Of a stretch of DNA of 64,000 nucleotides, positions 1-64,000 are shown in pieces. How positions within the stretch are numbered: position 1 is the first letter of the stretch; every line of letters starts with the position of its first letter. The translations under genes were made by a program, and so were the position numbers. Location of the stretch: contig JABLWW010000013.1 in assembly GCA_013178295.1 (NCBI GenBank), positions 62,001 through 126,000 on the forward strand, in the 5' to 3' direction. The notes under the pieces are model-generated. The model worked only from the letters and a program-made list of their open reading frames with translations. It was not told where the DNA came from and made no database searches. Source of the stretch: Anaerolineae bacterium (GTDB lineage Bacteria; Chloroflexota; Anaerolineae; Anaerolineales; Anaerolineaceae).

Positions 1-1279
1 GCACGCCCAGCTGCGAGCCGGGCTTATTCCACCATGGGGGCACCAGCAGCCCAAAACCGGCGGATTGCAGCAGCGGTGCCGCCTCGCGCAGAAACGTGTA
101 TGCCTCCTGTGTGGAAAGGCTGAGGTGGGTGGGGTGCTTTTCTTTCAGGCTGGTGGCGATGGGGGGGAAAAGGCGTGCAGCGTAACCCAAACCGGCAAGC
201 AGTTTTTCCTGCGGGTTCTTAAAACGGTGGTTGAGATGGGTCAATGCGCTGCTGCGGGTTTTCCAGACCGTTTCGGCGGGGATGATCAGGCTGGGGTCGT
301 CGCGTGCCTGGAGCATATAATCGAGCTTCCAGCTGGCGGTCGAATCACCCTGCTGATGGGGTGCCTCGAGACGGAAGGAGATGCAGAAGTTGGCGTCCCC
401 GGCGGCATGCAGACTGCGCATCCAGGCGCGATGGCTGATGGACAGTGCGTGCAGACGGGCGGGTGGGGCTTTGACAAGCGGGTCGTCATCAAACAGGGCT
501 GCCAGCCAGCGGTTGGCGGGGTCATCATCCTGAATAAGCAGCGAGGGGATGGCCGAGCGCGCCCAGCTGCGTACCAGAGCATCGCATATTCCATTGATAA
601 ACGAAGAAAGCAGGGCATGCGGCGCGGGCGGCTCGCGTTTGGGTTTGTATTCAGCGCGGCAGATGGGCGGCATGGCGGCTTCGAGCTGTGCCAGCCGCTG
701 GGCGTCGCGCGGGTCATCCAGCACCGGCAGCCAGCGGGCATGGAACACTGTTTTATCCAGCCGCGCCTGTCCGCCGTGGTCAAGCGCAATCAGCATCGGG
801 ATCAGCTTTTGGGCGGAGAGTGCCTCCAGCGCCAGCGATGCGGCGGTGTGCCAGAAACGGGCGTCATCAGCGGCGACAAAATGGTGCGGTGTTTCCGCCG
901 GGTTGGTGTGCAGAGGCAGGTTGATCAGCAGGATGAAAGCCTTTGCCGGGGGGAGCCAGAGCCCTTTGACAATCCACGGCGCCAGGAAGGGCTTTTTGCC
1001 GTTATCCAGCGTCCAGGTGTGCAGCAGGCGCGGTGAAGGCTGCGGTCCGTTGCGGGTGGTGGGCAGGCGCAGGGTGATCTGACGTTGATCGCCCTCGATT
1101 CCCAGTGCAACAGAGAGGTCATCTGGAGGCGCGCAAAAAGGGTGCGGACGGGGTCTTTGTGGCATCCGCCCACGCTGCCCACGCGGCGTCGCGCCGCTGG
1201 AAGTTTCAGCCCAAAAGAGGAAGCCTCCCGTATCCGCTGGAGTGGAAGGAGGTTTCCAGTGCGCGTGGAGAACGAGCAT
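1..1279 (-). CDS. SNF2-family DEAD/DEAH helicase, N-terminal part (partial)
   Basis: This minus-strand frame stays open from an ATG at 1279 to the left window edge, about 426 codons, so the C-terminal helicase motor lies outside the window. The protein begins MLVLHAHWKP, continues with GGFLFWAE and HPFCAPPDDLSVALG, and near the edge reads GFGLLVPPWWNKPGSQLG. These are hallmarks of the long N-terminal region (SNF2 helicase-associated, DUF3670-like) of bacterial SNF2/HepA-type ATPases that usually sit beside SWIM-domain proteins. The role would be ATP-dependent DNA or nucleoprotein remodelling. No good Shine-Dalgarno precedes the ATG, but a TATAAT lies 12 nt upstream (1292-1297), so a nearly leaderless mRNA is possible. 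The family call comes from recognised motifs; the motor domain cannot be checked here. Confidence 0.75.
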   Translation of the reverse strand, partial: MLVLHAHWKPPSTPADTGGFLFWAETSSGATPRGQRGRMPQRPRPHPFCAPPDDLSVALGIEGDQRQITLRLPTTRNGPQPSPRLLHTWTLDNGKKPFLAPWIVKGLWLPPAKAFILLINLPLHTNPAETPHHFVAADDARFWHTAASLALEALSAQKLIPMLIALDHGGQARLDKTVFHARWLPVLDDPRDAQRLAQLEAAMPPICRAEYKPKREPPAPHALLSSFINGICDALVRSWARSAIPSLLIQDDDPANRWLAALFDDDPLVKAPPARLHALSISHRAWMRSLHAAGDANFCISFRLEAPHQQGDSTASWKLDYMLQARDDPSLIIPAETVWKTRSSALTHLNHRFKNPQEKLLAGLGYAARLFPPIATSLKEKHPTHLSLSTQEAYTFLREAAPLLQSAGFGLLVPPWWNKPGSQLGV

Positions 1280-1321
1280 TAACTGGTGCTTATTATACTC
1301 CTGTTTTGTAAATATCAGGCA

Positions 1322-2314
1322 TTAGCGTTTCTGGTCACGGACAGCGTCGGTGTGATATTCACCGGGCTGCTCCAGCAATCTTGACTGGAGCGCTGGGCTG
1401 ACCTGTTTGTCAGTGATGGGTTTGCTGCCATTATCTTTCTGACGCATCCGTTTTTTCTCAACAGAGGTAAGCTGAGCCGGAAATAGTTGAGCAGCGTCAA
1501 TGTCGCGGATGCTTTGTATTTTGCCTAAAAAATAAGAAACGTAAAAACCTTGATAGGTTGTCTCATGGACATTTTGCAACTTTTCGGTAGCCATCTTGAC
1601 ATACTCTGCATCAAGATCAATCCCCACAAAATGACGCCCCAGAGCCTTTGCAGCAATGGCTGTTGTGCCTGTCCCCAGAAATGGATCAAGGATGATATCT
1701 CCGGGGTCAGTGCTCATCAAAACAATCCTTTCCAACAAAGGTACCGGTAACTGACAGGGATGTTCGTCGCGACGGACGTTATGTCGGATACGGTGAATGT
1801 CTGTCCACACATCGCTAACCAGAGCGCCAAATGGGTGCATCTGGTCTTTTTTGCCGCCATAATCTTTGAGATAGCTGTTGCACACCCGACAGCGCTTATG
1901 CGGGGCGCGTACCTCATAAAATTTATATCCTTTGAGTTCTTTTGTATAAAACAGAATGCCGTAATGGGCGGGCAAAAGAGTCTTTCCTAGCGGGTTACTC
2001 ATGGCGTCCCATGCGATCCAGTGACGAAAGTGAGCAATTTCGTTCAAGATGCTGGCATAGTATGTCAGCCATTTGGGGATGTTGTGCACGAAGATAGACC
2101 CGCTTGGCTTTGTAATGCGGACCAGTTCGCGCAGCCACTGCCTGCACCAGTTCAGATATTCTTCGACTGGCTTTTGATCGTTGTAAGTGGTGTATTTCTT
2201 CTCGAGGTTAAATGGGGGGTCAGCGAAACAGACGTCAACACTGTTATCCTCAATACGCGCCAGGATATCCAGACAATCGCCATTGATAATGCTATCTAGA
2301 TACTCGGCTAACAT
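1322..2314 (-). CDS. Type II DNA methyltransferase, beta class (N6-A or N4-C)
   Basis: This 330-residue protein is an S-adenosylmethionine-dependent DNA methyltransferase of the N6_N4_Mtase family. The catalytic motif ADPPFNLEKKY is near residue 31 and the SAM-binding DPFLGTGTTAIAAKALGR near residue 205. That order (catalytic motif first, SAM motif second) defines the beta class. A CRVC pair around residue 141 lies in the variable region and may help fold the target-recognition part. DPPF fits adenine-N6 better than cytosine-N4, but the recognition sequence cannot be read. It begins 18 bp after the stop of the upstream putative endonuclease gene, so the two form a cassette. About the last 60 residues after the core look like a polar tail. 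Base composition is more AT-rich than in flanking genes. Confidence 0.88.
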   Translation of the reverse strand: MLAEYLDSIINGDCLDILARIEDNSVDVCFADPPFNLEKKYTTYNDQKPVEEYLNWCRQWLRELVRITKPSGSIFVHNIPKWLTYYASILNEIAHFRHWIAWDAMSNPLGKTLLPAHYGILFYTKELKGYKFYEVRAPHKRCRVCNSYLKDYGGKKDQMHPFGALVSDVWTDIHRIRHNVRRDEHPCQLPVPLLERIVLMSTDPGDIILDPFLGTGTTAIAAKALGRHFVGIDLDAEYVKMATEKLQNVHETTYQGFYVSYFLGKIQSIRDIDAAQLFPAQLTSVEKKRMRQKDNGSKPITDKQVSPALQSRLLEQPGEYHTDAVRDQKR

Positions 2315-2332
2315 ACGACCACAACCTCTGTT

Positions 2333-3277
2333 TTATTGCGGTGGGGGTGCAAGAAATCTATCTGGAACATGCGCAACAATAATTTCTTCAAGTTGATCAA
2401 GGGTTTTGATATTGAGGCAGTAATGACAACCGGCGTGCATTTTCCGCAGGTCGGAACGGCGCGCCAACCAACCAGCCCCGTCAACAATGTTGACAAACAC
2501 AAGGCGTTGACGGGGATGACGGACATTTTGTCCCTCAATTTTTTCGTACATAGCTTGTTGTTCATTGGCACGCGTTGTTTGACTACTGGAAGTAGTTTCC
2601 ATGTAAGAGACCATTATCATCACATAAGGCTCCTTTGTGGATGGAAGCACATGGTCTATTTCTTTTCCTAGAAACGCAACCTGCCCTTTCGTATGAGGCA
2701 CGCCATACGTGTGTTGCAAACGATCAAGCACCTGTGCCACTTTTTGTTCAACAAACGCGCCCTTTTGGTCAATGTATTCGCCGGTCAACTTTTTACGGAC
2801 GATATTTCCAATGAGATTCTCATCATGGATTACCTCTGACCAGTTGGCGGGTAGTGAAAGTTGATCCAGATAAAAGTCTGCTACCTGGTCAGCAAGCAGT
2901 TTGCTACTTTTTCCTTCCAGAAACAGCCGGGCAATTGTTTCTGCAAATGTATCGTCTTTTTTTGCTTTGCGATAGATATAAGATGCTCCCCATTCTGGCC
3001 CGAAATCGTTGACAGCAAAGCGCTGGGCGGTAAGAATACGTAAAAACTTTTCTTGGGAAAGGTTGGTTAAAGCCAGAAGAACACCGAGAAAATTCTCATC
3101 TTTTTGAATAAATTGCTTTAAGTTTTGGGCGGGGTCATTCTGTGGCTGAAAGTCGAGCAATTCTTTGACGATTGTCCGCACGCGGCGGCGCATTGCCTCT
3201 TCTAACTCAGGGAGTTTCAGAAGAGGGGTGCAAGTTTGTACAAATTCTTCAAAAGAGGGTTTACGCGGCAGAGACAT
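2333..3277 (-). CDS. Putative type II restriction endonuclease paired with the downstream methyltransferase
   Basis: A 314-residue protein in the position expected for the nuclease of a restriction-modification pair, 18 bp upstream of the methyltransferase and on the same strand. Residues about 205-240 read GKEIDHVLPSTKEP, then VMIMVSYMETTSSSQTTRAN. This resembles a PD-(D/E)xK-like core, with an acidic residue in a beta hairpin followed by a second strand, but I cannot see the usual lysine of ExK, so the active site is either divergent or misread. Near the C-terminus there is a CHYC pair. The N-terminal two thirds looks helical and unremarkable. A TATAAT box about 21 nt before the ATG (rev. 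strand near 3304) could drive both genes. The call rests mainly on context and moderately on the core motif. Confidence 0.6.
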   Translation of the reverse strand: MSLPRKPSFEEFVQTCTPLLKLPELEEAMRRRVRTIVKELLDFQPQNDPAQNLKQFIQKDENFLGVLLALTNLSQEKFLRILTAQRFAVNDFGPEWGASYIYRKAKKDDTFAETIARLFLEGKSSKLLADQVADFYLDQLSLPANWSEVIHDENLIGNIVRKKLTGEYIDQKGAFVEQKVAQVLDRLQHTYGVPHTKGQVAFLGKEIDHVLPSTKEPYVMIMVSYMETTSSSQTTRANEQQAMYEKIEGQNVRHPRQRLVFVNIVDGAGWLARRSDLRKMHAGCHYCLNIKTLDQLEEIIVAHVPDRFLAPPPQ

Positions 3278-3380
3278 TGTACTGCAATCGGTATTGTGAT
3301 TATATCCAATTTCTGCCCGGCAAAAAAAGTTTGTTTGGGCAGGACTTGTTTTTCAATGCAATTTAGGGTATAGTATAAGT

Positions 3381-3417
3381 GCAAACGGGCGGATGCCCCC
3401 CTCATCCGTTCGTTTGC
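3381..3417. terminator. Long hairpin between restriction genes and AOR
   Basis: Arms 3381-3395 and 3403-3417 pair over 15 bp with two G-U positions and a 7-nt loop. The hairpin begins 4 nt beyond the AOR stop codon, so it probably ends AOR transcription. A short T run follows only on the plus strand; on the minus strand the tail is not U-rich. Confidence 0.5.
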
Positions 3418-3421
3418 GCTT

Positions 3422-5194
3422 TTAACGCTGCGGGTTGACGTGTTCGGCAAAGGATGCGATGGCGCGGCGCATAAACGCCTCGTCAAATTCCCCAGCCGGG
3501 GCGGGGGTCTCAAAAATGCGCCGCGGCAGCCGCAGATTGGAGAAGTCAAAGCCCTGGCGCTGTTTGAAAGCGTTTTTGCGTTGCAGTGTCTCGCTGCCCA
3601 TCTGTTCCAGATCGGCACAGCCCCAGCCAAAACCAGCGGCTTGCAGGGCGCGCGTGACCACGTCGGGGGTGTAGATGCCACGCGCAAACAGACAGACGCT
3701 GAGGCTGGTGAGCACTTGCCGCCAGCGCTCCTCTTTGAGCAGGGCAGCGGCAATCTCTTCAGGGGTGGTGGAGGATACGGGCGTTTTCTGGTCGAGGCTG
3801 TAGCCAGCGCTATCGAGATGGCTGTGGCGCGCCCCGGTTAGGTAGCCCAGATAGCCGCCTGGCCCGGTGTGGTAACCAGCCATCTCATTGCCGCCAAAGG
3901 ACATGGCAAAATCGCTTCCCCCATAGATAGAAGCGGCATGTTCTGTACCCTTTGCCAGGGCGCGGTAAAAGTCGTTTGGCTGCAAAACGATGTTTCTGAT
4001 CGCTTGGAGATATGCTTCAGCCTCTCCCCAGCGCAGCGCCAGTCCGCCGGTTTCTTTCTCGCCGATCAGCCCCTTTTCCAGCGCCTCGCTTGCCCATGCC
4101 AGAGCAACACCGCTGCTGATGACATCCAGCCCCTGCACCTCGCACTCGTCAATCACTTGCAGCACCAACGCCGGGTCGCCAATCCCCAACATGCTGCCCA
4201 CGGCGTAGATGGGTTCATGGTCATAGCCGATCATGGCTGTTTTGAAGAAGTAGGGGTCGTTGGGGTAGGGGAGACGCAGCGCCGCCAGGTGGATGCACGC
4301 CACCGGGCAGTGGGCACAGGCAACGCGCCTTCCCAAATAGCCAGCGGCAAGTGCCTCGCCGGAGATAGCGTCAGCGTGTTCGAAGCGCCCCGACTGCACA
4401 TTACGGGTTGGCAGGGCGCCGATGGCGTTCAACGGCTCCACGTTGACCGGTGTTCCCAGTTGGTGATACTTTTTCATCACATCCGTCTGAGTGGCAGCGC
4501 GGTAAATCTCGTCATAAACGGCGCGGTAAGCTTTTTTATCTGTCGCTTCCAGCGAGCGTTTACCGCCAATGATCAGCCCTTTGAGCTGCTTGCTGCCAAA
4601 GACGGCGCCCAGCCCCAGCCGTCCAAAATGGCGGTAGGTTTCGCTGATCACACAGGCATAACTGACCATCCTTTCACCCGCACGTCCAATGCGCAGGATG
4701 GTGCGATAACCGCTTCCCGTGCTGTTCTGACGCAGCACTGCCCCGGCTGTGTAGCTGCTGCGCAGCCCCCACAATGCAGAAGCGTCGCGAAAATGGACAT
4801 TGTTCTCGTCAATCTCCAGGTATAGCGGGCGCTGACTGCGTCCGCGTATCACCAGCGCGCCGTAGCCTGCCATGCGCAGGGCAACCGCGCTGCGCCCACC
4901 GGCGTGGCTTTCGCCCAAGTTGCCGGTGTGCGGCGATTTGAACATGGCGACGGTCTTGGAGGCTAGCGGGTAATACCCCACCAGCGGACCGACGGCAAAA
5001 ATGATCGGGTTTTCGGGGGCAAGCGGATCGCAGCCAGCGGGGCATTCCTCTTCCAGTAGGTGGATCGCCGCCCCGGCGCCGCCCATGCCGCTTTCAAAGA
5101 TGTCCGGGCGCTCCTGCACCCAAAAGCGCAGACGGGTGAGGTCAATATACAACACCCGCGGCAGCGGGTCGCCGGGGATCAGGTGTAGACTCAT
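3422..5194 (-). CDS. aor: Aldehyde ferredoxin oxidoreductase, tungsten/molybdopterin enzyme
   Basis: A 590-residue AOR-family protein that would oxidise aldehydes to carboxylic acids (or reduce acids) with ferredoxin as electron partner, in the cytoplasm. The [4Fe-4S] ligands are present: CAHCPVAC gives C293, C296 and C300, and the fourth is C501 in SVCLFARG, matching the spacing of the archaeal prototype. The pterin-binding N-terminal domain shows GESHAGGRSAVALRMAGYG around residue 95, and the second pterin motif CEVQGLDVISSG lies at about 351-362. The ATG overlaps the stop of the upstream ferredoxin-like gene by 4 bp, so the two are translationally coupled and the ferredoxin is the likely partner. 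The substrate cannot be assigned. It is quite divergent from the second AOR at 59.5 kb, which lacks such a partner. Confidence 0.93.
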   Translation of the reverse strand: MSLHLIPGDPLPRVLYIDLTRLRFWVQERPDIFESGMGGAGAAIHLLEEECPAGCDPLAPENPIIFAVGPLVGYYPLASKTVAMFKSPHTGNLGESHAGGRSAVALRMAGYGALVIRGRSQRPLYLEIDENNVHFRDASALWGLRSSYTAGAVLRQNSTGSGYRTILRIGRAGERMVSYACVISETYRHFGRLGLGAVFGSKQLKGLIIGGKRSLEATDKKAYRAVYDEIYRAATQTDVMKKYHQLGTPVNVEPLNAIGALPTRNVQSGRFEHADAISGEALAAGYLGRRVACAHCPVACIHLAALRLPYPNDPYFFKTAMIGYDHEPIYAVGSMLGIGDPALVLQVIDECEVQGLDVISSGVALAWASEALEKGLIGEKETGGLALRWGEAEAYLQAIRNIVLQPNDFYRALAKGTEHAASIYGGSDFAMSFGGNEMAGYHTGPGGYLGYLTGARHSHLDSAGYSLDQKTPVSSTTPEEIAAALLKEERWRQVLTSLSVCLFARGIYTPDVVTRALQAAGFGWGCADLEQMGSETLQRKNAFKQRQGFDFSNLRLPRRIFETPAPAGEFDEAFMRRAIASFAEHVNPQR

Positions 5195-5616
5195 GGTGTT
5201 GCCTCCACGCTGGCGGCGATTTCTTCATGCGCCAGCACCTCGTAGGGGCAGTAGTCGGCGCAGTAGCCGCAGTAAACGCACACCAGCGGTTTATTATTTT
5301 CGTCATCCCAGAACATAGCGCCAAATGGACAGGCTTTAACGCAGTTTCCGCATCCGATACAGCGCTCGGCGCGCAGGCGCACCCCGCTGCCGGAGCGCAC
5401 CTCGAGCGCATCGGTGGGGCAGACACGCGCACAGGGCGGGTCTGGGCAGGCGCGGCAGACGACAACCACAAATCCCTTGCGAATGCCACCCGCCGAGCGC
5501 ACGTGGAGGCAGGCGCCTTCCAGTCCGCCCTTGCCCAGCCGCCGCGTGCAGGCAAACATACACGACTGGCAGCCCACGCAGCGCTCAACATCAATCACGG
5601 ATAGACGTTTGGGCAT
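5191..5616 (-). CDS. Four-cluster 4Fe-4S ferredoxin, AOR electron-transfer subunit
   Basis: A 141-residue iron-sulfur protein with four cysteine groups: CVGCQSCMFAC near residue 13, CRACPDPPCARVC near 53, CIGCGNCVKAC near 88 and CVYCGYCADYC near 117. This is the layout of the electron-transfer subunit of DMSO-reductase/HycB type proteins with four [4Fe-4S] clusters. Overlap of its stop with the AOR start implies that it shuttles electrons for that enzyme. The start is set by a GGAG about 8 nt before the ATG at 5616. A TATGAT further upstream may be part of the promoter. Confidence 0.9.
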   Translation of the reverse strand: MPKRLSVIDVERCVGCQSCMFACTRRLGKGGLEGACLHVRSAGGIRKGFVVVVCRACPDPPCARVCPTDALEVRSGSGVRLRAERCIGCGNCVKACPFGAMFWDDENNKPLVCVYCGYCADYCPYEVLAHEEIAASVEATP

Positions 5617-5712
5617 ATATACTCCATCTCAGCAACATCTCAAGATGCGCTAATCATACCATTGTTTGAGAAAAAACAAGGGGCGGCAGAAGATGCTATG
5701 GTTGCCCGGTTT

Positions 5713-6717
5713 TTAGGGCTGCCAAGAGGGGCGGGAAGCGCGTTCACCTGCTTTCATGGAAAGCAGCTCTCTTTGGTTAGCGGTGCTGACATCCACAATG
5801 AAGATTTTTCCGGTCGACGCATCGCTGTCAATGGCGATTTCTCGACCATCCGGCGACCAGCTCAGGGTGGCGCTTTCAGAAAAAACGGCGTCTGATAATT
5901 TACGGATGTTTTGACCATTGCTGGACATCACGTACAGGGCAAACAGGTTGTATGTGCCGTCCCTTTCTGATAAAAAGGCGATCTGGCTTCCATCGGGCGA
6001 CCAGACGGGGTGAATGTTTGCCCAGGTGTCGTGAGTGAGGGCAGTATCATTCGTCCCGTCCACATTTTTTACATGAATCTGGCTGGAACCGTCGTTGCGC
6101 TGCTGCTGTTCCAGCAGGGACATGTAGGCGATTTTCTTTCCATCAGGCGACCACGCCGGAGTCTGGAAGAAAAAATCATACGAGGGTTGACTGAATTGTG
6201 TCATCCGTTGGCTTTCGATATCAACGATGCGCCACCACCATAAACCTTGTCCGTCGCTGGTGCGGAAAGCAATCTGCCTGCTGTCCGGTAGCCAGATGGG
6301 AAAGTCGTTTTGACCATCGAATGTGATCTGTATCGGGTTGTTTCCGTTGGCGTCCATGATAAATATTTGGCTGCTCCCCGTTCGGTTGGAAGCAAAGGCA
6401 ATGCGCTTTCCGTCGGGCGACCAGGCGGGCATGGTATCCATGGAGGTTGAATCGGTAAGCTTTGTCATCCGGCTGCCATCCGGGCAGATGGAGAAAATAT
6501 CCGTGACCGTTTCGCTGGCAAGTGCAAAGGCGATTTTCCTGCACCACTCATCTGAAGGGTTTTCTTGCTGCGGTGTTGTGGCAGTGAGAACGGGGGTTGG
6601 AGAAGGCTGCGGGGGAGGCGGCTCGGGTGTTGCCTGTGGAGAAACGGCTTGCCCGCAGCCCGCTAACAACAGCCATACAACGATTGTCCATAAGCGAAGT
6701 TTTTGATATGTCTTCAT
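5713..6717 (-). CDS. TolB-like beta-propeller lipoprotein
   Basis: A 334-residue exported lipoprotein. The N-terminus is a signal peptide ending in a lipobox (LLAGC, lipidated Cys at about residue 21), followed by a Pro/Thr-rich linker. The rest consists of repeated WSPDG(K/R/S)xIAF blades at roughly 45-50 residue steps (PAWSPDGKRIAFAS, PIWLPDSRQIAFRT, PAWSPDGKKIAYMS, PVWSPDGSQIAFLS and LSWSPDGREIAIDS). These are PD40/TolB-type propeller repeats. Homologues of this sort are common in Chloroflexota surface proteins and probably mediate binding rather than catalysis; no TolB/Pal partners are nearby, so a Tol function should not be assumed. The start has an AAGGG ribosome site 7 nt upstream. Confidence 0.85.
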   Translation of the reverse strand: MKTYQKLRLWTIVVWLLLAGCGQAVSPQATPEPPPPQPSPTPVLTATTPQQENPSDEWCRKIAFALASETVTDIFSICPDGSRMTKLTDSTSMDTMPAWSPDGKRIAFASNRTGSSQIFIMDANGNNPIQITFDGQNDFPIWLPDSRQIAFRTSDGQGLWWWRIVDIESQRMTQFSQPSYDFFFQTPAWSPDGKKIAYMSLLEQQQRNDGSSQIHVKNVDGTNDTALTHDTWANIHPVWSPDGSQIAFLSERDGTYNLFALYVMSSNGQNIRKLSDAVFSESATLSWSPDGREIAIDSDASTGKIFIVDVSTANQRELLSMKAGERASRPSWQP

Positions 6718-6889
6718 GATTAATCCCTTTCATCGCCTATTATAAATCAGGCATGTTGCCAAACGGAGTTGCGCTCGTGAGAAGAAATGCGCTGGAAAAC
6801 CCGCAAATGGCTTATCATTGACAGCCTTTCCATGCCTCTGGCTATTCTGACAAAAAGGTTGTACGGTTGCGAGATATTTACGACGTCTG

Positions 6890-7750
6890 CTAACCGTGTT
6901 TAATAAACGTGCCTTTCTGCAGCTCATCAAATGCCAGGCGCAATTCCTCCTGCGAGTTCATCACGATTGGGCCGCGCCATGCGATGGGCTCGCCAATGGG
7001 TTTGCCTGAAATGAGCAGAAAGCGTACTCCCTCGCCGACGGTTGAAATCTGCACCTGATCGCCATCTGTGAACAATATCACGCTCCCGTTCTCCAGTGTG
7101 GACTCTTGTGCCCCAAATTGCCCCACGCCTTCAAAGACATAGGCAAATACAGTGTAACCACGCGGGGTGGGGTGGGAGAACTGGCTGTTGGCTGGCAGAG
7201 CCACGTCAAGGTACTGTGGATCGGTGATAATATCCCGCACCGGACCCTGCTGCCCGTCGATGGTGCCACATATAACGCGAATGCATGTTCCGTTCGAGCG
7301 GGTTACAACAGGTATCCGGCTGCTTTTGATCTCCTGATATCGCGGGGCCATCATCTTGTGTGAAGCCGGCAGGTTAGCCCACAACTGGAAACCGTACATG
7401 CGTCCTTGTGCATCGCCCTTGGGCATCTCTTGATGGATAATGCCGCTACCGGCAGTCATCCATTGGACGTCGCCTGCAGAAATCACCCCGCGATTGCCCA
7501 GGCTGTCGCCGTGTTCCACACGGCCTTCGAGCATGTAGGTGATGGTCTCGATGCCGCGGTGTGGGTGCCAGGGGAATCCCGCCAAATATTGCTGTGGGTC
7601 ATCCGAGTGGAAGTCATCCAGGAGGAGAAAGGGATCAAAGAGATACGGATCGCCAAACCCGATGGCGCGTTTGAGGTGCACGCCGGCGCCCTCCAGGGTG
7701 GGGCGGTTTTTGAAGGTGTGTTTTATCGCTCGGGGATTATTGGCAGACAT
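6890..7750 (-). CDS. Pirin family protein (cupin)
   Basis: A 286-residue pirin-like bicupin. The N-terminal cupin contains FPWHPHRGIETITYMLEG and GDVQWMTAGSGIIHQE, which hold the conserved His/His/His/Glu metal ligands, and a second cupin half follows (GSVILFTDGDQVQI). Pirins bind Fe and some oxidise quercetin; others are redox regulators, so no specific reaction is claimed. The frame extends 18 codons upstream, but the ATG at 7750 has a proper AAAGGA site about 8 nt before it and begins the conserved region, so I take it as the start. The neighbours give no pathway hint. Confidence 0.88.
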   Translation of the reverse strand: MSANNPRAIKHTFKNRPTLEGAGVHLKRAIGFGDPYLFDPFLLLDDFHSDDPQQYLAGFPWHPHRGIETITYMLEGRVEHGDSLGNRGVISAGDVQWMTAGSGIIHQEMPKGDAQGRMYGFQLWANLPASHKMMAPRYQEIKSSRIPVVTRSNGTCIRVICGTIDGQQGPVRDIITDPQYLDVALPANSQFSHPTPRGYTVFAYVFEGVGQFGAQESTLENGSVILFTDGDQVQISTVGEGVRFLLISGKPIGEPIAWRGPIVMNSQEELRLAFDELQKGTFIKHG

Positions 7751-8152
7751 AGCATTATCCTTTATATTATTACAAATATTATCATATAAATCTAATAATA
7801 TCAATACTGAATGTTATGGAGTGGGGCAGGGGAGCAGGGGGCTGCGCAAACGAGCACCAGAGCAAAGATGATCATCCATGCCGCCGGGGAGGAAAAGCCG
7901 TCCAAAGCCTTCGGTTTCTGGGTATTCGTTCTTGCTGGTCGGGGTGGGGCTGTTGGAAGCGCTGGATTTAGTTGGAAAAAAGATAAGGAAACCTTTCTGA
8001 AGCTCGATATTTTTTTTGTTGATGATTTTTGTTTTTGATAATATAAATTATCAAAAACAAAATAGACTGCAAAGTGAACCATCCCCAACGGCGGCTGTGA
8101 TATACTTTGCTTCGAAATATTCCCATCTTGGTAAAACTTTAAGGAGGCTTCC
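7751..8152. other. 402-bp intergenic region between pirin and homoserine dehydrogenase
   Basis: This divergent spacer holds no convincing gene. It has an AT-rich stretch near 7770-7800, a GC-rich middle and the perfect palindrome listed separately. A TATACT at 8101-8106 is a possible -10 box for the downstream gene, without a clear -35 partner. Confidence 0.5.
8031..8058. promoter_or_regulatory. Perfect 12-bp-arm AT-rich palindrome
   Basis: The two arms GTTTTTGATAAT and ATTATCAAAAAC are exact reverse complements separated by ATAA. It lies 95 bp before the homoserine dehydrogenase start and 280 bp from the pirin start. Its size and symmetry suit a dimeric repressor operator better than a terminator, since the stem has only four G/C pairs in total. 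Confidence 0.5.
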
Positions 8153-9190
8153 ATGCAGCAGGTTCGTCTTGGATTGGTTGGTTTTGGCAATGTCGGACAG
8201 GGACTGGCGCATATCCTGCGCGACTATGCTGCCGCGTATGAACAGAAGTTCGGCGTGCGCTTTGTCATCACTGCAGTGGCGGATATGCGGCTTGGCTGCG
8301 TCTATCACCCGCAGGGATTGGATCTTGCCGCACTACTGGCAAAAGTCGAGAAAGACCGCACACTCAAAGGTCTGCCGGATGCACAACCCGATTGGGATGC
8401 GCTGACGCTGGCACAGCAGGCGGAGATGGACGCTTTGGCGGAGATGAGCTACACCGATCTCAAGACTGGCGAGCCTGCTTCCACCTATATTCGAGAAGCG
8501 CTGCGGCGCGGTGTGCATGTCGTTACCAGCAACAAGGGGCCTGTGGCGTTGCACTACGGCGAGCTGGAGCGGCTGGCGCAGGAGAACGGTGTGCAGCTTG
8601 GCGTGGAAGGCACGGTGATGAGCGGCACCCCTGCCCTGCGGCTGGGGCGCGAGATTCTCGCCGCTGCCGGTATTCGCCGCGTGGAGGGCATTTTCAACGG
8701 CACCACCAACTTTATCCTGACAAAAATGGAGGAAGGAGCCCCCTACCCCGAAGCGCTGCACGAGGCGCAGGCGTTGGGATATGCTGAAGCTGACCCGACT
8801 GGCGATGTGGAAGGCTACGATGCGGCTGGCAAGGTGGTCATCCTTGCACGCCTGCTGATGGGCGTGCAGATGGGCATGAAGGATGTGGATCGTGAGGGTA
8901 TCACCCATCTCACGCCGGAGGATATCCGGCAGGCAAAGCAAGATGGGCGGCGCTGGAAGTTGATCGGCACGCTGGAATGGAAAGATGATCGGCTATACGC
9001 AAGCGTCCGCCCGCAGCCAATCCCCATCTCGCACCCCCTGGCGGGTGTAGGCGGGGCGACCAACGCTATTCACTACACCACCGACCTGCTTGGCGAAGTG
9101 ACCCTCATCGGCCCCGGTGCCGGGCGGCTGGCGACTGGTTATGCACTGCTTGAGGACTTGCTTGCCATTTGCCAATTGACACCCGGCTGA
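8153..9190 (+). CDS. hom: Homoserine dehydrogenase, monofunctional, without ACT domain
   Basis: A 345-residue cytoplasmic enzyme reducing aspartate semialdehyde to homoserine with NAD(P)H, the branch point to threonine and methionine. The Rossmann motif GLVGFGNVGQG is at residues 7-17. The catalytic region shows NGTTNFILTKM, then AQALGYAEADPTGDVEGYDAAGK, with the conserved Asp/Lys. The protein stops soon after the catalytic domain, so the C-terminal ACT regulatory domain of longer Hom proteins is absent. A strong AAGGAGG sits about 5 nt before the ATG. It stands alone, with no thrB or thrC next to it. Confidence 0.92.
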   Translation: MQQVRLGLVGFGNVGQGLAHILRDYAAAYEQKFGVRFVITAVADMRLGCVYHPQGLDLAALLAKVEKDRTLKGLPDAQPDWDALTLAQQAEMDALAEMSYTDLKTGEPASTYIREALRRGVHVVTSNKGPVALHYGELERLAQENGVQLGVEGTVMSGTPALRLGREILAAAGIRRVEGIFNGTTNFILTKMEEGAPYPEALHEAQALGYAEADPTGDVEGYDAAGKVVILARLLMGVQMGMKDVDREGITHLTPEDIRQAKQDGRRWKLIGTLEWKDDRLYASVRPQPIPISHPLAGVGGATNAIHYTTDLLGEVTLIGPGAGRLATGYALLEDLLAICQLTPG

Positions 9191-9208
9191 GACACAGCTG
9201 CGCCGGGT
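9181..9208. terminator. Possible weak hairpin at the end of hom
   Basis: ACCCGGC (9181-9187) can pair with GCCGGGT (9202-9208) across the hom stop codon. The stem is short and lacks a T run, and it lies between two convergent genes, so it could act for either. Confidence 0.25.
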
Positions 9209-9226
9209 TAAGTGGCGCGGATGCGG

Positions 9227-9985
9227 TTAGATGCTTTGCAAAAGCCCCCACACCACGTGCCAGATGATATCTGCCCAGAAGTGAATACCTACTGCGGCGA
9301 GGAAACCAAATTTTTTGAAATAGTGAGCGGCGAAGAGTGAGAGCAGCCCATTGAGCAGAAAAATCTGTACCAGCAGCATGGGCGGGAATTCCGCCGGGCT
9401 GCTGACGTTGAGCAGGATCATCAGTGAGGGGAAGTGCCCGGCGCTGAATGCCAGCGCCGAGAAAACTGCTACCACCCAGTACACCGTTGTTAGATGACGC
9501 CCACCCAGGATGACCCCGCCGACCAGCCATGTCCAGAATGAGATAAAGAATAAGCGAAAGAGCATCTCCTCGCCAATGCCAGCCGAGACGGAGGCAACCA
9601 GCGAGGTGGGGAATGGCGGGTGCATCAGCCGTCCAACACCGTTGATACGGCTGAAGAGCAGGTCGGTAATGATAAACACCCCGCCCAGCACAGCGCCTGC
9701 CAGGGCGGGGTTGAGAAAGCGCTGGCGGTTGGAGACGTTCTCCTCCCACATCTCTGGGTAGTCCAGCCTGCGCCATAGAGTCAGACCGAGATAGCCTAGC
9801 CCGCCGTAAAGCAGCAGGGTAACCCCGGCGCTGACCAGCGAGAGCAGCCAGGTGGGGATGTTTACAGCGGGCATCTGAGGGGCTGCGTTGTCCGTTTGTG
9901 GAAGAAAGGAAGCCAGCGCAACCGCGATGGTTAGGATGGCAAGCAGAATAAAAAATGTGTGGTTGGGACGAGTTTTTATGTTCAT
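9227..9985 (-). CDS. CPBP-family intramembrane glutamic protease (CAAX protease-like)
   Basis: A 252-residue polytopic membrane protein with about seven hydrophobic segments. The three signature motifs of the CPBP/ABI family are visible: GEEMLFRLFF (EExxxR, near residue 137), FSALAFSAGH (FxxxH-like, near 183) and HFWADIIWH near the C-terminus. The family cleaves substrates within the membrane or acts in processing of prenylated or peptide products; in bacteria the targets are mostly unknown. It is convergent with hom and about 30 bp downstream of Tex on the same strand, which does not reveal a role. Confidence 0.88.
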   Translation of the reverse strand: MNIKTRPNHTFFILLAILTIAVALASFLPQTDNAAPQMPAVNIPTWLLSLVSAGVTLLLYGGLGYLGLTLWRRLDYPEMWEENVSNRQRFLNPALAGAVLGGVFIITDLLFSRINGVGRLMHPPFPTSLVASVSAGIGEEMLFRLFFISFWTWLVGGVILGGRHLTTVYWVVAVFSALAFSAGHFPSLMILLNVSSPAEFPPMLLVQIFLLNGLLSLFAAHYFKKFGFLAAVGIHFWADIIWHVVWGLLQSI

Positions 9986-10014
9986 TTGTTGTCAAAGCCA
10001 GCTTTGTCAGCGGA

Positions 10015-12141
10015 TTACAATCCCAGCGAGATGCGCCCGCGCTCGGGCTCGATCTTGTGAATCTCCACCTCGATCACATCCCCCACCTGAAGTAGTGTCC
10101 CGGCAGGAATTTGCGAGCGGTGCAGCAAGCCGTCCTGTTTGACGCCGATATCCACAAAAGCGCCAAAATCCACCACGTTGCGCACGGTGCCCTTGAGGCG
10201 CATCCCGATGGCAAGGTCTTCCATCGAGAGAACGTCCGAGCGCAGGATGGGCGGTGGGGTATCCTGACGCGGGTCGCGTCCGGGGCGCACAAGCTGCTCA
10301 AAGATGTCCGTCAGCGTGGGGATACCAGCGCTCAGCTCGGCTGCCAGTTTTTCAATAGATTGCCGCTGTAGAAGCGCATCCAGGGCGGGTTTACGCGCTG
10401 CGGGCGGTATGTGGGCGGAGAGACCGGCTTTTTGTAGTACGGCTTCGGCGATGGGATAGCTTTCGGGGTGGATGGCGGATTCATCCAGCGGGTTATCGCC
10501 GCCGCGGATGCGCAGAAACCCGGCTGCCTGCTCAAAAGCTTTTGGACCCAGTCCGGGTACGTTGCGCAGTGCTTCGCGGCTGTGGAAAGCCCCATTCTGA
10601 TTGCGGTATTCTACAATTTTCTCTGCCAGCCTCGCACCGATTCCGGCAACATAAGTGAGCAGTGCCGGTGAGGCGGTGCAGGCATCCACCCCCACGGCGT
10701 TGACCACGCTCTCCACCACCCCGCTGAGGCTCTCGGCAAGCTTTTTCTGATCCACATCATGCTGATACAGCCCCACACCGATGGATTTGGGGTCAATCTT
10801 GACCAGTTCCGCCAGCGGGTCTTGCACGCGGCGGGCAATGGAGACCGCCCCGCGCAGCGAGACATCCAGCTGCGGCAGTTCGGCGCGCGCCAATGGGCTG
10901 GCGCTGTACACGCTGGCGCCCGCTTCGCTGACGATCAGATACTTGACATTGGGCGTATGTTGTTGGATCAGTTCGGCTGCCAGCTTTTCCGTCTCGCGCG
11001 AGGCGGTGCCGTTGCCGATGCTGATCAGGGTAACGCCGTGTGTCTTGACCAGCGCGGCGAGCGTTTCAAGCGCCTCTTTCCACTTGTTTTGCGGTTCGTG
11101 CGGGTAGATGGTGGCGGTATCCAGCAGCATGCCGGTGGGGTCAACCACTGCCACCTTGCAGCCGGTGCGGTAGCCGGGGTCAATCCCCAGCACGGTGTGC
11201 CCGGCAAGCGGCGGCTGGCTGAGCAGGGCGCGCAAATTGGCGGCAAAAACGGCAATGGCATGGGTTTCGGCACTTTCGGTGAGGGCGCGGCGCACGTCGC
11301 GCTCGATGGCGGGCAGCAGCAGACGCTCGGCGGCGTCGTTGATTGCCATGATCAGCTGGTCGTGCAGCGGCGAAAGCAGGTCGGGGCGGAAGACGTCTGC
11401 CACAATGCTCTGCCAATCGCGCTCGGGCACTTCCAGGCGCACGCGCAGCACCTTTTCGCTTTCGCCGCGGTTGATCGCCAGCACCTGATGCGGGCGCAGA
11501 CGGTCAACCCGCTGTTCAAATGCATAGTAGGTCTGATACACGCCGCGCTCGTCGGCGGCATCTGCGGCTTTTTCACAGCGGATGATGCCCCACTGCATGG
11601 CTCTTTGGCGCGTGCGGCTGCGCACGTCGGCGTGGTCGCTGATGGTTTCGGCGACGATATCGCGCGCCCCGCTCCAGGCGTCCTCACTGGTGGGGACGTT
11701 TTCATTGAGGAAGGGCGCGGCGAGTTTTTCCAGGCTGTCTTTGGTGTGCGGCTGCTGGAGGATCAGGTCTGCCAGCGGCTGGAGACCTTTCTCGCGGGCG
11801 ATGCTGGCGCGCGTGCGGCGTTTGGGGCGGTAGGGCTGGTAGAGGTCTTCCAGGGCGGTGAGCGTCTCGGCGGCTTCAATCTGCTGGCGCAGTTCGGGAG
11901 TGAGCTTACCCTGCTCCTCGATGGAAGCCAGGATGGCGGCGCGGCGCTCATCGAGGGCGCGCAGCTTTTGGATCAGTTCGCCAATCTGGCGGATTTGTTC
12001 CTCATCCAGCCCGCCGGTAACTTCCTTGCGGTAACGGGCAATAAAGGGCAGCGTGTTACCGTCATCCAGCAGTTCGACCGCCGCGGTGACCTGCTGCGGA
12101 CGGATGGACAATGTTTGGGCAATTGCTTCAGCGTGAGTCAT
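10015..12141 (-). CDS. tex: Tex-family transcription accessory protein with S1 RNA-binding domain
   Basis: A 708-residue nucleic-acid binding protein. It starts with the helical Tex N-terminal region (TLPFIARYRKEVTGGLDEEQ), contains the YqgF/RNase H-like core (VLGIDPGYRTGCKVAVVD, near 326) and helix-hairpin-helix region (GIGARLAEKIVEYR, VPGLGPKAFEQAAGF), and ends in an S1 domain (GTVRNVVDFGAFVDIG). Length and domain order match full Tex proteins. It binds RNA and affects transcription or RNA turnover; no catalytic activity is claimed. A TATAAT at 12149-12154 is only 7 nt from the ATG and no ribosome site is seen, so the mRNA may be leaderless. Confidence 0.95.
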   Translation of the reverse strand: MTHAEAIAQTLSIRPQQVTAAVELLDDGNTLPFIARYRKEVTGGLDEEQIRQIGELIQKLRALDERRAAILASIEEQGKLTPELRQQIEAAETLTALEDLYQPYRPKRRTRASIAREKGLQPLADLILQQPHTKDSLEKLAAPFLNENVPTSEDAWSGARDIVAETISDHADVRSRTRQRAMQWGIIRCEKAADAADERGVYQTYYAFEQRVDRLRPHQVLAINRGESEKVLRVRLEVPERDWQSIVADVFRPDLLSPLHDQLIMAINDAAERLLLPAIERDVRRALTESAETHAIAVFAANLRALLSQPPLAGHTVLGIDPGYRTGCKVAVVDPTGMLLDTATIYPHEPQNKWKEALETLAALVKTHGVTLISIGNGTASRETEKLAAELIQQHTPNVKYLIVSEAGASVYSASPLARAELPQLDVSLRGAVSIARRVQDPLAELVKIDPKSIGVGLYQHDVDQKKLAESLSGVVESVVNAVGVDACTASPALLTYVAGIGARLAEKIVEYRNQNGAFHSREALRNVPGLGPKAFEQAAGFLRIRGGDNPLDESAIHPESYPIAEAVLQKAGLSAHIPPAARKPALDALLQRQSIEKLAAELSAGIPTLTDIFEQLVRPGRDPRQDTPPPILRSDVLSMEDLAIGMRLKGTVRNVVDFGAFVDIGVKQDGLLHRSQIPAGTLLQVGDVIEVEIHKIEPERGRISLGL

Positions 12142-12148
12142 GCGGCGA

Positions 12149-12154
12149 ATTATA
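12149..12154 (-). promoter_or_regulatory. TATAAT box 7 nt before the tex start (leaderless-type)
   Basis: On the minus strand the exact consensus TATAAT ends 7 nt before the ATG. Transcription would begin at or next to the start codon. No convincing -35 hexamer is visible at 16-18 nt spacing. Confidence 0.45.
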
Positions 12155-12206
12155 CCGTTTTATTGGGCTGTACGGACTGGGATGGGATCACGCTGGCGGA
12201 GATTGG

Positions 12207-12632
12207 TTAACTTCTCTCAGACACCCATTTTCGTATGATACTGGCAAAGCGCAGAAGATCGTCTAAATTGTGGAGATGTGAAAAAACGTGCTCCCAGTCG
12301 ACCCCCAGATATTCGTGAACAAGGATGTTGCGAAAGCCAGCCAGCGGTGCCAGGCGTTGGGCAAAATCGGCGGGTAAAATATCCATTTCACCCATTATCA
12401 GGATGGCCTCATGGTAATCCCGCGGCTTGCGAGCTTGTTCGAGGGCGATGATACGGTGACAGATGTCAATGCAACACTGGGCGGCTATCTCCAGGTTGCG
12501 TTCGACGATATCGCGCAGGTAGGGGTCGCCATCGAAATCAGAACGGGTTTTATTTTGGAGTGGCTGTAATCTCGCCAAGCGCTCGTTCAGTTCGTCTAAG
12601 CGCCGCGTGATAACGTTCAGCTCGTCGGGCAT
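12207..12632 (-). CDS. hepT: HepT-like HEPN toxin (DUF86)
   Basis: A 141-residue all-helical HEPN-domain protein. The RNase-type motif Rx4HxY appears as RNILVHEY near residue 105, including the tyrosine that MntA antitoxins AMPylate in characterised pairs. The gene overlaps the upstream nucleotidyltransferase gene by 83 bp in another frame, the normal arrangement for MNT/HEPN toxin-antitoxin modules. AAGGAGG lies 5 nt before the ATG. The expected role is an RNase-type growth-arrest toxin that cleaves RNA (tRNA in studied cases) when not modified. Confidence 0.87.
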   Translation of the reverse strand: MPDELNVITRRLDELNERLARLQPLQNKTRSDFDGDPYLRDIVERNLEIAAQCCIDICHRIIALEQARKPRDYHEAILIMGEMDILPADFAQRLAPLAGFRNILVHEYLGVDWEHVFSHLHNLDDLLRFASIIRKWVSERS

Positions 12633-13032
12633 ATTCGCCTCCTTGGAGTATCTGGCTGTTCAGGTTGCGCAGCACGGGGATATAGTCGCCATGACGGTTT
12701 AGCACCCCGCTTTCAAATTCAACCCGTTCGGCAATATTACGCTCATAGAGAAGCCTGCCCTGGGCGATGATGTGATAGGCAAGTTCTACAGGGGCGTGGC
12801 GCAATAAGACCACGTCCACCCGGTCGGTTTGCAAAAGCCCGCTGAGACGATGAGCAAATTGTGCCCGCACCTGCTCTTCATCGGCTGTGCTGTCCACCAG
12901 GATGCCAAAGTCGTAGTCGCTCATGGGTCCGGTGAAACCCCCGACCTGCGAGCCAAAAAGGTAGACGAGACCGATCGCCGGAAGGTCTTTAAGAAGCGCG
13001 TCTAAGTTTTCGGAGAGAATCTGCAGATGCAT
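12550..13032 (-). CDS. mntA: MntA-like minimal nucleotidyltransferase antitoxin
   Basis: A minimal nucleotidyltransferase of about 160 residues. The active-site signature GS-x10-DxD is intact (GSQVGGFTGPMSDYDFG), and a third acidic position follows in RVDVVLLRHA. In known pairs this enzyme adds AMP to the HEPN toxin tyrosine and so neutralises it. The frame extends upstream to 13110, but I place the start at the ATG at 13032, where the domain begins (MHLQILSENLDALL) and where a TATAAT stands 6 nt upstream; translation is then leaderless. The C-terminus overlaps hepT by 83 bp, longer than usual. Confidence 0.85.
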   Translation of the reverse strand: MHLQILSENLDALLKDLPAIGLVYLFGSQVGGFTGPMSDYDFGILVDSTADEEQVRAQFAHRLSGLLQTDRVDVVLLRHAPVELAYHIIAQGRLLYERNIAERVEFESGVLNRHGDYIPVLRNLNSQILQGGEYARRAERYHAALRRTERALGEITATPK

Positions 13033-13038
13033 AAATTG

Positions 13039-13044
13039 ATTATA
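13039..13044 (-). promoter_or_regulatory. TATAAT box 6 nt before the mntA start
   Basis: Minus-strand TATAAT directly ahead of the ATG at 13032, in the same geometry as for tex and for the regulator at 17815. It supports choosing the internal start over the longer frame. Confidence 0.4.
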
Positions 13045-13165
13045 GGTTGTGGAAGCGAGGACTCGGAGTTTGAAGGGGTAGTCAATCAATGCTCCTGTGG
13101 AACGGATCATTCAGAAACTGCCATTTGGCAAATTCATTTTACCAGTTTTCAGCCCGGGATAAAAC

Positions 13166-13324
13166 ATGTCCGTTATAATCAATGCGCTGGTCATCCCCAT
13201 TTACAAAGGACACCTCATCAACCTGTGGCTTGTTGTACTGGCGCTGTTGCCTGTAATTGTCATTTTTCTTCTCCTCACGCTGCTGGCGTTTGTCTTTCTC
13301 AAACCCAGCCGCGCCCACAACTGA
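13166..13324 (+). CDS. Possible small membrane protein (52 residues)
   Basis: A short frame from ATG 13166 to TGA 13324 encodes one long hydrophobic segment (LWLVVLALLPVIVIFLLLTL) with a basic C-terminal tail (KPSRAHN). No ribosome site precedes this ATG; an AAAGGA lies inside the frame. A second short hydrophobic frame follows directly (13324-13407), so the region could also be a frameshifted relic. Its composition favours coding on this strand, but without homologues the call is weak. Confidence 0.35.
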   Translation: MSVIINALVIPIYKGHLINLWLVVLALLPVIVIFLLLTLLAFVFLKPSRAHN

Positions 13325-13404
13325 GTGCCATCTGGCGCAAGTTCTGGCAGCGCGCCCAGCGCCCGGTTGCTGGTGGCGGCGCTGATGACGCTGTTATGGG
13401 TGTT

Positions 13405-13767
13405 TTAATCCAAACTGGGCAGCGGGCGAAAGCGTGCCTTGTCCTTCTCCAGAACAACAAAAGTCCGTGCCAGCCTGTGCTCATTCTCTTTGAGAAATGT
13501 GTTCAGACGGGCAATTTTTAACCTGCGGTCGGCAATCTCAAAGCGCAGCAAAACGAGCCCTTTTGTTGGAAGACGAAGACGATACACAAGTTCGCCGAAA
13601 TCTTTATCCTCAGTCAGCAAGATGCGGTCTTCAGCGTAAGCGCAGGACAAAACCTCATCGTCCGTTGCGCCGCGCATGGATTCAACCACGTACAGCACAT
13701 CATGACCTTGCTGACGCAAAGCATTGACTAGGTCTGAGTCGCAGCACTCATCTGCAAGAAATTTCAT
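13405..13767 (-). CDS. DUF5615 PIN-like toxin
   Basis: A 120-residue PIN-like nuclease-fold protein. It shows the family features: MKFLADECCDSDLVNALRQQGHDV at the N-terminus with the first acidic residues, and LLTEDKDFGELVYR in the middle, with the TxDxDF motif. DUF5615 proteins are found with DUF433 partners and are considered toxins, probably metal-dependent RNases by analogy with PIN domains. Its ATG overlaps the stop of the upstream DUF433 gene by 4 bp, which supports a coupled toxin-antitoxin pair. Confidence 0.85.
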   Translation of the reverse strand: MKFLADECCDSDLVNALRQQGHDVLYVVESMRGATDDEVLSCAYAEDRILLTEDKDFGELVYRLRLPTKGLVLLRFEIADRRLKIARLNTFLKENEHRLARTFVVLEKDKARFRPLPSLD

Positions 13768-14000
13768 AGGTGCTGACCATCTGCAAAAATGATTTCTTCT
13801 TCAGCAAGATGGTCAGCCGCAAATGCTGTGGCTGCATAAATGTCTTGTGCAGTGAGGTGCGGATGATCAGCAAGGATTTCCTCAATGCTCATCCCCCCCG
13901 CCAGTTTGCGGAGCAGCGATTCAACCGTGATGCGGGTGCCTTTGATCACCGGCTTACCGAACATAATTTTTGGGTTGATTTCGATACGTGTGTGTATCAT
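13764..14000 (-). CDS. DUF433 antitoxin
   Basis: A 78-residue DUF433 protein (IEINPKIMFGKPVIKGTRITVESLL, then LAGGMSIEEILADHPHLT), a winged-helix-like fold used by antitoxins to bind DNA and a PIN-like partner. I take the ATG at 14000 as start because GGAG lies 8 nt upstream; the frame could begin six codons earlier. The stop overlaps the DUF5615 start. Autoregulation is likely by analogy with such modules, but no operator is evident. Confidence 0.85.
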   Translation of the reverse strand: MIHTRIEINPKIMFGKPVIKGTRITVESLLRKLAGGMSIEEILADHPHLTAQDIYAATAFAADHLAEEEIIFADGQHL

Positions 14001-14034
14001 AAAGGAACTCCCTGTCATGAGAAAAACAAGACCC

Positions 14035-14115
14035 TGTTGATTGTATCACATCAACAAGAGAAGATAGATGGTCAGCCGCAAATGCTGTGGCTGCAGCAAC
14101 ATCTTCTGCAGTCGT
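14035..14115 (-). pseudogene. C-terminal relic of a second DUF433 gene
   Basis: The minus-strand frame reads TAEDVAAATAFAADHLSS, matching the C-terminal part of the intact DUF433 protein (TAQDIYAATAFAADHLAE). At DNA level 14066-14095 is identical over 30 nt to 13807-13836. No N-terminal half and no proper start are present, so this is a leftover of a duplicated or deleted antitoxin gene. Confidence 0.65.
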
Positions 14116-14120
14116 AGCGG

Positions 14121-15632
<1,512 letters not shown>

Positions 15633-15684
15633 GTTTTTACCGCCGTATTTCCAAAAATCGGTTGATCTTTTTGCTGAACAGGGA

Positions 15685-17136
15685 TCATCTGACAGTGTTC
15701 AAGCCGATGTTCACTTCCGTTCCCTTCCCGTAGCCGGGCGAGATATAGATGTGCACCATGCACTTCATGTTCTTGATGACATACGAAAGGTCTATTGAGC
15801 CGTCGCTGCGTGTGTTGCTGCTCCACCATTCCCAGCCGCCGGATTCGAGCGCCGATTTGTAGTATGCCGAGACTTCCTCCACCGCAAGCGAAGTGGTGAA
15901 GCGCGTGTTGATCGAACCCTGCCCGCTGCTGGCGTCGCGGCGGTCGGTTTCGGCGTTGCCGTTGTTGGCGGGCAGAGGCGGCATGCGCTCGGCGCAGGCA
16001 TCTACACTGACGGCAGGCGGGGTGGGGATGACCGCCGCAGGGGTATCCGCCTGCGGGGTTTGCACGGCGGCGGGCAATGTCTCGGCGGTTGTCTGGGCTG
16101 GCAGGGAGGGCGTCTTTGCCGCAGGGAAAAGAAACGCCGGGCGCAAAATCAGTGCGCCCATCCCCAGCAGGGCGCATACAACCAGCACCCCGACCACCAG
16201 CAGCCCAACACCAGCCAGAGCGGCTTGTGTCTTGCGCGCCTGGGCGGCGTCTTGGGCTGGCGCCGCCAAAACGGTGTGCTGTCCGCTGACCGCCAGACTT
16301 TCGAGGGCAGAGGCAAACTCACCCATATTCTGGTAGCGGTCTTCGGGTTTTTTCTCCAGGGCGCGCCCAATCACCTGTGCCACCACCGCCGGCAGGTCGG
16401 GGATATACTGCTGCGGCGGCGGAGGAGGTTCGTTGAGGTGTTTGAGAAAAACCGCTGCTGGGGTATCGGCTTTGAACGGTCTTTGCCCGGTAATTAACTC
16501 GTAGAACACCACCCCCAAGGCGTAGATATCCGCCCGCCCGTCCACCTTGCCGGTCCACTGCTCAGGCGCCATGTAGTCGGGCGTGCCGATCCCGGCGCCG
16601 GTGGAAGTAAGCTGGGTGGCTTCTTCCCCTTCAAGCATTTTGGCGATGCCAAAGTCGGAAAGCATCGGCTGTCCGCTTTTGGTCAGCAGGATATTGGCGG
16701 GTTTGATATCGCGGTGGATAATGCCCTGCTGGTGGGCGTATGCGAGGGCGCGGGCGATGGGTGCCAGCAGACGGGCGGCTTTTTGATAGGGCATGGGAGG
16801 GACTTTGGCGGGCTGTCCATCCACCATCACGTTCAAGGCGTCCTTCAGCGTCCCGCCAGGCAGATAATCCATCACCAGATAGGGCACGCCGTTGGCTTCA
16901 CCGTAGTCGTGAATGGGGACAATGTTGGGATGCAGCAGTTTTGCCAGCGCTTTGGCTTCGCGTTCAAAGCGCTTGAGAAACTCCTCCTCCACTTCTTTGC
17001 CCAGGCGGATGACCTTGACCGCCACCTCGCGGTCGAGGCTGGCGTCATGGGCGCGGTAAACCTCCGCCATTCCGCCTTTGCCCAGCAGGGCAATCAGTTT
17101 GTAACGACCGAGAAACGTTCCCGAGAGGTCTGCCAT
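15685..17136 (-). CDS. Membrane Ser/Thr protein kinase, PknB-like, paralogue of the next gene
   Basis: About 483 residues. Kinase motifs are intact: LGKGGMAEVYRAHD, HRDIKPANILL, DFGIAKML and TPDYMAPEQW. A membrane helix lies near 315-340, then a Thr/Pro/Ala-rich stalk, then the same external module (NNGNAETDRRDASSGQGSINT, FTTSLAVEEVSAYYKSALESGGW). The frame opens at 17199, but GGAG 6 nt before the ATG at 17136 and the conserved MADLSGTFLGRY start favour the shorter form, leaving 16 bp after the upstream gene. The two kinases probably arose by tandem duplication, as kinase and external parts both align. Confidence 0.92.
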   Translation of the reverse strand: MADLSGTFLGRYKLIALLGKGGMAEVYRAHDASLDREVAVKVIRLGKEVEEEFLKRFEREAKALAKLLHPNIVPIHDYGEANGVPYLVMDYLPGGTLKDALNVMVDGQPAKVPPMPYQKAARLLAPIARALAYAHQQGIIHRDIKPANILLTKSGQPMLSDFGIAKMLEGEEATQLTSTGAGIGTPDYMAPEQWTGKVDGRADIYALGVVFYELITGQRPFKADTPAAVFLKHLNEPPPPPQQYIPDLPAVVAQVIGRALEKKPEDRYQNMGEFASALESLAVSGQHTVLAAPAQDAAQARKTQAALAGVGLLVVGVLVVCALLGMGALILRPAFLFPAAKTPSLPAQTTAETLPAAVQTPQADTPAAVIPTPPAVSVDACAERMPPLPANNGNAETDRRDASSGQGSINTRFTTSLAVEEVSAYYKSALESGGWEWWSSNTRSDGSIDLSYVIKNMKCMVHIYISPGYGKGTEVNIGLNTVR

Positions 17137-17152
17137 CGTTTGCTCCGCAGTT

Positions 17153-17695
17153 TTATTCCGACTGGATAAGATGAACAACGGTCTTTTTGTCCGTTTCAAC
17201 CTGATAGCGGTAGCATGTCACGTTGAGCGTGCGGGTGCTGTTCTCCAGAAATGGGCGCGTAAAAATCAGATCAGCCAGCCTGCCATCGGCGGATTGCTGG
17301 CTTTGGGCAAGCTCCCAGCCCGCGGCTGCCAGCCGGGTGCGGTAAAAGTCAGCCACATCTTCCAGCGCCAGAGAGGTGGAGAAGACAAAATGCGCGCACG
17401 TTTTGAGGGCGCATTCCTGGCTAAAGCTGTTCATATCGCCGTTGTTCTGCGGCAGGGGGACATCCGTCCACAGTCCGGGAGTGGGAGGTGCCGTGGGCGT
17501 GTGATGCTCAACCGCCTTTGGTGTCTCTTCAGCGGGCAGTGGTGTCTGCGAGGCAGGGAATAGAAAGGACGGGCGCAGGATCAGCACCGCGGCGGCAAGC
17601 AACAGACACATCCCCAGCATCCCAGCGGCAAAGCCCGCGATGCCTGCCAGCAGCCATTTTGTTTTTACCAACTCTCGTACGGCGTTTTTTGCCAT
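17153..17695 (-). CDS. Kinase-less membrane protein sharing the external module of the adjacent kinases
   Basis: About 180 residues: a short cytoplasmic N-terminus, one long membrane helix (WLLAGIAGFAAGMLGMCLLL region), a FLFPASQTPLPAEETP stalk and the external module (LPQNNGDMNSFSQECALKTC, then FSTSLALEDVADFYRTRLAAAGW). It lines up with the C-terminal half of the two downstream kinases but has no kinase domain. An RPSFLFPA segment after the membrane helix is almost the same as RPAFLFPA in the middle kinase, so it looks like a truncated duplicate that remained intact. The start is uncertain: 17695 (ATG) is preferred; a TTG at 17761 lies inside the promoter-like TATAAT. It may act as a competitor or co-receptor; that is inference. 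Confidence 0.7.
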   Translation of the reverse strand: MAKNAVRELVKTKWLLAGIAGFAAGMLGMCLLLAAAVLILRPSFLFPASQTPLPAEETPKAVEHHTPTAPPTPGLWTDVPLPQNNGDMNSFSQECALKTCAHFVFSTSLALEDVADFYRTRLAAAGWELAQSQQSADGRLADLIFTRPFLENSTRTLNVTCYRYQVETDKKTVVHLIQSE

Positions 17696-17749
17696 CTCTG
17701 CGGTTTCTGTGCACGCGCTGGCTGCCAATGCCACGCCGTGCACACTTAT

Positions 17750-17755
17750 ATTATA
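17750..17755 (-). promoter_or_regulatory. Candidate -10 box for the three-gene kinase unit
   Basis: Minus-strand TATAAT, about 46 bp away from a plus-strand TATAAT at 17802-17807. The two form a compact divergent promoter region for the kinase unit and the LuxR-type regulator. No consensus -35 boxes are apparent. Confidence 0.4.
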
Positions 17756-17801
17756 GGTCAAAAATCACAGCTGGTTTCATCCCTGATTTGCAATTCAAGT
17801 T

Positions 17802-17807
17802 TATAAT
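17802..17807 (+). promoter_or_regulatory. TATAAT box 7 nt before the LuxR-type regulator start
   Basis: Plus-strand TATAAT, followed by TAAACAG and then ATG at 17815. The predicted transcription start coincides with the start codon and no ribosome site exists, so leaderless expression is likely. Confidence 0.45.
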
Positions 17808-17814
17808 TAAACAG

Positions 17815-18462
17815 ATGGCGCAAAAAATTCGCCTGCTGCTGGTGGATGACCATGCCCTGCTGCGCGAGGGCATCCGTGCCTTTCTGACCACCCGTGAGGA
17901 TGTGGAACTGGTGGGTGAGGCGGATAACGGCGAAGAGGGGGTGCGGCTGGCGCTGGAACTGCGTCCAGATGTCATTCTCATGGATTTGCTCATGCCGGGC
18001 ATGGACGGCGTTGAAGCCATACGTCGCATCCTGATGCAAAATCCAGCCGCGCGTATTCTGGTGCTGACCAGCTTTGCCGCGGATGAGCAGATCACCCTTG
18101 CCATGCGCGCCGGAGCGGCGGGCTATCTGCTCAAAGAGTCCACCGCCGAGCAGATGCTCCAGGCGGTGCGCGATGTCCACCACGGGCTGACGGTGATGCA
18201 CCCGCGCGTGGTGGATGCGCTGGTCAAAGGGCTGCAAAATACCTCCCTGCCCTCCCCTGATGCCCTGACGGACAAAGAAAAAGAGGTGCTTGCCCTGCTG
18301 GCGCAGGGGCTTTCCAATCACCAAATTGCTCAGCGGCTTTCGCTCAGCGAGTGGACGGTGCGCACCCATGTGCGCAACATCCTGGGCAAGCTGCATCTGC
18401 AAAACCGCACCCAGGCGGCTCTGTATGCCCTGCGTGAGGGGCTGGCGGATTCGCTGCACTAG
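17815..18462 (+). CDS. NarL/LuxR-type response regulator
   Basis: A 215-residue two-component regulator. The receiver domain (about 5-125) has the acidic pair VDDH, the phosphoacceptor in VILMDLLMPGMDG (D55) and the lysine in GYLLKES. The C-terminal LuxR helix-turn-helix (about 148-210) reads LTDKEKEVLALLAQGLSNHQ, then EWTVRTHVRNILGKLHL. No kinase gene is adjacent in the same direction; the two HisKA_3 kinases in this window (40.6 and 56.0 kb) are the type that usually pairs with such regulators. The start follows a TATAAT by 7 nt. Confidence 0.93.
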   Translation: MAQKIRLLLVDDHALLREGIRAFLTTREDVELVGEADNGEEGVRLALELRPDVILMDLLMPGMDGVEAIRRILMQNPAARILVLTSFAADEQITLAMRAGAAGYLLKESTAEQMLQAVRDVHHGLTVMHPRVVDALVKGLQNTSLPSPDALTDKEKEVLALLAQGLSNHQIAQRLSLSEWTVRTHVRNILGKLHLQNRTQAALYALREGLADSLH

Positions 18463-18496
18463 CCGCGCTTTGCGCCGCATACCACAAATGAGGTAG

Positions 18497-18524
18497 AGCG
18501 GGTCACCCTTTTGGGTGACCCGCT
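18497..18524. terminator. Strong 12-bp hairpin after the LuxR-type regulator
   Basis: AGCGGGTCACCC and GGGTGACCCGCT pair perfectly around a TTTT loop, 35 nt after the stop codon. No T run follows, so termination may need Rho, or the structure may instead stabilise the 3' end. Confidence 0.6.
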
Positions 18525-18657
18525 TTGGTGCTTCAAATTCCCTCTGGCGGGGGATGTACTCCCCCCCGCGGTTTGTTATCATCATGCTGTGGAGACGGAT
18601 TGTTTTGGTTTTGGCGGCGTATGGGACTGTCCCGTTTTGACGAATGTGGAGAGGAAC

Positions 18658-19110
18658 ATGAGGGGCGACGTTCTTTGGGAAGGGAGAAAGAGCGCAAAAA
18701 TGCAAACCCCCGGTAGTGTGTTGATTGTGGGCAACTGGCATCAGCGGCGGCAGAGTTTGTATGCGCTGCTGCGCAGACTGCCTGAGATCAGCCGGATTCA
18801 GTTGAGCGACTATCACAACGCCTGGAGGTGTATTGTTGACCTGCAGCCAGCGCTGGTGATCTTTGACCATTGGTTTCCGGGTGAAAATGTGCAGGAGATC
18901 AGCGTGGCGCTGCGCCGCCGATACCCGCACATCCGCTGCATCGAATTGGGCGGCAGCCAGTCGCTGCGCAGTACGGCGAATGCCAGCCAGCCAGACCTGA
19001 CGCTGGAAGGCGATGTGCCGATTGAGACCATCTTGGACGGCGTGCGCCGCTTGCTGCGCGCTGACCCCGACGATGGCGAAAACCCTGAGGGACAGCCTTC
19101 CCCCCTTTAG
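18658..19110 (+). CDS. Degenerate receiver-like (pseudo-receiver) protein
   Basis: About 150 residues with a receiver-like fold pattern: [20 protein letters not shown], then [20 protein letters not shown], then RCIELGGSQ and [15 protein letters not shown]. The aspartate at the phosphoacceptor position is present (FDHWFPG), but the N-terminal acidic pair is replaced by GN and the beta5 lysine is missing. It may thus be phosphorylation-independent. Its start is taken at ATG 18658 with GGAG 6 nt upstream; the open frame extends earlier but without coding character. It lies 34 bp before the chemoreceptor gene and is probably co-transcribed. Confidence in the fold is moderate. Confidence 0.6.
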
Positions 19111-19144
19111 GGATTGTTTTTGTATAGACCAAGGAGGTAAAACG

Positions 19145-21553
19145 ATGAAAGCTTTTCACAACCTCAAAACAGCCACCAAACTGCTGGGAGGCTTCAGCCT
19201 GGTCACTGTGCTGCTGATTGTGGTGGCGGTAATCAACTACACCCAGATGGCGCGCATTGATGCGTATGTCGAATCGATATACGCTGACCGTCTGCTGCCG
19301 ATTGACTATGCTTGCAAAGCCGAGTCGTATCTGTATAAGATGCGCGGCGATGTATATAAGTATGTCCTTCTGCCGGATGAGCGTGCCCAAAGCCAGGAAA
19401 TGATTAACGACAGTATTGCGCAGGTTAATGCCAGTATGGAAATGTACCGCGCCACCAACCTGCTGGAAAGTGAGAAAGAGGAGCTGGCAAAATTTGACCG
19501 TGCCTGGGCGGATTATCAGGCTGCGGTAGCGCAGGTTATCAAAGATGTCGAAGCCGGCAATGAGCAGGCTGCCATCCAGAGCCTGCTGGAGGGCGGGGCT
19601 GCCTCGAATTCCCGCAAGGCGGTGGGCGCATCTTCCGAAGCGTTGATTGAGATCAACCGCGCCGAAGCCGAACGGCTGAAAGCACAGGCGGACGTTGCCT
19701 TTGCGCAGGCCGGGATTATCAGCCTGGTGATTGCGCTGGTGGCGGTGATTGTTGCCTTTGGGCTGGGGCTGTTGATCACCAGCAGCATCAATACCCCGCT
19801 CAAGATCATGAGCGCTGCCTTGGGCAACCTGGCGCTGGGCGACCTCAACCGCGATGTCCCCCAAGCGGTCAAGGATCAAATCTGCGCCCGCAAGGATGAG
19901 ATCGGCATGGCGGGCAAGGGGCTGGCGGCGGCGGAAAACTACATGCTCGAAATGGCGGGCAAAGCCGAGCGCATTGCCAACGGCGATTTGACGGTGGTGG
20001 TGCAGCCTAAATCCGCTAAGGATGAACTGGGGATTGCCTTTGAGCGTATGATTGCCGGGCTGCGCGAGGTGTGCGGGGCGGTCAAGGAGCGCGCCGTCGA
20101 GTTGGGCGCCTCTTCGGCGCAGCTTTCGGCGGCGGCGGCACAGGCCGGGCAAGCCACCTCGCAGATTGTGACAACCCTTGAACAGGTGGCGCGCGGGGTG
20201 GCGCAGCAGACCGAAGCCACCACCAAAACCGCTGCCTCGGTCGAGCAGATGAGCCGCGCCATTGAGGGCGTCTCGCGCGGTGCGCAGGAGCAGGCATCTG
20301 CGGCTGCCAAAGCCTCCGAGATCACCACGCGCATGAATTCCGCCATTCAGCAGGTAGCAGGCAATGCGCAGGAGGTCACCGAGCGTTCAGCCGAGGCGGC
20401 CGAAGCAGCGCGCAAGGGGTCGCAGACGGTCGAACAGACCCTGACAGGCATGCAGGCGATCAAGCAGCGCGTGGATGAGCTGGCGCAGCGCGTGGGCGAG
20501 ATGGGGCAGCGCTCCACCCAGATCGGCGCCATTGTGGAAACGATCGAGGACATCGCCTCGCAGACCAACCTGCTGGCGCTGAATGCCGCCATCGAAGCGG
20601 CGCGGGCGGGCGAGCACGGCAAAGGGTTTGCCGTGGTGGCGGATGAGGTGCGCAAACTGGCAGAGCGTGCCTCGGCGGCGACCAAAGAGATCGGAGGGCT
20701 GATCCGCAGCATCCAGGAGACGGTCAATGAGGCGGTCAACTCGATGGAATTGGGGGCAAAGGACGTGCAGAACGGTGTAGCGCTGGCAAACGAAGCCGGA
20801 ACAGCGCTGTCTGCCATTCTGGATGCAGCCGAGACGGTCTATGAGCAGGCAAAGCAAGCCTCCGAAGCCACGCTGCGCATGAATGAGGCGGCTGCCGAAC
20901 TGGTCAGCGCGGTCGATTCGGTCTCCGCCGTGATTGAGGAAAACACCGCCGCCACCGAGCAGATGAGCGCCGGTTCGAGCGAGGTGACCCAGGCGATCGA
21001 AAGCATCGCCAGCGTCAGCGAGGAGAACAGCGCCGCCATTGAAGAGGTTTCGGCTTCGACGGAGGAAATGAACTCGCAGGTCGAGGAGGTTTCGGCTTCT
21101 GCCCACGAACTGGCGGAAATGGCAAAACAGCTCAAGACGCTGGTGGCACGCTTCAAGCTCTCGGAAAATGAAAATTTTGTTGAACAGGTGGAAGTCTTCA
21201 AAGAAGCGCATCTTGACTGGGTGGCAAAGCTGCGCAAGATGCTCGCCGGAGAGCTGCGTTTGAAAGAGGAAGAGGTTGCCAGCCACACCAACTGCGACCT
21301 GGGCAAGTGGTACTATGGGCGCGGGCGTTCCGAATTTGGCGGGATGGCGCAGTTCAAAGCCATTGAGGAACCGCATACCCGTATGCACCAGATGTGTCGT
21401 CAGGCGGTGGTCAGCTTCAACCGCGGCGATAGACACGAAGCGCAGCGCATCGTAGATCAGCTTGCGACCCTCTCGCGCGAGGTTGTCGCTGACCTGGAGA
21501 GCCTGGAACATGCCATTGCGCTGGGCGGCAATGGGCATGCAGCCAGGAGGTGA
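19145..21553 (+). CDS. Methyl-accepting chemotaxis protein with C-terminal CZB domain
   Basis: An 802-residue chemoreceptor. Membrane helices lie near residues 13-32 and about 200-222, enclosing a 4-helix-bundle-type periplasmic sensor. HAMP-like sequence follows ([20 protein letters not shown] and a second copy near 290), then the signalling domain with the conserved hairpin ([20 protein letters not shown]). The last 120 residues form a CZB (chemoreceptor zinc-binding) domain: [29 protein letters not shown] and EEPHTRMHQ give the His/Cys/His/His ligands. CZB receptors respond to zinc or hypochlorous acid in studied species. The start is set by AAGGAGG before ATG 19145. No cheA or cheW is nearby. 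Confidence 0.92.
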
Positions 21554-21593
21554 ACAGGATTTATCGGTTGCTTTTATTGGTGTTTGTGGTTCT

Positions 21594-21632
21594 GGTGAGC
21601 ATGGAGCAAGTTTCTCCCCATCCATGCTCACC
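21594..21632. terminator. 12-bp hairpin with 15-nt loop after the chemoreceptor gene
   Basis: GGTGAGCATGGA (21594-21605) and TCCATGCTCACC (21621-21632) are exact reverse complements, 40 nt after the stop codon. There is no T tract. It may be a terminator or mRNA-end structure separating the receptor from the CheB-CheR gene, which has its own candidate TAGAAT box at 21689-21694. Confidence 0.5.
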
Positions 21633-21724
21633 GCTTTGCATGGCGGTCTGATATCCGACAAAATTTGCGCAAATTACCGCTTTTGTTGTAGAATCTAAAA
21701 AATTCTTGGCAGGGAGCTCTTCTT

Positions 21725-24700
21725 ATGGAAAAGAAAAATCGCCGGGGGGGTGAAGCACCCCAGCCGCCCATCTATTACGTGGGGATTGGCGCTTCGGCGG
21801 GAGGCTTGGAGGCGCTGGAGACCTTCTTTACCCACATGCCGCCCGACAGCGGCATGGCGTTTATCATCATCCAGCATCTTTCGCCGGATTATAAAAGCAT
21901 GATGGTGGAACTGCTTTCCAAGCGCACCGAGATGCGCGTCCAGCGCGCCGAAGAGGGGATGCTGGTGGAACCCAACTGTCTGTATCTCATCCCGCCCAAG
22001 AAACAGCTCTCCATTTTTCACGGCAAGCTGCTGCTGAGCGAAATTGACCACTCGCGCGGCATCAACCTGCCGATAGACGTCTTTCTGCGTTCGCTGGCGG
22101 ATGACCAGGCGGAGAAGGCGGTGGCGATCATCCTCTCCGGCACCGGCAGCGATGGCGTGCGCGGCATCCGCGCTGTCAAGGAAGCCGGGGGGATGGTCAT
22201 GGTGCAGAGCGAGGAATCGGCTAAGTTTGACGGGATGCCGCGCTCGGCGATCTCCACCGGACTGGCGGATTTTATCCTGCCCCCGGAGGAGATGCCCGAA
22301 AAACTGCTCTCGTTTGCCCGCCATCCCTCGGCTGTCAAAGCCGACCTTCCGCAGGCGCTGCTTTCGGATGAAGACGGCATGGCGCGCATCTTTGCCCTGC
22401 TGCGCGAGCGCACACGGGTGGATTTTACCTTTTATAAACCCAGTACAGTGGTGCGGCGCATCGAGCGCCGCATGACCTTTAATCAGGCAAATGATCTGCG
22501 CGATTATGTCAAGTATATGGAAACCCACCCCGGCGAGGTAATGGCGCTCTACCGCGAATTGCTCATTGGTGTAACCAGTTTCTTCCGCGATCACGAGGTG
22601 TTTGAAGAACTGGAGGAAAAACACCTGCCGCGCCTGTTTGAGCGCGCCGAGAGGCGCGAGATGCGTTTTTGGGTGGCAGGCTGCTCGACCGGCGAGGAAG
22701 CCTACACGCTTGCCATCCTCAGCCGTGAAGTGATGGAAAAAATGGGCATCCATCTTGACCTCAAGATTTTTGCTACCGATATTGACCGCGATGCCATCCA
22801 GCGGGCTGGCAGTGGCAGCTATCCGGAAAGCATCTCTGCCGATGTGCCCCCGCGTCTGCTGACACGCTATTTTCACCGCCGCGATGATCACTTTCACATT
22901 GACCGCTCGATCCGCGAGATGGTCGTCTTTGCCCAGCACAATCTGGTCAAAGACCCGCCTTTCACCAACATTGATCTGGTGAGCTGCCGCAACCTGCTGA
23001 TCTACCTCCAGCCGGTGCTGCAATACAAGGTGCTTGACCTGCTCAATTTTTCGCTCAACCCGCAGGGCATCCTGCTGCTGGGCACCAGCGAGACGACCGG
23101 CGAGCTTTCCGACCTGTTTGACCCGCTGCACCAAAAATTCAAGATTTACCAGTCCAAAGGCAAACGCCGTCCGCCGGGCGAGGTGCACGAGTTCCCTGCC
23201 GCTCCCGAAGCGCGCGCCTGGCAGAACCGTGTGCGCGTCGGTGCGCGGCCGCTGCGCACGCAGGAAGAGGAGCGTATGCTTGAACGCTTTCTTCAGACAC
23301 TTGCCGGGGATTACGTCCCGCTGGCGCTGGTGGTCAACGAGCAGATGGAGGTGCTGCACATCCTCGGCGACGCCGAGGGCTATTTCCGCTTTCCCTCCGG
23401 CAAAATGACCAGCGATGTAACCAAAATGGCGGTCAAAGACCTTTCTATCCCGCTGGCAACCGGGCTGCAAAAGGCATTCAAAACCGGCGAAGAGATCAAA
23501 TATACCAACATCCGCCTCAACTGGCGCGACCAGGTCAAAGCGGTGCAGATGCGCATCCGCCTGCTGCCCGGCAAAAAGAGCCAGGAGCCGCTGGCGGCGG
23601 TGTTTATCGAGGAAATGGCAACCGCTCCCCGCGAAGCCTCTTCCAGCGAGGTGCGCGTCTATGATATCGGGCAGGAAATTGAACAGCGCATCCACGACCT
23701 GGAGCAGGAACTGCAATTCACCCGCGAGAACCTGCAAGCCACCATTGAGGAACTGGAAACCTCCAACGAGGAACTGCAAGCCACCAACGAAGAACTGCTT
23801 GCCAGCAACGAGGAACTGCAAAGCACCAACGAGGAACTGCAATCGGTCAATGAGGAATTGCACACCGTCAACACCGAATACCAGAGCAAGATCATGGAGT
23901 TGACCGAGCTGACCAATGACCTGGATAACCTTATGGCGAGCACGCGCATCGCCACGCTGTTTTTGGATGAAAATCTCGAAATCCGCCGTTTCACCCCCGA
24001 ACTCAAGCGCATCTTCAAGATTTTGGAAGGCGATATTGGACGTCCGCTGAGCCATATCACCCACACGCTGGTGGATGTTGATCTGATGGAGATCATCCGC
24101 CGTGTCGAGCAGAGCAGTGTGGGGCAGGATATCGAAGTGTGCACCCAGGAGGGCGATTGGTATCTGCTGCGCGTTCTGCCCTATTTTGTCGGCGGGATGA
24201 CCGCTTCCGGCGTGGTGCTGGCGTTTGTGGATATCAACCTGCTCAAAAGGACGCAGGACGCCCTTGCCGAAAGCGCGACGCGGCTGGCGAGCCTTTACCG
24301 CGCCGCCCCGGTGGGCATTGGACGCGTGGTTGACCGCACACTGGTCGAGGTCAACGACCGCGTCTGTGAGATGAGCGGCTACCGCCGCGAGGAATTGATC
24401 GGGCAGAGCACGCGCATCTTCTACCCCTCGCCAGAAGAGTTTACCCTTGCGGATGATCTGATCTATGATCAGGTGCGCCGTTTTGGCGTGGGCACGGTGG
24501 AAACCCACTGGAAACGCAAGGACGGCAGTGTGTTCCCGGTGTTGCTCAGCCTGGCGCCGATTGACCCCGAAAAACCCGCCGAAGGCTTTACCTTCACCGC
24601 GCTGGATATCACCGCCCACAAACAGGCGCAGGCGGATGCCCAGCGCAGCGAGGCGCTTTACCGCCAGCTGTTTGAGACTATGCTTGAAGGGGTGGTCTAT

Positions 24701-25087
24701 CAGGATGCGGAGGGCAAGATTTTTTCCGCCAACCCGTCCGCCGAACGCATTCTGGGGTTGACGCTTGACCAGATGGCGGGGCGCACCTCGATGGACCCGC
24801 GCTGGCGCGCTGTGCGCGAGGATGGATCGGACTTGCCCGGCGAGGAACATCCGGCGATGGTTGCCCTGCACAGCGGCAAACCGGTGGAGGGGCTGGTGAT
24901 GGGCGTGTTCAACCCCCGCCTGAATGAAACCCGCTGGATACGCGTCAATTCCATTCCCCTCTTCCACCCCGGTGAAGACAAACCCTATCAGGTCTACTCG
25001 ATTTTTAACGACATCACCGAAGCCTATCAGCTTGCCAAAGGTGTCAAAGCTGCCATCATCCTGCGCCAGGAGGATCACAATGGCTAA
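21725..25087 (+). CDS. CheB-CheR fusion with PAS domains
   Basis: A 1120-residue hybrid chemotaxis protein. The CheB methylesterase domain (about 15-200) carries the catalytic Ser in GASAGG, His in IQHLSPDYK and Asp in GTGSDGVRG, but no receiver domain. The CheR methyltransferase (about 215-480) has AGCSTGEEAYTLAIL and VSCRNLLIYLQ. A long coiled coil of NEELQ repeats lies near 670-720, followed by three PAS domains to the end. No kinase domain is present. Such fusions are widespread and may work as sensory or scaffold proteins rather than in classical adaptation. A GGGAG ribosome site precedes the ATG. The next gene encodes a PAS/GAF kinase and lies 12 bp downstream, so they are co-transcribed. 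Confidence 0.93.
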   Translation: MEKKNRRGGEAPQPPIYYVGIGASAGGLEALETFFTHMPPDSGMAFIIIQHLSPDYKSMMVELLSKRTEMRVQRAEEGMLVEPNCLYLIPPKKQLSIFHGKLLLSEIDHSRGINLPIDVFLRSLADDQAEKAVAIILSGTGSDGVRGIRAVKEAGGMVMVQSEESAKFDGMPRSAISTGLADFILPPEEMPEKLLSFARHPSAVKADLPQALLSDEDGMARIFALLRERTRVDFTFYKPSTVVRRIERRMTFNQANDLRDYVKYMETHPGEVMALYRELLIGVTSFFRDHEVFEELEEKHLPRLFERAERREMRFWVAGCSTGEEAYTLAILSREVMEKMGIHLDLKIFATDIDRDAIQRAGSGSYPESISADVPPRLLTRYFHRRDDHFHIDRSIREMVVFAQHNLVKDPPFTNIDLVSCRNLLIYLQPVLQYKVLDLLNFSLNPQGILLLGTSETTGELSDLFDPLHQKFKIYQSKGKRRPPGEVHEFPAAPEARAWQNRVRVGARPLRTQEEERMLERFLQTLAGDYVPLALVVNEQMEVLHILGDAEGYFRFPSGKMTSDVTKMAVKDLSIPLATGLQKAFKTGEEIKYTNIRLNWRDQVKAVQMRIRLLPGKKSQEPLAAVFIEEMATAPREASSSEVRVYDIGQEIEQRIHDLEQELQFTRENLQATIEELETSNEELQATNEELLASNEELQSTNEELQSVNEELHTVNTEYQSKIMELTELTNDLDNLMASTRIATLFLDENLEIRRFTPELKRIFKILEGDIGRPLSHITHTLVDVDLMEIIRRVEQSSVGQDIEVCTQEGDWYLLRVLPYFVGGMTASGVVLAFVDINLLKRTQDALAESATRLASLYRAAPVGIGRVVDRTLVEVNDRVCEMSGYRREELIGQSTRIFYPSPEEFTLADDLIYDQVRRFGVGTVETHWKRKDGSVFPVLLSLAPIDPEKPAEGFTFTALDITAHKQAQADAQRSEALYRQLFETMLEGVVYQDAEGKIFSANPSAERILGLTLDQMAGRTSMDPRWRAVREDGSDLPGEEHPAMVALHSGKPVEGLVMGVFNPRLNETRWIRVNSIPLFHPGEDKPYQVYSIFNDITEAYQLAKGVKAAIILRQEDHNG

Positions 25088-25103
25088 AAAGAAAAAACAA
25101 TGA
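25080..25103 (+). CDS. Seven-codon mini-ORF MAKKKKQ bridging two genes
   Basis: AGGAGG is followed after six bases by ATG, then five sense codons for Ala-Lys-Lys-Lys-Lys, Gln and TGA. The stop overlaps the ATG of the histidine kinase (ATGA type) and the mini-ORF itself overlaps the end of the CheB-CheR gene. It may deliver ribosomes to the kinase start by reinitiation, or be the remains of a frameshifted kinase N-terminus. Confidence 0.4.
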   Translation: MAKKKKQ

Positions 25104-28100
25104 GCATAGACACACCCCCCGAAAAGACACTGCGGCAGAAGGCGGAAGAACGCCTGCGCCACAGCATGACCGATGTAGGTTCGCTCTCGCTGGAGGAGGC
25201 GCGTAAGCTGGCGCATGAGCTGCAGGTACATCAGGTGGAGCTGGAGATGCAGAACGAGGAGCTGCGCCAGGTGATGGAAGACCTGGAAGCATCACAGCGC
25301 CGCTTTTTCACCCTCTTCAACCAGGCGCCGGTGGGGTATCTGGTGCTGGATGAGGTGGGCATCGTGCAGCAGGTCAATGAGACCTTCTGCGAGATGGTAC
25401 AGCGCGGGCGAGATGAGATCATCGGTCACGCCCTGGCAGATTGGATTGCCCCCCCTGACCGCCAGGCGTTTCTGGCGCGCTACCGCGCCTTTTATAAAAG
25501 TCCGCAGCTGAAAAACTTTGAACTGCGTCTTGTGCGCACCCAAGGCGGCGGGTTTTATGCCCGCCTGGAAGGGCAGTTAGTCAGCGGCGATTTTGGTCGT
25601 CCCAAGACGGGCAGCCTGGTGCATCTGCTGCTGACGGTTTCTGACATCACCGCCCGCAAAGAGGCCGAGGAGGCGCTGCGTCAGGGTGAGGAGCGCTTCC
25701 GCACGCTGTTCGAAGGGGCGGCGGTGGGAATCCTGGACGCGCAGGGGGTGGTGGTGCACGTCAGCCAGCGCCTGTGCGACTTGCTGGGTTATGCGCCCGA
25801 CGATCTGATCGGAAAAACTATCCCGGAGCTGACCTACCCGGATGACCGCGCTAGCAGCCAAGAGATGTTTGACCGTTTGGTGCGCGGCGAGATAGATACC
25901 TACGTTTTGGAGAAGCGCTATCTGTGCAAAGACGGAGGGGTAGTTTGGGCGAACGCCAATGTGATTGCCCGGCGCGATTCCAGTGGAGCGCTGCAGCAGG
26001 CGATTGGCATCATTCAGGACATCGGCGACCGCAAACGCGCCGAGCAGGAGGTGGAGTTTTACACCGCGCGTCTGCAGAGCCTGGTGCGTATGTTTCAGTA
26101 CCAGCCGAAGAGCATTGAGGATTTTTTGGAATATGCGTTGGAAGAAGTTCTGCGTGTGACGCAAAGCGCCATTGGTTTCATCAGCAAGTACGATGCGCAG
26201 CGCAGAGAGTTTTCATTCAAGGTATGGTCGCGGCAGGTGATGCAGGTGTGTGCTATCACTGAGACGGATTTTGTCCGCCCATTGGAGGAAGCCGGATTGT
26301 GGGGCGAGGTGGTGCGTCAGCTGCGCCCGATCATTGTCAACGATTTTCAAGCGCCGCATCCGCTCAAAAAGGGCTATCCCGATGGACACGCCGAACTGCG
26401 ACGTTTTATGGGCATTCCGGTGGTCAGCGATGGGCGCGTGGCGGCGGTGGTGGGGGTGGCAAACAAAGAAAGCCCGTATGATGAAGGAGACGTTCTCCAG
26501 CTCACCTTGCTGATGGATGCCGCCTGGAAGGTGGTGGAGCGTATGGAGGCGGTCGAGGCCGTCCGCCAGGGCGAGGAGCGCTTCCGCGCCCTGTTTGAGG
26601 GGGCGGCTGTAGGAATCTCGGATGCAGAGGGGGTGGTGGTGCGCGTCAGCCAGCGGCTGTGCGACCTGCTGGGCTATGCGCCCGATGCATTGATTGGCAA
26701 AAACAGCGAGGAAATCACCCATCCCGAAGACCGCGCTCTGCACCGTCAAATGAAAGAAAAGATGCAAATGCAGCAGCTGGACAGCTACGTGATCGAGAAG
26801 CGCTACCTGCGCAAAGACGGCGGCGTCGTATGGGTCAACCTTAACGTATTTGCCGTGCGCGATTCCAACGGCAAGCTGATGCAGCGTATTGGGGTTACGC
26901 AGGATATTACCCCGCGCAAACTCGCAGAGCAAGCCCTGCAGGAGGAGCGCCAGCGCTTCCAAGACCTGTTCGAACATGCGCCGGTTGCTATCTGGCTGGA
27001 GGATATCACCGCCGTAATGGTGTGGATGCAGCAGCGCAAAAGCGAGGGGGTGAGCGACCTGCGCGCCTATTTTGCCCAACACCCCGATCAGGTAACGGAT
27101 GTCTTCGGTCTGGTGCGCGTGCTAGATGTCAACCAGGCGGCGGTGGAGATGAACGCCGCCCACAGCAAACAGCATTTGCTGGAAAACCTGGCGCAGACGA
27201 TCACTGAAGCCACTGTGAAGGTGCTGATCGAAGAACTGGCGGCGCTGTGGGAGGGAAAACTGCACTTTGAAATGGAAACCCAAAGCCGCCGCCTGGATGG
27301 ACGCCCGTTGTTTACCATCTCCCGCTTTGATATTCCCTTGGTTGGGGAAGAGACAGGCGGGCAGGCAGCTCCCGATTACTCCCGCATGGTTTTTACCGCC
27401 GTGGATATCACCGCCCTCAAAAACGCCGAGCGCACGCTGATTGCGCAGGAGAAGCTGACGGGCATTGGCACGTTGGCGGCTGGCATGGCGCACGAGATTA
27501 ATTCGCCGCTCCAGGTGGTTACCGGCGTTGCCGAATCGCTCAAGAAGCGTCTGCAGGAGGGGCGTCAAATGAGCAGCCAGGATATGATCCGCAGGCTGGA
27601 CATGCTGGCGGATAACGCTTGGCGCATACGCGATATCGTACGCTCGATGCTCGATTTTACCGCTGGGGCGGCGGGGGAGGTTGCCATGCACTCGCTCAAC
27701 GATATTGTGAGTGCCACATTGACGCTGCTGGAAAGCCAGACCAAAACGTGGAAAAACGTGATGATTGAACCGCAGCTTGATGAGAACCTGCCGCAGATTT
27801 CCTGCGACCGCAATCAGATCATGCGCGTGCTGATCAGCCTGCTCAACAATGCCCATGAAGCCATGCCGCACGGCGGCAGAATTGGCATCCAAACCACCTA
27901 TGACCCGCAGACCGAGCAGGTGTATCTGCGGGTGATTGACAGCGGACTGGGCGTGCCGGAGGGCATCCGCAAGCGCATCTTTGACCCGTTTTTTACCACC
28001 AAGCCGGTGGGCAGCGGTATGGGGCTGGGGCTTTCGGTTACCGCAAGCATCCTGCGTGCGCATGGCGGCGATATTGAACTGGAAAGCACCTCGCCGCAGG

Positions 28101-28183
28101 GCAGCGTCTTCAAGGTCAGTTTGCCGCTTACCCCCCCGCCGCCGTCAGAAAGCGAAGACCTGATACTGGGGCGCTACACGTAA
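25100..28183 (+). CDS. Multi-PAS/GAF sensor histidine kinase
   Basis: A 1027-residue soluble kinase. A helical N-terminus (about 25-65) is followed by PAS (66-195), PAS (200-320), a GAF-like domain (about 345-490), PAS (500-620), a divergent PAS (about 625-770), HisKA with H-box [13 protein letters not shown] (near 797) and a HATPase_c domain with N-box [11 protein letters not shown] and [32 protein letters not shown]. No membrane helices are seen. The second and fourth sensory domains are near-duplicates. No receiver follows, so the partner regulator is elsewhere. Its start has no own ribosome site; a mini-ORF with AGGAGG overlaps it. Confidence 0.93.
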   Translation: [1027 protein letters not shown]

Positions 28184-28198
28184 CGCACGGCGTGGTTT

Positions 28199-28990
28199 TT
28201 AGCCGTTTTTGCGGGCTGCGGCTACCATGTTGCCGCTGCTGTGGGCGTCAAACGGCGCGCCGTTCAGGCTGCCATACCAGCGCGCTGCGCCAAATCCTGC
28301 CGCGCCGAGGGCTGCTTCCAGCGCGTCTTTGCGCAGGGGGTAAAGCGGGGTGGTGCTGACCCGCTGCTGCCAGCCGCTGTTTGCCTGGCGCTCGAGCGTG
28401 ATGATGTTGAACTGAATGGTAGGCTCGCTTTCGGCAAAGTCGTAAAAGCGCAGATAAATCCACTCGCGGTCGCCTTCCTGATATGCCTGCGGCTCCATCC
28501 AGCGCTGACGCTCGGCAAGCACGGCATCGAAGTTGCGGTTTTGCACCAGCAGCAGCCCGCCGGGGCGCAGACAGGCGGCAAAATCTGCCAGCGTCTCTGC
28601 CAGCGCCTGCGGTGTGAGCGCATGCGGCAGTGAGTTGCCCAAACACAGCACGGCGTCAAAGGGGAGCATGGCGGCAAAAGCCCGCGCCAGGCTGCCAAAC
28701 CCGGCAACGGCAAATTGCACAGCGCGGGGGTCGGGCAGCTGCGCGGCGGCATTCTGCCGGGCGCGGGCGATCATCGCCGCGCTCAGGTCTGCGCCGCAGA
28801 CCATATAGCCGCGCCGCGCCAGCGCGATGGCGTGCATGCCGCTTCCGCAGGCGGCATCCAGGACGCGCCGCGCCCCTTGCGGTGCGACATCCAGCATTTG
28901 CAGCTGTGTCTCGATAAAGGGCATCTCGAATGCCAGACGCGCTTCCCAGTTGACAAAGCGGTCATAATCATCGCTGAACGCATCATACAT
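28199..28990 (-). CDS. Class I SAM-dependent methyltransferase
   Basis: A 263-residue methyltransferase with the SAM motif I VLDAACGSGMHAIALARRG near residue 43, an acidic ribose-binding position in GADLSAAMIARA and motif IV DAVLCLGNSLPHAL. The substrate is unknown. It begins 8 bp after the heme O synthase gene on the same strand, so a link to heme or quinone chemistry is possible but unproven. A GAGG lies upstream of the ATG. Confidence 0.88.
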   Translation of the reverse strand: MYDAFSDDYDRFVNWEARLAFEMPFIETQLQMLDVAPQGARRVLDAACGSGMHAIALARRGYMVCGADLSAAMIARARQNAAAQLPDPRAVQFAVAGFGSLARAFAAMLPFDAVLCLGNSLPHALTPQALAETLADFAACLRPGGLLLVQNRNFDAVLAERQRWMEPQAYQEGDREWIYLRFYDFAESEPTIQFNIITLERQANSGWQQRVSTTPLYPLRKDALEAALGAAGFGAARWYGSLNGAPFDAHSSGNMVAAARKNG

Positions 28991-28998
28991 GGCAGACC

Positions 28999-29859
28999 TC
29001 AGAGGGCGATGATGACCATCACCGCCAGCATAAACAGCGAGGCGTACTTGAACAACGCAAAATTGACCTGTTCGGAAGGCCGCAGGTTGCTCACCGCCGC
29101 CAGCAGCAGCAGCCCAGCAGAGAGCACCGCCATCAGATGCAGATATCCCTCTGTAGCGCCGGTGAGATATGCCGCGGCGGTAATGCTGGCTGCTGCCAGG
29201 ATGCTGGAAAGTGCAATTGCCAGACGGGTAACGCCAAAACCGTATACAGAGGGAAAAGTGGGGATGCCAGCAGCTTTGTAATCTGCCAGATAACGCATAT
29301 TGAAGGTCATGATGTGCGTGGGGATCCAGAACAGCACCGCCATAGCCAGCAGGACGCCAATGCGGTCAATGCTGCCCGTTGCCAGGGCGCGCCCCGCCAG
29401 TACGGGCATCCCGCCCGAGATGCCGCCCCACACGATTGACCAGGCGCTGCGCCGCTTGAGCCAGAGGGTATAGATGACCACATCGCACACCACGCCGGTA
29501 AGAATGACAGCACCAAACAGCGGGGCAGTGATGAAAGCCAGCCCCAGCCCCAGCGTTGTCAGCGCTGTCCCCAGCCGCAGCGTCTCAGCGCGGCTGATCA
29601 GACCGGCGGGCAGCGGGCGCAGACAGGTGCGGTCCATGCGTGCGTCAATATCGTGGTCGTACCACATGTTCAGCACTGTGCTGCCGCTGATGGCAAAAAA
29701 CAGGCTGAAGACCAGCGCCATCAGCGTTGTGCCGCTCAGCGGCGCGTCAGCGCTCAAAAACCCGCTCACCCCGGTCACCAGCAGTAATGCCGTCTGCGGG
29801 CTTTTGATCAGCGGCAGATATTTTTTGCTGAACTGAGATAACGAATGCCCTGTTTTCAT
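28999..29859 (-). CDS. ctaB: Protoheme IX farnesyltransferase (heme O synthase), UbiA family
   Basis: A 286-residue membrane prenyltransferase with about nine hydrophobic segments. It carries the two Asp-rich motifs of the UbiA family: NMWYDHDIDARMDRT near 65, and a second region with YTLWLKRRSAWSIVWGGISG and YLADYKAAGIPTFPSVYG. The WLKRR and GGISGGMPVLAG sequences are typical of CyoE/CtaB, which farnesylates heme B to heme O for terminal oxidases. No oxidase genes lie nearby. If the organism is anaerobic, this suggests at least a residual heme O/A use or another prenyl acceptor. Confidence 0.87.
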   Translation of the reverse strand: MKTGHSLSQFSKKYLPLIKSPQTALLLVTGVSGFLSADAPLSGTTLMALVFSLFFAISGSTVLNMWYDHDIDARMDRTCLRPLPAGLISRAETLRLGTALTTLGLGLAFITAPLFGAVILTGVVCDVVIYTLWLKRRSAWSIVWGGISGGMPVLAGRALATGSIDRIGVLLAMAVLFWIPTHIMTFNMRYLADYKAAGIPTFPSVYGFGVTRLAIALSSILAAASITAAAYLTGATEGYLHLMAVLSAGLLLLAAVSNLRPSEQVNFALFKYASLFMLAVMVIIAL

Positions 29860-29935
29860 GGTTTGCAGAGATGCCTGGGTGGCTTCAGATGCGTTTCCTC
29901 TGTTTTTGATTATAGCATGACCCGCTCGCCTGGTG

Positions 29936-31321
29936 TCAGCCCGCCAACCCGTACTCTTCCAGCCGCACCTTATTGGTATCTACGCTTTTGATCATCTGGT
30001 CAATAAATGCCTCCTCGTCACCAGGCAACTGCTCTGCCTGACGTGTGATGCGATCCAGCCAGCGCAGTTCGATGTTGGAGAGGCTCAGCTGCCCTTCGGC
30101 GTTTGCCTTGCGCAGACGCTCGGCGGCGGCGATGGCGGCACGCCGCGTGCGCAGGTAGGGCGTCGGCTCGCTGATGATTTCCGCCGCCAGATCAAGGGCG
30201 ACATTCGGGCGCAGGATAAACGCCTGCGGGTCGTAGGTGGAATCGGATTCGACCCACCAGCTTTGCAGGCTGCGGGCGGCTTCAGCCCCGTGCGAGGCGG
30301 CCGTGTTCATCACCCGTGTGGCATAGACCAGCTGTTCCAGCGACACGGTGGGCGCCATCCCGCCCAGCAGTTTGACGTTGTTGACCGACTCGTTGCTCCA
30401 CAGGTCTGCCACTGCCCGTGAGATGTTGCCCACCGGCGAGAGATGGGCACAGGCGGCTTCAGCGCCTTCCATAGCGATCGGACAGCCGGTGATGGCTTTG
30501 AGATACACGCCCTCGTAAGCGCAGTCCTTGCTGGGGCCCTGGGCGCCGCGCTCGTACGCCACCAGGCTGCGCGGCACGGTCATCACACGGATCACGGCTG
30601 CCCAGACGCGCGGGATAAAGCGTCCCTCCGCCAGCACCATGGCGGTGTTGCCAAACCCACAGGCGGTATCGCCCGCCGGGATGACACCGTATTGGCGGCT
30701 GATGTCCACGATGTTATCCCACAGGTATGCCATATCGCGGCTGGCAAGGATGCCCAGCGCAAACACGGCGCCTGCCAGGTCTCCGTTGAGGATGGCGTCG
30801 TCGTGGATTTCCTTTCCGCCGGTGGATTCGATGGAGAGGAAATCAGCGCCGGCCTCAGCGCACAGGGTAAAGCTGCGAAACATGTTTTCGACATACTCGC
30901 CGCGGCGCATCAGCGGCGGTCGGGTGAACTCGCGGATGTCGTTGGGGGTCACGCGCAGAGCGGTTTTCAGCCCATGCCGCGACTGGGTTTCGTCCAGCGT
31001 GTCGCGCAGAATACGCACCACCTCTGCCCCCCACTCTGGCACCAGCGTCTGGTCGGGGAGCAGTTCAAATTCCACCTGCAGACCGGGAGCGCGCAGTTCG
31101 ACGGCGCGGTTGCAGGCTTCGCGGATCATCTGGGTGTACTGCCTGCGCACCTCCGGCAGGGTGGTTGCGTCAATGATCATGTCCGGCAGGGTGAAGTTGA
31201 GTTCGGGATACACCACCCCGCCGCCGATTTCCATCCCGTTCTTCAGCCGCACCGGGCGCGGGCTGCGACCGTAGATGAAATCGTTTAGATTGCTAATCGA
31301 AAGAGATTGATATTGCGGCAT
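29936..31321 (-). CDS. mtaB: Methanol:corrinoid methyltransferase, MtaB
   Basis: About 461 residues. MtaB activates methanol on zinc and transfers its methyl group to the cobalt of MtaC. The zinc ligands known from the archaeal enzyme are found in nearly the same positions: E165 (LSIESTGGKE), C221 (DTACGFGNTAM) and C267 (KDCAYEG). I take the ATG at 31321 as start because AGGAGG precedes it by about 7 nt and the protein then begins as in homologues; the frame runs 40 codons longer. The corrinoid protein gene mtaC is 37 bp upstream in the same unit. No mtaA is found in the window. Confidence 0.93.
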   Translation of the reverse strand: MPQYQSLSISNLNDFIYGRSPRPVRLKNGMEIGGGVVYPELNFTLPDMIIDATTLPEVRRQYTQMIREACNRAVELRAPGLQVEFELLPDQTLVPEWGAEVVRILRDTLDETQSRHGLKTALRVTPNDIREFTRPPLMRRGEYVENMFRSFTLCAEAGADFLSIESTGGKEIHDDAILNGDLAGAVFALGILASRDMAYLWDNIVDISRQYGVIPAGDTACGFGNTAMVLAEGRFIPRVWAAVIRVMTVPRSLVAYERGAQGPSKDCAYEGVYLKAITGCPIAMEGAEAACAHLSPVGNISRAVADLWSNESVNNVKLLGGMAPTVSLEQLVYATRVMNTAASHGAEAARSLQSWWVESDSTYDPQAFILRPNVALDLAAEIISEPTPYLRTRRAAIAAAERLRKANAEGQLSLSNIELRWLDRITRQAEQLPGDEEAFIDQMIKSVDTNKVRLEEYGLAG

Positions 31322-31358
31322 GAGAGCACCTCCTGTTTGAAAAGAACACTGCGGGTGT

Positions 31359-31997
31359 TTATGCGGCGACCAGCGATTTTGCCAGCGCCACTGCCCGGCT
31401 GGCATCGGGGGAGTAGCCGTCGGCGCCAATCTGGCGGGCAAACGTCTCGGTGATGGGCGCGCCGCCGACCATCACCTTGACCTGATCGCGCAGCCCGGCG
31501 GCTTTGAGCGCCTCGATGGTGGTCTGCATGTTGGGCATGGTGGTGGTGAGCAGCGCCGAAAGGGCAACCAGATTGGCGCCGCTCTCGCGCACTGCCTCAA
31601 CAAACTTTTCCGGCGGCACATCCGATCCGAGATCAATGATCTCAAAGGCGGCGCCCTCGAGCATCATACACACCAGGTTTTTGCCGATGTCGTGCAGGTC
31701 GCCTTTGACCGTGCCTGCCACCACCTTCCCGGCGGCTTGAACGTTCTCCTGTGCCAGGCGCGGTTTGAGCACGCTCAGCCCGGCTTGCATGGCACGGGCG
31801 GCAATCAGCATCTCGGGGACAAAATACTCGCCCTCTTCAAAGAGCCTGCCCACCTCTGCCATGGCAGCTACCATGCCGTCGTTGAGGATGACGGCTGGGT
31901 CAACGCCCTGCTGGAGGGCATTCTGCACGGCGGAGACGACCTCGCTGGTTTGTCCTTCGAGGATGCCATCGAAAATTGGTTTGAGGGATTCGTCCAT
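31359..31997 (-). CDS. mtaC: Methanol corrinoid protein, MtaC
   Basis: A 212-residue cobalamin-binding protein. The N-terminal helical cap (about 1-85) has the B12-binding-2 pattern, and the Rossmann-like domain carries the lower-ligand motif DLHDIG (H102), followed by the conserved LGSDVPPEKF and VGGAPITETFARQIGADGYSPDA. It accepts the methyl group from MtaB and passes it on to coenzyme M in archaea, or tetrahydrofolate in acetogens; the acceptor system is not in this window. The promoter and operators lie just upstream (32023-32078), and GGAG precedes the ATG. Confidence 0.93.
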   Translation of the reverse strand: MDESLKPIFDGILEGQTSEVVSAVQNALQQGVDPAVILNDGMVAAMAEVGRLFEEGEYFVPEMLIAARAMQAGLSVLKPRLAQENVQAAGKVVAGTVKGDLHDIGKNLVCMMLEGAAFEIIDLGSDVPPEKFVEAVRESGANLVALSALLTTTMPNMQTTIEALKAAGLRDQVKVMVGGAPITETFARQIGADGYSPDASRAVALAKSLVAA

Positions 31998-32022
31998 TGT
32001 TTTTCACTCCAAAATCAGGATA

Positions 32023-32036
32023 TGATAACGTTGTCA
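32023..32036. promoter_or_regulatory. LacI-type operator O1 (mtaC start side)
   Basis: TGATAACGTTGTCA, a palindrome with one mismatch around a central CG, as is normal for LacI/GalR-family sites. It is located just after the predicted mtaC transcription start, so bound repressor would block elongation. Confidence 0.75.
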
Positions 32037-32049
32037 GTTTCTATGATAT

Positions 32050-32078
32050 ACTATACAACGAAATGACAACGTTGTCAA
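32050..32078 (-). promoter_or_regulatory. Promoter of the mtaC-mtaB operon
   Basis: On the minus strand TTGACA (32078-32073), a 17-nt spacer and TATAGT (32055-32050) make a near-consensus sigma-70 type promoter. The -35 box is part of operator O2, so repressor binding there would compete with RNA polymerase directly. Confidence 0.75.
32064..32077. promoter_or_regulatory. LacI-type operator O2 (perfect palindrome)
   Basis: TGACAACGTTGTCA is a perfect 14-bp palindrome. Its centre lies 41 bp from that of O1, close to four helical turns, which would permit cooperative binding or a short loop. It overlaps the mtaC -35 box and is about 40-50 bp from the regulator's own TATAAT (32118-32123). Confidence 0.8.
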
Positions 32079-32117
32079 TAGCCTGGCGCGCGCTTCTTGC
32101 ACAACGCATTTTTGACA

Positions 32118-32123
32118 TATAAT
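32118..32123 (+). promoter_or_regulatory. Candidate -10 box of the LacI-family gene
   Basis: TATAAT on the plus strand, 72 nt before the regulator's TTG start. No good -35 box at the normal spacing; the nearby TTGACA is too close to serve. Confidence 0.4.
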
Positions 32124-32195
32124 ATCTGCAAGCCTTCTGCGCCCGCTTTTGCGCGGCGGGAGAGCCATTTTTGCCTTTTGGATGGAGAGGGATGC

Positions 32196-33212
32196 TTGGC
32201 AACTATCAAAGATGTTGCCCGCCTGGCGGGATGCTCGATTAAGACCGTCTCACGCGTGATCAACAACGAACCCTATGTGACCCCCGAGACGCGCGCCCGC
32301 GTCCTGGCAGCCATACGCGCTTCGGGCTACGCCCCCAACCTCTCTGCCCGCCGTCTGGTGCAGAACAGGTCTTTCTCCATCTGTATCCTGATGTACCCCG
32401 GCTTTTACCAGCCTGCCTCGCAGCTGCTGACCCGCATCATGGATATTGGCTATGAAGAGAACTACGAAATTCTCATCCAGACCTACTTCCCTACCCGTGT
32501 CAACGCCCGCAACAAACTGGCTGAGCTGGTCAACGAGCGCCGCTATGACGGCTTCATCACCACCCCGCCCTGCGATGCCGACGGGTTTGTGGCTGACCTG
32601 CTGCAAACCTATAAAATCCCGCTGGTGCAGGTCAACCCGCTGGATCGTTCCAGCAGCATCCCCTATGTCGCTGGAGAGGATTACCGCGGCGCGTATCAGA
32701 TGACCGAGTATCTCATCTCACTGGGTCACTGCCGCATCAGTTTTTTGCGCGGCCCGCGCAATATGCGTTCCAGTTTTGACCGCCTTGACGGCTTTCATGC
32801 CGCGCTGCAAGCGCACGGGCTGACTGCCGACCCGTCGCTGGAGATTGACACCGAGTTCACCTTTGACGGCGGTTACTGGGCGACGCGCCTGCTGCTGCAG
32901 CGCCCCGACATGCCCACCGCCATTTATGCCGGTAACGACGAAGCCGCCTTTGGCGCCCTGTTTGCCCTGCAGGAAGCCGGACGCCGTGTTCCCGAGCAGG
33001 TTTCGGTCTGCGGGCATGATGACCTGCTGTTCTCCAAATATGTCTTCCCCGGTCTGACCACCGTCCATCAGCCTTCGGAGCAGATTGTCGAACAGGCGGT
33101 GCGGCTGCTGATCGGCATCCTCAAGGGCAGCGCGCCGCAAAATACCCAGGTGATTATTCCCTCGCACATCGTCGTGCGCCATTCTACCGCCAGCCCGCCG
33201 CACAGCAATTGA
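32196..33212 (+). CDS. LacI-family transcriptional regulator, probable repressor of mtaCB
   Basis: A 338-residue regulator: N-terminal LacI helix-turn-helix (TIKDVARLAGCSIKTVSRVI) with hinge region PNLSARRLVQN, then a periplasmic-binding-protein-like effector domain (SICILMYPGF, YVAGEDYRGAYQMTEYLISL, IYAGNDEAAFGALFAL and SVCGHDDLLFSKYVFPGLTTV). I place the start at TTG 32196, because GGAGAGG lies in front of it and LacI proteins begin at xATIKDVA; the longer frame from 32097 would include the promoter. It is divergent from mtaC with two operators between. The effector pocket normally binds sugars or nucleotides; what it senses here is unknown. Confidence 0.9.
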   Translation: MATIKDVARLAGCSIKTVSRVINNEPYVTPETRARVLAAIRASGYAPNLSARRLVQNRSFSICILMYPGFYQPASQLLTRIMDIGYEENYEILIQTYFPTRVNARNKLAELVNERRYDGFITTPPCDADGFVADLLQTYKIPLVQVNPLDRSSSIPYVAGEDYRGAYQMTEYLISLGHCRISFLRGPRNMRSSFDRLDGFHAALQAHGLTADPSLEIDTEFTFDGGYWATRLLLQRPDMPTAIYAGNDEAAFGALFALQEAGRRVPEQVSVCGHDDLLFSKYVFPGLTTVHQPSEQIVEQAVRLLIGILKGSAPQNTQVIIPSHIVVRHSTASPPHSN

Positions 33213-33219
33213 CCGCCGC

Positions 33220-35502
33220 TCAGCGCACCTCCGCCGCAGCCGCCCCAACCTCCTTGCCGCCGCATACCACTTTCACCTCCCAGCGCCCGGGCTTAAGCTG
33301 CCCCTCTTCTTCGTAATACAGGCTGCCTTCCTGTTTGCTGTGCGGAATATCTTGGCTGCCGTAGTTGTGCCAGCACTTTGTGGTGTTATTCAGCGTCCAG
33401 ATGACCATGCACTCGCTCGGGCAGTCGCCTTTCAACTCCCAGGACACCTCGATCTTTGTCAGGTCTTTGCCGTCGTAGGTATCCGAGAGAATGGGTTTGC
33501 CGTTCTGCCAGCCGCTGACAAACCTGATCTTGCTGATCTGGCAGGCGGGCGACTCGAGCCGCTGGCGGACATAGGGCAGCCATGTCTCCAGCGGATATGC
33601 AGCATCGTCAGACACGCCAATCTCTTGGGCGTGTTGAAAGTCTTCAAGCGACTTGGGCAGTTCTCCCAGCAGATATTCCGCCAGTCCGCGGCAGTAGTAG
33701 GCTTCCGCCAGGCGGCTGTCCTGGCTGAGCGCTTTGTCTGCCAGGTGAACAGCTTTGGCTGCCAGCGGCAGCCAGCGCTCACAATCGTGTTGCTTCTCAG
33801 CCTCCTGGGCTTGTTTTACCGCATCCATGCATTGCGCCCCCAGCTGCAAAGCGCCCGGCGGTGCAGGCGGCATACAACCGGTTGCCCAATCATACATGCC
33901 TGAAACGCTGACCCCCATACATTCTTTCCAGTTCATGGCGGTCAAAGCTTCTTTTGTTTCGGGTCTGATCAGATAGATGTCCGGGCATTCAAGATAGAGA
34001 AGCACCTCTGCCTCGCCCTCAACCATTCTTTCTCTTCTTTCTAGGGACATCTGAAATGTTTGCGGTGCGTCTTCGCTGACGATTAGCGGATAGTTGAAAA
34101 TGAAAATATTGGGCGCCTCATCCGCAGCCAGCTTTTCTCTGGCTTGCGGGTCGCCTGTCAGGGCGTGGGCGATGAGTTCACGTTCGAATGCGTCAATAAG
34201 CTCAAATTCGAAGTCATCTTCAACACATGCGATCTCCTCTGCGCTCAGCACAAACTGCTCGCGCCAGCCCTCGCCCAGATTCTTCGCAAGCATGCAGGCG
34301 CGCTCATCGGCTGGCGCCTGTACCTTTAGACCCCAAGGGTTTTGATCGGGGTAATCGGCGCACCACCCCTGAATCTGGCAATCCAATCGTGCCAGCTCGG
34401 GGTCAAATGTTAGCGGCGTGTGTTCAGGCGCGCTGAAAACCTTGGGACAGGGAAACACGCCGGGTGCATCTTTGCCCACGATTTCACCAATCTTTTGTAG
34501 ATCAATCGCCTGCTCAAATGCCCGCACCATGGCGGGGTTGTCAAAGGGCGGCTTGAAGGGATTAAAGATCATCCCAACCACACGCATCTGCTGCGCATAA
34601 TGAAGCGCCTCGCCGTATTTCTCGCTCAACCCAGCGCCATCGCTGGCGGGCAGGGCAACCATATCCAGCGTGCCCTGGTCATACATCTCCAAAGCCTGAT
34701 GGGGATCAAGACCATAGATCACCGCAATGCGCTGCGGGCTTCTGCTATCTCCGGCAAGGGGGTGCAGCGAATTTTTGATCAGCGTTACGCGCCCCTCCTC
34801 TTGTGGAAGGATGGGGAGGTACAGCCCGCTGCTCCATAGATGTTCCGGCTTTGCCCAGTCTTTGCCGTACTGTTCGACCAGCTCCTGCGGGATGGGGTAG
34901 ATACCCAATCCCAGCGCGGCGGGGAAGTCCTCGAACGGCTGGGTGAACGTAATCTCCAGGGTGCGATCGTCCACAGCGCGAATGCCGGTATCTTCCCAGA
35001 CACGTTTGACGGAGAGGGCTTCATCAACGCCTTGAATAAGCCATTCGTACACGAGTTCACCCGTCAGATAAAGTTCTAGCCGGGTGTGGAAACCATATAC
35101 CACGTCATGGCTGGTCACGCGGCGCACGCTTTCCACTGCCCCGCTTTGCGGGTTATAGCGCGCCCATACAATGTCTGCCCTTATCCGTATCGTCCAGATT
35201 AGCCCGTCGCGTGTTTCCCATGTCTCTGCCAGTCTGGGGATGGCTTTACCCTGCCCGTCCATCCCCGTCAGGCTGGAGAATACCAGCGGCAGGCAAGCGC
35301 CGCGTGGCTCGTATGCTGAAGCCAGCGCCGGGTCAAACTGCGGCGCATCTTTTCCCAGTCTGATATGAATCGCTGTACCCTGGTCGGATGTGGGGGAGGG
35401 TTGCGGCGGGGCTTGCTTGGCAGATAACTTTTCCAGCGCACCGCAGTTGAAACAAACAACCAGACAGACCGTTAAAACAATCGTCGCCAACAGGTGTTTC
35501 AT
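33220..35502 (-). CDS. Exported solute-binding protein (family 5) with C-terminal TPR-like extension
   Basis: A 760-residue exported protein. After a signal sequence (MKHLLATIVLTVCLVV) comes a Pro/Ser linker and a domain resembling dipeptide/oligopeptide-binding proteins: FDPALASAYEPRGACLPLVF, RLAETWETRDGLIWTIRIRADIVW and TSHDVVYGFHTRLEL. The lipobox is not canonical (CFNC), so lipidation is uncertain. From about 560 on, the sequence changes to a helical TPR-like stretch (KALSQDSRLAEAYYCRGLAEYL) and a Cys-containing C-terminal part. No permease or ATPase genes are adjacent, so it may be a surface or signalling binding protein rather than a transporter component. The gene converges with the LacI-family gene 7 bp away. 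Confidence 0.7.
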   Translation of the reverse strand: MKHLLATIVLTVCLVVCFNCGALEKLSAKQAPPQPSPTSDQGTAIHIRLGKDAPQFDPALASAYEPRGACLPLVFSSLTGMDGQGKAIPRLAETWETRDGLIWTIRIRADIVWARYNPQSGAVESVRRVTSHDVVYGFHTRLELYLTGELVYEWLIQGVDEALSVKRVWEDTGIRAVDDRTLEITFTQPFEDFPAALGLGIYPIPQELVEQYGKDWAKPEHLWSSGLYLPILPQEEGRVTLIKNSLHPLAGDSRSPQRIAVIYGLDPHQALEMYDQGTLDMVALPASDGAGLSEKYGEALHYAQQMRVVGMIFNPFKPPFDNPAMVRAFEQAIDLQKIGEIVGKDAPGVFPCPKVFSAPEHTPLTFDPELARLDCQIQGWCADYPDQNPWGLKVQAPADERACMLAKNLGEGWREQFVLSAEEIACVEDDFEFELIDAFERELIAHALTGDPQAREKLAADEAPNIFIFNYPLIVSEDAPQTFQMSLERRERMVEGEAEVLLYLECPDIYLIRPETKEALTAMNWKECMGVSVSGMYDWATGCMPPAPPGALQLGAQCMDAVKQAQEAEKQHDCERWLPLAAKAVHLADKALSQDSRLAEAYYCRGLAEYLLGELPKSLEDFQHAQEIGVSDDAAYPLETWLPYVRQRLESPACQISKIRFVSGWQNGKPILSDTYDGKDLTKIEVSWELKGDCPSECMVIWTLNNTTKCWHNYGSQDIPHSKQEGSLYYEEEGQLKPGRWEVKVVCGGKEVGAAAAEVR

Positions 35503-35834
35503 CGGAAATGCTCCTTACTTCTCCTGCGCCAACAGACAAACAGCGACACCCTCTTCACCCTGAGGTGTGCTGAAACAACGTTGCTGAAGGATATTTTGTT
35601 TTGGTGACAATGGGAGGGTGTTTCTATGAATCATTATAACGCTAAGGAGGAGATTTACAATACGGGTCAGTGCAACAGGTATTGGGGGCTGTACAGCAAA
35701 AAATGCTTGAGATGAGGATATATTTTTGCGGGAAAACCGTATACAATATGAGCAACGTTGCATTCAATCGCGTCTAAAGGGATGTACGCATCTTACGGCA
35801 CTGTCCCTGCCTATCGTTACAGGAGGAACTTTTC
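35503..35834. other. 332-bp intergenic region with two CAACGTTG sites
   Basis: No supported gene lies here. It separates divergently transcribed genes. CAACGTTG occurs at 35577-35584 and, within GCAACGTTGC, at 35753-35760; both share the core of the LacI-type operators near mtaC. AT-rich sequence with TATACAAT lies near 35740. Confidence 0.45.
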
Positions 35835-36779
35835 ATGGATAACCCCGCACTGTCAAAACTTAGCGCAGAGCAGCTGGCTGCTTTGGATGATGAACAAAAA
35901 GCCGTTTTCTGTATGCTGGTGGAGAGCGACCAGGACTTTTTTGCCCGCACCTTTACCCCCAAAGACCTGCCCCTGGCGCTGGCGCGCAAAGCCGAAATCA
36001 TCAAGCGTTATCAGGCAGACCGCGAGCGTCTTGAGAAAATCCGCGCCGATTTTGCCCGCACGGCTGAGATTCCGCCCGGCGAGGACAAAGCCGGAGAGAT
36101 TCTCACTGGTGCGGCTGCGGCGCTGGGGCTTGGCACGGCGGCGGCTGTCGCCGTAACCGATAACACCGCCTTTTATCAGGGCGTGCAGCCTGCCGACCTG
36201 ATCCCCCCGCTGCGCACCGAGTTTGAGGGCACGCGTACTACCTTTGCCTCCAGCGGCAGCCCCGAGGCGCTGACCGCCACCATCTTTCTGCTTGGCGAAA
36301 GCGGGCGCATCCCTGCCATGACCATCCATCTGACGCGTGTCGAAAACGGCTGCGAGGTGAAGGTCAACGATCTTTCCAGCCGCAGCGTGGTTGAGGCGCT
36401 CAAAGAGGGCGGCGAGAAGCTGATTGACCTGGCGCAGAAGGGTATTGGGCTGCTGCGCGGGCGCGGGATTGGCGAGACGCTCTCTCAGGCGGATGAAGCC
36501 CTCGACAGCGGCGCCGGTCTGGCGGATGTGGTGCACACCCTCAGGCTCAAGGAACGCGCCTGGCAGGTAATCCGCATCACGGCTGAGGCGATCGAGACCG
36601 CTTACCGCGACCAGCGCGAGAAAGAACGCCGCGAGCGCGCCGCCCTGGAAGCCGCCTGGGATGCCTATTACAACTGCCCCGGCTGCGGCGTCTCCTTTGC
36701 TCCTGATGAGACTATCTGCCGTGTGTGTGCCACAGCCCGTCCCGAAAAACCACTTACCCCTGATCCGCGCCAGGTCTGA
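35835..36779 (+). CDS. Unknown protein with C-terminal zinc ribbon
   Basis: A 314-residue soluble protein not recognised. The N-terminus is charged and helical (LSAEQLAALDDEQKAVFCML). A short small-residue stretch (ILTGAAAALGLGTAAAVAV, near 90) could be a weak membrane-associated helix. The middle has a beta-rich part around TIFLLGESGRIPAMTIHLTRV, and the end has CPGCGVSFAPDETICRVC, a CxxC-x(n)-CxxC zinc ribbon. AGGAGG lies 6-7 nt before the ATG. It converges with the large kinase gene; the stops are 18 bp apart. A function cannot be given. Confidence 0.75.
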   Translation: MDNPALSKLSAEQLAALDDEQKAVFCMLVESDQDFFARTFTPKDLPLALARKAEIIKRYQADRERLEKIRADFARTAEIPPGEDKAGEILTGAAAALGLGTAAAVAVTDNTAFYQGVQPADLIPPLRTEFEGTRTTFASSGSPEALTATIFLLGESGRIPAMTIHLTRVENGCEVKVNDLSSRSVVEALKEGGEKLIDLAQKGIGLLRGRGIGETLSQADEALDSGAGLADVVHTLRLKERAWQVIRITAEAIETAYRDQREKERRERAALEAAWDAYYNCPGCGVSFAPDETICRVCATARPEKPLTPDPRQV

Positions 36780-36797
36780 GACGGGGGCGTTTCTGTT

Positions 36798-39700
36798 CTA
36801 TTCCTGGCTGCCGTGCGTGGCGGCATCCGCTGCTTCCAGCGGAATGCGCACCGTCACGGTGCTGCCTTTGCGTGGGGCAGAGGTGATTTCGATCACCCCT
36901 CCCGCCTTTTCGGCGCGCTGGCGCATGCTGATCAATCCCATCCCGCCGCGTTTTGGCGCCGCCGGATCAAACCCATTGCCGTTGTCGCTTACCTGCAGCA
37001 CAGCGCACCCGGCGCGTCTTCTGACCGAGACCTCCATCTGTGTGGCGGCAGAGTGGCGTGTGGCGTTGTTGAGCGCTTCGTTGGCAATCCAGTACAATGC
37101 CTCTTCCGTCTGCGGGTTGAGGCGCAGACGGCGGCTGAAGAAAAACTTGACCTCGATGCCCGCCCGTCTTTCAATCGTCTCCAGACGCTCCTGCAGGGCT
37201 TCGGCGAGACCCTTGTGCTGCATGCTGGCGGGACGCAGCTGATACAGCATCAGGCGCATCTCGCGCAGCGTCTGATGAGTCGCCAGCGTCAGCCTTTGCA
37301 GATAATGCTGCAGCTGGTCGCGGTTGTCGCTTTTTGCCAGCGCCAGACAGGTATCGGCAAAGATGGCGGCGCTGAACAGCGTCTGCGTGGCAGAGTCGTG
37401 CAGGTCGCGCGCCATGCGCGCACGTTCCTCCAGCACGGCAGCCAGCTGCGCCTGGCGGTGCAGCCGGGCGTTCTCCACAATCAACCCCAAATGGTCAGCG
37501 ATGGAAGCCAGCAGGCTGATTTCATCCAGGTTGAAGGGGTGCATTGCCCGTACAATGCTCATCACCCCAATCACCCGCCCGCGGGCGTGCATGGGCGTTC
37601 CCAGATAGCTGTGTGCCTGGTTGAGGTATGCCTCGCAGGGCAGCGCGCGCCGGTCGAGTGCCATGTCGTGGATGAGCAGCGGCTGGTCGTTTTCCACCAC
37701 CCAGCCCTCCAGCGAGTTCTCGAGCGGGAGATTTCTTAGCTGTATCTCCCTGCCCGGCGGTGTGTTTTGGTGAACATACAGTTCCAGCCGCTGGTTTTGC
37801 GGGTCGAGCATGTAAAAAGCGCCGTGTGTGCTGCCAGTGATTTCAATGATTCTGGCAAGCGCATCACTGAGTGCTTGATGGATATCGAACGAAGCGCTGG
37901 CAGCCGAGATGATCTCATACAACATCCCCAGATCGCGGGTGCGGCTGGCAACCATACGCTCCATGCGCGCCATCAGACGCATACGTTGCAGCGTGTTGCC
38001 TGCCATATCGGCAATGCTGCCTGCCAGCTGCATCTGTTGCGGGCTGAAGACCCGCTGCGCGGCGTACTGCAGCGCCAGCAAACCGATGGGGTTCTCCCTG
38101 GCGCGCAGCGGGATGAGGAGGCAGTCGCCATCCGCCGAGGATGTTTGTGTGTCAATTGGTATGACTGGTGTGCCGCCGCAGAGGCTGATTGCGATCTTGC
38201 CGCCGCGCAGCGCCTGCAGCAGGGTGTGTTCATCGGGCATGGGCTGCGGGCAGGCTGTTTCCTCCCCCCAGGTGTGCACTATCCGAAAGCGTTCCTCCTC
38301 CAGCAGCAGCAGAGTGCCGCGTTCGGCTTGCAGTGCGGCGACGGATGCCTCCACCAGAATGGGAAGCGCCTCATTGAAGGTCTGCGCCTGGCGCAGCGCC
38401 GCCGAAAGCTGCACCATGGCGCTCATTTCCTCCGCCCGGGTGCGTGTCTGCTCCAGCAGGCGGGCGTTCTCTTCTTCGGCGCGCTTGCGGGCGGTGATAT
38501 CCTGAAAGATTCCCACGGTCTGATAAATCCCGCCTGCGGCATCGCGCACGGCGGAAAGGTGCATGTTGACCCACACCGGTTGACCATCCTTGCGCAGGTA
38601 GCGTTTTTCAAGAATATAGGAGTCAATTTCACCGCGTTGCATGCGCTGCAGCATGTCCATATCGGCTTGCAGGTCATCGGGGTGGGTGATCTGTTGAAAG
38701 GTCATCTCCGCAAGCTCCTCGGCGCTGTAGCCCAGCAGTTCGCAGTACAGCGGGCTGACCTCCACCAGCCGCCCGTGCGCGTCGGCAACGCCCGCCAGCG
38801 ATTGGTCAAAAACGGCGCGGAAGCGCTCCTCGCCGCGCCGCAGGGCTTGCTCTGTCTGCACGCGCTCGCTGATGTCCGTAGAGACGTACATCACCGAAGC
38901 GACGCGCTGTTCTGCATCCAGCACGGGCGAGACGCGGTTTTCATACCATACCGCGCTGCCATCTGGGCGTTCAAAGTATGATTCATAGACAACAGGCTGG
39001 CGCTGCTCGACCGCCTGGGCAATGGCATGGCGTGCTTTTTCCTGCTCAGCGGGCGGAAGATAGGCATACACCGGCGTGCCAATCAGTTTCTCCAGCGGGA
39101 CACCGCTTGTGCGGTTGGCGAAGAGAAAGTTGCCCTGGGTGTCGAGATGGGCGATAATGGCGGGGGCGTTTTCGACCAGCGCCCGCCAGCGCGCTTCTGA
39201 AAGGCGCAGGGCTTCTTCTGCCTGTTTGCGGGCGGTGATATCCTGGCTGATCACCAGAGCTGCTGGCCGCTCGTTGAACATCAGCGGCAGCGAAGTCGAT
39301 TCGGCGATATAAACCTGTCCGTCTTTTTTGATCACGCGCATTTGAAGCGGCGGGTTGGGGCTTCCCTGCGCAACGCTGCGCATGCGCTCCACCAGCTTGG
39401 GACGGTCATCGGGATGAATGATGGAGAGAGCCTCCATTCCGATGAACTCTTCCGGCGTGTACCCCAGCAGGCGCGTGCTGGCGGGGTTGGCATACACGTA
39501 TTTGCCGTCCTGCACCACCAGGATGCAGTTGGGTGAGGTCTCGACCAGGTCACGAAAGCGTTTTTCGCTGGCTTGCAGGGCGGCTTCCGCTTGTTTACGC
39601 TGGGTAACGTTCTCGCCGGTAAGCAGCAGCGCTTCCACCCCGCCCGCGGCATTTTTGATCGGCACCAGACACCAATCCCACCAGCCAAGCCTGTCCTCGA

Positions 39701-40607
39701 AGCAGCCGCGCTGCGGCTGCCCGCTGACGAGCGCATGCTCCAGGACGGGGCGCATAGGCTGTGAGGGGAAGACATCAAACAGATTTTTGCCGTGATACTG
39801 CTCGGCTTCTTTCCCAGATAGCTGTGTGAAGGCGCGGTTGACATAGATGATGTTGAAACGGGTGTCCATGTACACCATCAGCGTCTGGGTGTTATCCAGC
39901 ACGGCGCGCATCAGCTGCTGCGCCTCGTAGCTGTGTCCGGTAAGGTTTTTTAGCTGCCGGTGCAGGATGGCTGCCTCGCGGTCGGACCTGAGAAATTCCT
40001 CCGGGGGGATGTAGTAGAAGTTTTCATACAACACGCTGCCCACGGCTGCCAGCGGGTGCGTGCTGAGAATATCCAGCAGAATCTGTGCGGGAAAACGGCG
40101 CATATCGTACTGGCACAGCGCCAGGCAATGGCTGCCCGGGAAAAAGCGATTGAGCTTTGCCTCGTATTCAATCAGGCGCTCGCTGCCGGGCGCCCCCTGC
40201 AGCGCCCAGCGCATCTCTCCGGCAACGCGCAGCCCCGTGTAGCCCTCTGCCAGTGCTTGGGCTTCTTCGGCGCGCAGCCGGTCAATCATATCCTCAGGGT
40301 CAAAGTACCCTTTTGGCAGATAGACGCTTTCTTTTTCCAAAAAGACAAGCTGTCCGCGGGCGGTGTGCTCGTGCACGGCAGTGCCCTGCGCATCCAGTAT
40401 TGTAAGGATATGGCTGGCTGTGTTGGCGTCGGCAAAGCACATCACCTTTTGCCCCGCTTGCAGCCCCTGCAGGGTATAAGCAAGCAGCGCCGAGAGCCGC
40501 TCCTCCTCGCTCTCGTAGAGACAGCACAGGTGATCTCCGCACTGGAGTTTTCCCAGCGCGGCTAACAGGCTTTGGGAAGATGAAGCGATCCGCTCCAGAC
40601 CGATCAT
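36798..40607 (-). CDS. MEDS-PAS-GAF sensor histidine kinase, HisKA_3 type
   Basis: A 1269-residue soluble kinase. The N-terminal 190 residues look like a MEDS domain (sensory domain of methanogens/methylotrophs and DcmR): GDHLCCLYESEEERLSALLAYTLQGL and GQKVMCFAD. Four PAS domains follow (about 222-340, 345-460, 465-590 and 595-710), then two GAF domains (about 735-860 and 895-1045), HisKA_3 with RDLHDSATQ (H near 1063) and HATPase_c (NNATRHS, then DNGNGFDP and GGMGLISMRQRA). It starts 21 bp after the aminotransferase gene and is probably the last cistron of the aromatic operon. HisKA_3 kinases usually phosphorylate LuxR-type regulators such as those at 17.8 and 52.2 kb; the partner is not proven. 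Confidence 0.92.
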   Translation of the reverse strand: MIGLERIASSSQSLLAALGKLQCGDHLCCLYESEEERLSALLAYTLQGLQAGQKVMCFADANTASHILTILDAQGTAVHEHTARGQLVFLEKESVYLPKGYFDPEDMIDRLRAEEAQALAEGYTGLRVAGEMRWALQGAPGSERLIEYEAKLNRFFPGSHCLALCQYDMRRFPAQILLDILSTHPLAAVGSVLYENFYYIPPEEFLRSDREAAILHRQLKNLTGHSYEAQQLMRAVLDNTQTLMVYMDTRFNIIYVNRAFTQLSGKEAEQYHGKNLFDVFPSQPMRPVLEHALVSGQPQRGCFEDRLGWWDWCLVPIKNAAGGVEALLLTGENVTQRKQAEAALQASEKRFRDLVETSPNCILVVQDGKYVYANPASTRLLGYTPEEFIGMEALSIIHPDDRPKLVERMRSVAQGSPNPPLQMRVIKKDGQVYIAESTSLPLMFNERPAALVISQDITARKQAEEALRLSEARWRALVENAPAIIAHLDTQGNFLFANRTSGVPLEKLIGTPVYAYLPPAEQEKARHAIAQAVEQRQPVVYESYFERPDGSAVWYENRVSPVLDAEQRVASVMYVSTDISERVQTEQALRRGEERFRAVFDQSLAGVADAHGRLVEVSPLYCELLGYSAEELAEMTFQQITHPDDLQADMDMLQRMQRGEIDSYILEKRYLRKDGQPVWVNMHLSAVRDAAGGIYQTVGIFQDITARKRAEEENARLLEQTRTRAEEMSAMVQLSAALRQAQTFNEALPILVEASVAALQAERGTLLLLEEERFRIVHTWGEETACPQPMPDEHTLLQALRGGKIAISLCGGTPVIPIDTQTSSADGDCLLIPLRARENPIGLLALQYAAQRVFSPQQMQLAGSIADMAGNTLQRMRLMARMERMVASRTRDLGMLYEIISAASASFDIHQALSDALARIIEITGSTHGAFYMLDPQNQRLELYVHQNTPPGREIQLRNLPLENSLEGWVVENDQPLLIHDMALDRRALPCEAYLNQAHSYLGTPMHARGRVIGVMSIVRAMHPFNLDEISLLASIADHLGLIVENARLHRQAQLAAVLEERARMARDLHDSATQTLFSAAIFADTCLALAKSDNRDQLQHYLQRLTLATHQTLREMRLMLYQLRPASMQHKGLAEALQERLETIERRAGIEVKFFFSRRLRLNPQTEEALYWIANEALNNATRHSAATQMEVSVRRRAGCAVLQVSDNGNGFDPAAPKRGGMGLISMRQRAEKAGGVIEITSAPRKGSTVTVRIPLEAADAATHGSQE

Positions 40608-40628
40608 TCGGCAATCCCTTCGATAAAA

Positions 40629-41843
40629 TTATAGCGTATCTTCCCCATTTTTATTTGCGGAAAGAAAATCTCTGACCCGCTGCATGGCGGTTGAAATACG
40701 CTCTTCGGGCGTGCACAGCGAAAGACGCACGTAGCCTTGCCCGCCGCCGCCGTAAATGCTGCCGGGGGTGATGCTGACGCCGCAGTGCTCCAACAGACGG
40801 GCGCAGAAGCGCATATCGTCGCCGTAGCCGCCGGGCAAACGCGCCCAAACGTAGATGGCAGCGTGTGGCTTCTCGACGTTGAAGCCGCACGCCTGCAGGG
40901 AGTCAACCGCCAGGTCGCGGCGTTGCTGATAGATGCGGTTGCGGGCGTGTATCCACGAGAGGTCGCCCATCAGTGCGCTCGCAGCGGCTTCCTCGATGGG
41001 CAGAAAACCCGCCGAGTCCACCTGGCTTTTGTAAATTGCCAACAGACGGATGACCTGTGCATTCCCAACGACCATTCCCACCCGCCAGCCTGCCATGTTT
41101 GCCGTTTTGGAGAGCGAATTGAACTCCACCGCCACATCTTTTGCGCCGTCCACCTGCAGCAGGCTCGGAGCGCGGTAGCCGTCAAACCCCACTTCCATGT
41201 AAGGGGCGTCGTGTGCAATCAGCACGCCCCACTGGCGGGCAAAGGCAACCGCCTGCGCAAAGAAGTCCATTGTGGCAGCTGCGCCGGTGGGATTGTTGGG
41301 ATAGTTGAGCCATAGAATCTTTGCCCGCCGCGCAGCCTCCGGCGGGATGTCGTCCAGTCTGGGCAGCCAGCCTTGCTCTGCCCTCAGCCGCATGGGATAG
41401 ATTTCTGCCCCAGCAATTCTTCCCCCGGCGCTATAGACCGGATACCCTGGATCGGGGACGAGCGCCACATCGCCGGGGTTGAGCAGCGCCTGGCTGAGGT
41501 GAAAGACGCCCTCTTTGGCGCCGATGAGAGCAAGCACCTCACTTTCGGGGTTAAGCTCTACCCCAAAACGCTGGCGGTAGTATGTGCTGACCGCCCGGCG
41601 GAAGGCTGCCGAACCGCCAGAAGAGGCGTAGCCGTGCGCATCGGCGCGGCTGGCGCTTTCTATCAGCCGCTGGATGATGAAATCTGGCGGCGGCAGGTCG
41701 GGCGAACCGGCATCCAGCCGGATGACATCCATCCCTTGCGCTTTGAGCGTCTGGATGCGCCGGTTGAGGTCGGCAAAGAAGTAGGGCTTGAAGTCGTGGA
41801 TGCGCTGGGCGGGCTGGATTTTTTCGTCAAAAGCGCTCATCAT
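40629..41843 (-). CDS. PLP-dependent aminotransferase, class I (aromatic/aspartate or DapL-like)
   Basis: A 404-residue fold-type I aminotransferase. Visible features are LDAGSPDLPPPDFI near the N-terminus, YPNNPTG near 190 with the substrate-binding Asn, a DAPY motif and the PLP lysine in SLSKTANMAGWRVG, then SITPGSIYGGGGQGYVRLSL with the carboxylate-binding Arg. Its ATG overlaps the aroQ stop by 4 bp. In an operon that makes prephenate and its tyrosine branch product, the last transamination to Tyr or Phe is the logical job. Sequence alone also permits LL-diaminopimelate or aspartate aminotransferase. Confidence 0.85.
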   Translation of the reverse strand: MMSAFDEKIQPAQRIHDFKPYFFADLNRRIQTLKAQGMDVIRLDAGSPDLPPPDFIIQRLIESASRADAHGYASSGGSAAFRRAVSTYYRQRFGVELNPESEVLALIGAKEGVFHLSQALLNPGDVALVPDPGYPVYSAGGRIAGAEIYPMRLRAEQGWLPRLDDIPPEAARRAKILWLNYPNNPTGAAATMDFFAQAVAFARQWGVLIAHDAPYMEVGFDGYRAPSLLQVDGAKDVAVEFNSLSKTANMAGWRVGMVVGNAQVIRLLAIYKSQVDSAGFLPIEEAAASALMGDLSWIHARNRIYQQRRDLAVDSLQACGFNVEKPHAAIYVWARLPGGYGDDMRFCARLLEHCGVSITPGSIYGGGGQGYVRLSLCTPEERISTAMQRVRDFLSANKNGEDTL

Positions 41844-42310
41844 GTCTCCCGCAGGTGCGCGATTAACCCGTGCAGTCCCAGCAGATAACTGCGCGCCCCG
41901 AAACCGCTCACCTGCCCGATGCAGGCGGCGGCGATATAGGAGTGATGACGAAACGGCTCGCGGGCGTAAATGTTGGAGAGATGCACCTCCACCGCCGGAA
42001 ACCCCACGGCGCGCAGCGCGTCATGCAGGGCGATGCTGGTATGGGTGTATGCTCCGGCGTTGATCAGTGCCCCGTCTGCCCAGCCGATTGCCTGATGCAG
42101 CGCGTCGATCAGACTGCCCTCGTGGTTGCTTTGCAGAATGCGCAGTTCGGCGTTGTGTTTGCTTGCCTCCTCCTCCAGCATGGCGTTGATGCTCTCCAGA
42201 CTGGTTTTTCCGTAGTGCTGCGGTTCGCGGCTGCCCAGCAGATTGAGATTTGGTCCGTGCAGGATGAGGATGTGTAGGGTTTTGTCTTTTGGTGTGGATT
42301 TATTGTTCAT
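41840..42310 (-). CDS. aroQ: Type II 3-dehydroquinate dehydratase
   Basis: A 156-residue enzyme converting 3-dehydroquinate to 3-dehydroshikimate. Conserved features: ILHGPNLNLLGSREPQHYG with the catalytic Tyr, QSNHEGSLIDALH, INAGAYTHTSIALHDAL and VEVHLSNIYAREPFRHHSY. Length is usual for the type II family. The spacer to aroKB upstream is 88 bp and holds TATAAT near 42339, so an extra promoter is possible. The ribosome site is poor. Confidence 0.95.
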   Translation of the reverse strand: MNNKSTPKDKTLHILILHGPNLNLLGSREPQHYGKTSLESINAMLEEEASKHNAELRILQSNHEGSLIDALHQAIGWADGALINAGAYTHTSIALHDALRAVGFPAVEVHLSNIYAREPFRHHSYIAAACIGQVSGFGARSYLLGLHGLIAHLRET

Positions 42311-42398
42311 TTTGTTTATATATAGTGGCTATACGCATTATATTTGATGGGAATAGCATGCATATCCAGCAGATATGCGGTATACGCCTGCCCAATGA

Positions 42399-44009
42399 TC
42401 AGTCTTGGCAGGCGCCCATTTCCATTAAAACCTCGTAAACTACCTGCTGTGGCACGCCGTCTGCCACCTCCACCCTGCCTATCTCCAGCGGAAGCACCCA
42501 GCGCAAGCGGTTGTGTTTGCGTTTTTTATCCTGCTGCGCCGCTTCCAGGATGCTGTGGGCACTGTACTGCGCCGGGCAGCGCTGCGGCAGCCCGTAACGC
42601 GCCAGCACCTGCTCGATGCGCTGCGGCAAATGCGCTGAGGTCATCCCCAGCCGCTCCGCAATGCGCGCCGCAGCCACCATGCCAATGCTGACCGCCTCGC
42701 CATGCCGCAAACGATACCCGCTGAGCTTTTCGAGCGCGTGCCCCAGCGTATGCCCCAGGTTAAGCAGCGCCCGCCGCCCCTCTTCAAATGGGTCTTCTTC
42801 AACAATCTTGATCTTAACCCGCACGGCGCGCTCGATCCAATCCATCAACACAATATCGCCTTTGGTAAGCGCATCTAAAGTCAATGAACCGCGTTCAAGA
42901 TCATCAAACAAGGCACTGTCGGCAATGACGGCATGCTTGATCAACTCCGCCATTCCTGAGCGCAGTTCCTCCACTGCCAGCGTTTGCAGCACCAGCGGGT
43001 CAATCAGCACAGTGCGCGGCTGTTTGAACACACCCACCAGGTTTTTGCCCTGCGGCAAATCCACGCCGGTTTTACCGCCCACACTCGAATCCACCATTGC
43101 CAGCAGCGTGGTGGGTATCTGGATCAGTCCCACGCCACGCAGATACGTCCCAGCTGCCATCCCGGCAATGTCGCCGGTAACGCCCCCGCCCAGCGCCAGC
43201 ACGTAGCTGTGGCGGTCCATCCCGGCAGCGGTAAACTGGTCGTATAAAGCCGCCACTGTTTGCAGCGTTTTATGCTCTTCACCGTCCGGGATGCGGCAGG
43301 ATTGCAGCGCCTGATACCCCATGCGTTCCAGCGACTGGATAACACGTGCGGCATAGATATCCCCCACCACCGGGTTGGTTACCAGCGCCAGCGTGCTGGT
43401 CAAACGCACTTTTTCCCTGCGCAGCAATGCGCCAATGTGATCCAGAAGACCCGGCGCAATGTGAATCGTGTACGCCTCCGTAAAATAGCGCACCGGAAGA
43501 CTGCGCCGCAGCGCAACCGCCTCCACCTGCCGAACGGCTTCCTCCAGCGTCAGATGCGTGGTATCAATCTGCCAGGGGATGATGTCGTAGATGGGACGGC
43601 GCTCCTCCAGCAGCCGTTGGATCTCCGCCCGCCGGTTGGCAACCTCCAGCAGCGGGCGGTCATGACTGCCATCCAGGCGGTTCAGCAGTTCATCCACACT
43701 GCACTGCAAACAAATCAGGTCTGTCCGTTCCGCCAGGGCGGAATAATTGGCAGGGTCGAGCAACGCGCCGCCGCCCGCAGCGATCACCAACCCCTCACGC
43801 TCCGCCAGTTCGGCGCACAACGCCCGTTCGGCATGACGAAAGACCGCCTCACCATCTTCGGCAAAGATGCGCACGATCGGTTTGCCCAAACGGCGCGCAA
43901 TCTCAACATCCATATCCACAAAGGGACGTCCCAGCCTTTCGGCAGCCAGACGCCCAACGCTGCTCTTGCCGCTGCCCATAAACCCCGTCAGCACAATGCT
44001 GCGCGTCAA
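42399..44009 (-). CDS. aroKB: Shikimate kinase/3-dehydroquinate synthase fusion
   Basis: A 536-residue bifunctional enzyme. Shikimate kinase (about 1-165) has the P-loop GFMGSGKSS, FVDMDVEIARRLG and GGGALLDPANY. 3-Dehydroquinate synthase (about 175-530) has DGEEHKTLQT, GGGVTGDIAGMAAGTYLRG, VDSSVGGKTGVDLPQGKN and LGHTLGHALEKLSG with the zinc/NAD site residues. The two steps are not consecutive in the pathway, so the fusion serves co-expression rather than channelling. I set the start at TTG 44009, which overlaps the aroC stop (TTGA) and has GGAG 8 nt upstream; the longer open frame is only an aroC shadow. Similar aroKB fusions are known in Thermotoga. Confidence 0.93.
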   Translation of the reverse strand: MTRSIVLTGFMGSGKSSVGRLAAERLGRPFVDMDVEIARRLGKPIVRIFAEDGEAVFRHAERALCAELAEREGLVIAAGGGALLDPANYSALAERTDLICLQCSVDELLNRLDGSHDRPLLEVANRRAEIQRLLEERRPIYDIIPWQIDTTHLTLEEAVRQVEAVALRRSLPVRYFTEAYTIHIAPGLLDHIGALLRREKVRLTSTLALVTNPVVGDIYAARVIQSLERMGYQALQSCRIPDGEEHKTLQTVAALYDQFTAAGMDRHSYVLALGGGVTGDIAGMAAGTYLRGVGLIQIPTTLLAMVDSSVGGKTGVDLPQGKNLVGVFKQPRTVLIDPLVLQTLAVEELRSGMAELIKHAVIADSALFDDLERGSLTLDALTKGDIVLMDWIERAVRVKIKIVEEDPFEEGRRALLNLGHTLGHALEKLSGYRLRHGEAVSIGMVAAARIAERLGMTSAHLPQRIEQVLARYGLPQRCPAQYSAHSILEAAQQDKKRKHNRLRWVLPLEIGRVEVADGVPQQVVYEVLMEMGACQD

Positions 44010-45136
44010 CGCATCATCTCCTGCAGCGAATCGCCGCCCAGCTTCTCCACCAGCGCCTCCGCCAGCGTCCAGGCAAGCATGGCTTCGCCCACCACTGCCG
44101 CCGCCGGTACAACGCAAATATCCGAGCGCTGATACTGCGGCTCAGCCGCCTCACCGCTGAGCAAATCCACCGAGCAGTGCGGCGTTCCCGTCGTGGGAAT
44201 GGGCTTGATCGCAGCCCGCACGCGCAGCGGCGCGCCGTTGCTCATCCCGCCTTCAGTCCCTCCAGCGCGGTTGGTGCGCCGCAGCACGCCCCCTTTGCCG
44301 TCCGGATACAAATCGTCATGCACACGCGTGCCCGGCAAGCCTGCATTGGCAAACGCCTCGCCAATCTCAACCCCTTTTACCGCAGGAATGGACATCATCG
44401 CCAGCGCCAGACGGGCATCCAGACGGCGATCCCAGTGGACATGGCTGCCCAGTCCCACCGGGACGCCGCAGGCAGAAACCACAAACACCCCGCCCAGACT
44501 GTCCTTGCTGCGCCGTGCGGCATCCACCGCAGCGCGCATGCGTTCCGCCGCGTCAGGATCAGGGCAGCGCACATCGCTGGCTTCTGCCAGTTCCCAGCGT
44601 CGGCGCTCAACGGCTTCCAGGGTATCATCCGACGGGTCAGACAAATCGGCGCGCACATCGCCAATCTGTTCCACATAGCTGCCCAGTTCAACCCCAAAGG
44701 CTGCCAGAAGCTGGCGCGCCACCGCACCCACCGCCACGCGGGCAGTCGTCTCGCGGGCGCTGGCGCGCTCCAGCACCAGACGGGCATCTTCGAGACCATA
44801 TTTGACCATCCCAGCATAATCAGCATGCCCCGGACGCGGCACCGTCAGACGCGGCAGGTCGCCGCTCGCCCAGCGTTCGCTCCAGTTTTTCCAGTCTTTG
44901 TTTTCAATCCGCAATGCCAGCGGCGCGCCGGTTGTTTTGCCATACAGCACCCCTGCCAGCAGTTCGACCCGATCCTGCTCGATGTTCATGCGGTGACCGC
45001 GCCCATAGCCCCTTTGGCGGCGCGCCAGATGTTGGTTGATCTGCTCCACATCCACTTGCAGACCAGCAGGCAGCCCCTCGATGATTGCCATCAAACATGG
45101 CCCATGCGATTCGCCAGCGGTGAGAAAACGCAGCAC
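44006..45136 (-). CDS. aroC: Chorismate synthase
   Basis: A 376-residue FMN-dependent enzyme making chorismate from EPSP. Typical motifs: GESHGPCLMAIIEGLPAGL, RRQRGYGRGHRMNIE, RPGHADYAGMVKYG, ARETTARVAVGAVAR and RTNRAGGTEGGMSNG. It stops overlapping the aroKB start and begins 6 bp after aroE, so translation is closely coupled. Confidence 0.96.
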   Translation of the reverse strand: MLRFLTAGESHGPCLMAIIEGLPAGLQVDVEQINQHLARRQRGYGRGHRMNIEQDRVELLAGVLYGKTTGAPLALRIENKDWKNWSERWASGDLPRLTVPRPGHADYAGMVKYGLEDARLVLERASARETTARVAVGAVARQLLAAFGVELGSYVEQIGDVRADLSDPSDDTLEAVERRRWELAEASDVRCPDPDAAERMRAAVDAARRSKDSLGGVFVVSACGVPVGLGSHVHWDRRLDARLALAMMSIPAVKGVEIGEAFANAGLPGTRVHDDLYPDGKGGVLRRTNRAGGTEGGMSNGAPLRVRAAIKPIPTTGTPHCSVDLLSGEAAEPQYQRSDICVVPAAAVVGEAMLAWTLAEALVEKLGGDSLQEMMR

Positions 45137-45142
45137 AGCCGT

Positions 45143-46027
45143 TTACCTCCCCAGCCTTTCTAAACAGGCAGCCCGCATCGTCTGCACCGGCGCCGGTTTG
45201 CCTGTCCAGAATTCAAACGCCAGCGCGCCCTGCTGCACCAGCATTTCCAGACCGTCAACACCGCGCGCCAGCGAGGCGCGCGCCTGCTGCAAGAGGCGCG
45301 TGCTGCGCGGGTTATACACCAGGTCAAAAACCACCAGATGCCCAGGAACGGGCGCCTTGTCAGGCCAAACGCTTTTATCCACGTTGGGCATTGTCCCCAC
45401 CGGCGTGGCGTTGACCAGCAAACTGGCAGTTTGGGCAAGTTCCACCAGCGCATCATCCGAGAGCGCCAGGGCATGCACCTCTGTCGTCGCGGTATCCTGC
45501 GCGGCTGTCAGTTCCTGTACCAGCAAGCGGGCGCGTTCTTCATTGCGGTTGAGCACGTACACCTCTTTGAGGTTCATTTTCATCAAGCTGGAAAGCACCG
45601 CCCGCGCCGCGCCGCCTGCACCCACAATGATGGCACTGTCGCTGCTGCCAAAATGAACACCGACACGATGCAGCGCATCAATAAACCCCTCTTCATCGGT
45701 GTTTTCGCCATACATGTGTGTCTTGCCATCGGCAGTGCGCTGAAAGAAGATGGTGTTAACCGCCCCCAGTGCACGCGCATTGGGCGATACCGAATCGAGC
45801 AGCGGAATGACCGCCTGTTTATGTGGAATGGTTACATTTACCCCGCGAAATCCCAGTGCAACCAAACCGCGCAGGGCATCTTCCAGTTTCTCCGGCGGGG
45901 TCGGCAAAGGAACATAACACCAATTCAGCCCCGCCTCCGAAAAGGCAGCATTCTGCATGGCAGGAGAGAGGCTGTGCTCAACAGGCCAGCCAATCAAACC
46001 GGTAAGTTGTGTGCGACCATCAATCAT
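45143..46027 (-). CDS. aroE: Shikimate dehydrogenase
   Basis: A 294-residue NADP-dependent enzyme reducing 3-dehydroshikimate to shikimate. Substrate motif GWPVEHSLSPAMQNAAF near 14, NVTIPHKQAVIP with the catalytic Lys near 70, and the nucleotide loop VGAGGAARAVLSSL with VLNRNEERA. The start overlaps the aroA stop by 8 bp. The C-terminus shows the usual GLEMLVQQGALAFEFWTG region. Confidence 0.95.
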   Translation of the reverse strand: MIDGRTQLTGLIGWPVEHSLSPAMQNAAFSEAGLNWCYVPLPTPPEKLEDALRGLVALGFRGVNVTIPHKQAVIPLLDSVSPNARALGAVNTIFFQRTADGKTHMYGENTDEEGFIDALHRVGVHFGSSDSAIIVGAGGAARAVLSSLMKMNLKEVYVLNRNEERARLLVQELTAAQDTATTEVHALALSDDALVELAQTASLLVNATPVGTMPNVDKSVWPDKAPVPGHLVVFDLVYNPRSTRLLQQARASLARGVDGLEMLVQQGALAFEFWTGKPAPVQTMRAACLERLGR

Positions 46028-47315
46028 ATTGTGCTCCTATCGTGCGCATCAGGTTGACAAACCCGGGAAACGAGTCTTCAGCACAATCTATATCGTCAAT
46101 GACCGTCTCGCCGCTGGCGATCAGCCCCGCCACCGCCAGCGCCATTGCCAGACGGTGATCGCCGTGGCTGCTGACGTGTGCGCCGCGCAGAGGTGTCGCA
46201 CCTTCGACAATAAAGCCGTCCGGCAGGGTTTCAACCCTGGCGCCCATTGCCTGCAATTCCGCCGCAGCAGTGGCAATGCGGTCGGTCTCCTTGACCCGCA
46301 GTTCGGCTGCGTCGCGCACCACCGTAACACCCTGCGCCTGCGTGGCAGCTACCATGAATATCGGAAATTCGTCTATCATGCGCACCACGGTCTCACCGCC
46401 CACCTGTGTCCCCCGCAGCGTTGAACTGGATATCGTGAGATCGGCTGTCGGCTCGCTTCCCTGAAAATGTACTTTTCCTATTTTAACCGCAGCGCCCATG
46501 ATTTGCAAAACATCCAGCAGCCCGGTGCGGGTGGGATTGACGCCCACATCTTTGAGCGTCAACTCAGATTGGGGCGCGAGCAGCGCCGCCACAAGCGGAA
46601 AAGCCGCTGAGGAAATATCACCGGGAATGCGCAGAGGAAGGGCGTGCAGCGCTTGACCGGCTTCTATCTGAACCGTGTTGCCATCGCTATGGATGGCTGC
46701 ACCCATCGCCTGCAACATGCGTTCGGTGTGGTCGCGTGAAGGTCCAGGCTCATGCACACGGGTTATCCCTTCGGCAAACAAACCAGCAAGCAGCAAAGCG
46801 CTCTTCACCTGAGCGCTGGCAATCTCCAGTTGGTGATCGCAGCCACGCAAGGCGCGGGCACAGATTTTCAACGGGGCGCGCCCATCCTGGCTTTCGATAT
46901 GTGCCCCCATGCGCTGCAGCGGATCAATCACACGCCGCATGGGGCGGCGGCGCAGCTGTTCCTCGCCATCCAGCAGGCTGTCAAAACGCTGCCCGGCAAG
47001 GATACCCGCCAGCAAACGCATGGTCGTGCCCGAGCGCACGCAGTTCAAAGCGCCCTGTGCTGGCTGCAAGCTATGCAAACCGCGCCCGCGCACGATCAGT
47101 TCGGTGGGGCGGATCGTCTCAATTTCCACTCCCATCGCCCGCAGGCAAGCAAGGGTTGCCATGCAGTCGCCGCCCGGCAGGAAGTTGGTAACGTGTGTTT
47201 CTCCCAGCGCCAGCGCCCCAAACAGCAAGGCACGGTGTGAGATGGATTTATCGCCTGGCAGCGAGACACAGCCATTGAGCTTTTTACCCGGATGCACGGT
47301 TAGAGATTTCATCAT
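46020..47315 (-). CDS. aroA: 5-Enolpyruvylshikimate-3-phosphate synthase
   Basis: About 431 residues. It joins shikimate 3-phosphate and PEP. Conserved: SLPGDKSISHRALLFGAL with the catalytic Lys, LRSGTTMRLLAGILAGQ, RRRPMRRVIDPL, DEFPIFMVAATQAQG, ELRVKETDRIA and GDHRLAMALAVAG. The residue after the first Gly in the inhibitor-sensitive LRSGTTMRL loop is Thr-Thr rather than the LGNAGTAMRP of plant-type enzymes, as in class II EPSP synthases. The start could be ATG 47315 or 47312, or GTG 47336 next to the tyrA stop; GAGG fits 47312-47315. Confidence 0.94.
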   Translation of the reverse strand: MMKSLTVHPGKKLNGCVSLPGDKSISHRALLFGALALGETHVTNFLPGGDCMATLACLRAMGVEIETIRPTELIVRGRGLHSLQPAQGALNCVRSGTTMRLLAGILAGQRFDSLLDGEEQLRRRPMRRVIDPLQRMGAHIESQDGRAPLKICARALRGCDHQLEIASAQVKSALLLAGLFAEGITRVHEPGPSRDHTERMLQAMGAAIHSDGNTVQIEAGQALHALPLRIPGDISSAAFPLVAALLAPQSELTLKDVGVNPTRTGLLDVLQIMGAAVKIGKVHFQGSEPTADLTISSSTLRGTQVGGETVVRMIDEFPIFMVAATQAQGVTVVRDAAELRVKETDRIATAAAELQAMGARVETLPDGFIVEGATPLRGAHVSSHGDHRLAMALAVAGLIASGETVIDDIDCAEDSFPGFVNLMRTIGAQYD

Positions 47316-47336
47316 CGCCTCACAAACCCGCCGCAC

Positions 47337-48197
47337 TCACACCGCCAGCCCGCTGCGGCACTGCTGGCACTGGTTAAGGATGCGGCGCAGACCATCCTCA
47401 TCTTCGCGCTCAATCAGCGCCACCAGGTCATTGAGCTGCACGCGGTAAATGGAAAGCGAACGCAGGATGGCTTCGCGGTTGGTCAGGAGAATATCCAGCA
47501 TCATTTCCACATTGCTGGCTGCCAGGCGCGAGGTATCGCGAAACCCGCTGGCAGCCAGGTTCCACACTTTATCCTCCACAGCTGCGCCCATCTGCGCCGC
47601 CGCCACCAGACTGCACGCCAGCAGATAGGGCAGATGGCTGGTCATGGCAACCACACGGTCATGGCGTTCTGCGTCCAGCAGCATGGGGTGCGCCCCAATA
47701 GCTTTCACCATAGCGTGCGCCAGGTCAAGCGTCTCCCCAGAAGTCCTTTCCAGTGGGGTGAGGACAAAGGCATTGCCGCGATAAAGCAGCGCGTCCGCCG
47801 CGGCAATACCGGAAGTTTCACGCCCACACATGGGATGCCCGCCCAGCGGCTGAAAATGCTGCGGCAGGCTTTGCATCTTGGCAACCACGCGCGCTTTGGT
47901 ACTGCCCAGGTCCATCACCACACAGGCATGATCAATCAGCGGCACAATATCATCCAGCAAACGCAGGATGGTGCGCACCGGTGTTGCCAGAATCACCATG
48001 TCCGCCCCGCGCACGCCATCCGCCAGGTCGGTGGTAGCGCGGTCCACCAGACGGCGCGCCATGGCAATCTCATTGGTTTCCACATCCCGATCCACACCCA
48101 CCAGCAGACAGCCGCAGGAACGCAGTGCCCCCGCCAATGAGCCGCCCATCAGCCCCATCCCCACAATGGTGATCTTCAAATTGCGCAGGTCAATCAT
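47337..48197 (-). CDS. tyrA: Prephenate/arogenate dehydrogenase
   Basis: A 286-residue NAD(P)-dependent enzyme. Rossmann motif [19 protein letters not shown] near 11, [14 protein letters not shown] and the active-site [12 protein letters not shown], followed by helical dimerisation sequence ([20 protein letters not shown]). It gives the tyrosine precursor from prephenate. There is no chorismate mutase or ACT domain fused to it. The start overlaps the aroF stop by 4 bp. Confidence 0.94.
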
Positions 48198-49207
48198 AGT
48201 TCCCTCCCCACCGCCGCTGCTACGGAGCGAACACTGTTTATCAGGGTGCTAAACTTTGCCGGTTTGAGCGACTGCGCCCCGTCCGAAAGCGCCTGCTCAG
48301 GGTGCGGGTGCACCTCAATAATCAACCCATCAGCGCCCGCCGCCACAGCCGCCCGCGAAAGCGGCTCGACCAGTTCCCATTTGCCCGTCCCATGACTGGG
48401 ATCAACAATCACCGGCAGATGGGTCAGTTGTTTGAGCAGCGGCACGGCACTGATATCCAGTGTGTTGCGGGTATAGGTCTCAAAGGTACGGATGCCGCGC
48501 TCGCAGAGGATCACCTGCGCATTGCCGTGCGAAAGGATATATTCGGCTGCCATGAGCAGTTCTTCGATGGTGGACATCAGCCCGCGCTTGAGCAGCACCG
48601 GGCGTCCCATCTCACCCAGCAGGTGCAGCAGGGCAAAGTTCTGCATATTGCGCGCTCCCACCTGAAGAATATCAGCATACGCCGCCACGAGCGGCACCAT
48701 CTGCGGGTCCATCACCTCGGTAACCACCGGCAAGCCGGTCATCTCGCGCGCCTCTGCCAGCAGCCGCAAACCTTCCTCACCCAACCCCTGAAAGCCATAG
48801 GGTGAGGTGCGCGGCTTAAACGCCCCGCCGCGCAGAATATGCGCCCCAGCATCCTTGACCGCCGCGGCAGTTTCCATCAGCTGTTCACGGCTTTCCACCG
48901 CACACGGTCCCGCCATCACCACCACCCGCTGGTTGCCAATGGTGACATCGTTCACCACCACGCGGGTATCATCCGGGTGAAACTCACGGCTGGCAAGCTT
49001 GAACGGCTTGCTGACCAGCAGGGTATGTTCCACGCCATCCATCATCTCGATCTGCTCGCGGTTGATTTTGCGCACATCGCCGATAATCCCGATGACCGAA
49101 CGTTCCTCGCCCAGCGAGGTGTGCGGCTGGCAGCCCATCTGCACGATGCGCTCCACCACACTGTCAACCTGCTCCTGCGTAGCTTCATGTTTCATCACGA
49201 CAATCAT
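48194..49207 (-). CDS. aroF: DAHP synthase, type I-beta with N-terminal regulatory domain
   Basis: A 337-residue enzyme for the first committed step (PEP plus erythrose 4-phosphate). The N-terminal 70 residues form a ferredoxin/ACT-like domain ([33 protein letters not shown]), which in Thermotoga mediates Tyr/Phe feedback. The barrel begins about residue 85 with [49 protein letters not shown] and [15 protein letters not shown]. Feedback on the enzyme and attenuation of the mRNA would then respond to the same amino acids. AGGAGG precedes the ATG. Confidence 0.95.
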
Positions 49208-49231
49208 TGCTCCTCCTGCAAAAAAAGATGA

Positions 49232-49597
49232 TTACTGTTCGACAAGATCGGGGCGCAGGCGAGTTGCCTCACCCAGATAAATATGCTTGACCTGCCCCTG
49301 CGGCAAGTGGGTATTCCACAAAATCAGAACGCGGATGCAGCGCGGCAGGCTGGCGGGCACGTTCATCTCCTGGGCGCACATCAGCGGCACATGCGCCCAG
49401 CCCATCTCACGCGCTGCCCGCGCCGGATAGACGGCGTCCAGATCGGACGTGGCGGTAAAATACACACAGGCAATGTCCTCGCTGTCCATCTGGTTTGCCG
49501 CAACCATGCGCTCCAAAAGCAGACGCGTAGCAGTCAGAATCTCCTCCTCCCGGTTGTTTTCCACGCTGATGGCACCGCGCACTCCTCTTGTGGTCAT
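49232..49597 (-). CDS. aroH: Chorismate mutase, AroH type
   Basis: A 121-residue monofunctional chorismate mutase of the Bacillus AroH family: RGVRGAISVENNREEEIL at the N-terminus with the active-site Arg, DIACVYFTATSDLDAVYPARAAR and HLPQGQVKHIYLGEAT. I place the start at ATG 49597, with AAAGGA 10 nt before it; the open frame runs further into the leader and terminator. It is the first structural gene of the operon, just after the attenuator. Confidence 0.93.
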   Translation of the reverse strand: MTTRGVRGAISVENNREEEILTATRLLLERMVAANQMDSEDIACVYFTATSDLDAVYPARAAREMGWAHVPLMCAQEMNVPASLPRCIRVLILWNTHLPQGQVKHIYLGEATRLRPDLVEQ

Positions 49598-49664
49598 GTC
49601 TCTCGTTTCCTTTCCGTCTTGGGCAAACCTACCTGTTTTGCGTCCAAACCCAGAATTAATCAAA

Positions 49665-49691
49665 AAACGTGGAGCAGGTTGCTCCACGTTT
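49665..49691 (-). terminator. Attenuator terminator in the aromatic operon leader
   Basis: On the minus strand a 12-bp GC-containing stem (49691-49680 with 49676-49665) and a 3-nt loop end in a run of six T residues (49667-49662). It lies about 65 nt before aroH and after the leader peptide stop. Its 5' arm can alternatively pair with 49760-49749. Confidence 0.85.
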
Positions 49692-49766
49692 GGGTGATCT
49701 TCTGGTCTGATTGGGAACTTGCCTATCCCTCGAATGACCTCACGCCGCCATGAAGCAACCTTCGTG
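49677..49766 (-). promoter_or_regulatory. Attenuator: protector hairpin and antiterminator pairing
   Basis: Three exclusive RNA pairings can be drawn on the minus strand. Protector: CACGAAG (49766-49760) with CUUCAUG (49755-49749), one mismatch. Antiterminator: GGUUGCUUCAUG (49760-49749) with CGUGGAGCAACC (49688-49677), 12 continuous pairs including two G-U. Terminator: the hairpin at 49691-49665. The second uses the loop and 5' arm of the third, and the first hides the 5' strand of the second. This is the trp/phe-type attenuator logic. Confidence 0.8.
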
Positions 49767-49815
49767 CCGGTGTAAAGTAAAAATAGAAATAAAAGGAATA
49801 GGCTTTGTTGAACAT
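49723..49815 (-). CDS. Phe/Tyr-rich leader peptide of the aromatic operon
   Basis: A 30-codon frame from ATG 49815 to TAG 49723. Residues 5-14 read AYSFYFYFYF: four Phe and four Tyr codons within nine codons (49800-49774). The peptide is otherwise without meaning as a protein (it ends RSFEG). It starts about 25 nt after the predicted transcription start. Its coding region includes the antiterminator arm. The codon run is followed after 13 nt by that arm, so a ribosome stalled for lack of Tyr-tRNA or Phe-tRNA would leave the arm free to pair. A proper Shine-Dalgarno is not evident, a point against strong translation. Confidence 0.85.
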   Translation of the reverse strand: MFNKAYSFYFYFYFTPARRLLHGGVRSFEG

Positions 49816-49846
49816 AAAATACGAATTTTGTGGTAAATTTCGCCGT

Positions 49847-49875
49847 ATTATATGTGTGCTTGTTCGATTTGTCAA
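49847..49875 (-). promoter_or_regulatory. Consensus promoter of the aromatic operon
   Basis: Minus strand: TTGACA (49875-49870), 17-nt spacer, TATAAT (49852-49847). Both hexamers are exact consensus, the best promoter seen in the window. It would start transcription near 49840 and give a leader of about 240 nt before aroH. Confidence 0.85.
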
Positions 49876-49935
49876 TAGAAAAACGGGATCATTTCTTAAT
49901 TCTTTACAGCATGTTAACCCAGCAGGAGTGAGACC

Positions 49936-50763
49936 ATGATCGTTGCATTTCAGGGTGAGCCGGGCGCGTATTCCGAATCTGCCATCTATGAGCACTACGG
50001 CGAAAGCGTGCAGACTTTGCCACAGGAAAGTTTTGACGCTGTTTTTGCTTCTGTAGTCGAAGCGCGCAGCGATGCGGGCTTCATCCCCATCGAAAACTCG
50101 CTGGCAGGCAGCATCCACCGCAACTATGACCTGCTGCTACAGCACGACCTATGGGTGGTGGGCGAACATTATCTGCCTGTACATCACTGCCTCATCGCCC
50201 GTCCCGGTGCAGCGCTCAAAGACATCCGCCGCGTCATCAGCCATCCGCAGGCGCTGGCGCAATGCGAGCGCCGTCTGCGAACAATGGGAGTAACCACCGA
50301 GCCGGTCTACGATACTGCTGGCAGCGTCAAGATCATCAGCCAGCAGGATGACAATTCCACCGCTGCCATCGCCTCACGCCGTGCCGCCCATCTCTACGGA
50401 ATGAAGATTCTGGCAGAGAACATCGAAGATAACCCCAACAACATCACCCGTTTTTTGATCATCGCCCGCCAGCCAGTGCAGCCGCAGGGCGAAGCCAAGA
50501 CCTCCATTGTTTTCACCCTCAAAAACGTGCCGGGGTCGCTTTTTCGAGCGATGAGCGTCTTTGCCCTGCGTGACATTGACCTGACCAAGATCGAGTCGCG
50601 CCCGCTGATCGGCGTGCCGTGGGAATACCAGTTCTACATTGATTTTGCCGGTTCAACGCAGGATGGCGTGGTGCAGCGGGCGCTGGCGCACCTGCAGGAA
50701 TACGCCCTCACCCTGCGCGTGCTGGGGTCATACCCGCGCAGCGAGAGCCGACAGCAGCCCTAA
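49936..50763 (+). CDS. pheA: Prephenate dehydratase with ACT domain
   Basis: A 275-residue monofunctional enzyme turning prephenate into phenylpyruvate. Catalytic domain: FQGEPGAYSESAI, FIPIENSLAGSIHRNYDLLL and the DTAGSVKIISQQ region with TRFLIIAR. The ACT domain (about 190-270) has KTSIVFTLKNVPGSLFRAMSVFALRDIDLTKIESRPL, the ESRP motif that binds Phe for feedback inhibition. It is divergent from the aromatic operon and has AGGAG 7-8 nt before ATG. The two transcription units share an intergenic region in which their upstream boxes may overlap. Confidence 0.95.
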   Translation: MIVAFQGEPGAYSESAIYEHYGESVQTLPQESFDAVFASVVEARSDAGFIPIENSLAGSIHRNYDLLLQHDLWVVGEHYLPVHHCLIARPGAALKDIRRVISHPQALAQCERRLRTMGVTTEPVYDTAGSVKIISQQDDNSTAAIASRRAAHLYGMKILAENIEDNPNNITRFLIIARQPVQPQGEAKTSIVFTLKNVPGSLFRAMSVFALRDIDLTKIESRPLIGVPWEYQFYIDFAGSTQDGVVQRALAHLQEYALTLRVLGSYPRSESRQQP

Positions 50764-52244
50764 AGCCCCTCCCACACCTGACGCGCCACATCTTCAAAGG
50801 CGTAAAACTCTTCCAGGCTGCGCTGAGCGACCATCGCACTGTACTGTTCGAGTTCGGCTTCCAAACGCGGGTCAAGCTGCACCGGCTGATGTTTTGCCAG
50901 CACATCACGCACGCGTTGTTTTGCCATCTTCAGCGCCGAGCGGCTGCCTTCTTTCACCCAGGCGTCATAAGGTTCACGCCGCGCCAGGCGCGGGATATAG
51001 TGCTCGCTGCGGTAATGTCGCACGGTGTGCTCCTCAGCCAAGTAGTTGCCCGCATAGCCAATCCTGCGGATCAGGTCAAGCGCCAGCGTCTCCTCGTTAA
51101 CCTCAATCCCGCGCTCCATGCGCAGCAGTGCGCCGCACAGTTCATCATCCAGCAGCAGCATGGCTTCGCTTTCCAGCATGGTACTGTCCAGCGTCCCGCC
51201 GCAGGTGATCAAATCCACGCCTGCCAGCACCGCTGCCGCCAGCGTCTGGGTGCGTTCCATCCCCGCCTGAACATCTTCCAGCTTGGATTCGGTCGCCGCG
51301 CCAACACTGCGGCAGGGCAAGCCATAGTGGCGCGCCAGCTGGGCAGAGGCAGCCGTAATCAACCCTGTTTCCACCGCTCCCAGCGCCACCGTCCCATGCC
51401 GCATGTTGGCAATCGTCGAAACCGTGCCATACAACACCGGCGTGCCCGGGCGGTAAAGCTGCGCCAGGGTGATGTGCGCCAGAATGGCGGCGTTCTCCTG
51501 TGCCAGCAACCCGGCAAGCGTGGCAGGGGCAGTCGCCCCAGCGATAGCTTCCGGCGAGGTTGCCAGCGGCTGTCCGTATTCAGCGCAGATCAACAGCCCT
51601 TCGGCTTGCATCTGCGCCATCTGCAGCGGGCTGTGCACCGAGCAGATCGCCAAAAAGCGCGGTCTGCGGCGCATCTCCTCCTTTCCGCCCACCAGCAAAG
51701 CCGTCATGCGCATCATATCCAGGGTCGGCAGATAGCCGTAGCACCCCATCCCATAGGTCTTGCGGCTGTTGCGCGCCCATGCCAGAATGGACTGGGTATG
51801 GATGGTGGTCATGGGGATATCGTTTGGCCAGATATCCATTTGCGAATTGTGGATGAAATCACAGCTGTCAATTAGTTTGATATGACGCACCACATCCTGC
51901 ATGGTTGTCGGACGCACCTCCCCGCTTTCCAGGTCAATGATGCGCGTTGGCGTTCCCAGCCCGGCAAAATGCGGCAGGCTGCCGCCAATCTCGATATGAA
52001 AATTACCGTCAGCGCCATACATGGTAAAAGCACGCGGCGCTTGTGCCAGCGCCCGCCGCACCAGGCTCTCCGGCAGACGCACACAGCAGGCAGCATCATC
52101 CACCTGCGCCCCGCCTTCAGCAAAAATCTGACGCGCTTTTTGGTATTCCACCTTCAATCCCACCTCTGCCAGGATGCACATCGAAGCGGCATGGATGGTT
52201 TCAATCTCGGACGGGCTGAGCACTTCAAAACGGCTGGTTTTCAC
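50760..52244 (-). CDS. MttB-family corrinoid methyltransferase without pyrrolysine
   Basis: A 494-residue protein of the trimethylamine methyltransferase (MttB) superfamily: LSPSEIETIHAASMCILAEVGLKV at the start, then HIEIGGSLPHFAGLGTPTRI, PVLYGTVSTIANMRHGTVALGAVETGLI and AGMERTQTLAAAVLAGVDLITCGGTLDSTML. The archaeal enzymes have an in-frame UAG for pyrrolysine; here the reading frame has none, so it belongs to the non-Pyl branch that demethylates glycine betaine, proline betaine, carnitine or similar quaternary amines. The substrate is not deducible. It starts with GTG, overlapping the stop of the LuxR-type regulator by 4 bp (GTGA), with GGAGG upstream. No own corrinoid protein is adjacent. 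Confidence 0.9.
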   Translation of the reverse strand: MKTSRFEVLSPSEIETIHAASMCILAEVGLKVEYQKARQIFAEGGAQVDDAACCVRLPESLVRRALAQAPRAFTMYGADGNFHIEIGGSLPHFAGLGTPTRIIDLESGEVRPTTMQDVVRHIKLIDSCDFIHNSQMDIWPNDIPMTTIHTQSILAWARNSRKTYGMGCYGYLPTLDMMRMTALLVGGKEEMRRRPRFLAICSVHSPLQMAQMQAEGLLICAEYGQPLATSPEAIAGATAPATLAGLLAQENAAILAHITLAQLYRPGTPVLYGTVSTIANMRHGTVALGAVETGLITAASAQLARHYGLPCRSVGAATESKLEDVQAGMERTQTLAAAVLAGVDLITCGGTLDSTMLESEAMLLLDDELCGALLRMERGIEVNEETLALDLIRRIGYAGNYLAEEHTVRHYRSEHYIPRLARREPYDAWVKEGSRSALKMAKQRVRDVLAKHQPVQLDPRLEAELEQYSAMVAQRSLEEFYAFEDVARQVWEGL

Positions 52245-52903
52245 CTTTCCTCCGGCTGCACCAGACCCTGACGGATGGCATAGTATGCCGCCTGGGTGCG
52301 GTTTTCAAGATGTAGTTTGGCTAAGATATTGCTGATATGCTTGGTAACGGTGCGTTCGCTGATGTTCAGCCGTCTGGCAATTTCCTGGTTGCTCCAGCCC
52401 AGCGCCACCACACGCAGCACCTCAATTTCACGTTCGGTAAGATGCTGTTGTCCGGCTCCAGCGCGCTCCTCGCCCGCCGGTTGATAGCTTTTCATCAGCT
52501 TGATAAGGATTTCGGGCTGCATCACCGCCTGATGGCGGTACACTTTGCGCACCGCTTCGACCAGTTCTTCGGGGGAAGAATCTTTAAGCAAATACCCCAT
52601 CGCCCCCGCCTGGATGGATTGCAGCACACGCTGGTCATCCCCAAAGCTGGTCAACACCAGAATGCGCGCCTGGGGGTTTTGCTGAACGATCTCGCGCGTC
52701 GCCTGGACGCCATCCTTGCGCGGCATGAGCAGGTCCATCAGGATCACATCCGGCAGCAGCGCCAGCGCCTTCTCCACCGCTTCGATGCCGTTGACTGCGG
52801 TTGCCACCACCTCCATGCCAGCCTCACTGGAGAGCATGGTCATCAGACCCTCGCGCACCACCGGATGGTCATCTGCGATCAAGATACGAATTGGTTCTGA
52901 CAT
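52241..52903 (-). CDS. NarL/LuxR-type response regulator
   Basis: A 220-residue regulator: receiver with IADDHPVVREGL, phosphoacceptor in VILMDLLMPRKDG and the GYLLKDSSPEEL lysine; LuxR helix-turn-helix LTEREIEVLRVVALGWSNQE with SERTVTKHISNILAKLHL. Upstream on the same strand is a HisKA_3 kinase (stop 169 bp before), its likely partner, and downstream the MttB-type gene overlaps by 4 bp, so the methyltransferase may be a target or simply co-expressed. GAGGGAGAG precedes the ATG and TAATAT is found about 40 nt upstream. Confidence 0.93.
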   Translation of the reverse strand: MSEPIRILIADDHPVVREGLMTMLSSEAGMEVVATAVNGIEAVEKALALLPDVILMDLLMPRKDGVQATREIVQQNPQARILVLTSFGDDQRVLQSIQAGAMGYLLKDSSPEELVEAVRKVYRHQAVMQPEILIKLMKSYQPAGEERAGAGQQHLTEREIEVLRVVALGWSNQEIARRLNISERTVTKHISNILAKLHLENRTQAAYYAIRQGLVQPEER

Positions 52904-53072
52904 CTCTCCCTCATGAAAACAGACAAAGCTTTTGTAACAATATTACCACAGCCGCCTTCTGCTTGGAGTGTGTTGATTAAAAACACGTTTTACCGCAACG
53001 GTGAGATTGCTCAGGGAACACGCGGGAATGCGACAGAGAGCGCGTGTGAAATTGAGTGATGGTCAAGCCGTC

Positions 53073-56027
53073 TCACAGCCTGACGTGCACCTTGACGCGT
53101 GTGCCCTTGCCAGCCCTGGAATCAATGACCAGCTGGCTGCCCAGTTTTTTGGCGCGCTCGCGCATGCTGGTGATGCCCAGCCTGCCGTCTTCACCCAATG
53201 CCGCGGGGTTAAATCCGTTGCCGTTGTCGCTGATTTCCAGCACCACCGCCCCAGTTTGTTTGCGCAGGTGAATCTCAACGCGTGTGGCTTCGGCATGTTT
53301 CAGAATGTTGTTCAACGCCTCCTGAGCGATGCCATACAGCTCACTTTCGATCCATGCCGGAATCTCAAGGTCTTCATCCACTTGCAGCAGCGTCTTGATC
53401 TCAACCCGCCCTTCGACCGCCTCCAGCCTGCGGCGCAGCGCCCCCACCAGCCCATCCTGTTCGAGCGTGTGCGAGCGCAGGTTATAGAGCAGCAAACGCA
53501 TCTCCTTGAGCGCCTGGTTGGCAATGCTGCCAGCGCGCTCCAGCCAGTAAGCCACCTCGTCGCCCGAAGCTTCTCTCAGCTTGCGCTGCCAGCCGCGCGT
53601 CAGCAGGGTCAGACTGTAAAGATACTGGGTGATCGAATCGTGCAATTCGCGCGCCAGGCGGTGACGCTCCTCCATCACTGCCGCTTCCTGTGCATGCTCG
53701 CGCAGCCGGGCGCTCTCCAGCGCCGCCGCCACCTGATCGGCAATCGCCGAGAGCAGGGTCAACTGCTCCAATTTGAGCTGCGCCACGTTCTCCTGCAGCA
53801 GGCTGAAAACCCCCAGCAGCTGCCCGCCGATGCGCATGGGAACGCCGATGTACGCCGGGTAGCGGCAATACAAATCCGCAGGCCAGCCGGAATCGGCGCC
53901 CAGATCGGAGATGAGCAGCGGGTCAAAACGCCCATACACCTTGCCCAGCGGGCTGTCCTCCCACACCAGCACACGGATCGCCTCAAGCGCCGCAGGGGGA
54001 ACATTACACTGCTGCGCCAGGTAAAATGTCCTGCCATCCTTGGCGAGCAGATGTACAAAACCCGTCGCGCTGCCCATCACGTCCATCATCTTCTCCAGCG
54101 ACATTTGCAGAATTTCGTCCACCCCCAGCGAGCGGATGGTCATTGCAGCCACCTCATACAAAGCTTCCAGTTCGCGCGTGCGGTCTCTTACCCGCTGCTC
54201 CAGCATTTCCATAAAACGCGAGCGCTCCATAGCGGCCGCGATCATCTGCGCCGCCACCTCCAGCAAGCCAATTTCTTCTGTCCCCTCTTCCAGGTTCAGG
54301 GCGATTTCTTCAAATGCCAAAAACCCGACGATGCCGGGCGAATCCGCAAAGTGCAGATAGGCATTGATCGGCTGAAAGAGCAGATTGTTTGGCTTTTCCT
54401 CGTTGTGCAGGGCAGCTCCAAAAAAGTCTTTTGGCAAGCGTTGTAATTCATCCCCCTTGAGATACATACGCTGTCCGGTTTTGAGCGGCAGCAGACAGGA
54501 CGGCAAAGCCTGCGCCGCCATCTGCGAAGTTTGTTTGAGACGGGTGGTGAACAAGCCCTGCTGCCAGATATGCGTGCAAACAAAAGTGCCGCCATATTCC
54601 TGAGCGGCATAGAACAAAATGCGTTTTGCCCCTGTCAGCGAGCCAAGCAGTTGCAGCACCGCGCCAACAGCTGTGCCAAATTCATCGTTGCGGATAAAAT
54701 GTGCTGAAATTTCAGCCACAATGCGCTCATGCTGCAGCCGCCGACTGAGCTGCTGTTCAACCGTTTTGCGGGCGCCAATCTCTTCGGTCAGCTGGCGGGT
54801 ACGGGTTGCCACACGCGCTTCCAGTTCCAAATTCATTTGCTGCAGAGCGCTTTGGGCATTTTTTTCCTCGCTGATATCGCGCACAATACAGCCTATCTGA
54901 TAACCGCGTTCGGTGGGAATGCAAAAGTAACGCTCCTGGATAAAACGCATACCAGATTCAACCGGTCCGCGCAACAGGGCAGGCAGCTCGATTTCCCACA
55001 GCCTCCCCAGCAAATCGCCGCTGCCGCTTTTCAAAACCGCCAAAAGCTTCTCCTTGCCTTTCTGGCTCTGCAGCCCGGTCACATCATCCTCGCCCAGATA
55101 CTCCGCGCGCACCTCCCAAAGCGGATGCCCCAGCACGGCTTCGCTTTTTAGACCGCTGATGTCCTCCTGAGCACGATTCCACACGATGACATTCCCATTC
55201 ACATCCACCAGAAACATGCCGTCTTGCGATTGCTCAATAAAGCTGCGAAAACGTTGTTCCGTTTCCAGCAGCTTGATTTCGGTCTTTTTGCGGTCGGTGA
55301 TCTCGCGGTTGCTAAAGCGCCGTCCCAGATACCCTTTCTGTGCATCGAATACCGGGCGGCTCTGGCTGTTCACCCAGTGAATATGCCCATCGCGGGTAAC
55401 AATCCGAAAATCAATCGAGGACAGATTGTAATATTCCAGTTCTTCGGCAACATGCGCCAGCACGCGTTTGCGGTCTTCGGGATGAATAATCCTTTCAAAA
55501 AGTAAGGGATCGCTCATAAACTCCTCTGCCGCATAACCAGTGATACGCTTGCAGGCATTAGAGACATACAACAGGTCGCCGTTCGGCGAAAGCCAATACT
55601 CCCAGTCATAGGTAAAATCAATCAAAATACGGAAGCGTTTTTCGCTTTCCTCAAGGGCGTGCAGCAGTTCTTTGTGGGTGGTGATGTCGTGCAGCGTCAC
55701 CAGAAAACACGCCTCGCCCTGCAAATGAATCGCTGCGGTGTGCACTTCACAAAGAGCCTGAACGCCGTCCGGACGTACCACCCACTGTTCAATGGTCTTG
55801 CCTGGCTCACAAGCAAAAGCCAAAGGGGTACCGCACAGCGCTTCCAACGGTCTGCCTAAGATACGCTCCGCCGCCGGGTTCACCAGACGGACAACCCCGC
55901 CTGCATCCAGAATCAACAGCGGGTTAGGAGACTGATAAAAAAGGCTTTGCAAATATTCCGCAGGGGCTGGAGAAAAAGACGGCACTTCCAACCCCTGTTG
56001 CCTACGCGTCTTTGGACGAGTTTTCAC
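53073..56027 (-). CDS. PAS-GAF sensor histidine kinase, HisKA_3 type
   Basis: A 984-residue soluble kinase: three PAS domains (about 30-130, 135-260 and 270-400), GAF (about 435-590), GAF (about 625-770), HisKA_3 with RELHDSITQYLYSLTLLTRG and HATPase_c with QEALNNILKHA, SDNGNGFNP and LGITSMRERAKKLGSQL. It starts with GTG at 56027, 26 bp inside the end of the HD-GYP gene. The cognate regulator is most likely the LuxR-type gene 170 bp downstream. Two GAF domains suggest small-molecule or redox ligands; none can be named. Confidence 0.92.
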   Translation of the reverse strand: MKTRPKTRRQQGLEVPSFSPAPAEYLQSLFYQSPNPLLILDAGGVVRLVNPAAERILGRPLEALCGTPLAFACEPGKTIEQWVVRPDGVQALCEVHTAAIHLQGEACFLVTLHDITTHKELLHALEESEKRFRILIDFTYDWEYWLSPNGDLLYVSNACKRITGYAAEEFMSDPLLFERIIHPEDRKRVLAHVAEELEYYNLSSIDFRIVTRDGHIHWVNSQSRPVFDAQKGYLGRRFSNREITDRKKTEIKLLETEQRFRSFIEQSQDGMFLVDVNGNVIVWNRAQEDISGLKSEAVLGHPLWEVRAEYLGEDDVTGLQSQKGKEKLLAVLKSGSGDLLGRLWEIELPALLRGPVESGMRFIQERYFCIPTERGYQIGCIVRDISEEKNAQSALQQMNLELEARVATRTRQLTEEIGARKTVEQQLSRRLQHERIVAEISAHFIRNDEFGTAVGAVLQLLGSLTGAKRILFYAAQEYGGTFVCTHIWQQGLFTTRLKQTSQMAAQALPSCLLPLKTGQRMYLKGDELQRLPKDFFGAALHNEEKPNNLLFQPINAYLHFADSPGIVGFLAFEEIALNLEEGTEEIGLLEVAAQMIAAAMERSRFMEMLEQRVRDRTRELEALYEVAAMTIRSLGVDEILQMSLEKMMDVMGSATGFVHLLAKDGRTFYLAQQCNVPPAALEAIRVLVWEDSPLGKVYGRFDPLLISDLGADSGWPADLYCRYPAYIGVPMRIGGQLLGVFSLLQENVAQLKLEQLTLLSAIADQVAAALESARLREHAQEAAVMEERHRLARELHDSITQYLYSLTLLTRGWQRKLREASGDEVAYWLERAGSIANQALKEMRLLLYNLRSHTLEQDGLVGALRRRLEAVEGRVEIKTLLQVDEDLEIPAWIESELYGIAQEALNNILKHAEATRVEIHLRKQTGAVVLEISDNGNGFNPAALGEDGRLGITSMRERAKKLGSQLVIDSRAGKGTRVKVHVRL

Positions 56028-57654
56028 GCAAATGGTTTTCTTCGTGCTCAGTCACAATCTCTCCCTTGCGATAGGCAGCAATCAACGCCTCAACACATCT
56101 GGTATTGAAATGCACCTGTGCCTCAGAAAGGAGATAACGGAACACATCTTCCACAGGCAGCGCCTTGCGGTATGTGCGGTCAGAGGTCATAGCATCAAAC
56201 ACATCTGCCACCGAAATGATCTGCGCTGTGAGGGAAATTTCTCCATCCCCCAGCCCCTTGGGGTAACCGCTGCCATCCAACCGCTCGTGATGTTCCGAGA
56301 GTGCAGAAGATTCGTCGCTCAGCAGGCGAATCTCGCTGACGATGCGGGCGCCGATCTCAGGGTGGGTTTTGATCAATTCAAATTCCTCATTGGTCAACCG
56401 CGTGGCTTTAGTCAAAATCACACTCGGGATCGTAATCTTGCCAATATCATGCAGCAGACCGCTCAGGCGCACACGGTGGATCATCTCCCCATCCAGACCC
56501 AGCTCGCGGGCAATAGCAACCGAGTATTCGCTCACCCGCTGGGAATGGTCTTCGGTGTACGGGTCTTTGGCGTCAATGGCTGTGGTAAATGCCTTAATCG
56601 CATCCAGGAACAGGTTGTTGGCATCGGCATAAAGCTTGGTGATTTCCAAAATTGTGCCTGCCTGATTGGCAAAGATTTGCAGAGCCTCAGCATCCTCCTG
56701 CGTAAAGACACCGCTGCGCTTGTTGAAGGCTTCCAGCCCGCCAATGATGCGCTGCTGGATGATGCCGCGCTCGCTGCCCAGCACAATTTGATGCGTGCGC
56801 AGCGGAACGGCAAGCAAAGAACGGGTCACAAACCCCGTCTGACGGTCAATCCCGGCATAGTGGCGCTTATCCTGACGGACGTTGTTTGAAATGACCGTTT
56901 CGCCAGTTTGCACCACATGCCCAATGATCCCCTTCCCAGCTGGGACGCGCGGTTTTTCCACTCCCGCCTTGAGGTTGCTTGCCATGTACAGGATCAGATC
57001 ACCGCAGGCTGGGTTGTCCGGGTCAATCAAGAAGATGGAACTGGATTCGGCATCCAGCAGTTTGCTGGCAGAATCGATAATCACGCTCAGCAGCTGATCG
57101 CGGTCTAGGTTAGAGACAATCTTCTCAAAATTAGAAATCAACGTTTCCAAACGCTCAATACGCTTTTGCGCCCGCGCTGCACCAAGCGCCCTGTGAATAT
57201 CCAAAGCAACCCGCTGTGCGGCGACCTCCACCAGGTCAAGCTGCGGGCTACCAATATTGAACACCTGCAAAAAGCCAAACGTCCTTTCTTCCGCCACCAG
57301 CGGTATCAACAGCGTGTTTCTGATCTGCAGCTTGTGCTGCTGCCAGGGGTCAGTTAGCCATTGCGTTCCGCCGTTTGTGAAGAGCTTGATTTGCTTTAAC
57401 TCCAGCTTTTCCTGCCCAACTTTCTCCAGGTCAATCCGTTTTCCCAGCAGACGCGCCGCATCTGGCAAACCATGCGCCACACGCAGCACCAGCTCCTGCG
57501 CATCGTGATCCAGCAAATACAGCGCCCCCGCCTCCCCCTGCGAAAGACGAACCAGCCACTGGGTGGCTTTGACCAGCAGAGTCTCCAGATCGGCAATTTC
57601 AGCAATCCGATTGCTTTGTCTGAGCAAATCAAAAATTTCTGACGACTGCATCAT
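56002..57654 (-). CDS. GAF-GAF-HD-GYP protein, probable c-di-GMP phosphodiesterase
   Basis: A 550-residue protein. Two GAF domains (about 15-155 and 175-330) precede an HD-GYP domain (about 350-530) with DPYTEDHSQRVSEYS, LLHDIGKITIP, HPEIGARI and HHERLDGSGYPKGLGDGE, i.e. complete HD and GYP motifs. The reaction would be hydrolysis of cyclic di-GMP under control of GAF ligands. Its stop lies inside the start of the histidine kinase gene. GGAG is about 8 nt from ATG. The last 20 residues (EHEENHLRENSSKDA) are a polar tail. Confidence 0.92.
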   Translation of the reverse strand: MMQSSEIFDLLRQSNRIAEIADLETLLVKATQWLVRLSQGEAGALYLLDHDAQELVLRVAHGLPDAARLLGKRIDLEKVGQEKLELKQIKLFTNGGTQWLTDPWQQHKLQIRNTLLIPLVAEERTFGFLQVFNIGSPQLDLVEVAAQRVALDIHRALGAARAQKRIERLETLISNFEKIVSNLDRDQLLSVIIDSASKLLDAESSSIFLIDPDNPACGDLILYMASNLKAGVEKPRVPAGKGIIGHVVQTGETVISNNVRQDKRHYAGIDRQTGFVTRSLLAVPLRTHQIVLGSERGIIQQRIIGGLEAFNKRSGVFTQEDAEALQIFANQAGTILEITKLYADANNLFLDAIKAFTTAIDAKDPYTEDHSQRVSEYSVAIARELGLDGEMIHRVRLSGLLHDIGKITIPSVILTKATRLTNEEFELIKTHPEIGARIVSEIRLLSDESSALSEHHERLDGSGYPKGLGDGEISLTAQIISVADVFDAMTSDRTYRKALPVEDVFRYLLSEAQVHFNTRCVEALIAAYRKGEIVTEHEENHLRENSSKDA

Positions 57655-57902
57655 CCAACAGCTCCAGATGCACTTATGTTTTTACCAAACACACCATACC
57701 GAAATTAACAACAGACAACGCATCCTTCAAACAAATCCTGCAACGCATGCAGCATTTCACAAACCGCGCTCTTAAGTAGTATATCACTGTTATGCGGGGA
57801 TGGATTCCTTAGATTTTACATCTGCTTCCTTAATCCCGTGTTCTTATATATAATAATCCTGACTTGTTTGCGGGTTAAAAATTTTCACAAGGAGAAAAAA
57901 CG
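57655..57902. other. 248-bp divergent spacer between HD-GYP and SCP2 genes
   Basis: No gene is supported. A TATAAT at 57849-57854 on the plus strand is a likely -10 box for the SCP2-ADH-AOR unit. Nothing else notable is seen. Confidence 0.5.
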
Positions 57903-58319
57903 ATGCTCAAATTCCCCTCTGACGAATGGATCAAGGAGCTTAGCAAACAGCTCAACGAAAGCGCAGACTATGAACGTTCTGCCAAAGACTGGGAAGGCGA
58001 TTTTGCTTTTATCGTTGAACCTGATGAAGCCTACCCTCAGACAGCATATCTCTATCTTGATCTTTTCCATGGCAAAAGCCCCAGCGCGGGAATTTTAAAC
58101 AGCGTGGACGAAAAACCTGCCAAATACACGCTGGCAGCTCCATTCTCTGCCTGGCGCAAGGTCATCGAGGGCAAGCTTGACCCCATTCAGGGAATGATGA
58201 CGCGCAAACTGAAGCTTCAAGGCGATATGATGCAGATCATGCGCTACCCCAAAGCCGCCAAAGAAATCATCGCCTGCTGCGCCAAAATCCCTACCGATTT
58301 TGACGGTCATCACAGCTAA
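57903..58319 (+). CDS. SCP2 sterol-carrier-like protein
   Basis: A 138-residue SCP2-family protein: LSKQLNESADYERSAKDWEG, then DFAFIVEPDEAYPQTAYLYL, APFSAWRKVIEGKLDPIQGM and MMTRKLKLQGDMMQIMRY. The fold binds lipids or hydrophobic acyl compounds. Located 34 bp before the alcohol dehydrogenase gene with AGGAG before the ATG, it is probably the first gene of the alcohol/aldehyde unit. TATAAT lies at 57849-57854, about 50 nt upstream. Whether it delivers a hydrophobic substrate to the oxidoreductases is inference. Confidence 0.85.
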   Translation: MLKFPSDEWIKELSKQLNESADYERSAKDWEGDFAFIVEPDEAYPQTAYLYLDLFHGKSPSAGILNSVDEKPAKYTLAAPFSAWRKVIEGKLDPIQGMMTRKLKLQGDMMQIMRYPKAAKEIIACCAKIPTDFDGHHS

Positions 58320-58353
58320 CTGCGGCAGCACCCTATTTTGAGGAGAAAAACCC

Positions 58354-59517
58354 ATGTGGTATTTTGTCTCACCGAAAATTGTCTTCGGCGAGGACGCTCT
58401 GGACGCGCTCGAAGAGCTGGAAGGCAGCCGCGCCCTGATCGTTACCGATCAAACGCTGGTCAAACTGGGGATTGTGGAAAAGATACAATCCCGTCTGCGC
58501 AACAACGGTTTCGACACCCGCGTTTTTGACGAAGTGGAGCCTGACCCCTCGCTTGAAACTGTCCAGCGCGGCGTCCAAATTGCAAACCAGTACCAGCCCG
58601 ATTGGATTGTGGCGCTGGGCGGCGGGTCACCGATGGACGCCGCCAAGAGCATCTGGGTGCTGTATGAGCACCCCGAAATGCAGGCAGGCGAAATCACCCC
58701 TATCGTTCAGCTCAAAATGGGCAGCAAAGCCCATCTGGCAACCATTCCTACCACCAGCGGCACAGGCTCTGAGGTAACATGGGGCATCGTGCTCACCAAT
58801 CAGGCGGAGCAGCGCAAGATGGGTCTGGGCAACCGCGCCAATCTTGCCGATATTGCCATCGTTGACCCGGCGCTGGCAGCCGGGATGCCCCCGCAGCTAA
58901 CCGCTGACACCGGTCTGGATGCCCTCACCCACGCCGTGGAAGGTTACACCTGCGCCTGGCACAACGACTTTGCCGATGGGATGTGCCTGGTTGCGGCGCG
59001 TTTGGTGATGACCTATCTGCCGCGCGCCGTCGCCAACGGCAAGGACATGGAAGCGCGCGAGCATCTGCACAACGCTGCCGCCTGTGCTGGGCTGGGGTTC
59101 AGCAATGCGCTGGTTTCTGTCGCGCACGCCATGGGGCACACACTGGGCGCCACTTTCCACATCCCACACGGCAGAGCAGTCGGGCTGGTGTTGCCCTATA
59201 CTATCGAGTTTTGCGCTGCCGAAGCCCCTGAGCGTTTTGTTGATTTGGGAAAATTCATCGGCTGCGTCAACCAGGACGGTCAGGCTGGCGCCCGCCAGCT
59301 GGCGCAAGCCATCCGCGGCCTCTGCCAGACAATTGGCGAGCCTCTCAGCCTGCATCAAGCCGGGCTGGACGAGAAGGCATTCGAGAACGCGCTGGAAAAG
59401 ATGATTGACGACGCCTTCAACGACGCTTCGATGGTTTCTTCCTCGCGCTCACCAGGTTATGACGAACTGCGCCAGATCTTCCGCTGTGCCTACTACGGCA
59501 CACCAGTGGACTTCTAA
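58354..59517 (+). CDS. Iron-containing alcohol dehydrogenase
   Basis: A 387-residue group III alcohol dehydrogenase. The NAD(P) site shows ALGGGSPMDAAKSIW near 90 and TIPTTSGTGSEVT near 130. Metal ligands: Asp and His in DTGLDALTHAVEGY, His in VAHAMGHTLGA and His in HIPHGRAVG. It oxidises an alcohol to an aldehyde or the reverse. The AOR gene follows within 33 bp, so alcohol to aldehyde to acid is a likely two-step path. Identity as methanol, ethanol or 1,3-propanediol type cannot be settled here. Confidence 0.93.
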   Translation: MWYFVSPKIVFGEDALDALEELEGSRALIVTDQTLVKLGIVEKIQSRLRNNGFDTRVFDEVEPDPSLETVQRGVQIANQYQPDWIVALGGGSPMDAAKSIWVLYEHPEMQAGEITPIVQLKMGSKAHLATIPTTSGTGSEVTWGIVLTNQAEQRKMGLGNRANLADIAIVDPALAAGMPPQLTADTGLDALTHAVEGYTCAWHNDFADGMCLVAARLVMTYLPRAVANGKDMEAREHLHNAAACAGLGFSNALVSVAHAMGHTLGATFHIPHGRAVGLVLPYTIEFCAAEAPERFVDLGKFIGCVNQDGQAGARQLAQAIRGLCQTIGEPLSLHQAGLDEKAFENALEKMIDDAFNDASMVSSSRSPGYDELRQIFRCAYYGTPVDF

Positions 59518-59550
59518 CCCGTTTTACCAGCAAAGGCAAAGACAGACACC

Positions 59551-61338
59551 ATGAACGGATATACAGGCAAACTTCTGCATGTTGACCTCAGCAATCACAA
59601 GACATGGGTGGAAGACCTCAACCTGGATTTCGCCCGCGAGTACATCGGCGGCAGCGGGCTGGCGGCCCGTTATCTCGACGAGCGCATTGACCATCAGACC
59701 GACCCACTGGGAAGCGAAAATACGCTGATATTCATGACCGGCCCGTTGGTTGGCACCGCCATGCCCTCCGCCGGACGCTACTCCGTATGCGCCCTTTCAC
59801 CGCTGACCGGCATCTGGGGCGAAGCCAACAGCGGCGGTTTCTTTGGGCCCGAACTGCGCTTCTCCGGCTATGACGGCATCTTCATCACCGGCAAGGCAGA
59901 AAAGCCCACCTGGCTTTCCATTGTTGAGGGCAAAGTCCAACTACACGATGCCAGCGGGTTAATCGGCTGCGACACATACGAGACCCAGCGCAGGGTGCGC
60001 CAGATGCTGGGTGATGAACGCACCCGCGTTGCCTGCATCGGTGTTGCCGGTGAAAAGCTGGTCAAAACCGCCGCTGTGATCAATGATCACGGGCGCGCAG
60101 CCGCCCGCACCGGCATGGGAGCGGTGATGGGCGCCAAAAACCTCAAAGCCATCGCCGTGCGCGGTTCTGCCGCCGTTCAGCTGGCAAATGCCGCGATGTT
60201 CCGTGAGACGGTCAAACAAATTGCCCACCGCCTCAACGATGACCTCGCCGCGCAGGCGATGAAACTGGCAGGCACCGCCGGATACGTCAACATGGGCTTA
60301 ATGTACGGCGATATGCCCATCCGCTACTTCCAGCAGGGCGAGTGGGAGCCTGCGGAGAATCTTTCTGGTGTGCTGATGGTGGAACAGTATCAAAACCGCA
60401 ATACGGCTTGTTTCCGCTGTCCAATTGCCTGCGGGCGCGAGACGCGCGCCCCCAGCTATCAGCTGGAAAAGGTTGACGGGCCGGAATATGAGACTGTCGC
60501 CGCCTTGGGCTCTCTGCTGATGATAGACAACCTGGAAACCGTCATCATGGCAAATCATCTCTGCAACCTGTACGGCATGGATACCATCAGCGTAGGCTGC
60601 ACGATTGCCCTGGCGTGTGAGCTGTCGGAGCGCGGTATCCTCTCGCCCGCCGACACCGATGGGATGGAAATCCGTTACGGCGATGCCGAGACGCTGCTGC
60701 GCCTGGTGGAAAAAACCGCCCGGCGCGAAGGTTTTGGTGATGTGCTGGCAGAAGGCAGCGCATCGCTGGCAGAGCGCTTTGGCGTGCCTGATCTTGCCGC
60801 AACCGTCAAACGTCTGGAAGTGCCCATGCATGATCCGCGCGCCTTTTCCGGCATGGCAGCCATTTATGCCCTCTCACCGCGCGGCGCATGCCACATGCAG
60901 GGCGATATCTACGGCGTAGATACCGGACAGGGTCTGGCGCCCGAACTGGGCATCCTCCCCGGCGAACGCTTTGATTCCTCGCAGGAAAAAGGGCGTCTCG
61001 CCGCCCTCAGTCAGGCATGGCGCAGTCTCTACAATGCTCTGATCCTCTGTCAATTCCAAAATCCCGGCGTTGATCTGGTGTTGCAGGCGCTCAACGCCGC
61101 CACAGGCTGGGATTACACCGTCGAAGAACTCATCCCCATCGGGAAACGCATTGTAACGCAGAAGCGCCGCATCAACCTGCGCCGCGGCATCACCCGCAAG
61201 GATGACAGCCTGCCCAAAATTCTCCTTCAACCGCTGGAAGGCGGCACAGAGGGCAACGTGCCCAATCTGGAAGAAATGCTCACCGCCGCCTATCAGGAGT
61301 TCGGCTGGGACGCCCAAAGTGGAATCCCTCTATTGTGA
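59551..61338 (+). CDS. aor: Aldehyde ferredoxin oxidoreductase (second copy)
   Basis: A 595-residue AOR-family tungsten/molybdopterin enzyme. [4Fe-4S] ligands C287, C290 and C294 (CFRCPIAC) and the C-terminal Cys in YNALILCQFQNPG; pterin motifs IWGEANSGGFFGPELRFSGYDGI near 88 and LCNLYGMDTISVG near 325. It follows the Fe-alcohol dehydrogenase and so probably takes the aldehyde made there. It shares only the family core with the first AOR at 3.4 kb and has no dedicated ferredoxin gene. A promoter for the next gene overlaps its very end. Confidence 0.94.
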   Translation: MNGYTGKLLHVDLSNHKTWVEDLNLDFAREYIGGSGLAARYLDERIDHQTDPLGSENTLIFMTGPLVGTAMPSAGRYSVCALSPLTGIWGEANSGGFFGPELRFSGYDGIFITGKAEKPTWLSIVEGKVQLHDASGLIGCDTYETQRRVRQMLGDERTRVACIGVAGEKLVKTAAVINDHGRAAARTGMGAVMGAKNLKAIAVRGSAAVQLANAAMFRETVKQIAHRLNDDLAAQAMKLAGTAGYVNMGLMYGDMPIRYFQQGEWEPAENLSGVLMVEQYQNRNTACFRCPIACGRETRAPSYQLEKVDGPEYETVAALGSLLMIDNLETVIMANHLCNLYGMDTISVGCTIALACELSERGILSPADTDGMEIRYGDAETLLRLVEKTARREGFGDVLAEGSASLAERFGVPDLAATVKRLEVPMHDPRAFSGMAAIYALSPRGACHMQGDIYGVDTGQGLAPELGILPGERFDSSQEKGRLAALSQAWRSLYNALILCQFQNPGVDLVLQALNAATGWDYTVEELIPIGKRIVTQKRRINLRRGITRKDDSLPKILLQPLEGGTEGNVPNLEEMLTAAYQEFGWDAQSGIPLL

Positions 61339-61362
61339 AACTGCGTATCCATGTTGTAAAAT
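61333..61362 (+). promoter_or_regulatory. Candidate promoter before the B12-binding sensor gene
   Basis: TTGTGA (61333-61338), an 18-nt spacer and TAAAAT (61357-61362), starting within the AOR stop codon region. Predicted transcription would start near 61369, only a few nt before ATG 61375, again almost leaderless. Confidence 0.45.
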
Positions 61363-61374
61363 CTAGAATTGAGT

Positions 61375-62433
61375 ATGAGCAAATACAAGGAAATTTCGCA
61401 AACCCTTCTCGACCAAAAAGAGCTTCTGGCAGAGCAAATCGTCAGACGACAATATGACTTGCAGCCCATCCTGCTGGAGCGCTACGGACAGGCTGGCTGG
61501 AATGCAGCGCTGCGCGATCAAAAATACCACCTCACCTATCTGGCGCAGACCATCGCCTTCAATCAGGCAGGGTTGTTTGTCAACTATATCGAGTGGTCGC
61601 GCCAGGTGCTTGAAGCCTATGGCTTGACAAGCGAATTGTTTATCACAACCATCGAGTGCACCCAGGAGATTCTGGCAAAACACTTTGACGGCGAACAAGG
61701 CAAGATCATCCGCCGCTTTCTCCAAACGGCTCTTGCCCGTCTGCAATCGCCGCCCGACCCCTCCTTCAGCCAGCCCATTGTTGATGAAAACCAGGCGTAT
61801 GGCAAACTGGCAAAGCAATATCTGGAAACACTGCTCGTCCCCGATCGAAGCCAGGCACGCCGCCTGATCCTCGATGCGGTAAAAAACGGCGTATCCGTCA
61901 AGGATATTTACCTCAACGTGTTTCAGCCAGTGCAGCATGAAATTGGGCGGCTGTGGCAAACCAACCAAATCAGCGTGGCGCAGGAGCATTACGCCACCGC
62001 CGTAACACAGCAGATTATGTCACAGCTTTATGAGCATATCTTTGCCACGCCCAAAACGGGAAAGGTGCTGGTCGCTGCCTGCGTCGGCGATGAACTGCAC
62101 GAAATCGGTATCCGCATGGTGACAGACCTGTTTGAAATGGCAGGCTGGGACACGTTTTATCTCGGCGCCAACACCCCCGCGGCGGATATCATTCAAACCA
62201 TCAACAGCCATCAAGCCCACCTGCTGGCGGCTTCGGTAACGCTGCTGACACATCTGGACAGGCTGGAAGAGTTGATCGTCAGAGTCCGCAACTCTGCGGC
62301 TGGGGCAGTCAAGATTCTGGTGGGCGGCTACCCATTCAACCTGGCGCCAAACTTATGGAGAGAGATCGGCGCCGATGGTTCTGCGCCTGACGCCGAGACT
62401 GGGATTCTGGTTGCACAGCAGCTTTGCGCATAA
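61375..62433 (+). CDS. CarH-like cobalamin-binding sensor protein without DNA-binding domain
   Basis: A 352-residue protein. The N-terminal 130 or so residues form an unknown helical domain. The middle is a B12-binding-2 cap with W194-x9-E204-H205 (RLWQTNQISVAQEHYA), the Wx9EH motif of CarH-type adenosylcobalamin photoreceptors. The last part is a B12-binding Rossmann domain with the lower-ligand histidine H242 in GDELHEIGIRM, then LGANTPAADIIQ and VGGYPFN. No MerR helix-turn-helix is present. The histidine kinase gene follows within 22 bp, so the signal of light or B12 state probably goes to it. A TTG start two codons earlier (61369) is possible but ATG 61375 is preferred. Confidence 0.85.
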   Translation: MSKYKEISQTLLDQKELLAEQIVRRQYDLQPILLERYGQAGWNAALRDQKYHLTYLAQTIAFNQAGLFVNYIEWSRQVLEAYGLTSELFITTIECTQEILAKHFDGEQGKIIRRFLQTALARLQSPPDPSFSQPIVDENQAYGKLAKQYLETLLVPDRSQARRLILDAVKNGVSVKDIYLNVFQPVQHEIGRLWQTNQISVAQEHYATAVTQQIMSQLYEHIFATPKTGKVLVAACVGDELHEIGIRMVTDLFEMAGWDTFYLGANTPAADIIQTINSHQAHLLAASVTLLTHLDRLEELIVRVRNSAAGAVKILVGGYPFNLAPNLWREIGADGSAPDAETGILVAQQLCA

Positions 62434-62454
62434 GTCGCAGGAAAGGGCACCCAG

Positions 62455-64000
62455 ATGATGCATGAAAAAGAACCCGTCGCCATTCTGGCTGCACTTTGCG
62501 ATGCAGATAGCAGACTGATTAAGGTGCTACGTGATGACCTAAAAATCGGAAGCACGTTTGCCCAAGGGCAGCCGTTCAGCAGCATCATTGACCCGCAGAA
62601 TCGCGCCGAAGCCGAAAACTTTCTCAACGACATCCGCCAGCACAACGCCAGCTTTGGCTATACTCTGCTAGTGCACACCGCCGATTACAGGAACAAACTG
62701 CTCTTTGTCGGCGGACTTGTTACCGATACAATCCTCATCATCGCTTCACCCTCCGACAGCAGCGCCATGACCGCGCTCTTTGAAGAGATGATGCGCATCA
62801 TCAACGAGCAGACCAACCAGCTGCGCAACGCCCTCAAAGAACGCAGCCTGCTGGAGCGCCAGCCAGAAGATCGAGAAAAGGAAACCCTGATCTATACCGA
62901 CCTGACACGCCTCAACAACGAGCTGATCAAAACACAGCGCGAACTGGCAAAGAGAAATCACGAACTTGCCGCCGAGCGCGAACGTTACCGCATGATCTCC
63001 GAAAGCATTTCCGATTTTGCCTATGCCATGTGCGCCGATGAAGCCTTTAACCTGCGTTTTGAGTGGACGGCTGGCGCTCTGGAGCAAATTACTGGCTACA
63101 ACGCAGGCGAATTGGAGAAAATGGGCGGCTTGCAAGCCATTACCATCGCAGAAGACCTTCACATGCTCGAAGACCAAAACAAAAAGCTCCAGCGCGGTGA
63201 AAAGGCTGCGGTGGAGGTGCGCATCATGCGCCGTGATGGCAGCGTTGGCTGGCTGCGCGATCATAAAAAACCCCTCTGGGATGCAGAAGCCAAACGCGTT
63301 GATCGCATCTACGGTGCAATGCAGGATATTTCCGAACAAAAGAGGATGGAAGATGCGCTGATTTCCAGCCGCAAGATGTCTGATCTCGGTACCCTGACGG
63401 CGGGTATCGCCCACGAGATTAGCTCGCCGCTGCAGGTCATCACCGGCATTGGCGATTCCCTGCTGGAGAAGGTAAAGCAAGACCAACCCGACAAAGAACA
63501 TGCAGTGAATCAGTTAGCCTTTTTGGCGCGCAACGCCTGGCGCATCGCCGACATCGTGGCTGCCCTGCGCAACTACGCTGGCGTCCCCGAGCGTTCTTAT
63601 GAAAGGCGCGACCTGAACGAGATTGTCAGGGAAACTGTCCTGCTGATGGGACATCAATTTGAACGCCAACAGCCGATCGAGGTAGTCAACGAACTGAGCC
63701 CTGTCCCACTGATCATCGAATGCGAATACAGCCAGATTGTGCAGGCATTGATCAACCTCATCAACAACGCCCAGGAAGCCATGCCCGACGGCGGGCGAAT
63801 CACCCTGCGCACCGCAGAGATCAGCGGCGACCTGCCCATCCTCTTGGAAATCAGCGACACCGGTGAGGGAATCGCCTGGGAAAATCAAGAAAAGGTCTTT
63901 AACCCCTTTTTCACCACCAAGCCGCCGGGGCAGGCAAAGGGACTGGGGCTATGGATCGTGGCGGGGATTGTGCAGTCACACGGAGGCAGAATCGAAATGC
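62455..64000 (+). CDS. PAS sensor histidine kinase (partial, runs off the window)
   Basis: At least 515 residues; the frame is open to the window edge. An N-terminal region of about 120 residues (LAALCDADSRLIKVLRDDLKI, then FSSIIDPQNRAEAENFL) is PAS-like and may be a degenerate sensor. A coiled coil at about 125-180 follows, then a PAS domain (180-290), HisKA with H-box GIAHEISSPLQVITG near 322 and a HATPase_c domain with NNAQEAMPDGG, SDTGEGI and NPFFTTKPPGQAKGLGLWI. The H-box resembles that of the kinase at 25.1 kb. It lies 22 bp after the B12-binding sensor and is presumably the output kinase. Confidence 0.9.
   Translation, partial: MMHEKEPVAILAALCDADSRLIKVLRDDLKIGSTFAQGQPFSSIIDPQNRAEAENFLNDIRQHNASFGYTLLVHTADYRNKLLFVGGLVTDTILIIASPSDSSAMTALFEEMMRIINEQTNQLRNALKERSLLERQPEDREKETLIYTDLTRLNNELIKTQRELAKRNHELAAERERYRMISESISDFAYAMCADEAFNLRFEWTAGALEQITGYNAGELEKMGGLQAITIAEDLHMLEDQNKKLQRGEKAAVEVRIMRRDGSVGWLRDHKKPLWDAEAKRVDRIYGAMQDISEQKRMEDALISSRKMSDLGTLTAGIAHEISSPLQVITGIGDSLLEKVKQDQPDKEHAVNQLAFLARNAWRIADIVAALRNYAGVPERSYERRDLNEIVRETVLLMGHQFERQQPIEVVNELSPVPLIIECEYSQIVQALINLINNAQEAMPDGGRITLRTAEISGDLPILLEISDTGEGIAWENQEKVFNPFFTTKPPGQAKGLGLWIVAGIVQSHGGRIEM

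Follow-up and report, generated by a model that had tools for sequence, protein, structure and literature searches.

The window, a stretch of 64,000 nucleotides of Anaerolineae DNA, carries ahead of aroH on its minus strand an element that, judging by its sequence, is very probably a trp/phe-type attenuator, in which a translating ribosome controls transcription. All five components can be seen in the window: a promoter, a leader ORF, and segments forming a protector (1:2), an antiterminator (2:3) and a terminator (3:4). The arrangement is kept and covaries in several orders and in one or more additional classes. A sequence-only reading of this DNA had proposed a Phe/Tyr ribosome-mediated attenuator here, and the proposal is supported as by far the best fit, given that leader, terminator and covarying stems are kept in relatives.

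Promoter, leader and operon in the window

The element begins with a sigma-70 promoter (TTGACA-17-TATAAT, 49875-49847, minus strand) that matches the consensus at 12 of 12 positions. It is followed by a leader ORF of 30 codons (MFNKAYSFYFYFYFTPARRLLHGGVRSFEG; 49815-49723, minus strand), assigned as such from the reading frame and from the aromatic leaders with terminators kept in relatives. The regulatory codon run YSFYFYFYF (49800-49774, minus strand) was recognized from the sequence and from the positional enrichment of aromatic codons in relatives; it holds four Tyr and four Phe codons among nine, the leader has no Trp codon, and the run ends 13 nt before antiterminator arm 2. An intrinsic terminator with a T run (49691-49662, minus strand; stem 49691-49665, 12 pairs, loop of 3) lies between the leader ORF and aroH, approximately 65 nt upstream of the latter. 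The sequence-only reading had claimed the consensus promoter, the 30-codon leader with its four Phe and four Tyr codons, the 13-nt distance, the terminator and a 12-pair antiterminator with two G-U pairs, and all of these were borne out.

The alternative structures of the leader RNA were compared by folding energy, as that reading had suggested. The protector element (49803-49721, minus strand, -33.8 kcal/mol) consists of an outer helix (49803-49793 with 49731-49721), in which the AYS codons pair with the leader stop region, and of an inner hairpin (49777-49738, -18.5 kcal/mol) that holds arm 2. A protector had been predicted and exists, not as the single hairpin described but as these two parts. 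The antiterminator is a duplex of 12 bp, two of them G-U (-21.9 kcal/mol), between arm 2 (GGTTGCTTCATG, 49760-49749, minus strand) and arm 3 (CGTGGAGCAACC, 49688-49677, minus strand), with arm 3 being part of the terminator 5' arm and loop; the antiterminator consequently excludes the terminator (-17.6 kcal/mol), an arrangement backed by covariation in relatives. Free leader RNA (49841-49655) folds at -57.1 kcal/mol as protector plus terminator, 5.2 standard deviations below the average for 200 dinucleotide-shuffled sequences, and no shuffle folded equally well. Forcing the 2:3 pairing costs approximately 12 kcal/mol (-42.1 vs -54.0 kcal/mol for 49840-49660), and the antiterminator would therefore need the help of a ribosome.

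Nine genes follow the leader on the minus strand with gaps of up to about 90 nt, their identities assigned by Pfam: aroH, chorismate mutase type I (49232-49597; PF07736, CM_1, 6.2e-47); aroF, DAHP synthase with a ferredoxin-like domain (48194-49207; PF00793, DAHP_synth_1, 9.1e-86, and PF18152, FXD, 9.8e-23); tyrA, prephenate dehydrogenase (47337-48197; PF02153 and PF20463); aroA, EPSP synthase, with a start chosen by us (46020-47309; PF00275, 6.4e-121); aroE, shikimate dehydrogenase (45143-46027; PF08501); aroC, chorismate synthase (44006-45136; PF01264, 2.9e-117); a fused aroK-aroB (shikimate kinase and DHQ synthase) of uncertain start (42399-44015; PF01202, PF01761 and PF24621); aroQ, type II dehydroquinase (41840-42310; PF01220, 2.8e-58); and, as the last gene of the set, a class I/II aminotransferase (40629-41843; PF00155, 1.3e-59). 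As in attenuators of the trp/phe type, the end products of the operon, Phe and Tyr, are matched by the codon run in a short leader ORF. Terminator-like sites within the operon were not in excess (8 on both strands vs 7.5 in shuffles), and upstream of pheS of the window genome no Phe-rich leader ORF passed.

Divergent from the operon lies pheA, for which the PDT domain was found by Pfam and the ACT domain scored slightly below the cut-off, whereas at three other loci (L031, L051 and L059) ORF tails resembling the PheA C-terminus were seen by eye directly upstream of the leader on the same strand. Also by eye, the region is flanked by two large ORFs resembling sensor histidine kinases (36798-40607 and 53073-56027, on the minus strand in both cases), and a response-regulator-like ORF is found at 52241-52903.

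Conservation and covariation in relatives

Relatives were searched for a leader with at least five aromatic residues in nine codons and a terminator 5-90 nt downstream, using settings of our own that were fixed after a first look at the data. Within the order of the window genome, CM_1 (AroH) was present in 164 of 301 genomes, and 147 loci from 146 genomes (one genome twice) were examined; a class-level sample (CM_1 in 172 of 249 genomes) gave 73 loci outside the order, and a sample with other classes (127 of 251 genomes) gave 60 loci in those classes, with loci chosen by score rank and partly picked for spread over families. The aromatic leader with terminator was found before aroH at 130 of the 147 loci of the order, so that the objection anticipated by the sequence-only reading, that close relatives might have no leader ORF or terminator, does not apply. 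Outside the order the element was detected at 58 of the 73 loci from the rest of the class and at 16 of the 60 from other classes, bringing the total to 204 loci with at least two arm designs. Controls for the order were low (reverse complement, 2/147; dinucleotide shuffles, 2/735; first 450 nt of aroH, 0/147), as were shuffles for other orders (0/365) and other classes (1/300). In other classes the element occurred in family 80 (10/14), family 90 (3/3), families 116 and 119 (1/1 each) and, doubtfully, family 103 (1/5); it was absent from the remaining families examined, such as family 85 (0/12). The leader/terminator pair was not detected at L032, a relative in a Dehalococcoidia metagenome-assembled genome (51% identity), nor was the element found at any of 14 aroH loci of other phyla.

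The distribution of the element follows aroF, not aroH. Among the 17 loci of the order at which it was missed before aroH, three carry it before aroF (L053, where aroF is first in the operon, and L104 and L161, where aroF is divergent from aroH), nine have aroH without DAHP synthase in the stretch examined, two have their upstream region cut off, and three retain half of the pair (two leaders without a recognized terminator, one terminator without a leader). In a family-level search, the DAHP synthase domain was found in 24 of 61 genomes (28 loci), and 22 of these loci have the element before aroH or aroF. At four of the 22 it stands directly before aroF (L314, L316, L320 and L327): in L314 and L320 aroF is ahead of aroH, while a single genome has L316 and L327 as a tandem pair of aroF genes, both of them preceded by an element of their own. 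No element was detected at six of the 28 loci (L311, L313, L317, L324, L325 and L326), including L313, which has only 80 nt upstream, L324, whose gene is interrupted by stops, and the second copies L325 and L326.

The leaders and terminators of L316 and L327 are very similar, as if the attenuator had been duplicated along with the gene. A group of f13 aroH loci (L007, L009, L027, L067-L069, L072 and L103) has neither DAHP synthase in the stretch examined nor a leader, and genome G133 contains both kinds of aroH, one with a leader (L004) and one without (L068).

The sequence-only reading had suggested a search in relatives for conserved leaders and covarying stems, and both are present. The antiterminator arms vary by lineage yet stay complementary: GGTTGCTTCATG pairs with CGTGGAGCAACC in the window; L305, the nearest relative examined, has GGTTTGCTTCATG with CGTGGAGCAAACC, one extra matching base on both arms; most of the order has GCCGTTGG in arm 2 with CCAACGG in arm 3; f14/g53 has GCTGTTAG with CTAACAG; and family 90 has TTGTCGCT with AGCGACAA. 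Arms were compared using one randomly chosen locus per genus or family. In 57 genera, own 2:3 arms paired at -17.4 kcal/mol compared to -15.0 kcal/mol for swapped arms (0 of 10,000 permutations), and swaps within the same family were also weaker (-15.4 kcal/mol). For another set, comprising 37 families outside the order, the values were -21.4 vs -17.0 kcal/mol (0 of 10,000); these permutations keep relatedness in, so that the statistic is not free of kinship. Own arms were better than the median arm of another family in 42 of the 57 genera. The strength of the signal is uneven. Shuffled versions of arm 2 served as the control, and z < -2 was reached in 31 of 57 genera and in 25 of 37 families, the window standing at z = -4.2. 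Placement of the antiterminator arm inside the leader coding region had been called unusual, but the arm overlaps the end of the leader ORF in most relatives compared.

The 1:2 protector excludes the antiterminator and involves the codon run. Its arms likewise pair better with their own partners than when swapped (-11.5 vs -10.1 kcal/mol, 0 of 10,000 permutations), and a test with a short arm 1 gave z < -1 in 41 of 57 genera, being weak for the window (-4.6 kcal/mol). Codon usage left a related trace: TAC encodes the final Tyr of the run in 82 of 88 leaders but accounts for 21 of 69 and 27 of 90 Tyr codons at the two preceding positions. This is the pattern expected if the protector forms and the final Tyr codon also pairs in its stem. 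A Gly follows the aromatic run in 100 of 130 leaders, which would be explained by the ability of TAC GGY to pair with GCCGT of arm 2; the window, with its different arm 2, has Phe and Thr where relatives have Tyr-Gly.

The absence of a clear ribosome site before the leader had also been regarded as unusual; instead, leaders without a Shine-Dalgarno sequence are typical of the order. Over the same span of bases, a Shine-Dalgarno-like tetramer was present ahead of the leader ATG at 9 of 130 loci of the order, compared to 127 of 130 ahead of aroH. Promoters scoring at least 6.5 were found upstream of 120 of the 130 leaders compared to 2 of 130 shuffled sequences. Of the 125 leaders for which a good promoter was identified, 90 have their ATG 4-14 nt downstream of the end of the -10 box, most commonly at exactly 10 nt (63 leaders). 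Predicted transcripts therefore begin at the ATG or a few bases before it, and a leaderless start of leader translation is predicted, leader starts being taken as the nearest in-frame ATG. The window leader, with 31 nt from -10 box to ATG, is one of a minority whose 5' UTR is longer. Outside the order, the 4-14 nt spacing occurs in 8 of 60 leaders and a Shine-Dalgarno-like site in 24 of 74.

Modeled ribosome stalling and the amino acids probably read

In the proposed mechanism, a shortage of charged tRNA-Phe or tRNA-Tyr would stall the ribosome in FYFYFYF, where it would cover arm 1 and leave arm 2 free to pair with arm 3, allowing RNA polymerase to enter the operon. With both charged tRNAs plentiful, the ribosome would run on, the protector fold would hold arm 2, and arm 3 would pair with arm 4 to stop transcription; in relatives, on average, a ribosome at the leader stop codon would also bar arm 2 from arm 3. 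Translation of the leader would not depend on a Shine-Dalgarno site; most relatives within the order would begin it close to the 5' end of the predicted RNA.

This was modeled by masking the ribosome footprint codon by codon and computing the fraction of arm 3 paired with arm 2 in 57 genera (54 at codon -12). The mean fraction was 0.31-0.58 for stalls at codons -12 to -9, 0.55-0.70 at -8 to -1 and 0.37-0.49 at 0 to +3 (0.49 at 0), compared to 0.12 at the leader stop, 0.13 at +5 and 0.17 when no ribosome was placed. Most aromatic codons occupy positions -7 to 0, and in silico, stalling on the aromatic run favors the antiterminator. The model itself lacks codon specificity, predicting antitermination also for most early codons of the window leader.

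For the window, the modeled fraction was about 0.9-1.0 while the ribosome stood on the run and dropped to 0.0 immediately beyond it. With the ribosome at the stop codon it was 0.8-1.0 (0.88), unlike the mean of 0.12 for relatives; the last base of this stop codon lies 26 nt past arm 2. In the model, a ribosome parked there would not keep arm 2 from arm 3, and repression would therefore need its release and refolding of the RNA before the polymerase has cleared the terminator. The protector may have time to refold because release is rapid; otherwise the window should show more basal readthrough than elsewhere. Formation of the antiterminator after ribosome release from the stop codon is treated in a section of its own in PMC1183508, as seen from the part of that paper available, and release is therefore a recognized issue.

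Summed over the 130 leaders, the last ten codons comprise 431 Tyr, 393 Phe and 50 Trp, with both Tyr and Phe found at every position from -7 to 0 and Trp at codon -7 in 34 leaders. This composition suggests that Phe and Tyr are probably read jointly, and Trp may be a third input where the run has a Trp codon. The N-terminal domain of anthranilate synthase component I (TrpE) was detected in 96 of 301 genomes of the order, and no match was found in the window genome (97.8% complete). Among genomes at least 90% complete, a Trp codon was present in the run in 37 of 66 with TrpE compared to 8 of 38 without (Fisher p = 5e-4), an association carried by family f12 (p = 0.005 alone; rest, p = 0.47). 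When permuted within genera over all 130 leaders it disappeared (40 observed vs 38.7 expected, p = 0.27), although permutation inside families gave p = 0.003, and the link between Trp codon and TrpE is for this reason treated as a hypothesis. A search for Trp-rich leaders before trpE gave distant matches, more than 1,200 nt away and therefore discounted, at 2 of 30 loci; 7 of the 30 had a shortened upstream region and an estimated position. As a tentative possibility, the element may be an ancient Chloroflexota sensor for the common pathway that reads Phe and Tyr jointly, and Trp too in Trp-making lineages, through one leader whose codons were retuned with the aromatic end products and which became near-leaderless in one order.

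A real attenuator could also sense one amino acid in practice, Phe or Tyr, the remaining codons being retained through descent or because they are needed for RNA pairing. This possibility, which partly coincides with the main reading, is rather unlikely: Tyr and Phe codons each occur at every position from -7 to 0, the operon includes tyrA, and chorismate mutase supplies both the Phe and the Tyr branch. In its favor, the final TAC codon seems constrained by RNA pairing, and the AroR leader of Corynebacterium glutamicum, containing Phe-Tyr-Phe, responds to Phe and not to Tyr according to the accessible part of PMC11802643.

The hydrophobic aromatic run before a common Gly (100/130) would also suit a nascent peptide that arrests the ribosome from within the exit tunnel, as TnaC does, instead of codon reading. 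We consider this very unlikely, as the order of Phe, Tyr, Trp and Ala is variable and the common Tyr-Gly can be explained by pairing of TAC GGY with GCCGT, the window having Phe-Thr instead. That the ORF is conserved and aromatic might further indicate a working small protein followed by a plain 5' UTR terminator, but the peptide outside the run differs among families (by eye), the 3' codons of the leader track arm complementarity, and terminator and arm 2 change together, making this explanation highly improbable. A T-box, a riboswitch or some other RNA element in the leader is scarcely credible, even with tyrosine genes being under T-boxes in other species (PMC1262725, in the portion available): against Rfam with E up to 1, window positions 49000-50500 matched only FsrA (E = 0.26; 20 bits vs a cut-off of 80), with no T-box and no amino-acid leader model, and at gathering thresholds two sets of 15 and 14 relative loci gave only a tmRNA and a tRNA.

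Relation to known attenuators and significance

The ribosome-mediated attenuator proposed here can be set beside several known systems. The E. coli trp attenuator follows a four-segment logic (1:2, 2:3 and 3:4) with Trp codons in a leader led by a Shine-Dalgarno sequence; the arms of the window fit this logic, but 122 of 130 leaders of the order have no Shine-Dalgarno-like site. In C. glutamicum, the ilvBNC attenuator is said (Morbach et al. 2000) to have a leader peptide formed without a ribosome binding site, a feature that it would share with the present leaders, while it differs in serving branched-chain amino acids and in belonging to another phylum. The pheL and pheST leaders of E. coli contain Phe codons only. 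E. coli pheA (pheL) and pheST resemble the window in having a leader peptide and attenuation by Phe-tRNA charging (PMC11802643, in the portion available), and differ in controlling a terminal-branch gene or a tRNA synthetase as opposed to the common pathway.

The AroR/aroF attenuator of C. glutamicum, reportedly described by Neshat et al. in 2014, is a precedent for a leader with two aromatic amino acids before DAHP synthase, for which the sequence-only reading had known of none. In the available parts of the sources, AroR has Phe-Tyr-Phe ahead of the DAHP synthase gene and its transcription responds to Phe, not Tyr (PMC11802643), and the aroF leader is listed in PMC4046766. Like AroR, the window leader combines Phe with Tyr codons ahead of DAHP synthase, and the ribosome-mediated attenuation reported there is proposed here. 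They differ in that AroR has three aromatic codons in the motif where the window has 8 of 9, in phylum, and in that the window has a nine-gene shikimate-to-tyrosine operon while AroR was reported to respond to Phe only.

According to a 2010 paper, leader peptide systems other than that of ermC had until then been demonstrated in Proteobacteria and Actinobacteria alone, its own Firmicutes cases extending this range (PMC2965389); histidine leaders in Firmicutes were added later, in a text whose available part names Chloroflexi only in a reference (PMC9413887). The portions available of two further sources state that no conserved structures were found for Phe or Tyr operons of Actinobacteria (PMC1262725) and that Chloroflexi were among the groups with too few genomes to judge (PMC4833913). 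No report of such an attenuator in Chloroflexota was found among the open papers searched, and no model for it was found in Rfam.

Overall, this is an attenuator of a known kind, widely conserved and unreported for its phylum in the searchable literature, and it places codon-sensing attenuation in a phylum for which openly readable papers gave no report. Control would sit at the entry of the shikimate pathway and not at a terminal branch. One leader reading two, or three, amino acids raises the question of how a ribosome integrates several shortages, and the 204 loci with at least two arm designs form a comparative set for the evolution of attenuators and for leaderless translation of regulatory ORFs.
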